Origin: Antedon mediterranea
Lineage: Eukaryota; Echinodermata; Crinoidea; Comatulida; Antedonidae
Direction: 5' to 3'
Assembly: GCF_964355755.1 (NCBI RefSeq)
Contig: NC_092674.1
Coordinates: forward strand, 30,368,001-30,432,000
Length of the DNA stretch: 64,000 nt
Shown: piece by piece, positions 1 to 64,000 of the stretch
How positions within the stretch are numbered: position 1 is the first letter of the stretch
Layout: every line of letters starts with the position of its first letter
The notes under the pieces: generated by a model
Told to the model about the DNA's origin: nothing
What the model saw: the letters and a program-made list of their open reading frames with translations, nothing else
The model's database searches: none
Made by a program: the position numbers and the translations under genes

Positions 1-309
1 ACCATTGATTTGATTGTATGCTTCGTTTAATTAGGCATATATTTGTTAACATTTATTTAATAGTATTATAGTTTTATAAACGTATGTTTGATGTGTCTTT
101 TTTATTTACGTAAGAGAACATTAATTAATAAAAAAATATTTTAACTGTTGTATAGTATTACAATTCTTAATTAAGCCCAGTAAAGTAGGTCTACCAACAA
201 CGTATAATTTTTATACTTATCAATTTTTATCACCTAATTATCTTCCCTGATTAGATTCGATCAAGTAATTATTATTTCTATTGTATTGGTAATTTAAAAT
301 TGGTTGAAT

Positions 310-1065
310 TAACAACGTCCTGTTTTAAGCAAAAACCCCACGGGGCTATGGGGTCAAATTACTCGTAGATTTCGTGTTACGTGTTTTTGCTGACCGGGAT
401 TAACCTTTTATTATTAAAAAACACGCATTTATAGGGTATCAAAGAGACGACTCAGTAATGACGTATGATCGTTTTCCATATATTGTATTTATTAATAATT
501 CAGTGAAATGATCATATCGGGGATCATAATACACGTACTGTAAGGCATGCAGGGCTATGGGGTCGAATTACTCGTAGATTTCGTGTTACGTGTTTTTGCT
601 GACCGGGATTAACCTTTTATTATAAAAAAAACACGCATTTATAGGGCGTCAAAGAGACGACTCAGCAATGACGTATGATCGTTTTCCATATATTTTATTT
701 ATTAATAATTCAGTGAAATGATCATATACACGTACTGTAAGGCAATTAAACATTTTGGCAGATTTTCTTCTATAACAGCTACGTGTTTTTGCTGACTGGG
801 GATTCCTCTTTTATATTAAAAAAACGCATTTGTAGTGCGTCAAAAAATAGACAACGCAATGTGGCGTATGATCGTTTCCTATTTATTTTTTTTCTAAATA
901 ATTCAGTAAAATGATCTGTTTGTTTACATTTTTGGTAGATGTTTCCGCAATAACAGGCCAGCTACGTGTTTTTGCTGACGAGGGATTCCCTTAAAAAAAA
1001 AAAAAACCCTTTCTATAATGTGTCAAATAAGACAAATCTACGGCCGTATGTCGTATTATTTACTA
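310..1065. repeat. Tandem repeat, about 207 bp unit, four decaying copies
   Basis: Two close copies (about 342-520 and 549-728) share the order GGGGTC, ACTCGTAGATTTCG, TGTTTTTGCTGACCGGG, ACGCATTTATAGGG, AGACGACTCAG and ATGACGTATGATCG. More diverged copies follow at about 780-920 and 960-1060, keeping TGTTTTTGCTGAC and CGTATGATCG. Divergence rises to the right. No ORF of substance lies here. The flanks 1-309 and 1066-1875 are AT-rich with no gene that I can see. Confidence 0.8.
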
Positions 1066-1917
1066 AAATAATATAAACGTTCTGAAAGCCTACCTACACG
1101 TGTCTGAGTATACTTAGGCCTACGTATCTGTCAGCGATAAGATGATTTTTTTAAATAGTTTTAGTAGTATGTATTTTGTTTTTTTAGTCATAATAATACA
1201 GTAATAATCATTATAAAATGAAAACGTAATAACAGCAAATGTCGTCGTTTGTAATTAAATGTTAAATTATTGGAGGTTACCTTTTATTATTATTCTCACA
1301 TCCGTCATTGTATACTAGATAAACGACAAAAATATAATCTACTACTAAATGCTCATACCAGCAATGAGGCTGGTATCCACTTAAATAGTTTCGTGATTTA
1401 AAATACGAGTGACTACTTAAAAATGTATTAGATATTTTCGAAATGTTAAAACAGTTTAATATTTTCCAAAACTTGCAAAACAAAACAACAAAAACCATTC
1501 GTTTTAAAACGATTTTCAAAAAGCACATTAGGCCTACTTCATTATCTGTAAAATAAAATGAAAATACAAATTATGTATAAGATATTCATGTTTACTCTTA
1601 ATAATTCAAGTTTTCATCATCACAGACTAGTGGGTATTTCAATTTCCGTGTACAGGCTATTCATAGTAAATAATAGATTAATAACTATTCATAAATAAAA
1701 AAAAATAGAATGCAGCACAGCCGACCACTGACATCTTCCATGTAAAACAGCGCCCTCAAGTATTAACTTGACCAAATACGACGTACCCAAATACGATGAA
1801 AGCTGTGCTTTTTTCGTACGAGTCAAAACAAAATTTGGGTACGAGTTGGCATGGGTACGGGTTGACCTGTATTCGTTACATTCACTGGGAATACATAGGT
1901 GAAATTTGTTGGGAGTA

Positions 1918-2552
1918 TAAAGGCCAATTTACACAGACGAGCGGTAACGGTAAGCGGTAATTGTAAGCGAAAAACCGCGTGGCTTTTCCCATTTACACAG
2001 CGCGCGGAGTTCGTGAACGGAGTGGTGGAAAGTAGGTGCGTGTAGGCCTCGAGGCTAATGCATGTTACAGTCACTGCTGGCCTGGATGTGACTGCATGAC
2101 TGTCAGTAGGCCTAGCACACACAGGCCTAAGTTTTAGAGGGAATTGTTGCCTAATAACGTACTAAAATGTGTATTTTCTTTTCACTGTCTTTATACGAAC
2201 ATTAGTCACGTCGTAGGTGTTTGTATTTCTGAATAAAAAGAAGTTGCAAACTAGGCTAGGCCTACTACGGCACTCGTATTTATTGTCGTCTTTCACTCGA
2301 CGGACGCAAAAAAAAGTTGTTGATAGATGACGTCATTTCAATCATGTCGTTGGTTGGCCAGAATCCATAATTACCGCGCGGTATTTTCACAAAATTGAAT
2401 CTGTTTCGATCCTGAGCGGATTTCCGCTCAACCGGTCGTCCGCTCCGCGTTCTGTGTAAATGGTCATAAGAAATAACATAGATTCTATTTTTGCGTTTTC
2501 CGCTCAACTTTACCGCTTAACGTTACCGCTCGCCTGCGTAAATTGGCCTTTA
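1918..2552. mobile_element. Non-autonomous DNA transposon with terminal inverted repeats, copy 1
   Basis: The ends are inverted: TAAAGGCCAATTTAC on the left and GTAAATTGGCCTTTA on the right. The inversion extends inward through the GAGCGGTAACG / CGTTACCGCTC region. No transposase ORF is visible; the minus-strand ORFs inside are short and of unknown origin. A related locus near 13075-13085 has the same flanks without the element, which supports mobility. I cannot assign the superfamily. Confidence 0.8.
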
Positions 2553-3354
2553 GTGAAAGTGATGAGTCTGTCTATTGGTAACAATTTAATTCAGGTGTAA
2601 TGTGTTAACTACTTCTTCTATTTGAATGGCAAATAGTTCCGTTTGCTTTATTTTATTTTGTATCTACATTGAGATCCAATCACTGATACCCACACCATTG
2701 TCACTTGTTTCAGTAATTTGCCTTTGGATTTATATATATTAAAATAAACTTGAAATCTATGATGCTTTCAACTTTAAAAAATTCTATCCACAATATATGA
2801 CCTTTTTTCTTTACCGTACTTTCAATATATATCTTAGTGTACCTATTCTTAATGTAAATTAGTTGATACTTGTTGATTGACTATACTGGGCCTCTTTTGA
2901 AATCAATGCTTTCACACTGAAAAGTATCATTCAATATAAATATTGTGTTACACAAAAACCTAATGAATTCATGCAGTAGAAAACAAACAAGATTCCTCAA
3001 TGATTATTTAAATATCAGAATATTCCATTCACAAGAATTAGTCAAGAATGACATCAAAATAGATGTAAAGGGTCATGATCAAAGGTATCCTTTCATCGAA
3101 TCAACCATCAACATTATATTATTATTCTTTCTTTACTTCTATTCATAAACATTAAAAAACATAAACATGCATAAATAAGTATAATAAATACAAAAAGAAA
3201 CAAAAGAATGGAAAGGAAAAATCTCCCTGTTACAAAAAAAAATATACTGGTATATATATTTGAAAATTTGAAAAAGGCACAAGGGAATGGAAATAATTTC
3301 TACCTAGCTGAAATGTGAAACTCATGTTTGTTATTATTTATTGTTGTTATTATT

Positions 3355-3616
3355 CAGTCAAAGACTGGTCTCCCAGATGGCTCAGTTATGATCAGTGGCT
3401 GTGTGTGTACAGAGGTAACCCTACTCAAAAGATGTACTAGGTTCTTTAAGGTGCATATGAGCTAGATGTGTACAGTGGACATACTGTACATTTTAAAGTC
3501 CTTATCCGAGAAGACTTGTTCTACCACCAGAACCATGGAGCGAGTGAGCCTCGAACCCCTGCCAATGTTATTTCTACGTTATTACAGTTCCACTGTGTTA
3601 ACCGCTCGGCCATGAC
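3355..3616 (-). mobile_element. tRNA-derived SINE
   Basis: Read on the minus strand, it begins with a tRNA-like head (TGGCCGAGCGGTTAAC, an A-box type sequence) and then a B-box-like GGGTTCGAGGC. The body is shared with 9190-9450, 26158-26410 and, in the other orientation, 43283-43600. The head resembles tRNA-Leu or tRNA-Ser, but the rest does not fold as a tRNA, so this is a SINE and not a tRNA gene. Confidence 0.75.
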
Positions 3617-3699
3617 CAATACCTATTTCCGGAATTGAAATTGTAAGGGACAATTCAAGCTGAATAGTGATGAAATACAGTAATATTTTTCATGAACGT

Positions 3700-3805
3700 T
3701 CGTTTGACGTAGTATGACTCAATTCACGTGATCAAAGGCACTGGTTTAGAAGAACAGCTGTGTAGAATAACAATTTTCTAGCCAACGAAAGGAGACTCTC
3801 CAACG
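3700..3805 (+). promoter_or_regulatory. Putative promoter and 5' UTR exon of cassette gene 1
   Basis: This stretch is conserved with 9540-9650 and ends in a possible 5' splice site (AACG/gttagt; the other copy has AAGG/gtaggt). It contains no ATG, so it would be a non-coding first exon. The assignment rests only on position, the duplicate pair and the donor-like end. Confidence 0.3.
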
Positions 3806-4589
3806 GTTAGTGTTAATTTATTATCAGATTGTAGTTAGTTACTTAAGAATTTCTTAAATACAGTATTTTCAATATGAAAAATAACTTTATTTAAGAATTA
3901 TAGTTACTGTAGTTGAAATCTCAAACTTCTGTACTAAGTCAGCATGGTTCTTCACATGTAGTAAATGCATTTGTAACTAGCCTAGGCCTAGCTTATAATT
4001 AGTCTCTGGGTTACACAACAGTACACCAGTATGTTATTATAGTACAATTCTTATTTCGGATGTTATATAATTCTCATACATAGTGTATGACACAGCAAAA
4101 TAGATTACTTTATTACTATTTTAACATAAGTTAAACTTTTTACGGTAGGGTTTAGTTGCTTATAGTACTCAATGACATCTTTGATGAAAACTACCACAGG
4201 CTAGATCCTAATAAATACCACCTATATCACTCATCAGATCTAATGTATAAAATGAGAAGAGATTCACTCTGAAAAATGATGTGTACTATTAGTTAATCTA
4301 TATAACTATAATGCTTAAAATGGACCAAAAATGGATTTTCAATTTTTTTCATTTTAGAATGATGTTTTGGGGGCTATATTAGGTGTTGCTAGAATGTATA
4401 TGTTACAAAATATAAATTCGCCCTTTTGGGGAAAGCCCCATTTAAAAATAAAAAAAATTCACGGTTGACGTCACTTTGCGAATATATTCCTATCCCTCTA
4501 ATGGACAATTTGCAGTTTTTTGGCTATAACTCTTAAAATCTATAACCCAGTACCGTTTTGATACGATCAATCGGGAAATTACCTCACGA

Positions 4590-5713
4590 CAACAATATTG
4601 TGTTTATTTCGTACCCATTGTACATATTCATACAAAACCATAATACAGTACATAAAATAAAGGATACCCTGAAGTAGAAAACATGACTACTATCATTACT
4701 ATCATTATCATTATACATCACCGTCGTCACCATCACCGTCGTCATTATCATCATTATTTATTATTAGGTCAAGATATTGGTGAAGTATTAAAAATGTTAA
4801 AACTATTTGAAGAGACAATTATGGTAGCAAAGAAAAAATTTACCAGTCTAAAACGCAAAAGTAAGTATAATTTATGTTTCGTCTTTTGTAAGTATTTTAA
4901 CTTATTGCATCTGTTAATGAGATTTACTTATTATTGAAATACTGACAATATTGTGTTTATTTCGTACCCATTGTACATATTCATACAAAACCATAATACA
5001 GTACATAAATAAAGGATTCCCTGAAGTAGAAAACATGACTACTATCATTACTATCATTATCATTATACATTACCATCCTTACTATCTTCATTATCATCAC
5101 TATCACTACCAACTATCATTTATTATTAGGTCAAGATATTGGTGAAGTAGATGATGATCTTTTTCGATGTATCTTATACGAATATAATATTAAACACAAT
5201 TTAAAACAAGAAAGTTTACAAGATATACATTTTTATTCTGGTAAGTTTAAGTGAAATATAATAATAAAATAGAGATGATTGAAGAGGCAAAATGGATGCA
5301 TTACATAAAAAAAATTACTTTATTACTGTTTACTAAGATTACTTATTATTAAGATGCTGACAAAATTGTGTTTATTATTATTATTTATCGCTATTCGCCA
5401 TCGTTATCATTATCAATATTATTATCATCATTATTTATTATTAGGTCAAGATATTGGTGAAGTATTAAAAATGTTAAAACTATTTGAAGAGACAATTATG
5501 GTAGCAAAGAAAAAATTTACCAGTCTAAAACGCAAAAGTAAGTATAATTTATGTTTCGTCTTTTGTAAGTATTTTAACTTATTGCATCTGTTAATGAGAT
5601 TTACTTATTATTGAAATACTGACAATATTGTGTTTATTTCGTACCCATTGTACATATTCATACAAAACCATAATACAGTACATAAATAAAGGATTCCCTG
5701 AAGTAGAAAACAT
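4590..5713. repeat. Intronic repeat before cassette exons
   Basis: A block of about 100 bp (core TTCGTACCCATTGTACATAT ... CCTGAAGTAGAAAACATGAC) occurs at about 4590-4685, 4944-5042 and 5621-5715, each time before a cassette exon. ATT/ATC/CAT-rich microsatellite follows and supplies the polypyrimidine-poor TTATTATTAG acceptors. The short ORFs rich in Ile and His here are microsatellite translations. Confidence 0.75.
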
Positions 5714-6555
5714 GACTATGCTATTTTCTATCATTACTATTATTATTAGGCAATATTTTTGATATTGGTGAAGTATCAACCATCTTTAAACTATTTGAAA
5801 TGAAGAATGATCTCATCAATTTTTCTGGTAAGTTTAAGTGAAAGATTTTAATAAAAATAGAGATGATTGCAGAGGCTCTAAAATGGATGTATTACATAAA
5901 AAAGAAATTGCTTGAGGTTTACTAAGATTAATTATTATTACTAGATGGTACGCTAGCCATCTAGGTCGTGCCCACAGATGGTTCTCCAACTGGCTATTTC
6001 AAATGTACGTACCACAGGACTATAATACATTGTCGTTTACAGAAACGAATAAATAGACAATGATTTATGTACTCAACTGAAATTAGCACCCTGGGAAAAG
6101 AATTACTTTTGAAAAAGAAACTTCTCACAAAATGAGTCCAAATGTTTGAGTCAAATTTAAACAAACCCAATGTGTGTAACATTAGGGTTGAGAGATGGAG
6201 AAGAGGATGGGTGCAAAGAGGAAAAATGTATTATGACCTTCAGACCATTCTCATCGCAAATGCCAAACTGTCTATAAATGTAAATGCACTGGACCAAAAC
6301 AATTTGTCTATTTTTTCGTAAAATATTTTTCATTATTTATAGAAATAACTCAGAACTTTCTTTTCTTTTTAATTCTTTCTCTTTATAGAAATGCTGTACA
6401 TCATTAAAAAACTCAACACCTCCAAGACAGGAAAAGGAAACATTAATACAGTTAAAACTGCAACAGAAAAAAACCACATTGTTATAATTATTTACCTGTA
6501 TATTGATGGTGTTCGCATCATTATTATTTTAAAATTTTTTTTTAATGTCTATTAA
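4768..6555 (+). CDS. Multi-exon gene of unknown family with repeated phase-1 cassette exons (cassette gene 1)
   Basis: Five exons join in one open frame: 4768-4860, 5130-5240, 5445-5537, 5750-5827 and 6389-6555 (TAA). Every internal junction is phase 1, with good acceptors (TTATTATTAG, CTCTTTATAG) and GTAAGT donors. Exons 1 and 3 are almost identical copies (31 codons). Exons 2 and 4 also begin with a DIGEV segment, and their introns are homologous, so a two-exon unit of about 677 bp was duplicated. Exons 1 and 3 read DIGEV, LKMLKLFEE, then a Lys-rich end; exon 4 keeps IFKLFE. The first in-frame ATG is 4794 if the upstream exon is non-coding. The last exon ends in a hydrophobic stretch (HIVIIIYLYI...IIIILKF), suggesting a C-terminal membrane anchor. 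I do not recognise the family. The true start is unknown, and a pseudogene remains possible. Confidence 0.5.
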
Positions 6556-7010
6556 ACGTTTACGGTTTAATGGGCTTAGCATGTCTTTGTTTCTGGACTT
6601 ATGGAAGTTAACATCATGAATAACTGAGCAAAGTTTTGTATTTAATTGCTTAAAGTATGCTCTTAAAAAAATGCTTTTCTCTAGAGGATCCTCAGTTTAT
6701 TTAAACAAGATGTGGAATTAAATTTATTTTTTTTCAAATGTTGATCTATCTGTTTTTTTGTTGTCATCCAATTTCGTAACCCATCCGAATCCAACATTGT
6801 TAGTGCTATACATATTTGGTGTGGTTCTGTATGGTTCAATCTAGTCTATGTTCTAAACAGCGATTTTTGGCTTAATGTTGGTAAAAAGATAAACATTATA
6901 CCATATTTTTTTTTAAAAACATCCCATCCCATAGAACATCGTTTGGAATAAACACCTGCCACGCACACTGTATATACACAATATTGTATTATATTACATA
7001 GCCTATGTAA
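5828..7010. other. Last intron of cassette gene 1 and downstream spacer
   Basis: Apart from the terminal exon at 6389-6555, I see no gene. The sequence is AT-rich, with poly-T runs and short unsupported ORFs, for example on the minus strand at 5994-6182. Confidence 0.5.
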
Positions 7011-7665
7011 ATACGTGAACGTGATTGGTTAAAATTGCATCACATGACTACCGCTGCGAGGATCGTTAATCGTATATATCCTCGAATACGATGAAATTGA
7101 CTGAGTAATTTTCGCGTAATTATCGTGTCCCTGTCATTAAACATATAAAATCCAGTAAATTCTCGAGTACGATGATATTGACTGTGTAATTTTCATGTGG
7201 CAACACTCGCGATTGGCGATAAATAAACAAAAGTCATCTACTGGGAATTGAACACTCGATGAATTGTCACTCCATCACAAGACAACGCTTCATCCGATGC
7301 ACCACGCAACTTGCTTGAAGAAATTAATCAACTAAACTATTTAAACTATGCATACATAGCAGCCTCATTTGTTATTAGTCCTCCCTAGATGTGATGAAAG
7401 ACCGTTTGTGATTGGTTAATACTCATGGTAGTAGTTAGTTACGCGCAACGCACTGAACATCTGGTGATTCGACTCCTCGAAAGAAGAATTATTATTTATT
7501 CGGCCTACCTGGTAATAATATCATTATTATTAATGTAGGCTTATTGATGGAAATTCTTCTGTTAATTTAAACGGCCTAGGTCTAAAGTGAATATTTTATT
7601 GCCAAGGAATCATTAATTAGTAATTATCTGTATATTATTCTTCGCAAGGTAAGGTGAATGCAACG
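7010..7665. repeat. Interspersed repeat shared with 18415-19040
   Basis: Both loci share ordered blocks: GTGATTGGTT, CGAGGATCGT, ATCGTATATATCCTCGA, GATATTGACTG, CGATAAATAAACAAAAGTCATC, a tRNA-like piece read on the minus strand (7225-7315), and the end TAATTATCTGTATATTATTC. The tRNA-like piece in the other copy shows GTGGCGCAGCGGTTGAAG and GAGTTCAAGATCC, so it is a second SINE-like family or part of a composite element. Confidence 0.7.
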
Positions 7666-7762
7666 CCTAACTAGGCAAGCTTATTACATAAAGGAGGCCT
7701 AGCTACACCCGACCCAGCAGTTACATTCACTGGGAATACATAGGTGAAATTTGTTGGGAGTA

Positions 7763-8397
7763 TAAAGGCCAATTTACACAGACGAGCGGTAACGGTAAGC
7801 GGTAATTGTAAGCGAAAAACCGCGTGGCTTTTCCCATTTACACAGCGCGCGGAGTTCGTGAACGGAGTGGTGAAAAGTAGGTGCGTGTAGGCCTCGAGGC
7901 TAATGCATGTTACAGTCACTGCTGGCCTGGATGTGACTGCATGACTGTCAGTAGGCCTAGCACACACAGGCCTAAGTTTTAGAGGGAATTGTTGCCTAAT
8001 AACGTACTAAAATGTGTATTTTCTTTTCACTATCTTTATACGAACATTAGTCACGTCGTAGGTGTTTGTATTTCTGAATAAAAAGAAGTTGCAAACTAGG
8101 CTAGGCCTACTACGGCACTCGTATTTATTGTCGTCTTTCACTCGACGGACGCAAAAAAAAGTTGTTGATAGATGACATCATTTCAATCATGTCGTTGGTT
8201 GGCCAGAATCCATAATTACCGCGCGGTATTTTCACAAAATTGAATCTGTTTCGATCCTGAGCGGATTTCCGCTCAACCGGTCGTCCGCTCCGCGTTTTGT
8301 GTAAATGGTCATAAGAAATAACATAGATTCTATTTTTGCGTTTTCCGCTCAACTTTACCGCTTACCGTTACCGCTCGTCTGTGTAAATTGGCCTTTA
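7763..8397. mobile_element. Non-autonomous DNA transposon with terminal inverted repeats, copy 2
   Basis: The same 635 bp element as at 1918-2552, with a few substitutions. It probably moved with the block duplication and is not an independent insertion, because the flanks are homologous on both sides. Confidence 0.8.
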
Positions 8398-9189
8398 GTG
8401 AAAGTGATGAGTCTGTCTATTGGTAACAATTTAATTCAGGTGTAATGTGTTAACTACTTCTTCTATTTGAATGGCAAATAGTTCCGTTTGCTTTATTTTA
8501 TTTTGTATCTACATTGAGATCCAATCACTGATACCCACACCATTGTCACTTGTTTCAGTAATTTGTCTTTGGATTTAGATATATTAAAATAAACTTGAAA
8601 TCTATGATGCTTTCAACTTTAAAAAATTCTATCCACAATATATGACCTCTTTTCTTTACCGTACTTTCAATATATATCTTAGTGTACCTATTCTTAATGT
8701 AAATTAGTTGATACTTGTTGATTGACTATACTGGGCCTCTTTTGAAATCAATGCTTTCGCACTGAAAAGTATCATTCAATATAAATATTGTGTTACACAA
8801 AAACCTCATGAATTCAAGCAGTAGAAAACAAACAAGATTCCACAATGATTATTTAAATATCAGAATATTCCATTCACAAGAATTAGTCAAGAATGACATC
8901 AAAATAGATGTAAAGGGTCATGATCAAAGGTATCCTTTCATGGAATCAACCATCAACATTATATTATTATTCTTTCTTTAATTCCATTCATAAACATTGA
9001 AAAACATAAACATGCATAAATAAGCATAATACAAAGAGAAATAAAAGAATGGAAAGGAAAAATCTCGGAAGCATAGCTTATACAAGTAGAAACCCCCCTG
9101 TTACAAAAAAAATATACCGGTATAAGTATTTGAAAATTTCTACCTAGCTGAAATCTGTGAAACTCATGTTTGTTATTATTTATACGGGG

Positions 9190-9450
9190 CTACCTCTTCT
9201 CTCCCAGAGGTCCCAGTTATGATCAGTGGCTGTGTGTGTACTAGTACACAGAGGTAACCCTACTCAAAAGATGTACTAGGTTCTTTAAGGTGCATATGAG
9301 CTAGATGTGTACAGTGGACATACTGTACATTTTATAGTCCTTATCCGAGAAGACTCGTACCACCAGAACCATGGAGCGAGTGAGCCTCGAACCCCTGCCA
9401 ATGTTATTTCTACGTTATTACAGTTCCACTGTGTTAACCGCTCGGCCATG
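9190..9450 (-). mobile_element. tRNA-derived SINE
   Basis: The counterpart of the 3355-3616 element inside block copy 2. The head (GGCCGAGCGGTTAAC on the minus strand) and body are intact enough to recognise. Confidence 0.7.
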
Positions 9451-9539
9451 ACAAATACCTTTTTCGGAATTGAAATTGTAAGGGACAATTCAAGCTGAAT
9501 AGTGATGAAATACAGTAATATTTTTCATGAACGTTCGTT

Positions 9540-9650
9540 TGACTTATGACATAATCACGTGATCAAAGGGGACCAATCAGCACTGGTTCTCTACTCAGAA
9601 GCTGTATAGAAGAACAATTTTCTAGCCTAACGAAAGAAGACTCTCCAAGG
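9540..9650 (+). promoter_or_regulatory. Putative promoter and 5' UTR exon of cassette gene 2
   Basis: Contains a CCAAT box (GACCAATCAGCAC, about 9570) and ends at a donor-like AAGG/gtaggt (9650/9651). No ATG is present, so it would be a non-coding exon joined to the acceptor at 10311/10312. Confidence 0.3.
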
Positions 9651-10311
9651 GTAGGTGTTACTTTTATTATCAGATTGTAGTTAAGAGTTAGTTAGTTACA
9701 AAGAATTTCTTAAACAGTATTTTCAATATGTTTGTTGAAAATAACTTTATTTAATAATTATATAATTAGTTGAAATCCCAAACTTCTGTACTAAATAGTC
9801 AGTATGGTTCTTCACATGTAGTAAATGCATTTGTAACTAGCCTAGGCCTAGCTTATAATCAGTCTCTGGGCTACACAACAGTACACCAGTATGTTATTAT
9901 AGTACAATTCTTATTTCGGATGTTATATAATTCTCATACATAGTGTATGACACAGCAAAATAGATTACTTTATTACTATTTTAACATAAGTTAAACTTTT
10001 TACGGTAGGGTTTAGTTGCTTATAGTACAATGACTCATCAAAACTGACAATATAAAAGATTTCATCTTTGATTTAAACTACCACAGGCTAAGACCCAAAT
10101 AAATACCACCTATATCACTCATCAGATCTAATGTATAAAATGAGAAGAGATTTCACTCTGAAAAAATATGTGTACTAAAAGTTAATTTATATAAATTACA
10201 CTTAATTAAAACACTCTCTCATCATACGTTGGTCTTGATTCTTCATTCTGGTGGAAACATGTAGTGACCGCGCAGAGTAACTAAACCGTTTCATTTTTTA
10301 TTTTCTTGTAG

Positions 10312-10942
10312 CAATTATGGATTTTGGTGATACTAAAATTGATTGGTTTTTAAAAGATTACATCAAAAAGCCAATGTCTGAACAAGAAGCATCAAAGTTA
10401 CAAAGTAAGTATTAGCAGTGTAAACGGTTTGTTTTTATTTTATGCAACTCCTGTTTATTCAATTTTCTACCCAGACGTGTGAAACTTGACTAAAAGCCCA
10501 ACCTTGTTAAGTCAAACTGCTTACTTTGACTACTTCTTTTATGAATCAAATTTGAAGTGATAGATCGAACTAGCACGTTTGAAGTTGAAGTTCGGTCTAT
10601 GACTAAAGTTCAATTTAAGAATACAGGCGCAAAACCTCATTATATTTCATTCGTATTCATAGAACTTTTTTTCTCTTTCTGTTTATAGAAATATTCTTTA
10701 AAAACCCTAATATTAATGATTTTTATTCAAAAATTGGCATTACAAAAAATAATCTAAAATTGTTTGTGGAAAATAAAATCAAATTATATAAAGAAGGACA
10801 AAAATTTATTTTGTCAAATAAAATTATTATAATAACTGTAATAATAATAATAATCATCATTATTATTGTGAATGATGTTATTATTATTTTTATCATTTTT
10901 ATTATTATAATAATTGTTATTATAATAAAATTTAAGAATTGA
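10312..10942 (+). CDS. Two-exon gene for a small C-terminally hydrophobic protein (cassette gene 2)
   Basis: Exons 10312-10404 (acceptor TTTCTTGTAG, donor GTAAGT) and 10689-10942 (acceptor TCTGTTTATAG, TGA stop) join in frame at a phase-1 junction. The first exon is 93 nt, the same length as the cassette exons of the upstream gene. With the first in-frame ATG at 10317 the product is 113 residues. The second exon carries a segment (LKLFVENKIKLYKEG) similar to the LKLFEE module of the upstream gene. It ends in about 38 residues that are almost all Ile, Val and Phe, with one VND break, encoded by an ATT/ATA-type repeat. This would suit a tail-anchored membrane protein. The family is unknown. The low-complexity tail makes the product uncertain; the splice sites and conserved phase argue for a gene. 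Confidence 0.45.
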
Positions 10943-11220
10943 AAAAAAAATAGGAAAAAAAAAATATTATAATACTTATTTTATATAAAATTAAAACAAT
11001 TGAAAAAACCTATTCATTATTCATTTTATCATTACTATTACGTTATAGATACAAAATTTAAAAAATGTAATGCTAATTTTGGGGTAAAAAATCAAATACA
11101 ACATAAGATGCTCATCAAGACACTGACCAAAAAGGCTGAGACCATACTGATGAGGGGATAGTAGGATTTCTATGACCAGATAGACCAACTTATTGCCAAA
11201 ACAAGCCTTCAAGCAAACTG
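10943..11220. other. AT-rich spacer, no gene seen
   Basis: Poly-A and ATT-rich sequence after cassette gene 2, running into retroelement remains. A 63-codon minus-strand ORF has no recognisable features. Confidence 0.5.
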
Positions 11221-12070
11221 TTTCAAGCCATCAAGCCTTGCGCTAACCATCCTCCAATGACCTGTGAAAGAAAAACGAAAACAAGGCTGTCCCAGAATGA
11301 CTTGGAGGGATAACATCAACACCTGGACAAACATGTCACTCTACCAGCTTCTGTCAGAAATCTTCGTCATTCATTTATATCTTCGCCTCGACTATTCCAA
11401 CTAAGAACATGTAGACATACGTTTGCTGATCAGTCATTCTCTTGCACAGCTCCATCCTTATGGAATACAAGAATCGCATCGACACAATGTAGTTGATATG
11501 GGGTTAAAAAGGCATTCGCCTAAACTTTCCCATTATAACTAAACTAAACCTACATTGAAAGCAAATGAATCCAGCCAGACAACCAACGATAAGATAGGAT
11601 AAGAAATTTCAAGAGAAATAAGAAATTCCTAAAGAAAACAAACAATATATTCAGACAAATAACACCAGAACATGGAATAATATATGTGGTCAGATCTTGT
11701 TTCATTACATTGGCTGCTGGTTAAACAACGCATAGAATTCAAGATCCTCACGCCTACCTACAAAGCCATCCATAAACAATCACCGCAATATTTTTCATTG
11801 CTCGTCTCCTTCCAGAACACTCACAGAAATCTTTGTCTATATCTTTCTTAGCCTCGACTATTCCAACCAAGAACATACGTTTGCTGATCAGTCATTCTCT
11901 TGCACAGCTCCATCCACAATCAATCAAGAACGCCAAAGCATTACCTACATTGCAAGCAAATGAATCCAGCCAGACAACCAACGATAAGAAAGCGGAAATG
12001 TTATCAGGAGAAATATAAAGTTCCTAAGGAAAACAAACGAAATATTCAGACAAAAAACACCAGAAATTGA
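11100..12070 (+). mobile_element. Decayed LINE 3' ends (reverse transcriptase C-terminal remnants)
   Basis: At about 11262-11330 the plus strand encodes KRKQGCPRMTWRDNI, a signature of the C-terminal end of many LINE ORF2 proteins. At about 11700-11810 it encodes LHWLLVKQRIEFKI and TYKAIHKQSPQYFSLL, typical of CR1/jockey-like ORF2 ends. A duplicated segment (SHSLAQLHP, ESSQTTNDK) follows both. Stops and frameshifts interrupt the frames, so these are dead fragments. Confidence 0.75.
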
Positions 12071-12825
12071 CTTTGATGAGCCAGAAGAACAACAATGCAT
12101 CATAGACACAATGGAAACAGAGCTAACGAAACTGCAAGGACAAGATCAGGAAGAGCAGTAAACAAGCCACAATATTTAAAAGACTATGTCACATATGTGG
12201 TATAACCCATGACATTGAACTAAAGACTATGATTGAGATTTATCACATAATGTACAGTGCATGAAACCAGTAAGGTTGCAATCAGAAAGACATTTAAACA
12301 ACTAATTTCATTCTCTTTTCTTACAAACAAGTTTACTTATTCAGCTATCACTATCAGGCATTTAAGCAAAATACAATTATCAGATGTACGAGACACTTCA
12401 TTAACACTACTGTTCATAATCCACAGGCTTAACGTTTTATGTTACAATATTTTGTTGGGGTAGGGATAATGTCAACAGCCCAGTAATTAAAACACTAACC
12501 AATTTAATCTTGGTATCATTGTGTAGCATTATTTTATGTTTTGAAATCATATACAATAAATTCGGACAATTATTAAAGGTCAAAAGACATTGAACTTTTG
12601 CACAAATGCACATTTTATCTCATAATATAGATACATTTCAATGTCACATCTCCAAATTTTGATATAAATTGATTTAAATAATAAATAAATAAATATATGA
12701 TTTAAATTATGTTTTACTTATGTACCTACTAACATATGTAATAATAAAATGAAAATGAAAACAATTTACATCATGTACCATTACCACTTTTGTTTATTTA
12801 TAAAATGTTAAATGTTATATTTCAC
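12071..12825. other. No gene recognised; AT-rich
   Basis: Short ORFs only. A Glu/Gln-rich stretch near 12060-12160 may still belong to the retroelement. The rest is AT-rich, with no splice-supported coding sequence that I can see. Confidence 0.45.
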
Positions 12826-12829
12826 CTAA

Positions 12830-13250
12830 GCAGGTAATACCTATATAATATTGCTGTTTTATTTGAACATAACTTAAGAAGCTCAGAAATATATCACAGA
12901 GCCTTTTTGTTCAGTGTATTGATGAGCATCTTATGTTCATATAAAGTTTGCGATACACCATGTATTATTAGTTCTGAAAAGAACTGTTTTTCTACATTTC
13001 GATCAATATACTATGATCGAATGCAGAACGTCCAGGAAACTGGGAATATACATTGGTGAAATTGGGTGGGAGTATAAGCTTGAAAATGATGAGTCTGTCT
13101 GGTAACAAATGCAATTCACAAAGAAGGTGTGATGTTTAACTACTTTTTCTATTTGAATTGCAAATAGTGCGTTTAATAAATACTCAGAATAAATACTCAG
13201 TGTAAAACACTGTAACAACGCTATAATGGAAATTAAGCCAACAGTAAAGC
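12830..13250. repeat. Third, decayed copy of the duplicated block, lacking the transposon
   Basis: The sequence GGTGAAATTGGGTGGGAGTATA then GAAAATGATGAGTCTGTCTGG, followed by TTTCTATTTGAATTGCAAATAG, matches the two flanks of the 635 bp transposon at 1918 and 7763, joined directly. It is therefore an empty site. Upstream (12920-13015) is half of the hairpin sequence found complete at 14365-14539. Confidence 0.75.
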
Positions 13251-13469
13251 TACCACTGGCTGGCATTATGCCAACACAACACAGTCAGATTCATTGATGA
13301 CTGGAGTGGAAAATTCCTTTTTAGCTAATAAACATTATTTAGCATGATATCAAATCAAATGCTGATTGGTTGATTCTATGTTATAAATTAATTACGAGGT
13401 AATAATCATGTGTTCCTTCAGTGTGCTCCACTAGATCATTTTAGAGTGACAGATTACAGCTGATCATTC

Positions 13470-14031
13470 ACACCAAAACTCTGCTGAGATCTCCGGAGAC
13501 ACCCAGAGTTTGTGACCATTCAAAACGTCGAGAAACTCCAGAGATACCCCATTAACACCATCCTAGCAACACCAGTGTTTTTAAAAATAAAATTGTAAAT
13601 ACCACCCTCTATTTTTTTAATTTACATAGTGACGATCATTAGAGTCATTTTAATTGATAATATTTTTAATTTAATAATTATTTTCAAAAGTCTCAGAAGT
13701 TATATGTTTTATTTAAATACTATTTATTATTTTTTAGACCGCTATAGTATATATTTTTTACAAATTAAAGTATTTTGAAATAAAACTAAAGAAATGATTG
13801 ATCGTGTGAGGATGACCTTTTGACCTAAAAACTCTGGAGTTTGATGTTGGTACCTTTCACATCAAAACACCGGTGTATCTCCGCAGTTCGCCTTCCGGAG
13901 AACATTCAGCTGTTCAAACCCGCTGTTTTTAATTCTGGAGTTTTTTATTTTACCTTTAACACCAAAACATCGGGGCGTCAACTCCGGAGTGTCTCCAGAT
14001 TTTTTTCTTTTGTGTGAAAGGGGTATTGGTT
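13470..14031. mobile_element. Decayed MITE copies with CTTTCACACCAAAAC-type ends
   Basis: Pieces at 13470-13530 and 13848-14031 share CACCAAAAC, CTCCGGAG, GACACCC and the end TTTTGTGTGAAAGGGGTAT with the better-preserved element at 15002-15157. They contain no coding capacity. Confidence 0.6.
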
Positions 14032-14364
14032 TCACATATATGCTCAACGGTGAATGTGAACCTACCTATTAGCTCGAAAATAATCAATAATTTAATATCT
14101 GAGCAATAAATTTCATTAAGACATATTTTCAGACTAAACAAACTTTCTCAATGAACACATTTCTTTACATGTACAATGATGACATTCAAAATACATATTT
14201 CTCAAAAAACTGTAATAAACTGACAAATTTCTTAAAAATTAAAAAAATTTGAAATTATTTGTGTGTTTAAAATATTTGAATTATCAACATTAAAATAATC
14301 AAAGGCTAAATTACAACAATAATGAGATTATGTATTGTTTGAAGGTTTGCATGGCGAAATCAAA

Positions 14365-14539
14365 TGTTGATATAAAGTTTATGGTACACCACGTGTATTA
14401 GTTATGAAAAGAACTGTTGAGTTTCTCGATGTTTCGATCAATGACGATCAAAGCATATTGATCGAAACGTCGAGAAACTCAACAGTTCTTTTCATAACTA
14501 ATACACGTGGTGTACCATAAACTTTACCGTATATCAACA
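14365..14539. repeat. Near-perfect long hairpin (foldback element)
   Basis: Two arms of about 75 bases are reverse complements: TAAAGTTTATGGTACACCAC on the left and GTGGTGTACCATAAACTTTA on the right. The inversion continues inward through AGTTTCTCGATGTTTCGATCA and TGATCGAAACGTCGAGAAACT to a loop of under 20 bases. The right arm has four extra bases (CCGT). Arm identity is high, so the inversion is young or maintained by conversion. Confidence 0.85.
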
Positions 14540-14554
14540 AATGAGATTATGCAT

Positions 14555-14736
14555 AATCTTGGCACTTTGCCATAATAGGTGTAACAGTCACAAGACAATG
14601 AGACAATTGGGTGAATGGAGCGGAAATGTCCATTCATAACATTCTAGAATAGCAAATACTGCACAGTCAATGAAATTTGTTCACTGAGAAAGACATATTT
14701 TTCAACACAACAAAATTATCAGATAACAAGAACAAT
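14555..14736 (+). promoter_or_regulatory. Upstream region of Ig receptor gene 1
   Basis: Shares ordered blocks with the region upstream of Ig receptor gene 2 (20041-20233) and with 19405-19620: GGCACTTTGCC, GACAAT/GAGT stretches, CATTCTAG, CACTGAGAAAGACATATTTTTCAACAC, ATTATCAGATAACAAGAAC. No TATA box is clear close to the ATG. The transcription start is unknown. Confidence 0.45.
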
Positions 14737-16555
14737 ATGACAAGATGTAAAGGTAAGAATTAATTGTTATTATATTTAGTTTATTCGAAATATAATTTTC
14801 TTCTATATTCTAGATAAATTTATAAATTTAAATTGAAGAATTATATTAAGGTGAAGTTTCAACTTTAAAGTTATTAGTTTTGGATCTCTCACACACAAAC
14901 TTTATGCAATATAAGTTATGTTCAGACTGCCTTATGTCTGAGGTAAAGTTACGTCAGACATGCAACATTACTTTTGATGAGTGTCCACATGATGCTTAAT
15001 AATACCCCTTTCACACCAAAAGCAAAACTCCGGAGACACCCCGGAGTTGACGCCCCACTGTTTGGTGTGAAAGGTAAAATCAAGCAACTTTAAAACTGAG
15101 AGCGAACCGGAGAGCGAACTGCGGGGACACCCCGGTGTTTTGGTGTGAAAGGGGTATAATACAAGGAGCACATTGTCTGTAGTAAGGTTGAAGTAACTTA
15201 ATACAAACAAACCCTTCAGAGCTTACTGACTGATATTTTGTCAATAACTATAGTTTATTTATTTATATGTTTTGTTATTATCATGGATTTTTGAAACTAT
15301 ACTGCATTGCAACATAAATTGGTGTGTTTAAATATATACAAAATTTGTTTTAAAAAGAATGTATAAAAAGTGTGGTCTAGATAACTGTTTTGTTTTAGTA
15401 AATAAAACTGTATTTATTCAATGACATATAAATAGTAGTACAAAAGTATACAAACAATAAGACATAATAAAAACATTTCATTTAAGATAGATTGCAAATA
15501 ATATTACTTTTAGATAATAATAGTGTAAATAAAAACAAAAACAATCTTTATACAGCATAAAAATCAGGTACTATGAACTACCATATTGCAATAAACGTTT
15601 CAAATTGTGAAAAATATTTGTTCAGTGGGGAATATCTTTACATTATTTTGCAGAAATATTGCTTGGAAGTCTAATATGCGTTGGCCTACTTATGCTTACA
15701 TCAAAAGACCAAGTGGATGCCAAACAGATTTTAGATGTTCCAAAAGGCGATTCAATTACCTTACCGGCCTTATTAGAAAACGCAAATATAAATGGAGTAT
15801 GGCAATTGAATGGTCAGAACGTAACATGTGACCCAAACATGCTGGTAACTTACGACAGAGTACTTAGTAAATCCGAGCTATACATAGAACATGGTGAATA
15901 CAATCATAGCGGCCAGTACAGCTTCATTGTAAATGGTGACATCTATAAAAGTTATAGAGTAAACATCATTGGACAAATAACTAAAAAGCCCGAATTAGAA
16001 GTGCGAGAAATAAGTAGTAATGAGGTGATTTGGCAATGCATTACGGACAACGTACATCCACATCCAAATTTCTACATAGATGAAGAGCCAGTACAAATCT
16101 TGTTCATAAATGACACCAACATTTGGGTTGAACACACCACAACAGTTAAAAAAAGTGTCACTTGCTGTGTGCAATTGGAGCGTAACTACAAAGAATGTTC
16201 AACGAAAGGCTTTAAAAAACCGGAAATGACCTCAACCATCGATCACAGAGACAGTGACCTCTTGACAAACCTGAAGAGCCCTACTACTACTGATCAGAAT
16301 ACTGCAACGACTAGACCGTTCTGGACAAACCCACTCACAGATTACAAAGATACCACTACTCAAGCCTTGATAGTTATTTTGATAGTCCTGGTTTCACTAA
16401 TACTAATATTAATTATAATGCTTTTTCAAAAAGTAAACAATTACTTTAAAACCAAAATGTATGACAAAGTACCAACTTATGAAACAGTGGCAATCGAAAT
16501 GACAACTATCCCAAACCCTGAACCTGATGTAACTAGTGTGACATTAAGGGAGTAA
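14737..16555 (+). CDS. Two-Ig-domain transmembrane receptor, gene 1
   Basis: Exons 14737-14752 and 15654-16555 join at a phase-1 intron (AAAG/gtaagaa ... tttgcag/AA). The tiny first exon supplies the ATG and completes a signal peptide of about 28 residues. The 305-residue product has an outer Ig-like domain (about 30-112; Trp55, Tyr94) without the canonical disulfide: Ala44 and Phe96 sit where Cys is usual, and a lone Cys64 remains. A second Ig-like domain follows (about 118-195; WQC with Cys134, VTCC with Cys176/177, extra Cys187). Then come a Thr/Pro-rich stalk, a membrane helix (about 243-263) and a tail with Y275DKV and Y281ETV. N-glycosylation sequons include NVT and NHS. AATAAA follows at 16566. 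A cell-surface receptor or adhesion role is inferred; no orthologue is recognised. Gene 2 at 20234 is a close tandem copy. Confidence 0.8.
15002..15157. mobile_element. MITE, 156 bp, in the intron of Ig receptor gene 1
   Basis: The ends are exact inverted repeats: ATACCCCTTTCACACCAAAA and TTTTGGTGTGAAAGGGGTAT. Flanking AATA (14998-15001) is repeated after the element (15158-15161), consistent with a 4-base target duplication. Internal CTCCGGAGACACCCCGGAG is palindromic. The intron of gene 2 has no such element, so insertion followed the gene duplication or was lost there. Confidence 0.75.
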
Positions 16556-18315
16556 ACAAATTAAGAATAAATTGTTTTAACACTCAAAACTATTTCAACT
16601 CATAAAAATGTGTAAAAAATCTCTTAAGGAAACCGTTACTTCTTTCTATAGCTTCTGTTACTGTGACCCATGAAACAAGGAGAAAAAATTAGTCTAAACA
16701 GATATTGTGGAAAATTATCATGTTACTTGATACTGTACTTATGAATACGTATGTAAAAGAAAAAAAGTTTATATCTATCCATTTACTTAACTTGTTAATT
16801 GAAAAAGTGTTTTTTTTTTAACTGTAATTGGTGAAAGCCTATCTTAGTTATGTTTATTTTAAAATTAATTTAAATACATTTAGTAGTAAAATAGATAATA
16901 TAGAATGTTCTGTATAAAGAATGTTATAATATAGAGTGTTATTCAATAACAAATAATATAAAACTAGGTACCATTATATTCAAATATTGAACAAGTGTTT
17001 TTTACAACAATATATTACATAACTAAGTATGTACATTAGGTAACATTTTAATTTTAGATATTTAATATAGGTAGTAACTACTAAGTATTTCTTACAGATA
17101 TTTACATATGTACACACATGTAAACATGTAAACTAATATTTAAGTAATAAATTAGGAGATAGGATGCTTCTCAATAACAAAAAATATATGGTAACAAACA
17201 ACATTATATTTTAATATTGAAAAAGTATTTCTTATGTGTATATTAATGTAAGTTAAGCATGAACATTAGGTTAACTAATATTTATTTTATATTTAATAAG
17301 ATAGGGTGCTTGTCAATAAGAAAAAAATATTATATAGGGACATTATAAAGCTAATATTTAATAATCTATTCTTAGGAAAGAAAATGTATTTAATAATATT
17401 GTAGAAGTGTCATATTTAAATAAATATTTATTTTGTACATTAAGGTAACTATTCTTCAGGAAAATTGTTCTTAAATCTAATATATTATTTGTTTTAAGTA
17501 TACAGTATCTTATAATTAAGGAAATAAAATGTTTTATTGATTTTATTATTATTAAGAGAATATTGTATTTTAATTGTATGTTCTAGCACAGAATATTGTA
17601 TTTTAATTGTATGGTCTAGAACAGAATATTGTATGGTCTAGCACAGAATATTGTATGGTGTAGTGCAGAATATTTCATTGATAATATATTAATAAACACT
17701 AGAATTACAAATTCAAATTGTTCAGTTATTTTTGTCAGGGCTTTTGACTTTGAAGTTTGAATGTTATTATGTTGCGACCCTTTATAAGGTTTGTTCTAGC
17801 ATACTCTATGTCAATATGTAGTCAATGGGTTGAATATTGTTGAACGGGTTCAATATTGTGGAACAGGTTAAACAGAATGAATAGCCACGTTCACATAAGA
17901 TTTTATCATGCTTTCGTATCCTGATATTGAATATCACGTTAACAGGAAAAGCGTTCACATAGAATTCAACATCGTGATAAGTATGCTAATGAGGTGCACT
18001 GCACTATTTTTGTTTCTACGGAGCGCCAAAAGAGCAACGATAATAAAGGACTAAAACTCAGAGGAATGCGTCAATTTCTCATGCATTTATTGGTGAAAAA
18101 CACGTTTAATTTCAATATATTTGTTAATTTGTCAATACAAATGCTGTAATATGTTACTGCTCTGTTTTCAAAGAATAATAATCGATCCTAAATCAGCATC
18201 ACTACCTAGCCTAGACCTACAGTAGGAATCCTACTAAGGATATTATGATGAATTGTTCTATTTTATTCTTTAAAAGGTTAACGAAACCGTGTACAGTATC
18301 AACAGTAACATTTTT
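16556..18315. other. 3' flank of Ig gene 1, part of a tandem duplication
   Basis: The first kilobase matches the 3' flank of Ig gene 2 (22224-23700) with many indels. A minisatellite at about 17563-17672 (CAGAATATTGTAT, GTATGGTCTAG units) is shared with 23431-23583. No ORF of interest is seen. Confidence 0.6.
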
Positions 18316-18319
18316 CGTT

Positions 18320-18418
18320 AAGCTCTGTCTACACTATAAAACTTTATGTTACAAAAAATGTGATATGCCCATATAATATGGACATGATGTTGTCATGTCA
18401 GTACCATATTTGGGTATA
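18320..18418. mobile_element. Palindromic MITE (AAGCTCTGTCTACACT family), truncated
   Basis: The left end and centre of the family described at 52822-52974 are present. The right arm is missing where the interspersed repeat at 18415 begins. Confidence 0.65.
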
Positions 18419-19135
18419 CCAACGTGATTGGTTGAAACTGCGTCACATGACTACAGCTGCGAGGATCGTAAATCGTATATATCCTCGAGAACGATGATAT
18501 TGACTGAGTAATTTTCACGTAATTATCGTGTCCCCTGTCATTAATCATATAAATTCTCGAGTTCGATGATATTGACTGTGTAATTTTCGTGTGCAACACT
18601 CGCGTTTGCCGATAAATAAACAAAAGTCATCTACTGGATCTTGAACTCGGGATGGAATTGTCACTCCATCATAAGACAACGCTTCAACCGCTGCGCCACG
18701 GAACTTGCTTGAAGAAATTAATCTTTTAAACTATTTAAGCTATGCATACATAGCGCCCTCATTTGTTATTAGTCCTCCCTAAATGTGATGAAACACCGTT
18801 TGTGATTGGTCAATACTCACGGTAGTAACCTAGTACGCGCTGAACATCCAGCGATTCGGCTCCTCGAAGAGAAGAAGACGAATTGTTTATTCGGTCTACC
18901 TGATTATAATATTATTATTAATAGGCCTATTGATGGAAATTCTTCTGTTAATTTAAACGACCTAGGCCTAAGTGAATATTTTATTGCCAAGGAATCATTA
19001 ATTAGTAATTATCTGTATATTATTCTTCGCAAGGTAAGGTGTCTAGGCAGGCTTGTTTACATACAATACAAATACTATAGGAGGCCTAGCCTAGCTTCAC
19101 CCAACCCAGCAGACTTGTTCTTGGCTATATAATAT
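18415..19135. repeat. Interspersed repeat shared with 7010-7665
   Basis: The better copy of the pair. Read on the minus strand, 18630-18705 has tRNA-like A and B boxes (GTGGCGCAGCGGTTGAAG; GAGTTCAAGATCC). A 108-codon plus-strand ORF at 18806-19132 covers the right half, but it is not preserved in the other copy, so I do not call it a gene. Confidence 0.65.
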
Positions 19136-19160
19136 AACAGATATCGTCTTCTATATCGGT

Positions 19161-19300
19161 AAAATATAAGATTTGACATCCCCTCCGGATGATATTATGT
19201 TCTCGGGGAATTATATATATCCCTCAGCTGCCGCTTCGGGATATGTATATTCCCTCGAACATAATATCATTCCCTCGGGGATGTCAAATCTTATATTTCA
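19161..19300. mobile_element. Palindromic MITE, about 140 bp
   Basis: The ends ATATAAGATTTGACATCCCC and GGGATGTCAAATCTTATAT are inverted. Inner pairs GATATTATGTTC / GAACATAATATC and a short centre make the whole element foldable into one long hairpin. Confidence 0.75.
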
Positions 19301-19404
19301 CCTCTAAGCAGGCAATATCTGTATAATATCACTACTAGCTAGCTGTACACAGGGCATAGTTGTTTGCTTGACTTAACAGGGTATTTCCCTACTACTACAC
19401 AGCA

Positions 19405-19720
19405 AGCTATGGTAACTAGTTTGGCACTCTGCCAAATTCAACATCAGTGACAGAATCCCCAAAGAATGGAAAATTCCATTGAAAAATCATTCTAGTCAAC
19501 AATTCGAGAATATTTGATGAATTGAAACTGCGCAATGAATTTCTATCCATTGATAGAACATTCTAGTCAACAATTTGAGAATATTCAATGAATTAAAACT
19601 GCGCAATGAATTTCATTGTAATGAAGATGTAGCTTGGTGGTTAACATGCTTGCTTTTTCCACCCAAAGTCCAGAGTTCAATGATCCTGACCTGGTGTCAT
19701 GGCTGTAACTCCCTAAACCT
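19405..19720. repeat. Extra copies of the Ig-gene upstream region, followed by a tRNA-like SINE piece
   Basis: Blocks GGCACTCTGCCAAA, CATTCTAGTCAACAATT, GAGAATATT and TGCGCAATGAATTTC occur twice in 19405-19615 and match the upstream region of Ig gene 2 (20041-20180). No first exon follows. From about 19620 the sequence becomes tRNA-like (TAGCTTGGTGGTTAACATGC ... AGAGTTCAATGATCC), related to 39785-39890. Confidence 0.65.
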
Positions 19721-20040
19721 CAAATAAAACTTTATTATAAATTATAAAATAGCTACAGTAATCCATCCTCTAATTGGTGACTTGCTTGCTGTTGGATATT
19801 TAAGAAATGTTGAAAAAATAACTAAATAACAATTGTTTTGAAGACGTAATAATAAAACAAAAATCAGAAAATTGAAATAATTTGTTATGAATTTTAAATT
19901 AAAATTTATAATTTTTCAGACTAAAATATAAAAAATGAGAAACATTAGTATTATTAGTATTATTGAATATTAATAATAAAAATACAAACTCAGATGACAT
20001 TTTGAGTTTATCTACATAGCAATAATAAGCTAACAACAAA

Positions 20041-20233
20041 CTTGACACTCTGCCAAAACACTCACGAGATATCTATGAATGGAGAGTGGAAAGTTCCATT
20101 GATAGAACATTCTAGCCAATGAACGAGAATATTCGATGAATTAAAACTACGCAATGGAATTCATTGTAATAAAGTGTGTTCATGGAGACAAACGTATATT
20201 TCAACACCTTTATCAGATGATAACAAGAACAAT
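20041..20233 (+). promoter_or_regulatory. Upstream region of Ig receptor gene 2
   Basis: Homologous to 14555-14736 in order and content, ending in the same ATCAGATGATAACAAGAACAAT context before the ATG. The transcription start and core promoter elements cannot be fixed. Confidence 0.45.
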
Positions 20234-22223
20234 ATGACAAGATATAAAGGTAATAATTATTTTTGTCATAGAAAGTTGAACTCAAATGTAATTTTCTTCT
20301 ATATTCTCAATAAATTTATAAATTTTAATTGAAGAATTGAAGATATACAGTAGTTTATATTTTATTTATTATTTATATTATTATATTACATTAGTGTTAT
20401 TATAGTATACGGCACAACTATATTGTATACTGCAGTGCAACATAAATTGGTTTTTGACTAATAAAGTAATATAATAGTAAAATATACAAAATTTGTTTGA
20501 AAAATGCATGTTTATACGGTCCATGACGGCTTGTGAATAGTGCATAAAACTGCATTGCCTTCAATGACAAATAAATATCAATAAAAAAATAGATTAAAAA
20601 AAGTAAACAATACATAATAACCTTTCATATAACGCTTTCAACATGTAGCATTAGTCCCACTTATGTGCTCAATATTTGTGTGCGAAAAAAAATGTGATTT
20701 TAATAAATTGAATTTATAAATTTTTTTTTGGTGTGTGGTGGGTCTACGGTTGGGAGTGAAAAAAAAGCTAAAATGCATATTAATGACGTCATGTGACCAT
20801 TACAGCTATTTTGGAATTCCTGTTTTTGTCAATTCAATGATAAAAACTATTTTTCTATAAGAAATTCTTATGGAATATGGGTTTCCCTCTGGATATATAA
20901 AAAAAAATTATTTTTATATAATAAAAAATTACGCATAAATCAAAGTTTTGGGTCAAAATCTTAGAATGACATTTTCCAAAAAAAAAATGGGTCACAGCAA
21001 AATTATTACTTCAGATTTTTTGTTTGCGTATTACAATGAACATAATATTGCTCTATTGGGGTGGTAACATTTGGTAACTGGGGGATGTTTTTGCACCATT
21101 ATAGATAATGATACAACTTTCCAAGGTGATAAATAATAGTTTTTCCCATACCTGATAATACCGGGTATGCAGTTCAATGATATTTGTTGATACCCGGTAG
21201 TACCGGTTATACAGCATAAAAGTCAAGTACAGTAATTAACTACCGTATTATGTCACCAATAAGCGTTCAATATTTAAAAAATTATTTTTTCAGTGGGGAC
21301 AATATATCTTCTTTTTTTCAGCAATATTGGTTCTGACTCTAATATGCATTGGCCTACTGATGCTTACATCAAAAGACCAAGTGGATGCCAAAAAGATTTT
21401 AGATGTCCCAAAAGGCGATTCAATTACCTTATCAGCCATATTAGAAAACGCAAATATAAATGGAGTATGGCAATTGAATGGTCAGAACGTGACATGTGAC
21501 CCAAACATCATAGTAACTTACGACAGAGTACTTAGTAAATCCGAGCTATACATAGAACATGGTGAATACAATCATAGCGGCCAGTACAGCTTCATTGTAA
21601 ATGGTGACATCTATAAAAGTTATACAGTAAACATCATTGGACAAATAACTAAAAAGCCCGAATTAGAAGTGCAAAAAATAAGTAGTAATGAGGTGATTTG
21701 GCAATGCATTACGGACAATGTAAATCCACGTCCAAATTTCTACATAGATAAAGAGTCAGTAAAAAACGTAACCATGAATAACACCAAAATTTGGGTTGAA
21801 CACACCACAACAGTTAAAAAAAGTGTCACTTGCTGTGTGGAGTTGGAGCGGAACTACAAAGAATGTTCAACGAAAAGCTTTGAAAAACCGGAAATGACCC
21901 CAACTATCGATCACAGAGAGAGTGACCTCTTGACAAACCTGAAGAGCCCTACTACTACTGATCAGAATACTGCAACGACTAGACCGTTCTGGACAAACCC
22001 ACTCACAGATTACAAAGATACCACTACTCAAGCCTTGATAGTTATTTTGATAGTCCTGGTTTCACTAATACTAATATTAATTATAATGCTTTTTCAAAAA
22101 GTAAACAATTACTTTAAAACCAAAATGTATGACAAAGTACCAACTTATGAAACAGTGGCAATCGAAATGACGACTATCCCAAACCCTGAACCTGATGTAA
22201 CTAGTGTGACATTAAGGGAGTAA
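20234..22223 (+). CDS. Two-Ig-domain transmembrane receptor, gene 2
   Basis: Exons 20234-20249 and 21322-22223 join at a phase-1 intron (AAAG/gtaataa ... tttttcag/CA) and give 305 residues, the same length and layout as gene 1. About 28 residues differ from gene 1, all before residue 206; the last 100 residues (stalk, membrane segment, tail) are identical. The densest change is in the second Ig domain, where EEPVQILFINDTN of gene 1 is KESVKNVTMNNTK here, adding a sequon. The outer domain again lacks the canonical disulfide. The intron is longer (1,072 versus 901 bases) and poorly alignable. AATAAA lies at 22234. The excess of replacement over silent changes suggests selection for diversity, but no ligand or role is known. 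Confidence 0.8.
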
Positions 22224-22870
22224 ACAAATTAAGAATAAATTGTTTTAACACTCAAAACTATTTCAACTCATAAAAATGTGTAAAAAATCTTTTAAGGAAA
22301 CCCTTACTTCTTTCTATAGCTTCTGTTACTGTGACCCATGAAACAAGGAGAAAAAATTAGTCTAAACAGATACTGTGGAAAATTATCATGTTTCTTGATA
22401 CTGTACTTATGAATACTATGTAAAAGAAAACAAAAAGTTTATATCTATCAATTTACTTCATTTGTTAATTGTTTTGTAACTGCAATTGATGAAAGCCTAT
22501 CTTATTATGCCTATATTATAATGTTTGTTAAACTCAATTTGAATACATTTAGTAGTAAAGTAGATAATATAGAATGTTCTGTATCAAGAATGTTATAATA
22601 TAGAGTGTTATTCAATAACAAATAATATAAAACTAGGTACCATTATATTCAAATATTGAACAAGTGTTTTTTACAACAATGTATTTATATAACTATGTAC
22701 ATTAGGTAACATATTTCATTTTAGATATTTAATATAGGTACTAACATCTAAGTATTTCTTACAGAAATAATTTATGTTTATGGCATTTACACACATTTAA
22801 ACATGTAAACTAATATTTATTTTAAGTAATAATTAAAAGAGATATAATGCTTCTCAATAACAAATAATAT

Positions 22871-23018
22871 AAAGCCTTGTCTACACTATCAAACTTTATG
22901 TGTCAAAAAAATGTGGTGTGTACAAATATGGATATGATGATATTTAAGCAAAGCACTACCATATATGGCCACATCAAACTTTTTTGACAAATAAAGTTTG
23001 ATAGTGTAGACAAGGCTT
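22871..23018. mobile_element. Palindromic MITE (AAGCTCTGTCTACACT family)
   Basis: Ends AAAGCCTTGTCTACACTATC and GATAGTGTAGACAAGGCTT are inverted. It is present downstream of Ig gene 2 but absent at the homologous site after gene 1. Confidence 0.8.
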
Positions 23019-23430
23019 AATGTAACAAACAACATTATATTTTAATTAATATAAGAAATGTGTATATTAATGTAATTGTAAGTTAAACATGCACATTAGG
23101 GTAACTAATATTTTTTTTAATATAAATAAGATAGGGTGTTTGTCAATAAGAAAAAATATTTAACTAAGTACGTACATTAAAAAATATTTATTATATTTTA
23201 ATGTTGAAAAGTGTTTCTTGTATATAACAAAGTGAAACATGAAATAACTATTTATTTTAGAAATATTTAATATAAAACTAGGCATGGTACTATTAAGTAT
23301 TATTAACAACATTAAAATATTAATAAATAAATTAGGTACTTATTTAATAATCTATTCTTAGGGAAGAAAATGTATTTAATAATATTGTAGAAGTGTCATT
23401 TTTAAGAAAAATATTTATATAAGTATATGT

Positions 23431-23583
23431 ATATGAATACTGTATTGTAATTGTATGGTCTAGCACAGAATACTGTATTGTAATTGTATGGTCTAGCACA
23501 GAATACTGTATTGTAATTGTATGGTCTAGCACAGAATATTGTATTGTATGGTGTAGCACAGAATATTGTATGGTGTAGCGCAG
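23431..23583. repeat. Minisatellite
   Basis: Units of about 32 bases (ATGGTCTAGCACAGAATACTGT ATTGTAATTGT type) in tandem, shortening rightward to GTATGGTGTAGCACAGAATATT. The homologous array after Ig gene 1 is at about 17563-17672. Confidence 0.75.
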
Positions 23584-23887
23584 ACTATTTCATTGATAAT
23601 ATTAACACTAGAATTACAAATCCAAAATTGTTCAGTTATTTTTGTCAGGGCTTTTGACTTTGAAGTTTGAATGTCATGTTGCGACCCTTTATAAGGTTTG
23701 TTCTAGCAAACTCTGTGTCAATATGTAGTCAATGAGTTAATTATTGTGGAACAGGTTAAACAGAATTAATGTGTTACAAATTATCCATGGATAACTGTAA
23801 TAAGCCATGTGCATGTCAACATACAGTAAAACAATATAACTGATCATCGGAGAATAAATCATAAAAATATGGAATTTTAAAACTTAC

Positions 23888-26800
23888 CGGGTTATAAACA
23901 AATCCATCACTTTTGTCATCAATGAAAACAAGTCTGGTTCCACTAGGATCTGGGAAAAGACTACGGATGCCAACAACATGTCGGAACTCATTCACATACT
24001 GCCAGTCCTCAATGAAGAAGTAGTAAAGCTCACCAGTCTAAAGAAAGAAGTTTAGTTTTAATCATAAGACTAAAGAGCAATAATGAGATATAACATGTAG
24101 TCCAACTTTTATTTATGTTCGCAACAATTTTGCTAACGCTGATACTGTATACACATTTTGAGTTTACCTAAAAAGTGGAGATTTACACAATAATGGCATG
24201 TACATGTGGGAAAATAAGATAAAGTTAATTTTTAAATTGGATCATGAAAAATTAACTCTGTTAAAGATTCTTGATGTCTTTTATATATTTAGGCAAATTA
24301 CCAAGAATAACCACAAGCGAATTCATTCACTATCCTTCTTAAAGGTGGCAATCCTGTTCACAAGAAAAGCATATACACAAGATGCTCTACATAAACAAAG
24401 TCTTTGTCTGAGTTTTACAAATATATAAAAATACATCATAAAAAATGTTTAACAATATAAAAGGTCAACAATTTACAAAGCAAGAAGAGAATGCCCCAAA
24501 ACAGGAGTAAAAAATTAAAATCAAACATATTGCAAATCATCAATTACGTTAAAATTTTTGTTAAAAAAAAAAATAAAAATTATTAACACCTACAATTAAA
24601 TAATTTGTACTACTGTCTGTCTGAGCCAAGAAGCTTGTAATATGACACTGATATATTAAGCAAAATTGGAATTTTAGAATAACATAAAATGTACGTACAT
24701 CAGTGCCAAATATGAGGAACTCTGGAGTGAGACAATGGCAGAGAACCTTGCCATCATTGTCCTTGCCTGGAAACAGTCTTGTCTCACGCTCTTCACTTGT
24801 GCTTCCACTTTCTGTTTCAATCTGAAATTAAACCATAACATAAAGCAATGTAATCACATTCAACAGTGAAGAAATAATGTACTTTTAAAAATGGTTTTAG
24901 GCATGACAAAAATCTTAACCCAACCAGAATTACCTTACCTTATTCGTTCGTAATAATAAATAAATCTTTTGGTCACAGATTTTTATTTCATCTACAGTTT
25001 CCTTTGATTTATTTCAAAGTATTTCTGGTATTATTAATAAATCATTTAATAATCACAATTAAAAACAATTGGCCTTCAAAAAATTATGAGGTTGTGTCCC
25101 CTAATACCCTTGATAAAAGCTAGTGCCACCTCAAATAAAAATATTGTCTCACCAGATGCAACTGGACTTGGTTTTCAAATGCCACTGCTACGTAATCAGC
25201 GTTCAATGACATACTGACTATGGTTCCAAGATACTCACGGTCCTTCAGTTTCTCAGGCCCTGCAATTAAAGTAGTTTGTCATATAATTTGCAATTGTGAT
25301 ATTCATATTTGAACACAAAACATAATCCTCTACATAAAGTAAATTTTATAGACTTAGGGAGTCGAGTGAAAATCATAAACCTAACTCAAAAAGGAACTGA
25401 ATGGCTTGGAAGGCAAGTGCCTTTTAAGCTAAAGTTACTTATTATTTTTATTTATTTTCAGTTACATTCAACACCAGGAAACCCGCTACTAAATTTAATA
25501 TTATGTGAATATATTTATAATTATAAAAAAAATCTGTTATTAATAATTAGACATAAAAAAAGATATTAATTATGATTTGAAAATGAATAAACTCTTGACA
25601 TTAAAAACAATAAAATATAAAACTATTTTAACTAAAAATATATTTTATTGAAAACCATTTTTAAAAATCATGAAAATATTTATGTTAATTTTAAATTCTT
25701 TGAATTTATTAGTAACAAAATTAAATGAATGAACATAAAACAAGACTTCTTATTGTTAATGTTTTTTAATGAATACAGAAAAAATTTGAAAAAATGAAAA
25801 TCAAAGTATTAAACTTTTAACAAATATCCAAATCAATGAAATAACTGTATAACACAGATTGTCTTGCAAGGTCACTCACAGAACTGGACAAACAACTGAA
25901 AAAGAGACCCTGTGTCTGCTTCCTCTAAAGTAAGATGATTAAAAAGTTTGTTTATAATATTTTTAAGTAGGAAAAAGGAAAGTATTGCTCATTCAAATAA
26001 AGACCACTATAATGTTATTAATAACATTGGCATCACTGATGAAGACAAATGTAGTCACAGTCAGTTGACTGAGTTTTTTTTTTTTTACTTTATGTCTTTA
26101 GGCATGTGGCCAAGGATTACCAATAGTAAATTAATCACTGTCCTATCAGATAGGTTGTAATCCCCCTGGTACAAGGGCTATTTTTGTGAACCAGTTCACC
26201 GGGGTACCCCCTACACTTCTCGAATAATGAACTGGGTTCTTTAAAGTGCACACAGGTTATAACTGTACTGGACCTTCGGTTTATAGTCCTTATCCGAGAA
26301 GACTTGTTCCACCACCAAAACTAGGAGTGAGTCGGCCTCGAACGCTTTCCAATGTTGTTGGCTCTTTAGGTGCGGTAAACAACGCCTCTGCCTTAACCGC
26401 TCGGCCATTTGACTCGACCTAACTAGATCAGGTCAATTGATGTGTTATCAGTTGTCGTCTAGACCTACTGTAGAAACAATCACAACTGTGTGGAGGTGGG
26501 GAGCGAGGACACGCGTCCTAATATCCTCACATGCGCAGAAAGAATTGATATGACGCACCTTGATCATCAATCATAACTGTGTGGAGGTGAGGAGTGAGGA
26601 CATGCGTCCTAATATCCTCACCTGTGCAGAAAGAATTGATATGACGCACCTTGATCATCAATCACAACTGTGTGGAGGTGAGGAGTGAGGACATGCGTCC
26701 TAATATCCTCACATGCACAGAAAGAATTGATAACGACGCACCTTCATCATCAATCACAACTGTGTGGAGGTGAGGAGTGAGGACATGCGTCCTAATATCC

Positions 26801-29800
26801 TCACATGCGCAGAAAGAATTGATACGACGCACCTTGATCATTGGTTGTCATATTTTAAAAGCTCAATACTGTATACTACTGTAATCACATACTGGAAATG
26901 TTGAATAACAAATGGTAATAATGTTTACATAATGATTGCCATGGAAATTGTTATGAATATTATGACAATGCAGATAAAAAGCAAATACCAATCTATGATA
27001 CTTCAATTACATCATAATTTTAAACTATTATTTTGTTCAACCACTTATTAAATGAATACCTACATATGATCTTTACCAATAATAATATATAAACTTTGTA
27101 ATAATTCTAGACTTTAATTCATTGTGATGAGGACATAGACTGGTAAATTGCTGTTAATGTTGTTAATGCAATTTCTCCCAGTACAATCCTACCCCTCATT
27201 TTTATTAACAAAATGTTATACCATGAGACTATTGTACATACAGTACAGTATTAAAAGAAATCACACTTATCCTATAAAAAATGAAATGGATAGATTATAT
27301 ACACGTGAAATTTGACAGCAAGGTGCAGTACAACAAATAACACTTGTGGTCAATAGGATGGTGATATTGGTTGAAGGTTAATTAAAATATGTGATATATA
27401 GGAAAACATGAAGGCAGATGTTAGGTACAGTTGGTTGACTTATGCATTTTCAGTAGAAACCCTTCTTTGAGACACACCTACACCTCCCCCCCCCCACAAG
27501 ATGTGGGGGGGGGGGGGGGGTGTTACTATATTTTATCACACTACAGACAACCCATATTTAGAGAACATTCTTATTAAGAGGGACACTTTTGTTAGGTGCT
27601 GAAGTGTCACCTTAATTAGGAATCTACTTTTTAAGCAGTAATGACACTCAATAATGGTATATCTGAAATCTTTTATTAAAGCACATGGTTCCTTTGATAG
27701 TGGTATGGCTCCACTTGTCTTATTTGCATCCTGTATAAAATGTTATTATAATTAAATGCAATGTTAACAATATTGTCATGAAAGTGTGTGTATTGATATT
27801 AAAAATCACACACGTGAAAAGGCACTTGATTCCAAACAAAAAACTTACATGTTGAAGAGTCCTCATATTCATCTAAAACGAACACAAAATTATGATGTAT
27901 TACACATTTTGTAATGGGTAAAATCTCAATCATTGAACCACTTTATATGTTGGTATATTGAAGATGGGCCACTAAACTTTAAGACTATGTAAAAATAAAG
28001 TCACATGGTAAACTGAAATAAAAAGACTTAAAGTAGATTATTCCTACCTTTTGTCCCAAGTACATAGAACCAGGCTCTGTTGTTCATGCCAACTACAAGA
28101 TGATACGGACCAAGGGCAACAAATGTTGGTTCGACCTCTATGCTGATCGGGAAAGCTGGTTCCTGAAAAAGTATGAAGATGTAGTTATACAGTGCACAGA
28201 TGAGCGACAAAATGCCAACAAAGTTTTCTTATAATAACGTTTGACAGGTGTTCTAAAAGTGTTCCGTCTTCCGTGAAAATAAAGGATATCTTAAATACAA
28301 AATGGTTCCTTTAAGTCTGTTTTCCATTAGTGAATATATTTGCGCGAATCAAACATTCCTGATTTATGATTGGTTGCGCATTTTTCCACGTCACAAAAAG
28401 TAGATGAAAATATCAATACGCAATAAATTCGGCTAGTGGAAAACAAGCTTTGAATAATAATAATGTTCAATTTATATAGCGCGAAATGCAGAGTGCCTCT
28501 AAGCACAGAACATTCAACAAAAAATCTAAACAGCACACAATTAATTAATGTTGAAAGCGCAAATTAAAAATGTGGGATTTAACATAACTTCAATTAAAAC
28601 AAACAATAAATGCTAAATTGTCTATAGTACAGATAATAAACAAGAACATTGCGGTAGGATTTACAAGATATCTTGTCTATAATACAGATAATAAACAAGA
28701 ACATTGCGGTAGGACTGGTCTAACTGACAAAAAAATATCATTTTAAAACTTTATTTATTCTTATTCTTTACCTGGTCAACATGGTTGACAACAGTGACTT
28801 CTAGTAATGATGTGAGGTAAGCAATACGGGTTCCCCATGCATCTCCCAACACCGGTAACTTTGTAAGATATACATGGACACTGCCTCTAGTGGAGCTGAC
28901 CGCTAGCAATTGTCCATCATCAGTCCAGGCCATCTTACCCAAGCCTTTAGTCTCATCTTCCAACTCAACAATAGCATACATTTCTTTCAGCTCACTTAAG
29001 TCATGGATTTTAATGCTGTAAGATCATCATATTATTTAAACATTGTACATACACACTTATATGATTTTGATGATGAGTAAACATATTCGTAAGACGACGT
29101 TTGTTTGAATGCTGACAGTAAGCTTTTTAAGTCGTTTTGTAACTGTGAAGCTAGATGTAACTGCTAACATGTTTTACAACTTGTTTATATGATAAAAATA
29201 TATTTTTGCAACTCTCTCTCTCAAATCAATGACAAGTATAAATTCTATAAATAAACCAAAAAGATGAACTCTTCACTTACGTGTTATCTCCACATGATGC
29301 GGCTTTGTTAAGTGACAACGAGATGGCGATTGACGTTAAATTGTTTTTGTGGTTACGAGCTTGGAACAACTCTTGTCCGATCTCACTTATATGTGTTGAG
29401 ATCACAACCAGGTAGCCATTGGAAAATCCTATCATAATGTAACCATCACCATACCTATAGTGAAGAAACAAATTGTTTTTATTTAAAATTTTCCTATTGT
29501 CCAGCGCTTAGAGAGGCATTTTGAGCTATATAAATTGAACATCATTATTATATTTACATGTATTAAATTCCAATTTTATGACTATAACAAAAAATCCTTT
29601 CAAGACACAATAATAATTAATTGAACACACATTTATTGGCAGCATTGGCTTGCCATACATGTTCTTACCATTTATATCCAACAACATTGCCATAACGAGG
29701 CTGAAACGCAAGCTCAATCGGGTTATCAGAGTCATTTAGGTTGTACAGGAATATGGTTTTATGACCACAACATATGCTTACCTATGCAAAGAAATATACA

Positions 29801-32800
29801 AATTGAAATTAGAAAAATTCTTATATAAGTAAAGCTCTGTCTACACTATCAAACTAGTTTGACAAAAATGTGATGTGCCTAAATATGGTAGTGATATGAT
29901 ATCATCATGTCCATATATGGGCACATCACATTTTTTTGTCGCATAAAGTTTGATTTATATTTTGTTTCAGTTCTGTGCTATTTGTTATTTGTCTTCTATG
30001 TGTTATATGACAATACTATAACGTATGGTGAGAGTCATTAAAGAATTATTGAATGATAGTGTAACAGAAAGGTAACAAGTTACAAAAAGTAAACAAATGC
30101 TAGACAAATTAAGAGAGAAATTAAGTAATTTGTGTACTCACTGTATTTTCACCATTGGGGCTTCTTTCATCAACTTTCATTTCTGAAAATTGAATATCAT
30201 GAGGTTCTGAACGAAGAGGTGTCTAAAGAAAAAAAAAGGATTAATTCAAACAGGTAGTGGATTATTCAAAATTGAAGTAACCACCACACATCTTTACCCA
30301 TAAACCTGGCTAAACATGTGGCTTAAGTCATCGTTGACATATAGTAATAGCTGACAGGGTACAACTTTTCAAGCAAAGAGTCTGTAGTTATAAGCCGGTT
30401 GTAGCTGGCTAATAGGGAGGTTTCGCAATCTTACGAATACGATAACGAAAACGGATACGTCACGCACACGTATTCGTTTTTCGTAAGCCAGTAACATTTT
30501 GTTTCGCATGGAAACAAATTATTGAGGGCGCCGTCCAAAATATGACTGCGGTAAATTTGAGCGAAGCGCAGGTACGTGTTGCTTGGTGCTTGGCTGCCTA
30601 GGCCTAGCGTAACATCAAAGCGAGTGAGGACTTTAAAAACTGCTATTTATCAAAATTGACCTGGCAATTTAGTAAATTACTTTAGTAAATTACTTTCAAT
30701 AAAAGTATAATTATATTGTAATCATGAATCATTCCTGATTCAAATGCAAAATGTGCAAAATAGATCAAAAACTATACTTGTTTTGTAGTTACGAATATGA
30801 CTGGTGATATTCGTCAACACGAATACGCTTTACGAATATGAAATGGGGATCAGCTCAAAATGTGTGACGTACTGTATCCGTTTTCGTTATCGTATTCGTA
30901 AGGTTGCGAAACCTCCCTATTATATTCATTCTATTTACTTTTATTTCAGATAGTACATCCATATACAAAATATACAAAAAAGATAACAAATTTCACCAGG
31001 AAATTAACAATAGCATGTTCCACCTTAAATTTCCTAAAATATCAACGCTGATGTACAGTAGTTTGGAATACTGTAGTCATAATCATGGTATGTTTATTTT
31101 TCCATTCAAAAGAATTAACAGAAATTTGATTTCCAAACTGGCATATCAAATATATAAACAAAACAGTAAAAAATAAACAGAAAATTGCACCATGACATTA
31201 ACTATGGTTTTCATAATTAGCTTATTACAACTATGATGAATTCTGTTCTTAAAACTATGAATGGAGTTCGTCCAATATTCATAAAAATGAAACATCATGC
31301 TTGCGCTATTATAATATGTTAACATATTTAAGTGTGCCTACCTGCTTAATTGTATCACCCTCCTGGTTACTGATTGATATAGACTTATCTTCACTACCAA
31401 GACATAGTAGGTTCTTATTGTTCCAGGCACCACAGGTTATTTTTCTGGTGTGTTTGCCAAGAATTGGAACTTTCCTGAAATGTTCATAAAAAAAAAAACA
31501 AGATGAATAAACTAAACATAGATAATAAAAATAAATTAAACAATACAAATTGAATACAGTATGTTTGAAGAAAATTATATTATTACCATATATAACCGAG
31601 AACAGTCCCAATAAGGCTTGGGTATGAAATTGGGAGTTACACATGGAGTTTTATTGAGTACATACCTTGAGGTTTGGTGGTTATATATAAGGAGATTGCC
31701 TTTGCTGGTACCAACAGCTAATTGTGGTCCAATTCTTGACCATCGGACAAAGCTGAGGCCATCTTTGAACCCACTGTCCAGTTGAGATGTCTTGTGACTG
31801 TTAGCATCCCAAAGAAAGATGACTGGGCTACGTTCACAAACCACGGCTAAGGTGTCACCATCTTTGTCCCATTCAAGGCTGTTGCAAATGCTACACAAAA
31901 AAATAGGTCACAAATAATATTTATGGTTAGAACAATGACAGATAGATAATATATTTTTTCCTATATAAAATAAATGAACTACAGTGTATGAAAGCATTTT
32001 TTACGTTGTATTCAGTCTAATCAAATGAAGTGATCAATGATCAAGAAGAATAATAAAATACTTTTATTGTAAAGATTTTATAACTGGTTATGACGTAATT
32101 CTATTGTATTTTAAAAAATATATTTTTTTTAAAGACAGTATGCTGTAATTTTGCCACCAGCACTATCAGGAGAGTCTTCTACAGCGATATTTTTGTTTTC
32201 TGACAATCCGCCAGGATAGTGTCCTGTGTTTTCCTATGCTTGTTTTTGTTTTCTGACAATCCGCCAGGATAGTGTCCTGTGTTTTCCTATGCTTGTTTTT
32301 GTTTTATGTAATTTTTGCTTTGTACTGTTTTTTTTATTGTATTTCTTTTTCTGGGAAATAAATGAATATGAATATGCATGGTTATTCCATAGTTCAAGGA
32401 TGAAAACTTTTCTAATTTCCTATTTTTGCTTCTTAGCATAAATAAACAGGCCTCTAAGCTTTTGTAGTATGTTAAGGTACAGTACTACAGACAGTACTCT
32501 AGCCTATCGTCAACTCTCGTCAAACTGTCGAGAGAAAAAAACATTAGCAAACTTTCTTTTGGTTGGGTAGTAGAACTTAAAATAATAACTTTACCCAGGA
32601 AGGTTAATTTCATCAACAAGTTCTCCATGTCTGTCAAACAAGTTGACGGTGTTACTGGTGCCAGATGATGCCAAGTAATTGCCAAGTGTTTTCTGCCATT
32701 CAAACTTTACTGCACCCGTTCCATTTGTTTTTTCTGTGATTTGAAAAACTCTCTGAAAAATTAAACAAGGAACACCACTAATGTATATAGGCCTATAAGC

Positions 32801-33574
32801 TATTTCTTTCTTTTGTTTTCAAATCATGATAATTCATTGAGGATTCAATTAGCTAGGCCCAACTATGTTAGGCCTAACCATGTTTGTGTTGGTTGCTAAA
32901 CCTACAAGCGTCCTCGAGCCGCCGTACGGGCGTAAAGAGAAGAGAGTCACTTTCATTCATAGATAGCCTAGAAATATAATCGATCAAAAATTGTTTACAA
33001 AATAGGAGTTTATATCATTAGCTTTTACTAAAGTAGTAAAATCATTATATTTTATACCTTCATCTTTACAAAACCTAGAATTCATTTAATTTTCCAGGTT
33101 TTTGCAATTGTTTTTCGTCGTGGTTTTTGTTTTGTCGTCTGATAATTTGTTTATTGAGTAGCTATGTTAATATGGCACGCACAAAGCGCAAAAATCACAC
33201 ATCCATATATACGGCGCGCCTCCTATAATCTGGGTCTATGCACTTTTTAGAAGACATTTAAAGAAGATATCCAAATCCTAAAAGAAAGCCTTATTTTAAA
33301 ATGGTGCTGGAATTTAGCTCAAATTAAATAAAAGAGAAATTATTGGTCCTTTGGGAACATCTAAATTACGCGCTTGCTCTTTGATTAATTTGGCCTATAA
33401 AGTAAGCTACGGTCTTATATCAGACAATACCTGATTCAGTGTTCTAGTTTGATCATCATCCCCATATAGTTGTCGTCTGTATTCGTGACGTCGTCGAGTG
33501 TTCATCACTGCTTCCACATGTTTACTCCTGGAAGGTTCGCGTTCAGAATTGCCAGTTTGCGTTATATTAGCCAT
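23888..33574 (-). CDS. WDR19: WDR19 / IFT144, intraflagellar transport A subunit, 5' half
   Basis: Thirteen minus-strand exons: 33431-33574, 32595-32752, 31666-31890, 31342-31474, 30142-30222, 29669-29781, 29281-29454, 28772-29015, 28048-28162, 27849-27872, 25153-25259, 24699-24821, 23888-24037. They join in frame to 597 codons with consensus splice sites. The translation follows vertebrate WDR19 closely from [12 protein letters not shown] through [30 protein letters not shown]-type [13 protein letters not shown] and [12 protein letters not shown] to FVYNP. This covers the N-terminal WD-repeat propellers. WDR19 is part of the IFT-A complex, which carries cargo in cilia. The first exon encodes 48 extra N-terminal residues compared with human. 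The 24-nt exon 27849-27872 keeps the frame whether used or skipped. The rest of the gene (about 750 residues in human, TPR part and zinc-binding end) is not found between 1 and 23887. Confidence 0.93.
26158..26410 (-). mobile_element. tRNA-derived SINE in WDR19 intron 10
   Basis: Same family as 3355-3616. The minus-strand head GCCGAGCGGTTAAGGC and the body TCTTCTCGGATAAGGAC are recognisable. Confidence 0.7.
26476..26840. repeat. Four-copy tandem repeat, about 92 bp unit
   Basis: Each unit runs CACAACTGTGTGGAGGTG, GAGGACATGCGTCCTAATAT, CCTCACATGCGCAGAAAG, GACGCACCTTGATCATCAAT. The copies are nearly identical, so the expansion is recent. It lies in WDR19 intron 10. Confidence 0.85.
27484..27523. 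repeat. Poly-C / poly-G inverted run
   Basis: A run of about 12 C, a short spacer (ACAAGATGT) and a run of about 18 G. It could form a strong hairpin or G-quadruplex and is a likely assembly or length-variation hotspot. Confidence 0.7.
29831..29956. mobile_element. Palindromic MITE (AAGCTCTGTCTACACT family), right end truncated
   Basis: In WDR19 intron 5. The left arm and centre are complete; the right arm stops after CATAAAGTTTGAT. Confidence 0.75.
30411..30921. mobile_element. Non-autonomous DNA transposon with about 50 bp inverted repeats
   Basis: In WDR19 intron 4. The left end AATAGGGAGGTTTCGCAA continues as CTTACGAATACGATAACG; the right end reads CGTTATCGTATTCGTAAG then TTGCGAAACCTCCCTATT. 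Terminal TA on both sides would fit a TA target duplication, as in Tc1/mariner or PIF-like elements, but this is inference. No transposase ORF is present. Confidence 0.8.
32185..32370 (+). repeat. Short direct repeat and LINE-like 3' end
   Basis: A unit of about 56 bases (TTTTTGTTTTCTGACAATCCG, CCAGGATAGTGTCCTGTGTT) occurs twice in tandem. It is followed by a T-rich stretch and AATAAATGAATATGAATATG, a style of ending common to LINE 3' tails. It lies in WDR19 intron 2. Confidence 0.5.
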
Positions 33575-35255
33575 GGTAAACTAATTCGTCAATAATCCAT
33601 GATTTTAATGGCTATATATATTTACTAGTAATGCGGTCAACCAACATCATCATATTATTATCTTATGCATCAATCGCCATAAATGATAATAATGCAGCAC
33701 TTGACCTCCCGTTTGAACTTAGTGAAATGTGTAAGCAAGTTTCAGTATATTATTTTTGAACAAAGAAATTAATCAGTCTTCACTATAAGGCCTACTATTA
33801 ATAATGCGCTGAGATGAGAGATGCTTATGATGATATCAAAAGGACTTTGTACGACGCTAAAAGAGAAATGCTCTTTAACGATCAACGTCAAATCCCAACA
33901 GTCAAAAATCAAAATATGTCGATAACTTCTTTAGATCATTCATCAATAAACCTGCCTATTTGTTCGTCATCGTCTCTCTAATTTTCAACGCACGAGAATC
34001 ATCGTTGAGTGCAAAATGGCAGCAAATGCAAGATCATCAGCAGAAACACGCACACACACGTCACGCGCACACGTCACATACACGACGACACAAGTTAATA
34101 ACTGCAATTTGCCTGATTTCGTTTGTATTGCTCATAATATCGAGTTGGTAAATGGTTGACGTTTAAGTAATATTAATATTCTTAAGTACACGTTCATTAC
34201 GGACAACATAATCAATAGCGTTATTCATTTCCTACACTGATTGACTTGTCCTCACTTTATGCAAATCAATACTTCATTGTAACTTACAAGAATACGGTTT
34301 ATTCTACCACAATTGAAACACTCGTTTTGAAAACAACAAATTGTGTATCATGCAAAATTGCCATTACTAATTACAAAACGAGGTGATCCAAATTCGGTTG
34401 CATAGCAACACAATGCCTTGGGTAATTATAGTGGAGAATACAATATTGTTATTATAGTATGAGCAACCATGAATTTATGACAATTATTACCTTGAAACGG
34501 TCTGTTCAACACGGATGCTATTTTTTGATACAGACCTATTTAGGAAAAAAAGAAAAACAAAGTGATGGATCAACATAATTTATAGGAGGCAATTATATCT
34601 TGTCATGGTTGAAAAGTGCATAGGCCTATACAATAAGGCTATCCCTTTATATTTTGATTTTAGGGCTTATAAAATAAATCTACGTTTTGCAATATTTAAA
34701 GATGTATTGTCCCCCAAAAACATAAAAAATGAAGATTAATTAAATCAGACTTTGAATATGTTATTTTGTAGTTTTAATAAAGTTATTCACTTCCATAGAA
34801 AAAAAAAATGTTTTCACTTGTAAAATGACAACATAAATGGTTAAATTCAATCAAAAATCCATTGTCTGGCAGCCAATTTGACCATTTTTTGCTTTAAATT
34901 ACATTTTTTTCAGGTAAATACATTTTTTTTCGATCCAAATTTTGGTCAAAGTGGATAACTATTATGTTACATTAAAATGGAATATTCAACAAAAAATGTT
35001 TTAAGAATTATTTTTTCAGGGGGACAATACATCTTTAAAGGGTACGCGCATTATATTATTACATTTCATTTGAATATTGTTTTCCTGTATTTTTTCTGTA
35101 TTTGCCAATTGGTTCGATCAGTATTTCTTTTTATTATTTCAAACGGTAGAATTTATTTTAATTATGCTTTTTCAACAGTGCCGAAATACCTAGTCAGTTG
35201 GAAGAGCAGCGCATTTTGTATAATTATTCAGCGAAAAATATAACAGCGCATACAC
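33575..35255. other. Spacer between divergent WDR19 and NARS2
   Basis: No gene seen. A CA-rich tract (about 34045-34090) and poly-T or poly-A runs occur. The WDR19 promoter must lie at the left end, and an X-box-like motif is at 34397. The 63-codon ORF at 33960 has no supporting features. Confidence 0.5.
34397..34409. promoter_or_regulatory. X-box-like motif upstream of WDR19
   Basis: GTTGCATAGCAAC is a perfect palindrome of GTTGC around ATA. RFX factors bind GTNRCC/GGYAAC inverted half-sites and drive many intraflagellar transport genes. This site is one base shorter than the usual 14-base form and lies about 820 bases upstream of the ATG, so the assignment is tentative. Confidence 0.35.
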
Positions 35256-36182
35256 GGCCGGACGCGATTTTTTTTTTCGTACATAAGTTGGGGACCCCCC
35301 TCATGAAACGTCACAAAATAAACATGAATAATTCATCAGTTAAATTTTCTTCTTCCGTGTGCACCCAAGCGTATAGCAACAAGAAGTGATTACACAAGAA
35401 GTGCGGTACGATTCTAGGCCTATCTCCGCTGTTGTTGCGCCGTGCGATTTCATAGAAGAATAGCGACGTTTTGTGTGGATTGTCGAAATAATCAGCCTTT
35501 AGTTTATGGTGTTTTTAATATAATTTATTACTAAAGAATTACGTGTTAAAATTATAGTTTCTATTAATACTATTAGGCCTAATTATTAGTCTCTAAACCC
35601 ATGTCTATTCTAGGCCTAGTAGTAGCTGTGTGGGTGTGTGTGACGTGTGTGTGTATGACACAATCCGAGTAGTAATAAGTCAGCAAAATTAAACAATAAA
35701 CATTACACAAAAATACATTTTTTATTCTCGTGGGTCTAATCTTCCCATCTCATGTGTTCATATACGCACATTTTTAAAGTTCCTTTGAGTACATGCATAT
35801 TGTTTGATAATAAAATAGCAGAATTAAAAAAATACAGTACACAAATTATACACATTCTTTATTCTTGTGGGTCTAAGCTTTCTTTGGGCTATGTCCAATT
35901 AATTACTACTTAGTTTAATGTCTTGCCTAGCTGTCGATTAGCCTCGACTCGACACATTTTGTGTGAAGAAGAGTGCGCGAAGGCAATCACGTGAATTGAC
36001 CTAGAATCCTAGGCCTACTGTAGAAATAAAGTATCGTATCGCAGTTGTGTAATCACTTCTTGTTGCTATACGCTTGGGTGCACACGGAACAACAAATTTA
36101 ACTGATGAATTATTCATGTTTATTTTGTGACGTTTCATGAGGGGTCCCCAACTTATGTACGAAAAAAAAAATCGCCGGCCGG
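35256..36182. mobile_element. Long-inverted-repeat element, 927 bp, with ACAC target duplication
   Basis: The two ends, about 140 bases each, are inverted copies: GGCCGGACGCGATTTTTTTT on the left, and AAAAAATCGCCGGCCGG on the right. Inside each are GTACATAAGTTGGGGACCCC, TGACGTTTCATGAGG-type and ATACGCTTGGGTGCAC blocks. ACAC flanks both sides (35252-35255 and 36183-36186). The middle has no ORF. It is probably a non-autonomous DNA transposon sitting in the WDR19-NARS2 spacer, about 230 bases before NARS2. Confidence 0.8.
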
Positions 36183-36412
36183 ACACAAAATCAAAATCGG
36201 TCCCTCGTTGAATAAAATGGTTATTATTGTACTCGTATTTCTTAATTATAAAACACTTTGATAATAAATAAAATAAAAAAAAATATTAATAATTATCAGT
36301 TTTATAAATTACAAAGTCTCTTTAGATTCTAAAGTTTAATAATTAAAATTAAAATTTAATAAATAATTCTATTACGTACAAAGTTTTCAGCAGACGACGA
36401 ATATACCGAAAC

Positions 36413-39400
36413 ATGGCGATGACCGGTGTGTTTTCCTTGTTTTTACGAACATGTCCTGCACCAGTAACTTTATTTCCACTTACAAAAGCTTATATTATAC
36501 GAAAATACTGCACATCAAAAAGTGTATCAGATGTTTTAAAATTGGATATTCTACAGACGACGGGAAATATTATTACGAACCCGGTAACTTAGTTTTGTTG
36601 TTAGCCCCCACGTCCACAACATGCATGCTAGTGAATTAGAGAATAGGCTGACTCACTCACACTCACAGCCTTATATGCCCCGTGGAAATTGACCTAGCTT
36701 GCCAGGCCTACTTAGCTGGGACTGTAAGAGATTAACGACTCAACCACATGACCTCTTTTATTTATTTATTATTATAGACTACTTTCTTTATATTTCTCTA
36801 TGTTTAAAATAATTTATAATAATATACAATTTTCCCAATTTTGTTTCTGTATGTTTTTTTAGGGATGGGTACAAGCTATTCGTTCACATAAAGGAATATG
36901 TTTTCTTGATATCAATGATGGTTCATGTATTGACTCCCTTCAAGTGGTAGCAAAGTCAGATGCTATGCCAGAGTAAGTCGGAATTATTATTTCGATTAAA
37001 AAAAAAAAAATAGCGTAGAGTAGAATTCAGGATTGTTTAAACGGGAGAGCGCTAATATAATAAATTTTATTAATATTATTATTTATATATATATTAGTAA
37101 AATAATCATAGTTTGTCAAAAATATATATCAAAAAGTGGTTAATATTAATTTAATTTTAGCTATCAAGCAGGGAGCATGCATTTTTTTTTATTGCTTTAT
37201 TAAACAATGAAAAAAAAACAACTTTAAATTATTATTTTTTTCCAATTATGAAGTGAAATAACAATTGGATGTTCAGTACAGATAGAAGGATCGTTGGTAC
37301 GAAGCAAATCCCCAGGCCAGTCCTCAGAACTCAAGGCAGATATTGTCAAAGTCATTGGAGAGTGCAATCCACAGGTAAATGTTACCTCTCATTTAGATTC
37401 ATTAGATAAATGGTCACAAAACCGAGTCCACATTTCTATGACATTATTAACTATAACACAAAACAAGATAATGTAACTCTATATGCACCACTCCACACAC
37501 ATGACAGTATGCATACAAATTGCAATGAGCTAGAGCCAGAGTGGAGAAATAGCCTTCAACAATGAAGTTTGCTCTAAGAGTACAGCAACACTCATTGGGC
37601 CTGCAGTGTCTTGCTGGTATAGTAGGCTGCTACTCTGGGCCTGCAGTGTCTTGCTGGTATAGTAGGCTGCTACTCTTTCACTTCAGTATACCATCATAAC
37701 TAATTTTTTTCTAATAACTATTTTACAATAACAATATTCTATTTTCGTTGTCACACAGGAGTATCCGTTCAAACCAAAGGCACGGTATCATGCAGACTTT
37801 TTGCGACAGCTTCCTCATCTACGATCAAGAAACAATATTTTTAGTTCATTGTTAAGAATTCGGAATGCGGCAACAATTGCGACTCATAAGTTTTTCCAAG
37901 ATAGAGACTTCCTGAATGTACACACCCCGATTATCACGTCCAATGACTGCGAGGGCGCTGGAGAACTGTTTGCTGTTAAGGTTTGCGCTGTTCTTATATG
38001 TACAAAGCACTTTCATGGAATGTTATTTTTATTTTGTGCATGCAAAAAAAAATTACATTAAGACAGATTTTAAAACTCAAATTCTATGTGCTGCACAAGT
38101 CATAATATATATCTCGGTATCTTTATTTTTAAAAACATGACAATTCACTGAGGCAAATAAAAATCTGTAGCAGCCAAACATTTTTTAATAATTTCATACA
38201 AAAAAAATATATAAAAAAAAACCCAAAAAACAAAAGAGAAGCAGCAAAATTGAAAATGTTCGTAATAAAAATAATATAGGAATAATAATAGTTTCAACAT
38301 GTTGTATAATGTATTTTTTCAGTCTGCAAATACAAAAGTAGAGGATGTCAATTTTTTCAATGTTCCTGCATATCTAACTGTTTCTGGTCAGTTACATTTG
38401 GAATGCATGGCATGGTAAGACTTTAGAAATAATTTCTTAAGCTCTGTCTACACTATCAAACTTTATGTGATGTGCCCATATATGGACATGGTGATTTCAT
38501 ATCACTACCATATTTGAACATCACTACCATATTTGGGCACATCACACTTTATTAGTCCAACTTGTTGATAGTGTAGACAGAGTTTAGATAGTCTCACTCC
38601 ACTCCTGCTGTGTAAATAGATATCTTAAAATGTCTTGTCTGATTTTCATAAATTTGTTTGGCCCATGGGACTGTGTGGGGTAGTACACTATCTTTTGTGT
38701 TCTGTCTATTTAATAATATATTTCTTTATTATATAAGTTCTCATAGCAAAGTGTACACAATAGGGCCAACGTTCAGGGCTGAGAACTCGAAAAGTCGTAA
38801 GCATTTATCAGAATTCTACATGGTTGAAGCGGAGATTATTAATACAAAAACAATAGAAGATTTAACACAAGTAAGAATAATGTTAATGAAGATATCAAAT
38901 AATTGTTTTACGGTCATGGACTAACAGACAAACAGACAAAATTACATATTTCCTTTTCACAATCCATTCTCCACTAATTTATTATATCCATAACGCATTT
39001 TAAGTAAAGTGAAAAAAAAAAACTGAATATAAACATTGTGTAAGTTTTTGTACTAAAATTAATTTACATTACTGTATATTTAGTTGATTGAAGATTTTGT
39101 AAAAGAAACAACACAGCATGTTCTTGAGGAAAGATCAGAAGACGTTTGTTTATTTCACAAGCAAGTAGCGCCAGGTCACAGGGTACAGTATACTGTATAA
39201 TTATTAAAATGCCTTATTTAATATTTCATATGAATGTTACTTGTGATTGAATAATCATAATATAGATCATGTTATATAACACTTAAATAAATTCCTGTCA
39301 TTTGATTGGACGATTGTGGGTCACATGGCATGCAATAGTATGATGATGATATTAAACTTTTTGTTTGGTTCTTTTCTTACAGGAAATCATTGATAAAATG

Positions 39401-40976
39401 CTGAAATGTAATTTTAATATGTAAGTACTGTATTTTAATAATAATAATGGTAGTCATATATAGCGCCTAATACAATATTTCTAAGCATTTTTCACACTAA
39501 AACGATCCATAAAATATCCTAACCAAAAAAGTTAGAAAAGCAGAGGAACCATTTACACCGCTCCTTCTCCAGCACTTTGAAGCTCCCACGTGAAACTAAG
39601 CGATCAACATACTTGCACATTTTAAGACAACAACATTTATTTTAATTTGCTACATATTTAGTATATCATACACAGAAGCAATTGCACTCTTGGAGAAGAA
39701 CTCAGACAAATTCATCAATAAACCATTTGTAAGTAAAAATTTGTTTTTTGAAAAAAATAGAAATGTAAATCAAGAGTGTAGAGTAGAGTTGTAGCTTAGT
39801 GGTTGATATGCTTGACTACCGATTCAAGGATCCTGTGTTCAAATCCTGTCAGATGCCAGGATTTTTCTTCTCATGACAGGAACAACTTCATTACCACAGA
39901 CTTGTTTAAGACTTTGTTTATGGAGAGAGTCTTGTGTATATGTTTGTCTTTTGCCACCTTTGAGGAGGATAGTGAATTAATTTGCTTCCTTCGCAATTTG
40001 CCATAATATATTAAAACAATCTGTACTTCTTTTCATTTTTAGTGGGGCTGTGATTTGAATACGGAACATGAGGTGTTTTTGGTGCATTATTTTGATGATA
40101 CACCAACATTTGTAGTAAACTTTCCAAGCGAAATAAAAGCATTCTATGCAAGAGAGAATGACGACAGTCCACAGACGGTAAGGCTTTCTCTTTACTCCTC
40201 CTTTACATTTAGAATACAGTATTTGTCTAAAATTCACAATAGCGCAGTTTAACTTTTAAATAATATACTATAGTTTTATGTATAGGTCTTACAATGATGA
40301 AGGTGTTGCCCGAAAGTTCTGCTAATTTTTCTGGCTGTTTTACTTTATCGTTTTGATTTAGCTTTTCGGTTTTTTTTGTATCTCCATTGAGATCCAGCCA
40401 CTGATACCCACAGCATTGTCATTTTTTCAGTAATTTTCCTTTGGATTTATATATATATATATATATGTTTTATATTTTATGTATCCCTTTAATTTTTCAT
40501 TCATGTTTAAAACTTTGTAAATCTTGTCTGTGTATTGTGATTTTAAAGTTTTATTGTAAGTTTTTAAATATGTTTTTATGAATGTTTTTAATCTATTGCT
40601 CTAAACAGGACTAACAGGTGCAATATATGGTATGCTCTTTAATCCTGTATGAATAAGTTAAAAAAAATCTCATACTTACTCTTTGAAGTACGACTGTTTC
40701 CAACAGGTATCAGCAGTTGATTTACTGGTTCCTGGTATTGGAGAGCTAGTTGGTGGAAGTCTCCGAGAAGAAAGAACAACTGTTTTAGAAGAAAAACTTA
40801 AAAATAATGGTTTATTAGATGTGTACGATTGGTACGTAGATCTACGAAGGTTTGGTTCGGTACCACATGGGGGTTTTGGATTAGGGTTTGAGCGGTATCT
40901 ACAGTTTTTGTTGGGGGTAGAAAATATAAAAGATGTTATACCATTTCCACGGTTTACTCATTCCTGTAGATTATAA
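36413..40976 (+). CDS. NARS2: Mitochondrial asparaginyl-tRNA synthetase
   Basis: Eleven exons: 36413-36583, 36863-36972, 37254-37374, 37759-37980, 38323-38414, 38738-38870, 39084-39182, 39383-39420, 39662-39728, 40043-40177, 40707-40976. They join in frame to 485 residues (human 477). The enzyme charges mitochondrial tRNA-Asn with asparagine using ATP. The N-terminus is Arg/Lys-bearing and hydrophobic without acids, as expected for a mitochondrial presequence. Then come an anticodon-binding OB fold (about 58-135), class II motif 1 (region [17 protein letters not shown]), motif 2 ([16 protein letters not shown], about 251-266) and motif 3 (GLGFER, 454-459). The end PFPRFTHSC matches the family. 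Exon 3 uses a weak acceptor (ATTATGAAG) and exon 4 a weak donor (AAG/gtttgc), but the frame and the homology need both. Confidence 0.95.
37598..37676. repeat. Two-copy direct repeat in NARS2 intron 3
   Basis: GGGCCTGCAGTGTCTTGCTG and GTATAGTAGGCTGCTACTCT together occur twice in direct succession without differences. Confidence 0.8.
38439..38585. mobile_element. Palindromic MITE (AAGCTCTGTCTACACT family)
   Basis: In NARS2 intron 5. Both arms are present (AAGCTCTGTCTACACTATC ... GATAGTGTAGACAGAGTT). A central stretch with CACTACCATATTTG is duplicated. Confidence 0.8.
39785..39900 (+). mobile_element. tRNA-like SINE fragment
   Basis: GTTGTAGCTTAGTGGTTGATATG and GTGTTCAAATCCTGTC resemble tRNA A and B boxes. 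The same family ends 19620-19720. It lies in NARS2 intron 9. Confidence 0.55.
40340..40480 (+). repeat. LINE-like 3' segment shared with 2630-2760 and 8480-8605
   Basis: TCCATTGAGATCCAGCCACTG, ATACCCACAGCATTGTCA and CCTTTGGATTTATATATAT recur in the same order in the duplicated blocks. It lies in NARS2 intron 10. Confidence 0.6.
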
Positions 40977-40979
40977 TTT

Positions 40980-41225
40980 ATGAATAACCAATGAGCTGCT
41001 AGAGTGCAGACTCCAATGTTATGACTGTTTAAAATAATCAATGAGCTTCTATAGATTGGCTGGAGTGTGGACTCCAATGTTATGAATGTTTAAAATAACC
41101 AATGAGCTTCTATAGATTGGCTAGAGTGCAGACTCCAATGTCATGACTGTTTAAAATAATCAATGAGCTTCTATGGATTGGCTATAGTGCGGAATCCAAA
41201 GTTATGAACGCTTAAAATGAGCAAT
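40980..41225. repeat. Four-copy tandem repeat after NARS2
   Basis: Units of about 60 bases (AACCAATGAGCTTCTATAGA, TTGGCTAGAGTGCAGACTCC, AATGTTATGACTGTTTAAAA) begin four bases after the NARS2 stop codon. The 3' UTR of NARS2 therefore probably contains the array. Confidence 0.8.
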
Positions 41226-42007
41226 GGAGCAAATATAACGGCTATTTAATATGATTGTTACACAGTCACACACAACTACACCTGTGTAATAACATCCATA
41301 TCAAACTCAATTCAGGATCCCATGCACTTGGCTGTACAGTATATCTGAAGAACTATTACAAAGTAATAGAGCTGTACTGAAAGAGTCAATGAAATACATT
41401 TTCAACAAAGTTCATGTTCAAGTTCTCTTTTATTGAAAATACATTTTATCTATCGCAAAACTACAAAAGCTAAAAGTTAAAAAAGAAGCTGCTAGGGTTG
41501 TAATTTATACATGTAAATGACAACACAGAAAACTTACAATGCTTTATCGGACATCACACACATTTTGTAATGTTTTTTTATGATCACCAGATGTGATTAA
41601 ATATTATAAATAACCACAAATTTATCGTTGTTTTTTATCTCTTTTTGGCAAGAACAGTGATGTTACATTCACAATATTAATTTTTATTTCCTTGATATTA
41701 AAGAACAATTATGGATGGAAGACACATTTGTCTTTGATTCTGATTTACTGTACCTGCACAAATAAGCCCAGAGTGTTTCAAAATTTATTGAGTTTAATAG
41801 AGAGTGATGATGAATTCAAAATTATCATAGAGTGTAAGTTTATGAAGTAGTACTGATTGTATACATACAAATCATTTATTTAGTGCGATGTACGGATCCT
41901 GTTAGCATAGGAATAGTGTAAAAGTAGGTCTCATTCGAATAGGTACAGTAAGGACGATTCATGAACAAACAATTAAACATTAAATGTATTCAAATCTATT
42001 GGTCAAA

Positions 42008-45000
42008 TTAGGAAGATACGTTGATGGTCTTGTAACCAGTAAGGTTCGTTAGTTCCTTGGAGTTGAACCCAACGATAAATTGACGACTTCCGCTGCGCTT
42101 TGGTGTCAAACGAGCATTCAGTTGAACATTCTCATTTCCCCTGATGTGCCTAAACAAAATATTACAAAATGTTATTAATGATATTAATTAATAATATATA
42201 TCATTGATACTCAAAATACTGGACACCCACCCCAATATGTCTGGTTTTCCTGAAATTCTGAATGTATTTATAATGGTAAAAAATTATAATTATTTAGAGG
42301 TCAAGAAGAGTCTGACTGTGGGAGGGGTTGTTATTCAGTCCATTAATGGATTCATTGATTGTACTTACTTGTATGGAATGCTCTTAGAGCCTTCTATGCC
42401 AGGACCTTCTACACGGAACACACACTGGGTCAGGTTGATCTCTAGCGGGTTGGTGAACTTTACAGTTAAATTGAAGGCTTCATCAACAGTCACAGTACTG
42501 TCATCAACCTATAAACCACAACAACATGGATTCATTCATACAATTTTGTTATATATTTACATAATATACAGGGTTCTTAAACTTACAGCACAAAATATTT
42601 TTATACCAGTTCGTATTTACATAATGATATGAATATCTTTATCATTTAATTTGGCTTATAAATAAGCTCCGTCTACACTATCAAATTGTATGTGGAAAAA
42701 AAATGTGACGTGTTCTAATAGACATGATGATGTCATATCAATACCATATTTGGGCACATTACACTTTTTATCAAACTAGTTTGATAGTGTAGACATGGCT
42801 TTAAACTTACAGACACATCCAGATCTGGTTTGGTAAGACTTAAGTCATATGTACCAGAGAAAGCCTGCTTGGTTTGCTGGACTCCAGCCATTATAAAAAA
42901 CTTGATGGCTGCATAGTCAACTAACTCTGGTATGTACTGCTCTGCTTCTACTTTGAACACCAATGTTGTTGCTGAGAAAAGAGCAAAGTATTACTCATTT
43001 AAAATTGTAATATAAACACAGATATTGAAACAATTTGCCTGGGTTAAAGGTTATGTTGACATACAGTATTCACCAATCAGATATTTCCCCTAAATACTAG
43101 GTATTATATCAATGTACATTCATATATAAACAGATATTGAAAATATTTGTTTACAATTGTCTAGGTTATTAGCTTGTGGACATATTCACTAATCATAGAT
43201 ATTTTCCTTAATACTAGGTTGTTCACTGTGATATTCAGATTATAATTTTTTTTAATTTTAGGTGTACATATACAGAATACGTGAGTGAGTGGCCGAGCGG
43301 TTAAGACAGTGGAACCGTAATTACGTAGCCATAACATCGGCAGGGATTCAAGGCTCACTCACTCCATGGTTCTGGTGGTAGAACGAGTCTTCTCGGATAA
43401 GGACTATAAACCGTAGGTCCAGTGTACACATCTAGCTCGTGTGCACTTTAAAGAACCTAGTACATCTTTCGAGACGAGTAGGGGGTTACCCCGGTGTATT
43501 AGTACACCGGGGGTTACCCCGGTGTATTAGTACATCACAGCCACTGATCACCAACTGGGCCCTCTGGGAGACCAGTCTTTGACTGAAGAGGTTACCCAGT
43601 ATAAATATATATTTCAATTCAACTGTGAATACAGATGCTTATAATGACATATTATTAGGTAAAACAATTGATATAGGTAAATAAATCACAATTATAAAGA
43701 AAATTAACAATGACATAATCATATTATTGGTGTAACCCATTTCCAGCATAAAAACTTACAAGCATTTGCCTTCAGTTCCGCGTATTTCTTATCACGGATA
43801 GCGATTCCTGCGACCACACCAGTATAGTACACAGTCTTGCCGTTCACGTTTACAAACAAATTTCTTTTCTCTGAAGTTGTGTTCTTAACGGTGACCTTGA
43901 CATCAAAGTCTTTTCCGATCTTGACATCGTCAGGAATGTTGACGGAGAAGCTGACATCGGTTGAGACGTGCTTTTGGAGACGTTTCTTCCTGCGTATGCT
44001 ACGGAGTGCAGTTGCCACTGAAGTACGCTCTTCAACTGAGCCTGTAGTGAATATTTATAAACAATATTTGTTTATTATAATTCTGTAATACAGCATCTGA
44101 TGTTTTTCACATGTGACGGCTGTATTATGGAAGGTTATTTTAAATTAGGATATAATTGTCACATGTGGGAAATATGATATAGTACCAAGAATTTGCTTAA
44201 ATGTTTAGTTAACTGCTGTTCAAGAAATACAATTTTCCTTCGTACATTTCAAACAAAACTGTTACAGCAGTTTTAAGAGCCCTAGTGGATGGAAGAAACA
44301 AATCTATTGAAATTTATGGACACTTTTCACACAAAAAATACAAGAAGTCAATCAACCAAAACTCTAAATGTTCCAGCATGGAACAATATTTATGGAAAGA
44401 GAATGTTTAATTATAGAGCATCAACCTTATGGAATAATCTTCCTGTACATATCCGTAAAAATTATGAGACACTTAGTCAAGTTGAAATTAAACATCTTGT
44501 ATAACTTCTATTGTACATAGTTTTAATATAGCTTTTACTTTTATTTTTCTTGTATTTTTTTCCAAATCTGGACCTCTTGGGAGACCAGTACTTGTGTATT
44601 GAAAGAGCTATTCCAGAATAAAGAAAGATTTGTATTGTATTGTATTGTATCTAATAACTCACCCTCTCTAAATTTATAGTCATTAGTAACATCATGTCTG
44701 GCGTATCTTCCAACAGCCTTTGTGCTCATATTCATGCCTACATAGTCTGAATCGGTATCAATGACTGAAAAGTTCTAAACATCAAGGAATTTGAGTTAAT
44801 ATTAAACATTAATAAATACTACCAATCATGAAATTTGCAGATAATGACAATTCAAAAGATAAAAAATTAATTTTAATAATGATTAATAAATAAAAAAATT
44901 GAAAAGACAAATAACTGTGCATACCCTTCCATCTTCACTAACTCTCCAATCAACCTTTTCAGCATTGACTTCCGCAAAGACAAATTTGGTGTCGTAATCA

Positions 45001-48000
45001 AGATAAACATGTCCTCTCTTGATAGCAGTCAAAGACGAGGGACCCATACGATAGATTCCGGCACTAGTCTCTTGTGGAGTGGCATCAACAGCCTGCCACC
45101 CTCCATAGCCGTCAGGAAGGTCAGCTCGAGCCATCCAGCAGTCATTCCAAACATGGAAATTCCTATAAGCAATAACATAAAATTGGACAAAAGTTGTGAC
45201 TTACAATAAGCAGTGGCATTGGGAAGTGTTGGATACAACATCAAAATGATACCAATCTAGAGACAAGCTGTGCAATATGGCACCATTTTACTCTGGGTGT
45301 TGGGGAAGAGGGATCAGGGGAAGAGAGCAATGTGCGCACACTCCTCTTTTGACAACTAAAATGAAATTATGAATTAATTCCAATTTCTCAAATTCAATAT
45401 ATTTTATATATGCTTCCACATTTAAAACAATCATGGACTTTTGTACTTTTAGCTGATTGAAGACAGTACAGTTGCGATGTGTTTTTTTTCTTACCAAATA
45501 CTGTCATCATTAAGGTCCTCCAGTGGATCACCATTGTCGTCGTAATGGTAATCCAGAGTGAGGTTGGCATCAGTGTCATGGGCTGAGCCAAAGTTGGTAG
45601 TGGTCCTTGTAGGTACACCAAGTGCTCTCATCACTAAAAGAATACAACCAGCAAGACATAAGATAACAAATATATAAGAAATAACTACAATAATGAATAA
45701 TATTTTGCCTCTAAAGTCAAATGTTTGTTTGAAACAGTTTTCTGCTATTTGGTGCCTGTATAGACAAGTTACTGTCACATGACTACAAAGACTGTTATTT
45801 GATTGGCTGAGTTCACAGCCCTCATCAAACTCACAATGGTGCATGGGTTCAAATTAGTTTTCTGCAATTTGTTAAAATTTTCACCTGGTTAGGTGTAACC
45901 TGAATCCAACCTACCCAACATAATTACACAATGACATTCATTAAAAACCTACATGTTGTGAAAACGGAGCCAAAAACCCAGCATTGTCCATATTTGACCG
46001 ACTGACCAGTCTTCATGTACTCTTCCAAGATGGCCACACTACCATTCCAAGTGGTTGGCGATGTACCATCTTCATAGTCTCCACTCCAGTTACCAACCAA
46101 AACGCCATCATCATCCTGGGAGTTCACCTGTTATAGAACAAACAAATGTTTTCTTTATGTTTCCTCAACTTTTTTATAAAATTGTTTCAAAAACAAAGTT
46201 GAATGAACAAAAAACCTACCATTGCAGACATAGCTCTCGTGACTTCGACAACATTAGAACGCTTTACTTGTGATAAGCTGGACCTTTCCAACAGAAGCAT
46301 GGCACACTCCAAGGCGACTGCCTCAAATTGACCTTGATACCAAGGACCGCTGCCAATCTGCTTCTTGCTACCGTAGAAGTACTGACCGTTTTCATTCATT
46401 ACATACTCGTTTCGCTCTTTGTCATCTTCCATGTACACATCACCCTCTAGAATTGTGGGGAAAAATGATTAAATACTGGGTGGTCAAAGTAATGTGTGTA
46501 CACTGGACCTACAGTTTATAGTCATTATAGTCATTATCCGAAAAGACTTGTTCTACCACCAGAACCATGGAGCGAGCGAGCCTGCCTCAAACCCTTGTAG
46601 ATGTTATTACTACATTATTAAGATTCCACTGTCCGTTTGGCCACTCATTCCTAAGTATACAAGGATGTAAACCACAAAGACACCAATTTAGATGTACTTA
46701 CTTTTGAACCATGGGTTAAAGAGCATAAATATATCGTCATCAAACTTCATCTCATTCTCATCAGCATTGTTCACCCTAGTTATCACAATCAGTTCATGTC
46801 TGCCGATGATCATATCAGCATCTCCAGGGTTGACACACAGGCAAACCTTGGTTCCTTTGCTGCTTACTAAAGTCACGCACCATTCGTCTTCCACTTTCTT
46901 TTTGGCAAATGGTATGATAATACGAGAGCCGTACGAAACACGGGGGCGATTACCTGGAATACAACAGAGAATTATTAGTATGGCAGTTATGGTGAGTTTG
47001 ATGAGGAGATGGACTGAGATTGCATTATGATATATATTCACCATTTTCAAGAGATGCAACCTGATGTATTGTTGCCAAAGACAGACTTTGAACGCCAAAT
47101 GTGGCTTGTCAACTAAGGGAATATTTTTGCCAAATGCTACACAATACAACTTTATTACTACCAATTTATCAAATGGTATCTGCCAAAAATGCAATACAAA
47201 ACCATTTGTCCTACTCCATATTTGGATGGATCAGCAGATATGGCTAATCAATTTCAGATTCAGATGGGTAAAAAAGTTGTGTACTGCTAATTATATTTTT
47301 TCTTTTAAATTAAGGCAACAATAAAACAAGAAGTAAAAAAAATGGAAATAAACATCTTTAAAAGTTGTTAATTAACAACAGCTGTTATTAATTACTTTAA
47401 GATATTTGAAAGGCAGCCACACCAAGGGCAACTTTAAGCATTAATGTAATAGAAAGTATGGAGGGTTCTCCATGTAGAAACTAATGAGTTGTTATAGAAA
47501 ATAAAAATGTCTAGTCATGATGAAGAAATTTTATGTATTTGAAGGTAATTCTAATTAAAACCATGGAGCTATACAAAGCCAATTTTATAGCTCCATGTTA
47601 GATCCATTCAGATTCAAGATTCAAGAAATTTTATTTGTCCATAAAAATGGAAATTCACTTTGCTTGGTAGATTAAAACAACAATATTGCAACAATTTAAA
47701 AACGTGCAGTATTATAACAGATTAAAAATACAAGATAAAAAGTTAAAAATACTGTTAAAAATGTAAAACTATTAAAAATTGCATTAACGTCTTACATTAG
47801 AATTAAAAATATGAATGCTATTTACAACAAAGGATTTTCTAGTTCTACAAAGATTTGCTTTTGGAGGTCGTAGCCTAATGCCTGATCTATTTAAGTTATA
47901 ACAGTATTCATGGATTTATTTTAGAAAAGTTCTTTAGCCCACATCACAAATTGTAAGGTTTGAAAAAAATGTGACAAAGAAATTACTATGAAATAGTTTT

Positions 48001-50085
48001 CTCCTTGACTTCACTATTATAATGAAAGTAAGTTTAGATTATGTGTTAGTATGTGAACTACCGATCAACCCTTTGTACTTCATAACACAATTGAACTCAT
48101 GAATCAACAACCAATGAATGCACGGATTAAATCTCAAAGACGCTGAGCATTATTTCAATTTACTGACTTAATCACGCCATAACGAAGGAAGGAGAAGGAT
48201 TATTTATTCAAGAGCAACATTGTACAACTTAATCACGCCTTAACAAATTTATGTTCAGGGGAAGGGATAGAAATATTTATTCAAAAGACTGTAAAAATCA
48301 ACATTGTTTGTACACCTTTTGTTGTTTACTTTTACTTTCTTTCACTATTCAGATATAATTATAAAAGGAAAAACAATGTTAGTTTCACATTAGAGAGATT
48401 TGAAATCTTTTGTTTTTATAAAGTTCTTTACCAATAGTTATACTGTAATAATGATTAAAGAAATAAATTTAAATAACTAATTCATTTTATTTGGTTTTTT
48501 TTTTCAACAATTTTCAACCAAAATTTGATGCGGACCAAGATGTGAAAACAACATTTTTTTTTTATTTGGCCTAACATAAAACACTAAGTACTAGTAGAAT
48601 GTTTTAACAGTTACTATAGTATTAACAGGGAAGAGTTCCCTGGTATTAATAAGAAGTAACATTCATGCAATGGAAGCTTTATATCAGAAATTGTACACTA
48701 AAAAGTTAATTGTTTGTCAGGGCTTTGTAGTATAAGTACAAAACATGAAGGTCGACTAATTATACTTTGCTTTTGAGGAGGTCCCTGGAAAAGCTGCTGG
48801 CTTCCTGTTTTAATTGTGATAATAAGAGCAGACTACAGTATAGGTATACTCCAAGGCTAGATTATGCAACTGCATCTGAGAGGTATCCAAGGTTGCATCA
48901 GTCAAGGACCTCTAATTTAATACAAGAGCATTTTATGAATGAAATATTAACTACTGGATTTATTTCACACAACACATATAAATTAGTTTTTAATAAATGA
49001 GTCAATAAGCGAAATATTTAAGGAAATTGATTCAGTATTACTATCAATCAGGCATTCAAATCCTTCTAAAGATAAATTTACATATTATTATTTCCACCAT
49101 GGAGGTATATACACACATAACCGATACCATAGTAAGTTCAATACCAGTGAACATAGGTAGGTAGGCAATCTTATTGTTTATAATTTTGAATATACAATGT
49201 AAAGAATAATCCCATTAACAAAAGAAAATGTTAGACTATAATAAAACATACCAAATCTGAGCTCGATTGTGATGTTGTCTTGAGCTGGCTTAAATTCTCG
49301 ATCAAACTCAACTTCAAGCGTAAAAGACTGCCCTCTACGGAGGATTAACTCATCAATTTCATATTCGCTTGTGTGATGTTCCCTCTTATTTCGCTCCAAC
49401 AACATGTCAATGCTTTTAATTTTCAATTGTTTTGCTTTGAAATAAACACATTTGTAAGTCTGACATTTGAAAATAAATAAAAATTAGAATTTATACCAAT
49501 ACTGCTGAAAATAAACCAGTTTGGTTAGATTGTTTTAACTTCTTCCTCAGAATTTAAAATATATATAATTTATCAGTGTAATTTTTTGACAAGGTTATAG
49601 TTCATTAGTAATTATAATTTTGGGTCACCGAAAAAAAAAAAAAATACCAGCAAATTACTATAATACCATCTTTTTATAATGATTCTGTTAAATATTTACT
49701 TTTTAACTGCATCAATAGAGGGAGAAATTATTTATTTATTCTATTCTTTATTTTCTTAATTCTATTTCTTTTGTTGATGCATTTAATTCTATTTTTTAAA
49801 TAATTTTTTTTCTTTTCTTTTTGGATGAATAAATTATTGAAATGAAATAAAACACCGCCGCTTGTGAAATACATTTAAAAAACAGATTTTTTAAAAACAA
49901 AATTTACCTGTTACTGGTGGGGCTGGAATAACAATTTCCTTGTCCGAGACATTCCTTCTACCAGGTTGTTTTCTTAAGTCGTTAATTTTCGAAGCATTAC
50001 GAGACACTGGGTAGGGTTCATAACGTCCAGAATAGCCAAATCGGGTTGGCGCACGTGTTCTTCTGCTTGATCTTCGTGGTGCCAT
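42008..50085 (-). CDS. Transglutaminase (annulin/TGM-like)
   Basis: Twelve minus-strand exons: 49908-50085, 49252-49434, 46702-46953, 46220-46446, 45953-46127, 45495-45633, 44925-45162, 44663-44774, 43760-44041, 42811-42971, 42369-42508, 42008-42149. The frame is continuous for 742 residues. The enzyme forms calcium-dependent glutamyl-lysine cross-links. The thiol triad is Cys329 (YGQCWVF), His388 (NFHVWNDCW) and Asp411 ([11 protein letters not shown]), with spacing close to human TGM2. The N-terminal beta-sandwich, catalytic core and two C-terminal beta-barrels are all present. Before the core is an Arg-rich leader ([20 protein letters not shown]), with no signal peptide, so the enzyme is probably cytosolic, nuclear or membrane-associated. 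A vertebrate one-to-one orthologue cannot be named. The minus-strand AATAAA at 41429-41434 may end the mRNA. Confidence 0.95.
42664..42802. mobile_element. Palindromic MITE (AAGCTCTGTCTACACT family)
   Basis: In the intron between transglutaminase exons 10 and 11, ending eight bases before the end of exon 10 on the plus strand, so it abuts the 5' splice site. Both inverted arms are present. Confidence 0.8.
43283..43600 (+). mobile_element. tRNA-derived SINE, best head
   Basis: GAGTGGCCGAGCGGTTAAG at the start is A-box-like, and GGGATTCAAGGCTCACTCACTC holds the B-box region. A body with TCTTCTCGGATAAGGAC, and a tail CAGCCACTGATCACCAACTG ... GGGAGACCAGTC, is shared with the other copies. A 21-base piece (GGGGTTACCCCGGTGTATTAG) is repeated in tandem. 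Confidence 0.75.
44285..44650 (+). mobile_element. LINE 3' end (reverse transcriptase C-terminus)
   Basis: The plus-strand ORF at 44289-44504 encodes [18 protein letters not shown] and [13 protein letters not shown], the typical end of CR1/jockey-like ORF2 (RAF...LWN-LP-IR). A 3' UTR with GGGAGACCAGT and a TGTAT repeat tail follows. It lies in the transglutaminase intron between exons 8 and 9. Confidence 0.75.
46488..46650 (-). mobile_element. tRNA-derived SINE, truncated
   Basis: Body TTATCCGAAAAGACTTGTTC and CCACCAGAACCATGGAGCGA as in the other copies; the tRNA-like head is decayed. It lies in the transglutaminase intron between exons 3 and 4. Confidence 0.65.
46954..49251. other. Transglutaminase intron 2, repeat-derived content
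   Basis: A 2.3 kb intron. A stretch near 47610-47665 (TTCAAGAAATTTTATTTGTC) looks like an interspersed-repeat tail. A 77-codon plus-strand ORF at 48767-49000 has no recognised motif, and I do not call it a gene. The rest is AT-rich. Confidence 0.45.
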
Positions 50086-51108
50086 GGTTGTACTTTAAAA
50101 AAAAAATATCATTATAAATAGTTGTGAAATTTACTATGTGATTGGTGGTGGCCTAAGGGCGACACGTTAAATGCAAATTAAACAGCTCAGAAGACATGTT
50201 ATTGTTATAGAAATAAAAATAATAATATTAAACATATGATATATTAATATAAATTTTTTTTTAAAGTAGCGCAATTTATTTATCCCATTGAAAACTTTTG
50301 AATTGAGCGAATTAATTTGTCTAGTGGCCAGAAAACAGACTTTACGGTGCTACCCAATGTAGTTATTTCTACTTAGCAAAAATACCTCTGCCCTTTGCGT
50401 TATTTTTACTCTGCGCACAGCAGACAAAACGGTGCCTGGATATGTTATTGTTTATGCCACCTTTTGGTTGGCTGGGCTTGGCTGCTGGTGGGGAAAAATT
50501 AATCAATGAATTTCGTTTATTATTCTCCTTCTTACAACAACAAACTGATCTATCTGTCTAGGCTCTAATCATCACAGATTTACAGTAGGATATTTACTGA
50601 TTACTCAAAATATACTTACATAAACAAGTAAGGAAGGTGTTTAGGACGGACTCGATCAATACCTTCCTGCTCAAAGACAGCAGAAACAGAAAGAAAGGAG
50701 GAAAGTGCGTGTGTTGTGCCGGTTTTTGGTGTCGCGGGAAAATCCTTTTGTGAGGGCGCTGTTTTGCTCTTACAAGTTTGGGGAGAGATGCCAAAACGTT
50801 TTTAATTGTTTTATTTGATGAGTTTTAGAATAATTATTATAAAGAAGATTATAATGATGAACACTAACTATTGAGGAAAAAAGTTTGCGTCGCGTGGCAT
50901 ATAATATGATGATGCAGCAGCATCAGTAACGCGGCTGCACAATAAAAACAATTATTTTATAAAACGCGCCCCTGGGCATTACGTCACGAAACAGTTTCTC
51001 GGACTCTACCACTTTTAGAAGGGGATGAGTTAGCAGATTGTGGTAGATGTCATAAAGCCTTCTAAATTAAAAATATATATTGAAAATTAATTGCATTTTG
51101 CATCAACT
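50086..51108. promoter_or_regulatory. Divergent spacer between transglutaminase and PTGR2
   Basis: On the minus strand an acceptor (TTTTAAAG) lies just before the transglutaminase ATG at 50092/50093. A donor (TTTAT/gtaagt) lies at 50619/50620, so a non-coding first exon probably starts upstream of 50620. The sequence then becomes GC-richer, with a possible PTGR2 promoter around 50880-51000. No further gene is seen. Confidence 0.4.
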
Positions 51109-53976
<2,868 letters not shown>

Positions 53977-53983
53977 TGTCTAT

Positions 53984-54110
53984 CAGTGTCATGTCATTGC
54001 ATGTTGGTGTCATGTCAGCGTCATTCCAGCGTCATGTTGGTGTCATGTCAGTGTCATGTCAGCATCATGTCATGTCAGTGTCATGTCGACATCATGTCAG
54101 TGTCTTGCAA
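53984..54110 (+). repeat. Tandem repeat in the PTGR2 3' UTR
   Basis: Imperfect units of 10-20 bases built from GTCATGTCAGTGTCATGTCA begin within ten bases of the stop codon. Confidence 0.75.
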
Positions 54111-54119
54111 GCTTTACTG

Positions 54120-55316
54120 CGCACAGTTAACCTTTAAAGAGAATCAATAAAATGCCAAGTGTTATTACATTATTGAAGCAACCATAAATTGTTTCAGATA
54201 CTTGTACAACACCATTCCTCAACTTTTATACAAATTACAACCATGTAACTTAAATGCCAACACCTTGCTCAAGTTTCAAAATTTTAAAATTCAATTGATA
54301 TTATGTCTGGCTGCAACAAATGTTAACTGTACCATGTACATATCCTCCATGGTGCATGGTGTCTGTTATGGACGTGGAACTGTTGTGTTGCAGCCACAGA
54401 TAAACTCTGTGATCTCCGGAGCTCAGCATCCTGATGTTAGATTGCCTTGGTTAAATGAATAGGATACTGGATTAATTAAGTGAAATCTGTACTGATACTG
54501 TGCATTGTGATGATGTACTAGTTCAGCATTCGTCCAAGACGAGATTTGTTTCTGTACTGCCATTATTACCAGTCTTGCCTAGAATTCCTTTAAAATATAG
54601 AAGTCATATTTTTGTACTTCCTACAAATTATAACTGTACAGAATTAGATTAACAAAGTTAGAATTAGTGAAGAAATGTCAATTTACTATATAATCATTGT
54701 TTTCCAGTGTTGTTCCAAAATATATTTTGTATAAGTAATAAAGCCAAAGTTTGAATGTATTCTGGGTGTGCTACAAATGGAAACACAGGGTTTTGCAGGC
54801 AGACCCCACTTTGCCAAATTCTGCCTACGGTTCTGTACATGATAGCTGAGCTAGCAGGGTATACAATTGTCATCTTTATAGTTGAATTTATTGTAACAAA
54901 CTACTTATTTATTATACTGTAAAAGTAAAATTGTTTCGTAAAGTTGTTTTGATCCAATTTCAGTTTGAAAATGTCAAGTTTCTCAATTTTGCATTGAAAA
55001 CTATGAGTTTTCCACTGTGATCAAATGTCACCCATTTATAAAGTTAGGATGCTTTTGGGTTGAATCCTTGATACCAATTAAAGAAATCCACAAATCAGTT
55101 ACAAATAAGTGTTTTATTGTCATATATATACCTTATTTAGATACAAAGCCATCTGTTTATAATCTATAATGTTATCGTAATCCAGGACATGGTCATAATT
55201 TGAGATACAGAAATAGTGTTAATATTCCTCATGATCCCTTATTAGGGAATAAACTGGTGAACTTGTGTGTTTTATTTACAAATGTTACATATTCATGATT
55301 TGAAGTCTGTAAACTT
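54120..55316. other. Convergent spacer between PTGR2 and RFC3
   Basis: No gene seen. An 86-codon ORF at 54202-54462 lacks recognisable motifs. The RFC3 polyadenylation signal (TTTATT on the plus strand, 55271-55276) lies about 40 bases beyond its stop codon. Confidence 0.5.
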
Positions 55317-58300
55317 TTACATATTCATGGCTTCAAGTCCGTCTTCTAAAAATCGTTTATAAATGCTCATAAATTTAGCGACAAACGCTTCTAGGTGATA
55401 AATGACTTTGCTGCCCATTTGAAGTCTGTGTTCATAAAACGCTGCAATTTGCGTAATCTCTGATTTCAGTTGACCATCACAATTAGTGATTAGTTCCTTC
55501 AATAAAGCCTGTGAAAATATACAACAATTTCATTAACTACCCCCATAATCAAATGGTACAATCAACAATTTTGAACAAGTTCCTAAGAATACTATTCTAT
55601 ATTACAAGGAAAATAAAATTTTACAAATGATTTACCTTTATAATAATATCAGCCGGAATACAATGTGTTAATAGTTCATAGAGACGACCTCTGACCTCTA
55701 ATAACATTTTCGGACTCTGTTCCTGAACAATCTTATTGGCTGTTTCCCTTAGGAATACCTCCCAGTCTGGTTCTTGTACCTCTTGCTGTGCACTAAATGG
55801 ATACCTGGAATACAGGAGAACTTGGTAAATGATTTGATATGCTTAACCCTTTAAGCTCTGTCTACAAACTAGTTTGACAAAAAGTGTGATGTGCCCAAAT
55901 ATGGTAGTTATATGACATCATTATATATGGGCATATCACATTTTTTGTCACAAAGTTTTATAGTGTAGACAGAGATCATTTTGATGCATTGGAATGTTAT
56001 CAGTTTCCAACAATTCAAATGTTAACTTACTGCTGCACTCTGCAAGCTTCACACATAAGAATGGCACGACGTAGATTTCTGCCAGACTTCTCTGCAACTC
56101 TTCTGGCCAGTTCTATCGGGAGTGTTAATCCTTCTTTTTTACAAATCGTTTGCAAGATTTGAGAGATCTGCAGATTAGAAAAACTAGTATTAAGGGTCTT
56201 TCACACGTGCCGGAACAGGTGTGATAGGCTCTTAAGTCAGCGACTGGAGATATTGCGAATTTCAATAAATATCTCCAAGATAAATTATGAATTACTGTAT
56301 CAACACAAAAATGTACAAACCTCATCAAGAGATGGCGCTGCAACCCTTACACCGAGGCATCTACTTCGAATAGCAGGAATGACCTTGCTAGTTGAGTTAC
56401 TACAGAGGATTAGACGACACGTTGACATGTACTTCTCCATCGTACGACGCAATGCATGCTGGGCATCTTTTGTTAGTCTGTCAACCTCGGTCAGGATTAC
56501 CACTTTAAAATAAAATTACTTTGACAAATAATCTTACCATGATTAATATTTAATACTTGGATGGTCAAATGTACTCTTTAAAGTTCTTTTTTAAACATAA
56601 AGCTTTGTCTACACTATCAAACTAGTTTGACCATGTGCCCAAATATGGTAGTGATATGCCAAAAAGTAGTAGTCAACGTTTCCATATATGGGCACATCAC
56701 ATTTTTGTCACATAAAGTTTGATAGTGTAGACAGAGCTTTAGACAGCACACAAACAAACATTACTATACATATATTATTCAAGTTTTAAGGCTTCAGGGA
56801 CATTTTTTACTAAAACTTTTAAAAACTAGAATATTTACAAGTGTGAAAATATCAGTTCACAACACAGTAGTTAGACTTTCTTTATAAAGAATATATTTAC
56901 CTTTGAATTCTCTTTGAGCAGACGACTCAAGTTGTTGCGTTTGTGCTACTGTCTTTATCAACTCTTGAATTACCACTCTATCTTGTATTCCAACATCACT
57001 AACATAAATACAGAAGAACAGTATTTAAAATGGTATGTGGACTAGCAGGCCTACTTTAACACCAAAATATGGAACCAGCTACTGTTGCAAATCAACCATA
57101 TCAGAATATGATTTTGATTTGAATTTATTAGGAAAATCATCATAAAAAATACAAACAAAGTGATAACATAAATTACTGACATTACAAATAATACATTTAT
57201 AAAAGATTTTCCAGGATAGCCAAAAAAGCTTATCAGCTTATTTCCATTGGGATCCTTTTATAATCTAAAATAAAAAATATAAAAATTATTGCATCAAACA
57301 CAAAAATATAACAAAAACAATAATATAATAAAAAAAAAAAAGTTAAATTAAAAGACTATGATTGACTTATAGTTATTGCTTACCTTGGGTTGACCTCTAT
57401 GTGGTAATTACTTGCAATAGTTGTGATTTCAATCTTCTTTTTAGATGGTGTCTGCAAAAATGGCACAATATTTTTAATTTAACAAAAATTATTTGAAAAA
57501 AATTCAAGCTATGTTTAATAATGCCACGTTTAATAATGCCACACAGGATAACAACCTAAACTACAAGATTCACTCCATGTTGCAAGATAGATTTACTCCA
57601 TGTTGCAAGATTCACTCAAGTTGCAAGATTCACTAAATTTTGCAAGATTCACTAAATTTTGTAAGATTCACTTCAGTTGCAAGACTCACTCCATTTTGCA
57701 AGATTTACTCAAGTTGCAAGATTCACTCAAGTTGCAAGATTCACTACAAGTTGCAAGATTCACTACATTTTGCAAGATTTACTACATTTTGCAAGATTCA
57801 CTCAATCACAAGATTTACTCCAATCACTCAATCATAAGATTCACTTCAATCACTCAAATTGCAAGATTCACTCCAATCATATATCATATGGAATACTCAC
57901 TGTGAAAGTCTGGTGTTCAATACGAAGCTTCTCAACACCTGTGCCATATACCTCTCTAAGCAAACACATAATTCGTGTCTTTTTCCCAGCACCAGAAGGT
58001 CCATATACAAGAAGATGAGGAAAATCTCCACGATTTACCTAAAAAAAACCTAAAAATAAATATCCATCTCTTTCTTTTTTTTTTTAATATTAAAATACAA
58101 TCATAAATCTAATATCAAATTATTAATAATATTAATAGGCCTAGGCTACTTATTAAAATAATTTTTTTTAAAACATTTTGTCTCTATTCTAAAGATTGGC
58201 CAACATAAATCAATTCAAGATCCGTATGTCTCAAGGCCCAAATAATTCTAGTGACCTCAATGATCCACCGAGATTAGCCGGCCATAAATGCTTCTCTCTC

Positions 58301-58534
58301 TCTTTACAAATTTCTACACAACAAAAGTCTAGGCCTAGCATATATCAGCCCCAGGTACTAGTGAGGCCTCCTAGCCTAGCTAGTAGCCTCCTACTAGAAG
58401 GCCTAGCCTAGGCCTAGTGTTTGAAATGGTACAAAACATTAAATTACCAATTTCTTTAAATTAGCTGCTTGGTTTTTATGATAATCCAACTTCGAAAGAG
58501 AAGTTGGACGATATTTATCAACCCATAAACTCAT
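55317..58534 (-). CDS. RFC3: Replication factor C subunit 3
   Basis: Eight minus-strand exons: 58448-58534, 57901-58038, 57384-57451, 56901-56998, 56321-56502, 56031-56167, 55636-55804, 55317-55508. They join in frame to 356 residues, the same length as human RFC3. RFC3 is one of the small subunits of the clamp loader that opens PCNA and places it on primed DNA in the nucleus. The start is [13 protein letters not shown]. Walker A is GPSGAGKKT (about 42-50), the Walker B region is VVILTEVD (about 131-138), and the SRC arginine-finger motif is at about 177-179. The C-terminal collar ends [20 protein letters not shown]. Exon 5 ends at a GAG/gtttgt donor, which is weak but required by frame. Confidence 0.96.
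55851..55975. mobile_element. Palindromic MITE (AAGCTCTGTCTACACT family)
   Basis: In RFC3 intron 6. The arms are somewhat shortened (TTAAGCTCTGTCTAC ... GTAGACAGAGAT). Confidence 0.75.
56598..56742. mobile_element. Palindromic MITE (AAGCTCTGTCTACACT family)
   Basis: In RFC3 intron 4. Both arms and the central GGGCACATCACATTTTTGTC are present. Confidence 0.8.
57552..57892. repeat. Minisatellite with GCAAGATTCACT units in RFC3 intron 2
   Basis: About twenty imperfect units of 16-19 bases (TTGCAAGATTCACTCAAG type). The array stops nine bases before the plus-strand edge of exon 2, thus directly next to its 5' splice site. The ORFs of about 100 codons that cross it are array translations. Confidence 0.85.
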
Positions 58535-58755
58535 CTTTATATCGAAAAACAACAAATCTTTTAAAATTATTCCTTATGTACCGAATTTCGCGCGTTTTCC
58601 TTCCGATCAACTAAAAACGTAGGAGGTATAGATTTGGTACACAATTGGTACCCAAATAGGGTTGTAAATTTTTGGGAAACGACCAATCGCGGATCATTTT
58701 ACGATTTCCGATAGATGGTTTATTCATGTACGACGTGTGTGCTTAATCCGAGAGG
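58535..58755. promoter_or_regulatory. Bidirectional promoter of RFC3 and TDRD3
   Basis: Only 221 bases separate the two start codons. TTTCGCGC (58588-58595) fits the E2F consensus TTTSGCGC and lies 54 bases from the RFC3 ATG. A CCAAT box is at 58683-58687 (GACCAATCGCGG). No TATA box is evident. E2F control of RFC genes is known in animals; here it is inferred from the motif. Confidence 0.6.
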
Positions 58756-61700
58756 ATGGAAGACACGCTAGCAAAGAAAGGATGGTAAGATACGATTTTA
58801 CTTATGTTAAAGATGATTTTTTATTGATTATAGATTAAGAATAATTAATGTATAATTTCAATAACCAATACAAACGATTTGATTGTTTAAACTTGCACTG
58901 TATACATTTTTACTTTGAGTTCAAGCTAGGCCTAGCCCAGTCCTAATTCTGGATTTTCCCGCAGCCGGTTTGCGGTATATTTATACCTTCTAGGCCTAGA
59001 TCCTATTTTACGGGCCGTCTGTGTGGGTATACAATTTATGTAGGTCATAGGCCTAGCTCAGAAATAATGTTTCATCTTCACAATTTTGTATTAAAGAAAT
59101 ACTTATAAATTCTTAAATAAAACTTAAATGTTAAAATATTATTAAACGTTTTACTTAAAAAAAAGTGATTTGTTGTTTGTTTGACCTGTCCTATGTAACG
59201 TTTAAATTTATATTATATTTAATATTAATATGATTTCACTTTCTCAGGCACCTAACTGCTAATGGAATACAGAGATGTAAAGATGGCCTTCCAGTTGGGA
59301 ATGCAGAAGCAGTAATTAAGAATGCACTTAATGTAAGTAACTGGTATAAATTAAGAATGCACTCAATGTAAGTAACTGGTATAAATTAAGAATGCACTCA
59401 ATGTAAGTAACTGGTATAAATTAAGAATGCACTTAATGTAAGTAACTGGTATAAATTAAGAATGCACTCAATGTAAGTAACTGGTATAAATTAAGAATGC
59501 ACTCAATGTAAGTAACTGGTATAAATTAAGAATGCACTCAATGTAAGTAACTGGTATAAACTAAGAATGCACTCAATGTAAGTAACTGGTATAAATTAAA
59601 AATGCACTCAATGTAAGTAACTGGTATAAATTAAGAATGCACTCAATGTAAGTAACTGGTATAAATTAAGAATGCACTCAATGTAAGTAACTGGTATAAA
59701 TTAAGAATGCACTCAATATAAGTAAAATGGTATAAACTAAGAATGCACTCAATGTAAGTAACTGGTATAAATTAAGAATGCACTCAATGTAAGTAACTGG
59801 TATAAATTAAGAATGCACTCAATGTAAGTAACTGGTATAAATTAAGAATGCACTCAATATAAGTAAAATGGTATAAACTAAGAATGCACTCAATGTAAGT
59901 AACTGGTATAAATTAAGAATGCACTCAATGTAAGTAACTGGTATAAATTAAGAATGCACTCAATGTAAGTAACTGGTATAAATTAAGAATGCACTCAATG
60001 TAAGTAACTGGTATAAATTAAGAATGCACTCAATGTAAGTAACTGGTATAAATTAAGAATGCACTCAATGTAAGTAACTGGTATAAATTAAGAATGCACT
60101 CAATGTAAGTAACTGGTATAAACTAAGAATGCACTCAATATAAGTAAAATGTTATAAACTAAGAATGCAGTCAGTGAAATATGTAAGTAAAGACATACAT
60201 TAAAAAATGCACTCAGAGTACAGAACATATTACCAAAGTAAAAATCTTTATTAACAGTCACATGATGTGAATTCATTTTATTTTTACATGTTTTATTGTA
60301 GATTGATTTACGTCACATTGGAGATAAGTTCCTTCCAGTTGACATCAATAAAGGCAAAGTTGATACTGTGAGTTGCACTGGAATGTTGTGTTTTAGGCCT
60401 GCCCCTAAATTAAGTAGAATATCCCCACTTCTCAATTGTAACGTCAGGCTTAAATCTCACCAGATTACATTTCACTCTTGCCTGGTCTTATTAAACCAAT
60501 ACTGTACTTCTTGTAATCACATTATTAATAGTTTAGTTTGGATTTCCTACAGTACCAGCAAGAAGTGTCGTAATGGCTGTGATAGCTCATTGACTAAACC
60601 CAGGGCTCCAGAGCTTATGGGACACTGAGCAGTGCCCAGAGTATTAAAATATGTTGAAAAGGCTAAAAACGGCTGAAGCCTCCAGCGTTAGAGGGCCACT
60701 TAGGTTTCCTAAACCGGGCCCTTTAGGCCTTTGTATTACACCAATGCCAGCAAGTTGAGTAACTGCAATGTCATAACTTAATTCGAGTATTACCATTTCA
60801 AATTAGTTGCAAGGACCATGTGTACTACAAGTATTGAAGGTTAGGAATATTGCTGCACCTAAGATTAATGAAGGGTCAACCTTTGCCCCGAGGATGCTCA
60901 GACTCCAGTTGACCGATGGACATTCAACTTGCTCTGCTTTAGAAATTGAAAATATACCAAAAATTAAGTATGAACTTACTTTGTTATTTTGTAATAATAC
61001 TTTGAGAAATCTACTACAGTTGTGCTTAAATTAAATTTTTGATAAAACAATCTAATAAATGAAATGCGTTAGATGCTCTAATTGACCATCATTTAGAAAA
61101 TGAATAGATATAATTATTTGTTATTGCCATATCCCCAATAGAATTGATGGTCTAATCCCACTCCCTACTTTATGTCTGATTTCACAAACAGGCATATCCC
61201 TGGGTTAAGTCCCATTAATGACTTTTGCATGTGGGCTCTAGCCAGTTCAGATGAGTTTTTAAAAGAAATGCTTACCAATAATTTATTTCCTGAACTAAGG
61301 TTTCCACAGGTATAGTCCCACCCCCGCGGTGGTGGGTGTGTTGAATTCTACCAGAAGTTATACGGTATATAGTAATGTTAATCAGACTACTTCAGTTTAT
61401 TTCAAGTTTATTGTTGCACAAAATACAATATACAGAACATTTAAATTAATAAATATAATTGTGTGAGGAGGACGCATTAAGCCAAGGATTTAATAATTAG
61501 GATATGTATGTATTATCTCTACAGCATTGACACAGGTCCTGGAACCAAACTACTACTTACTGGCTGTATTTCACTTCAGAAAGGGATGCTTTTACTCAAT
61601 AGTGGTAATACTAAAAACCTAGGTGGCAGAGTGGAAGAATTGTATTCAAAATGGCTGCTTGCAAAGGTAATAACTGTCGGATATTTGTGTCTTTTAATTA

Positions 61701-64000
61701 TGTCTGTCATTTCAGGAATTGATAATTGTATTATTATTGATAACTAAGTTCAACTAAGTTCTCATCTAAGTTCTAACTAAATTGTCAACTAAGTTGTCAA
61801 CTAAGTTCTAACTAAGTTGTCAACTAAGTTCTAACTAAGCTGTCAACTAAGTTCTAACTAAATTGTCAACTAAGTTCTAAGTTGTCAACTAAGTTCTAAC
61901 TAAGCTGTCAACTAAGTTCTAACTAAGCTGTCAACTAAGTTCTAACTAAGTTGTCAACTAAGTTCTAACTAAGTTGTCAACTAAGTTCTAACTAAGCTGT
62001 CAACTAAATTCTAACTAAGCTGTCAACTAAGTTATAACTAAGTTGTCAACTAAGTTCTAACTAAGTTGTCAACTAAGTTCTAACTAAGTTGTCAACTAAG
62101 TTCTAACTAAGCTGTCAACTAAGTTCTAACTAAGCTGTCAACTAAGTTCTAACTAAGTTGTCAACTAAGTTCTAACTAAGTTGTCAACTAAGTTCTAACT
62201 AAGTTGTCAACTAAGTTCTAACTAAGTTGTCAACTAAGTTCTAACTAAGTTGTCAACTAAGTTCTAAGTTGTCAACTAAGTTCTAACTAAGCTGTCAACT
62301 AAGTTCTAAGTTGTCAACTAAGTTCTAACTAAGTTGTCAACTAAGTTCTAACTAAGTTGTCAACTAAGTTCTAACTAAGTTGTCAACTAAGTTCTAACTA
62401 AGTTGTCAACTAAGTTCTAACTAAGCTGTCAACTAAGTTCTAACTAAGCTGTCAACTAAGTTCTAACTAAGTTGTCAACTAAGTTCTAAGCTGTCAACTA
62501 AGTTCTAACTAAGTTGTCAACTAAGTTCTAACTAAGCTGTCAACTAAGTTCTAACTAAGCTGTCAACTAAGTTCTAACTAAGTTGTCAACTAAGTTCTAA
62601 CTAAGTTGTCAACTAAGTTCTAACTAAATTGTCAACTAAGTTCTAAGTTGTCAACTAAGTTCTAACTAAGTTGTCAACTAAGTTCTAACTAAGTTGTCAA
62701 CTAAGTTCTAACTAAGTTGTCAACTAAGTTCTAAGTTGTCAACTAAGTTCTAACTAAGCTGTCAACTAAGTTCTAAGTTGTCAACTAAGTTCTAACTAAG
62801 TTGTCAACTAAGTTCTAACTAAGTTGTCAACTAAGTTCTAACTAAGTTGTCAACTAAGTTCTAACTAAGCTGTCAACTAAGTTCTAACTAAGCTGTCAAC
62901 TAAGTTCTAACTAAGTTGTCAACTAAGTTCTAACTAAATTGTCAACTAAGTTCTAACTAAGTTGTCAACTAAGTTCTAACTAAGCTATCAACTAAGTTCT
63001 AACTAAGTTGTCAACTAAGTTCTAACTAAGCTGTCAACTAAGTTCTAACTAAGTTGTCAACTAAGTTCTAACTAAGCTGTCAACTAAGTTCTAACTAAGT
63101 TGTCAACTAAGTTCTAACTAAGCTGTCAACTAAGTTCTAACTAAGCTGTCAACTAAATTCTAACTAAGTTGTCAACTAAGTTCTAACTAAATTGTCAACT
63201 AAGTTCTAACTAAGTTGTCAACTAAGTTCTAACTAAGCTATCAACTAAGTTCTAACTAAGTTGTCAACTAAGTTCTAACTAAGCTGTCAACTAAGTTCTA
63301 ACTAAGTTGTCAACTAAGTTCTAACTAAGCTGTCAACTAAGTTCTAACTAAGTTGTCAACTAAGTTCTAACTTAGTTCTAAATAAGTTACAGTAAGTTCT
63401 CATCACCCTATCTCACATACATGTTTTTGTGTTTAAAATGTCTATGTATATATCTATAAATAGTATGTATATTTTCAACAATGTTTTTAAGAGAGTTTTT
63501 ATTATTTTCTAACTATTGTTAGAGTTTAGCATCACACAGTAGATCAACTAGACAAGATGGTGGCCCGCCTTCCTGGGTTCAGTTTGGTCAAGGTGGTGTT
63601 CAAATAGGTGTGCAGCGGATGGGAGGAGGTAGAAGAGGTATGCCAATTTTGACTCATCAACATTTTACATTTTATTCATTTCATCTAATGTCTGAAAAGT
63701 TCCTACTTTCTTTTAATAATATTTTTAATTTGTCCCAAAATATTTATGAATATAGTACTAAATCTCTGTCTACACTATCAAACTTTGTATGAAAAAAAAC
63801 CATGATGTGCCCATATGTGGACATGATGATGTCATATCACTACAATATTTGGACACATCACACTTTTTTGGTTCAAACTAGTTTGATAGTATAGACAGAG
63901 CTTAAGGTCAAAACTGAATCTAGAAGAAGAATAGTTTTATAAGATAATAAAATTAATCCACGTTTATTCATTCAGGTCTGAAAAAATCATTAGAATCGCA
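58756..64000 (+). CDS. TDRD3: Tudor domain-containing protein 3, 5' part
   Basis: Exons 58756-58784, 59248-59332, 60302-60367, 60807-60967, 61525-61666, 63523-63637 and 63976 to the window edge join in frame to about 210 codons. Matches to human TDRD3 include [80 protein letters not shown] and [12 protein letters not shown]. This region is the N-terminal RMI1-like OB fold, which in human TDRD3 binds topoisomerase 3-beta. The UBA and Tudor domains, which read ubiquitin and methyl-arginine, lie beyond the window. Introns 2 and 5 are largely minisatellite. Confidence 0.93.
59315..60180 (+). repeat. Minisatellite built from the end of TDRD3 exon 2 and its 5' splice site
   Basis: About 24 copies of a 35-base unit: ATTAAGAATGCACTCAAT then GTAAGTAACTGGTATAA. 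The first unit overlaps the last 18 bases of exon 2 (59315-59332) and the donor GTAAGT, so each later unit is a copy of the exon end with a consensus donor. Variant units with AATATAAGTAAAATGG at about 59715, 59856 and 60137 are spaced by about four and eight units, showing a higher-order pattern. Confidence 0.92.
60368..60806. other. TDRD3 intron 3, no other gene seen
   Basis: Contains an 86-codon ORF (60368-60628) that reads through the splice donor and has no recognised motif. A GC-richer patch at 60590-60730 (GAGGGCCACTTAGG) is of unknown origin. Confidence 0.4.
61743..63405 (+). repeat. Minisatellite filling TDRD3 intron 5
   Basis: About 72 copies of a 23-base unit, GTTCTAACTAAGTTGTCAAC plus TAA, itself two related halves of 11 and 12 bases. 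AGTTG/AGCTG variants alternate, and half-length units occur. Rare AAATTG and AGCTATC variants recur exactly 253 bases apart (62936 and 63189), which equals eleven units. The array is about 90% of the intron. Confidence 0.93.
63760..63905. mobile_element. Palindromic MITE (AAGCTCTGTCTACACT family)
   Basis: In TDRD3 intron 6. Ends AAATCTCTGTCTACACTATC and GATAGTATAGACAGAGCTTAA are inverted. Confidence 0.8.

What the first reader, a model, noticed from the sequence alone, without database searches (positions are those of the whole stretch)
14737..22223. Tandem Ig receptors with replacement-rich ectodomains and identical stalk, membrane and tail
Seen: the two 305-residue proteins differ at about 28 positions, all before residue 206, against about six or seven silent differences in the same stretch. 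The last 300 coding bases differ by one silent base. Known: such a pattern is typical of immune or recognition receptors under diversifying selection, sometimes with gene conversion holding the rest together. Inference: this may be a member pair of a lineage-specific recognition receptor family.
Basis: partly seen in the sequence, partly recalled or inferred. Interest (0 to 1): 0.82.

Follow-up and report, generated by a model that had tools for sequence, protein, structure and literature searches.

The report
Tandem two-Ig receptors, tail homogenised
A marine animal (probably a feather star or a relative) carries two neighbouring copies of a small immunoglobulin-type cell-surface receptor whose outer halves have drifted apart at about the neutral rate while DNA copying between them has kept the membrane and inner part the same; it is a good example of a known process, not evidence of selection for diversity.

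Summary
Two intact tandem genes each encode a 305-residue protein: signal peptide, cysteine-poor Ig-like domain, Ig C-type domain, Thr-rich stalk, membrane helix and a tail with two YxxV motifs. They differ at 30 residues, all at or before 205; the last 300 coding bases differ by one silent base.

The inference of diversifying selection is not borne out. Counted per site, ectodomain dN/dS is 0.84 (NG86) or 0.93 (codon ML, interval about 0.45-2.1). Raw counts looked replacement-rich because there are 3.7 times more replacement sites. Nine replacements in 13 codons (149-161) are truly clustered, but a post-hoc omega test there is not significant.

The identical tail is best explained by gene conversion: about 500 bp (16253-16750) differs at 1.8% of silent and noncoding sites, against 8% in the ectodomain and 9.6% downstream; introns are 66-74% identical. 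An unrelated Ig pair 1.1 Mb away shows the same pattern.

No third copy was found. The host, an ambulacrarian by its Hox cluster and probably a crinoid, has at least 150 V-set exons, many in large single-exon receptors, several with ITIM-like tails. The pair may be an outlying member of that repertoire, but no sequence link was shown.

The parts
14737..14752 (+). Copy A exon 1 (first 5.3 codons, MTRCK)
   Evidence: ATG plus GT donor; 44-nt block around it 93% identical to copy B
14753..15653 (+). Copy A intron, alignable to copy B only in pieces (66-74%)
15654..16555 (+). Copy A exon 2: rest of signal peptide, Ig-like domain 1, Ig domain 2, stalk, membrane helix, tail, stop
   Evidence: hydropathy peak in residues 237-270
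15719..15985 (+). Copy A domain 1 (residues 28-116), Ig-like without the canonical disulfide
   Evidence: sequence pattern W55 and NHSGQY; AlphaFold low confidence
15986..16222 (+). Copy A domain 2 (residues about 117-195), Ig C-type fold
   Evidence: pLDDT 70-88; butyrophilin domain 2 Z 10.2
16082..16120 (+). Replacement cluster, residues 149-161: 9 of 13 residues differ between copies
   Evidence: scan permutation p=0.00025
16253..16750 (+). Homogenised tract: end of ectodomain, stalk, membrane, tail and about 195 nt of 3'UTR (5 substitutions)
20234..20249 (+). Copy B exon 1 (MTRYK)
20250..21321 (+). Copy B intron
21322..22223 (+). Copy B exon 2, same layout as copy A
   Evidence: 90.6% protein identity to copy A over exon 2
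21750..21788 (+). Copy B version of the replacement cluster, adds an N-glycosylation sequon at residue 154

Best explanation
Two tandem paralogues encode small type I membrane proteins of the Ig superfamily (Ig-like domain 1 without the usual cysteine pair, Ig C-type domain 2, Thr-rich stalk, one membrane helix, a tail of about 40 residues with YDKV and YETV). The duplication is old (intron diverged by 25-35%). Exon 2 has since been partly homogenised by gene conversion; the latest tract covers the stalk, membrane, tail and proximal 3'UTR. The ectodomains escaped recent conversion and diverge at a rate not distinguishable from neutral, with one replacement cluster on an edge of domain 2. Shown: gene structure, per-site rates, the homogenised tract in silent and noncoding sites, copy number by tblastn, predicted fold of domain 2. 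Inferred: that conversion is the cause, and that the proteins act in cell-surface recognition or adhesion with a shared signal through the tail and separate ligands for the two ectodomains.
For: Silent plus noncoding divergence in 16253-16750 is 1.8% versus 8% in ectodomain silent sites and 9.6% in the distal flank. Introns 66-74% identical. Ectodomain omega 0.84 / 0.93. An unrelated tandem Ig pair at C5:29.27 Mb shows the same: ectodomain dS 0.36, membrane plus tail dS 0.03. A tandem Ig trio at C1:17.445-17.458 Mb has a block with no difference next to diverged blocks. The domain 2 model matches butyrophilin, B7 and nectin-like Ig C domains, Z up to 10.2.
Against: Only two sequences, so rate tests have low power: omega up to about 2 is not excluded. 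The replacement cluster at 149-161 (p=0.00025 for clustering) could reflect selection or a short tract from a third, diverged donor. Low divergence in the proximal 3'UTR could in part be functional constraint. A role in recognition rests on architecture only; there are no expression or ligand data.
Confidence: 0.75

Rival explanations
1. Diversifying selection on the ligand-binding face of the ectodomain, as in immune or allorecognition receptors, with the tail held by function and conversion.
For: Nine of 30 replacements lie in 13 codons of domain 2 (p=0.00025), local omega about 6 (2 delta lnL 2.9, region chosen after the fact); copy B gains an N-glycosylation site there. The host has a very large Ig receptor repertoire.
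Against: Whole-ectodomain omega 0.84-0.93 and domain 1 about 0.47; the local test is not significant even before correction; only two copies found.
Confidence: 0.15
2. Relaxed constraint: one copy is becoming dispensable and drifts, while purifying selection alone preserves the tail.
For: omega close to 1 across the ectodomain.
Against: Both frames and splice sites are intact, and silent and 3'UTR sites are also nearly identical in the 3' tract, which protein-level purifying selection does not give.
Confidence: 0.15
3. Assembly artefact: two alleles of one locus placed in tandem.
For: High identity in exon 2.
Against: Introns 66-74% identical, unshared insertions, about 2 kb of unshared DNA between the copies and unshared outer flanks.
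Confidence: 0.03

Closest known systems
Mammalian CEACAM1 and its recently duplicated paralogue in ruminants (concerted evolution with escape; PMC7042247)
   Same: Tandem Ig receptors, gene conversion homogenising parts of the genes, with escape from it (from the abstract).
   Different: Here the ectodomain escapes and membrane and tail are homogenised; no sequence relation was tested; the host is not a vertebrate.
Paired receptors SIGLEC11/SIGLEC16 (PMC5701461)
   Same: Ig receptors shaped by gene conversion between paralogues.
   Different: There the extracellular part is homogenised and signalling differs (inhibitory versus activating); here the reverse. The C1:17.445-17.458 Mb trio of the same genome looks more like the SIGLEC pattern.
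Butyrophilin / B7 / nectin-like two-Ig membrane proteins
   Same: Two extracellular Ig-type domains and one helix; domain 2 fold closest to bovine butyrophilin (Z 10.2, rmsd 2.4, 87 residues, 14% identity).
   Different: No significant sequence match in PDB or Pfam; domain 1 lacks the disulfide pair; no B30.2 domain.

Membership tests
Immunoglobulin superfamily | Ig beta-sandwich fold | tested here: met
   Domain 2 modelled at pLDDT 70-88, many Ig C domains at Z above 8; domain 1 not modelled with confidence, so met for one domain only
Immunoglobulin superfamily | Sequence match to an Ig profile | tested here: inconclusive
   No Pfam Ig family listed at E up to 10; a profile of this genome's own Ig receptors gives about 1 bit only. 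Many divergent Ig domains fail profiles, so membership rests on structure
Immunoglobulin superfamily | Canonical disulfide between strands B and F | tested here: inconclusive
   Domain 2 has C134 and C176/C177 at plausible places; domain 1 has only C64
ITIM inhibitory receptors | (S/I/V/L)xYxx(L/V/I) in the tail | tested here: not met
   The tail has YDKV and YETV with K and P at position -2. Other receptors of the same genome do carry the motif
Receptors under diversifying selection | dN/dS above 1 in the ectodomain | tested here: not met
   0.84 (NG86), 0.93 (ML), interval about 0.45-2.1
Multicopy lineage-specific receptor family | Further copies with the same tail | tested here: not met
   Two copies only by tblastn/blastn in this assembly; the tool may miss weak matches and related species were not available
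Butyrophilin/B7 family | Sequence homology or orthology | tested here: inconclusive
   Fold match only, no sequence match

The most novel reading that the evidence does not exclude
The pair is an outlying member of a very large germline Ig receptor repertoire in an echinoderm (at least 150 V-set exons scored, 790 candidates; single-exon V-C-C receptors, several with ITIM-like tails), in which local conversion repeatedly separates a fixed signalling 3' module from a free ligand-binding 5' module, giving different heads on a shared tail.
Probability: 0.2. Interest if true: 0.65.

Novelty: new member of a known kind. Interest (0 to 1): 0.33.

Why it matters
The pair itself is an ordinary case of tandem duplication with partial concerted evolution, and a caution: raw counts of replacement and silent changes mislead without site normalisation. 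The context matters more: the host genome holds a large Ig receptor repertoire, several of its translated receptors with inhibitory-type tail motifs, and two unrelated tandem pairs (this one and one 1.1 Mb away) show the same homogenised 3' end. If general, that would be a testable model of how invertebrate Ig receptors keep one signal while the ligand-binding part changes.

Tried and rejected
Full Pfam scan and PDB sequence search of the protein: no credible hit. Weak tblastn hits at C1, C7 and C8: some lie in real Ig receptor frames, but blastp against them gives E above 1 and a profile search about 1 bit, so relationship is not shown. Structure of domain 1 alone: mean pLDDT 51, not used. 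Tunicate marker GH6 and cnidarian cytolysin families: no match, uninformative because the controls did not ring either. COX1: no match, so no mitochondrial identification; the 20.6 kb contig is nuclear with a reverse-transcriptase frame. Assembly size in papers: no species found. RAG1 and recombination signals beside V exons: none found in a narrow look, not proof of absence.

Full report
Observation. Copy A (exon 1 14737-14752, exon 2 15654-16555) and copy B (20234-20249, 21322-22223) splice to 918-nt frames of 305 residues with GT/AG sites at the same place. The proteins differ at 30 residues, all at or before residue 205. Codons 206-305 hold one silent difference (codon 289).

Rates. In codons 1-205 there are 32.5 replacement changes on 483 sites and 10.5 silent changes on 132 sites: dN 0.071, dS 0.084, ratio 0.84. 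A pairwise codon likelihood model that I wrote for this purpose (F3x4 frequencies, transition bias fitted) gives omega 0.93, with values from about 0.45 to 2.1 within about two log-likelihood units; omega 1 is not rejected (2 delta lnL 0.04). Domain 1 gives 0.47 and the rest of the ectodomain 1.31. Nine replacements fall within 13 codons (149-161), which is non-random (permutation p=0.00025), but the local omega was looked at after the fact and is not significant (2 delta lnL 2.9). In the model these residues lie on the edge of domain 2 around its third to fifth strands.

Homogenised 3' end. From 16253 to 16750 the copies differ at five positions. Counting silent coding and 3'UTR sites this is 5/276, against 10/132 silent sites in the ectodomain (p=0.008) and 36/374 downstream (p=2.6e-5). 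Introns align only in pieces at 66-74%. Since silent and untranslated sites are affected, protein-level selection on the tail does not suffice; gene conversion is the simplest cause. Constraint on the proximal 3'UTR cannot be ruled out as a contributor. The Fisher tests treat sites as independent, and the tract limits were set by eye, so the p-values are somewhat optimistic.

Not alleles. Only about 3.3 kb of each unit is homologous; the DNA between the copies and the outer flanks are not shared, and insertions differ.

Protein. The first 27 or so residues are a signal peptide region; the membrane helix lies at about 243-263. AlphaFold on the two copies models residues 116-195 as an Ig C-type sandwich (pLDDT 70-88); the best structural matches are butyrophilin, nectin-like and B7-1 domains, bovine butyrophilin Z 10.2, rmsd 2.4, 87 residues. 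The top Foldseek E-value was 4.5e-3, so this is a fold assignment, not a family assignment. Domain 1 was not modelled confidently; its Ig nature rests on sequence pattern alone. No Pfam Ig model and no PDB sequence match. The tail has YDKV and YETV, neither fitting the ITIM consensus.

Copy number. tblastn with the whole protein, the ectodomain and the tail, and blastn with exon 2, find only the two copies in the 354 Mb assembly. The tool warns that weak matches can be missed.

Host. The assembly has 11 contigs of 22-41 Mb plus small ones. A cluster on C2 at 7.83-8.21 Mb contains homeodomains that I read, from memory of the paralogue signatures, as Hox1-8, 9/10 and 11/13 types, with one posterior-end gene on the opposite strand. 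The feather star Anneissia japonica keeps Hox1 to Hox11/13a in order over about 480 kb, whereas loss of Hox4 or Hox6 is lineage-specific in other echinoderms (PMC7351957). A crinoid is therefore likely, a hemichordate possible; the species is not identified.

Context. A V-set search returned 150 scored matches from 790 candidates, clustered on C8 (0.38-1.66 and 4.7-6.15 Mb), C11, C7, C3 and C1. Thirteen long frames translated from these and from the weak tblastn hits are receptors with Ig domains and a helix; seven of the thirteen carry ITIM-consensus motifs in the tail, for example LTYAEI and LDYATV. These frames were picked as best V-set matches or weak hits, not sampled at random, and a short consensus of this kind also occurs by chance. 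The window pair has no significant similarity to them.

Comparison pairs. At C5:29.27 Mb, 1.1 Mb from the window, two tandem Ig receptors have ectodomain dS 0.36 and dN 0.21, falling to dS 0.03 over membrane and tail (the tail figure rests on 31 silent sites). At C1:17.445-17.458 Mb, two tandem copies share an upstream and 5' coding block with almost no difference (one in about 1000 nt) and differ strongly after it; two copies there are identical over 1230 nt, which might be an assembly duplicate. I looked at these places because their hits were close together, so they illustrate rather than measure the genome-wide frequency.

Relation to known systems. Concerted evolution with escape is described for CEACAM1 paralogues (PMC7042247) and conversion of ectodomains for SIGLEC11/16 (PMC5701461) (abstracts only). 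The window pair has the opposite polarity to SIGLEC11/16: shared tail, diverged head. The process is known; these genes are new members.

Verdict. A real tandem Ig pair with a homogenised 3' end and a near-neutral ectodomain. Diversifying selection is not shown, and is not excluded for the small cluster in domain 2.

Noticed in passing
G000 C8:0.38-1.66 Mb and 4.7-6.15 Mb; also C11:15.81-16.16, C7:0.03-4.68, C3:18.73-18.77 Mb: Very large V-set Ig expansion: 150 matches scored out of 790 candidates, many in single-exon receptors with long tyrosine-rich tails.
   Followed up: partly
L084 (C8:5122001-5129000): Tandem array of near-identical V-set exons of alternating types in a repeat of about 3.2 kb; hits continue to 5138963. 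No CACAGTG heptamer was seen in this stretch.
   Followed up: partly
L081 and L082 (C1:17444001-17459000): Tandem three-Ig receptors with an identical 5' block and a diverged 3' block; two copies identical over 1230 nt.
   Followed up: partly
L083 and L086 (C5:29271501-29275600): Second, unrelated tandem Ig pair with diverged ectodomains and nearly identical membrane and tail.
   Followed up: yes
G000 C2:7827797-8206132: Compact Hox cluster of ambulacrarian type with one posterior-end gene inverted, useful for placing the host.
   Followed up: partly
window 22869-23021: Palindromic MITE-like repeat (end sequence CTTGTCTACACTATCAAACTTT) with over 3000 candidate places in the genome.
   Followed up: no
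window 28751-31907 (-), 37732-40976 (+), 43719-45200 (-), 51535-53228 (+): Neighbouring genes: WDR19-like, class II tRNA synthetase (probably asparaginyl), transglutaminase-like, and a probable zinc-binding oxidoreductase, the last by eye only.
   Followed up: no
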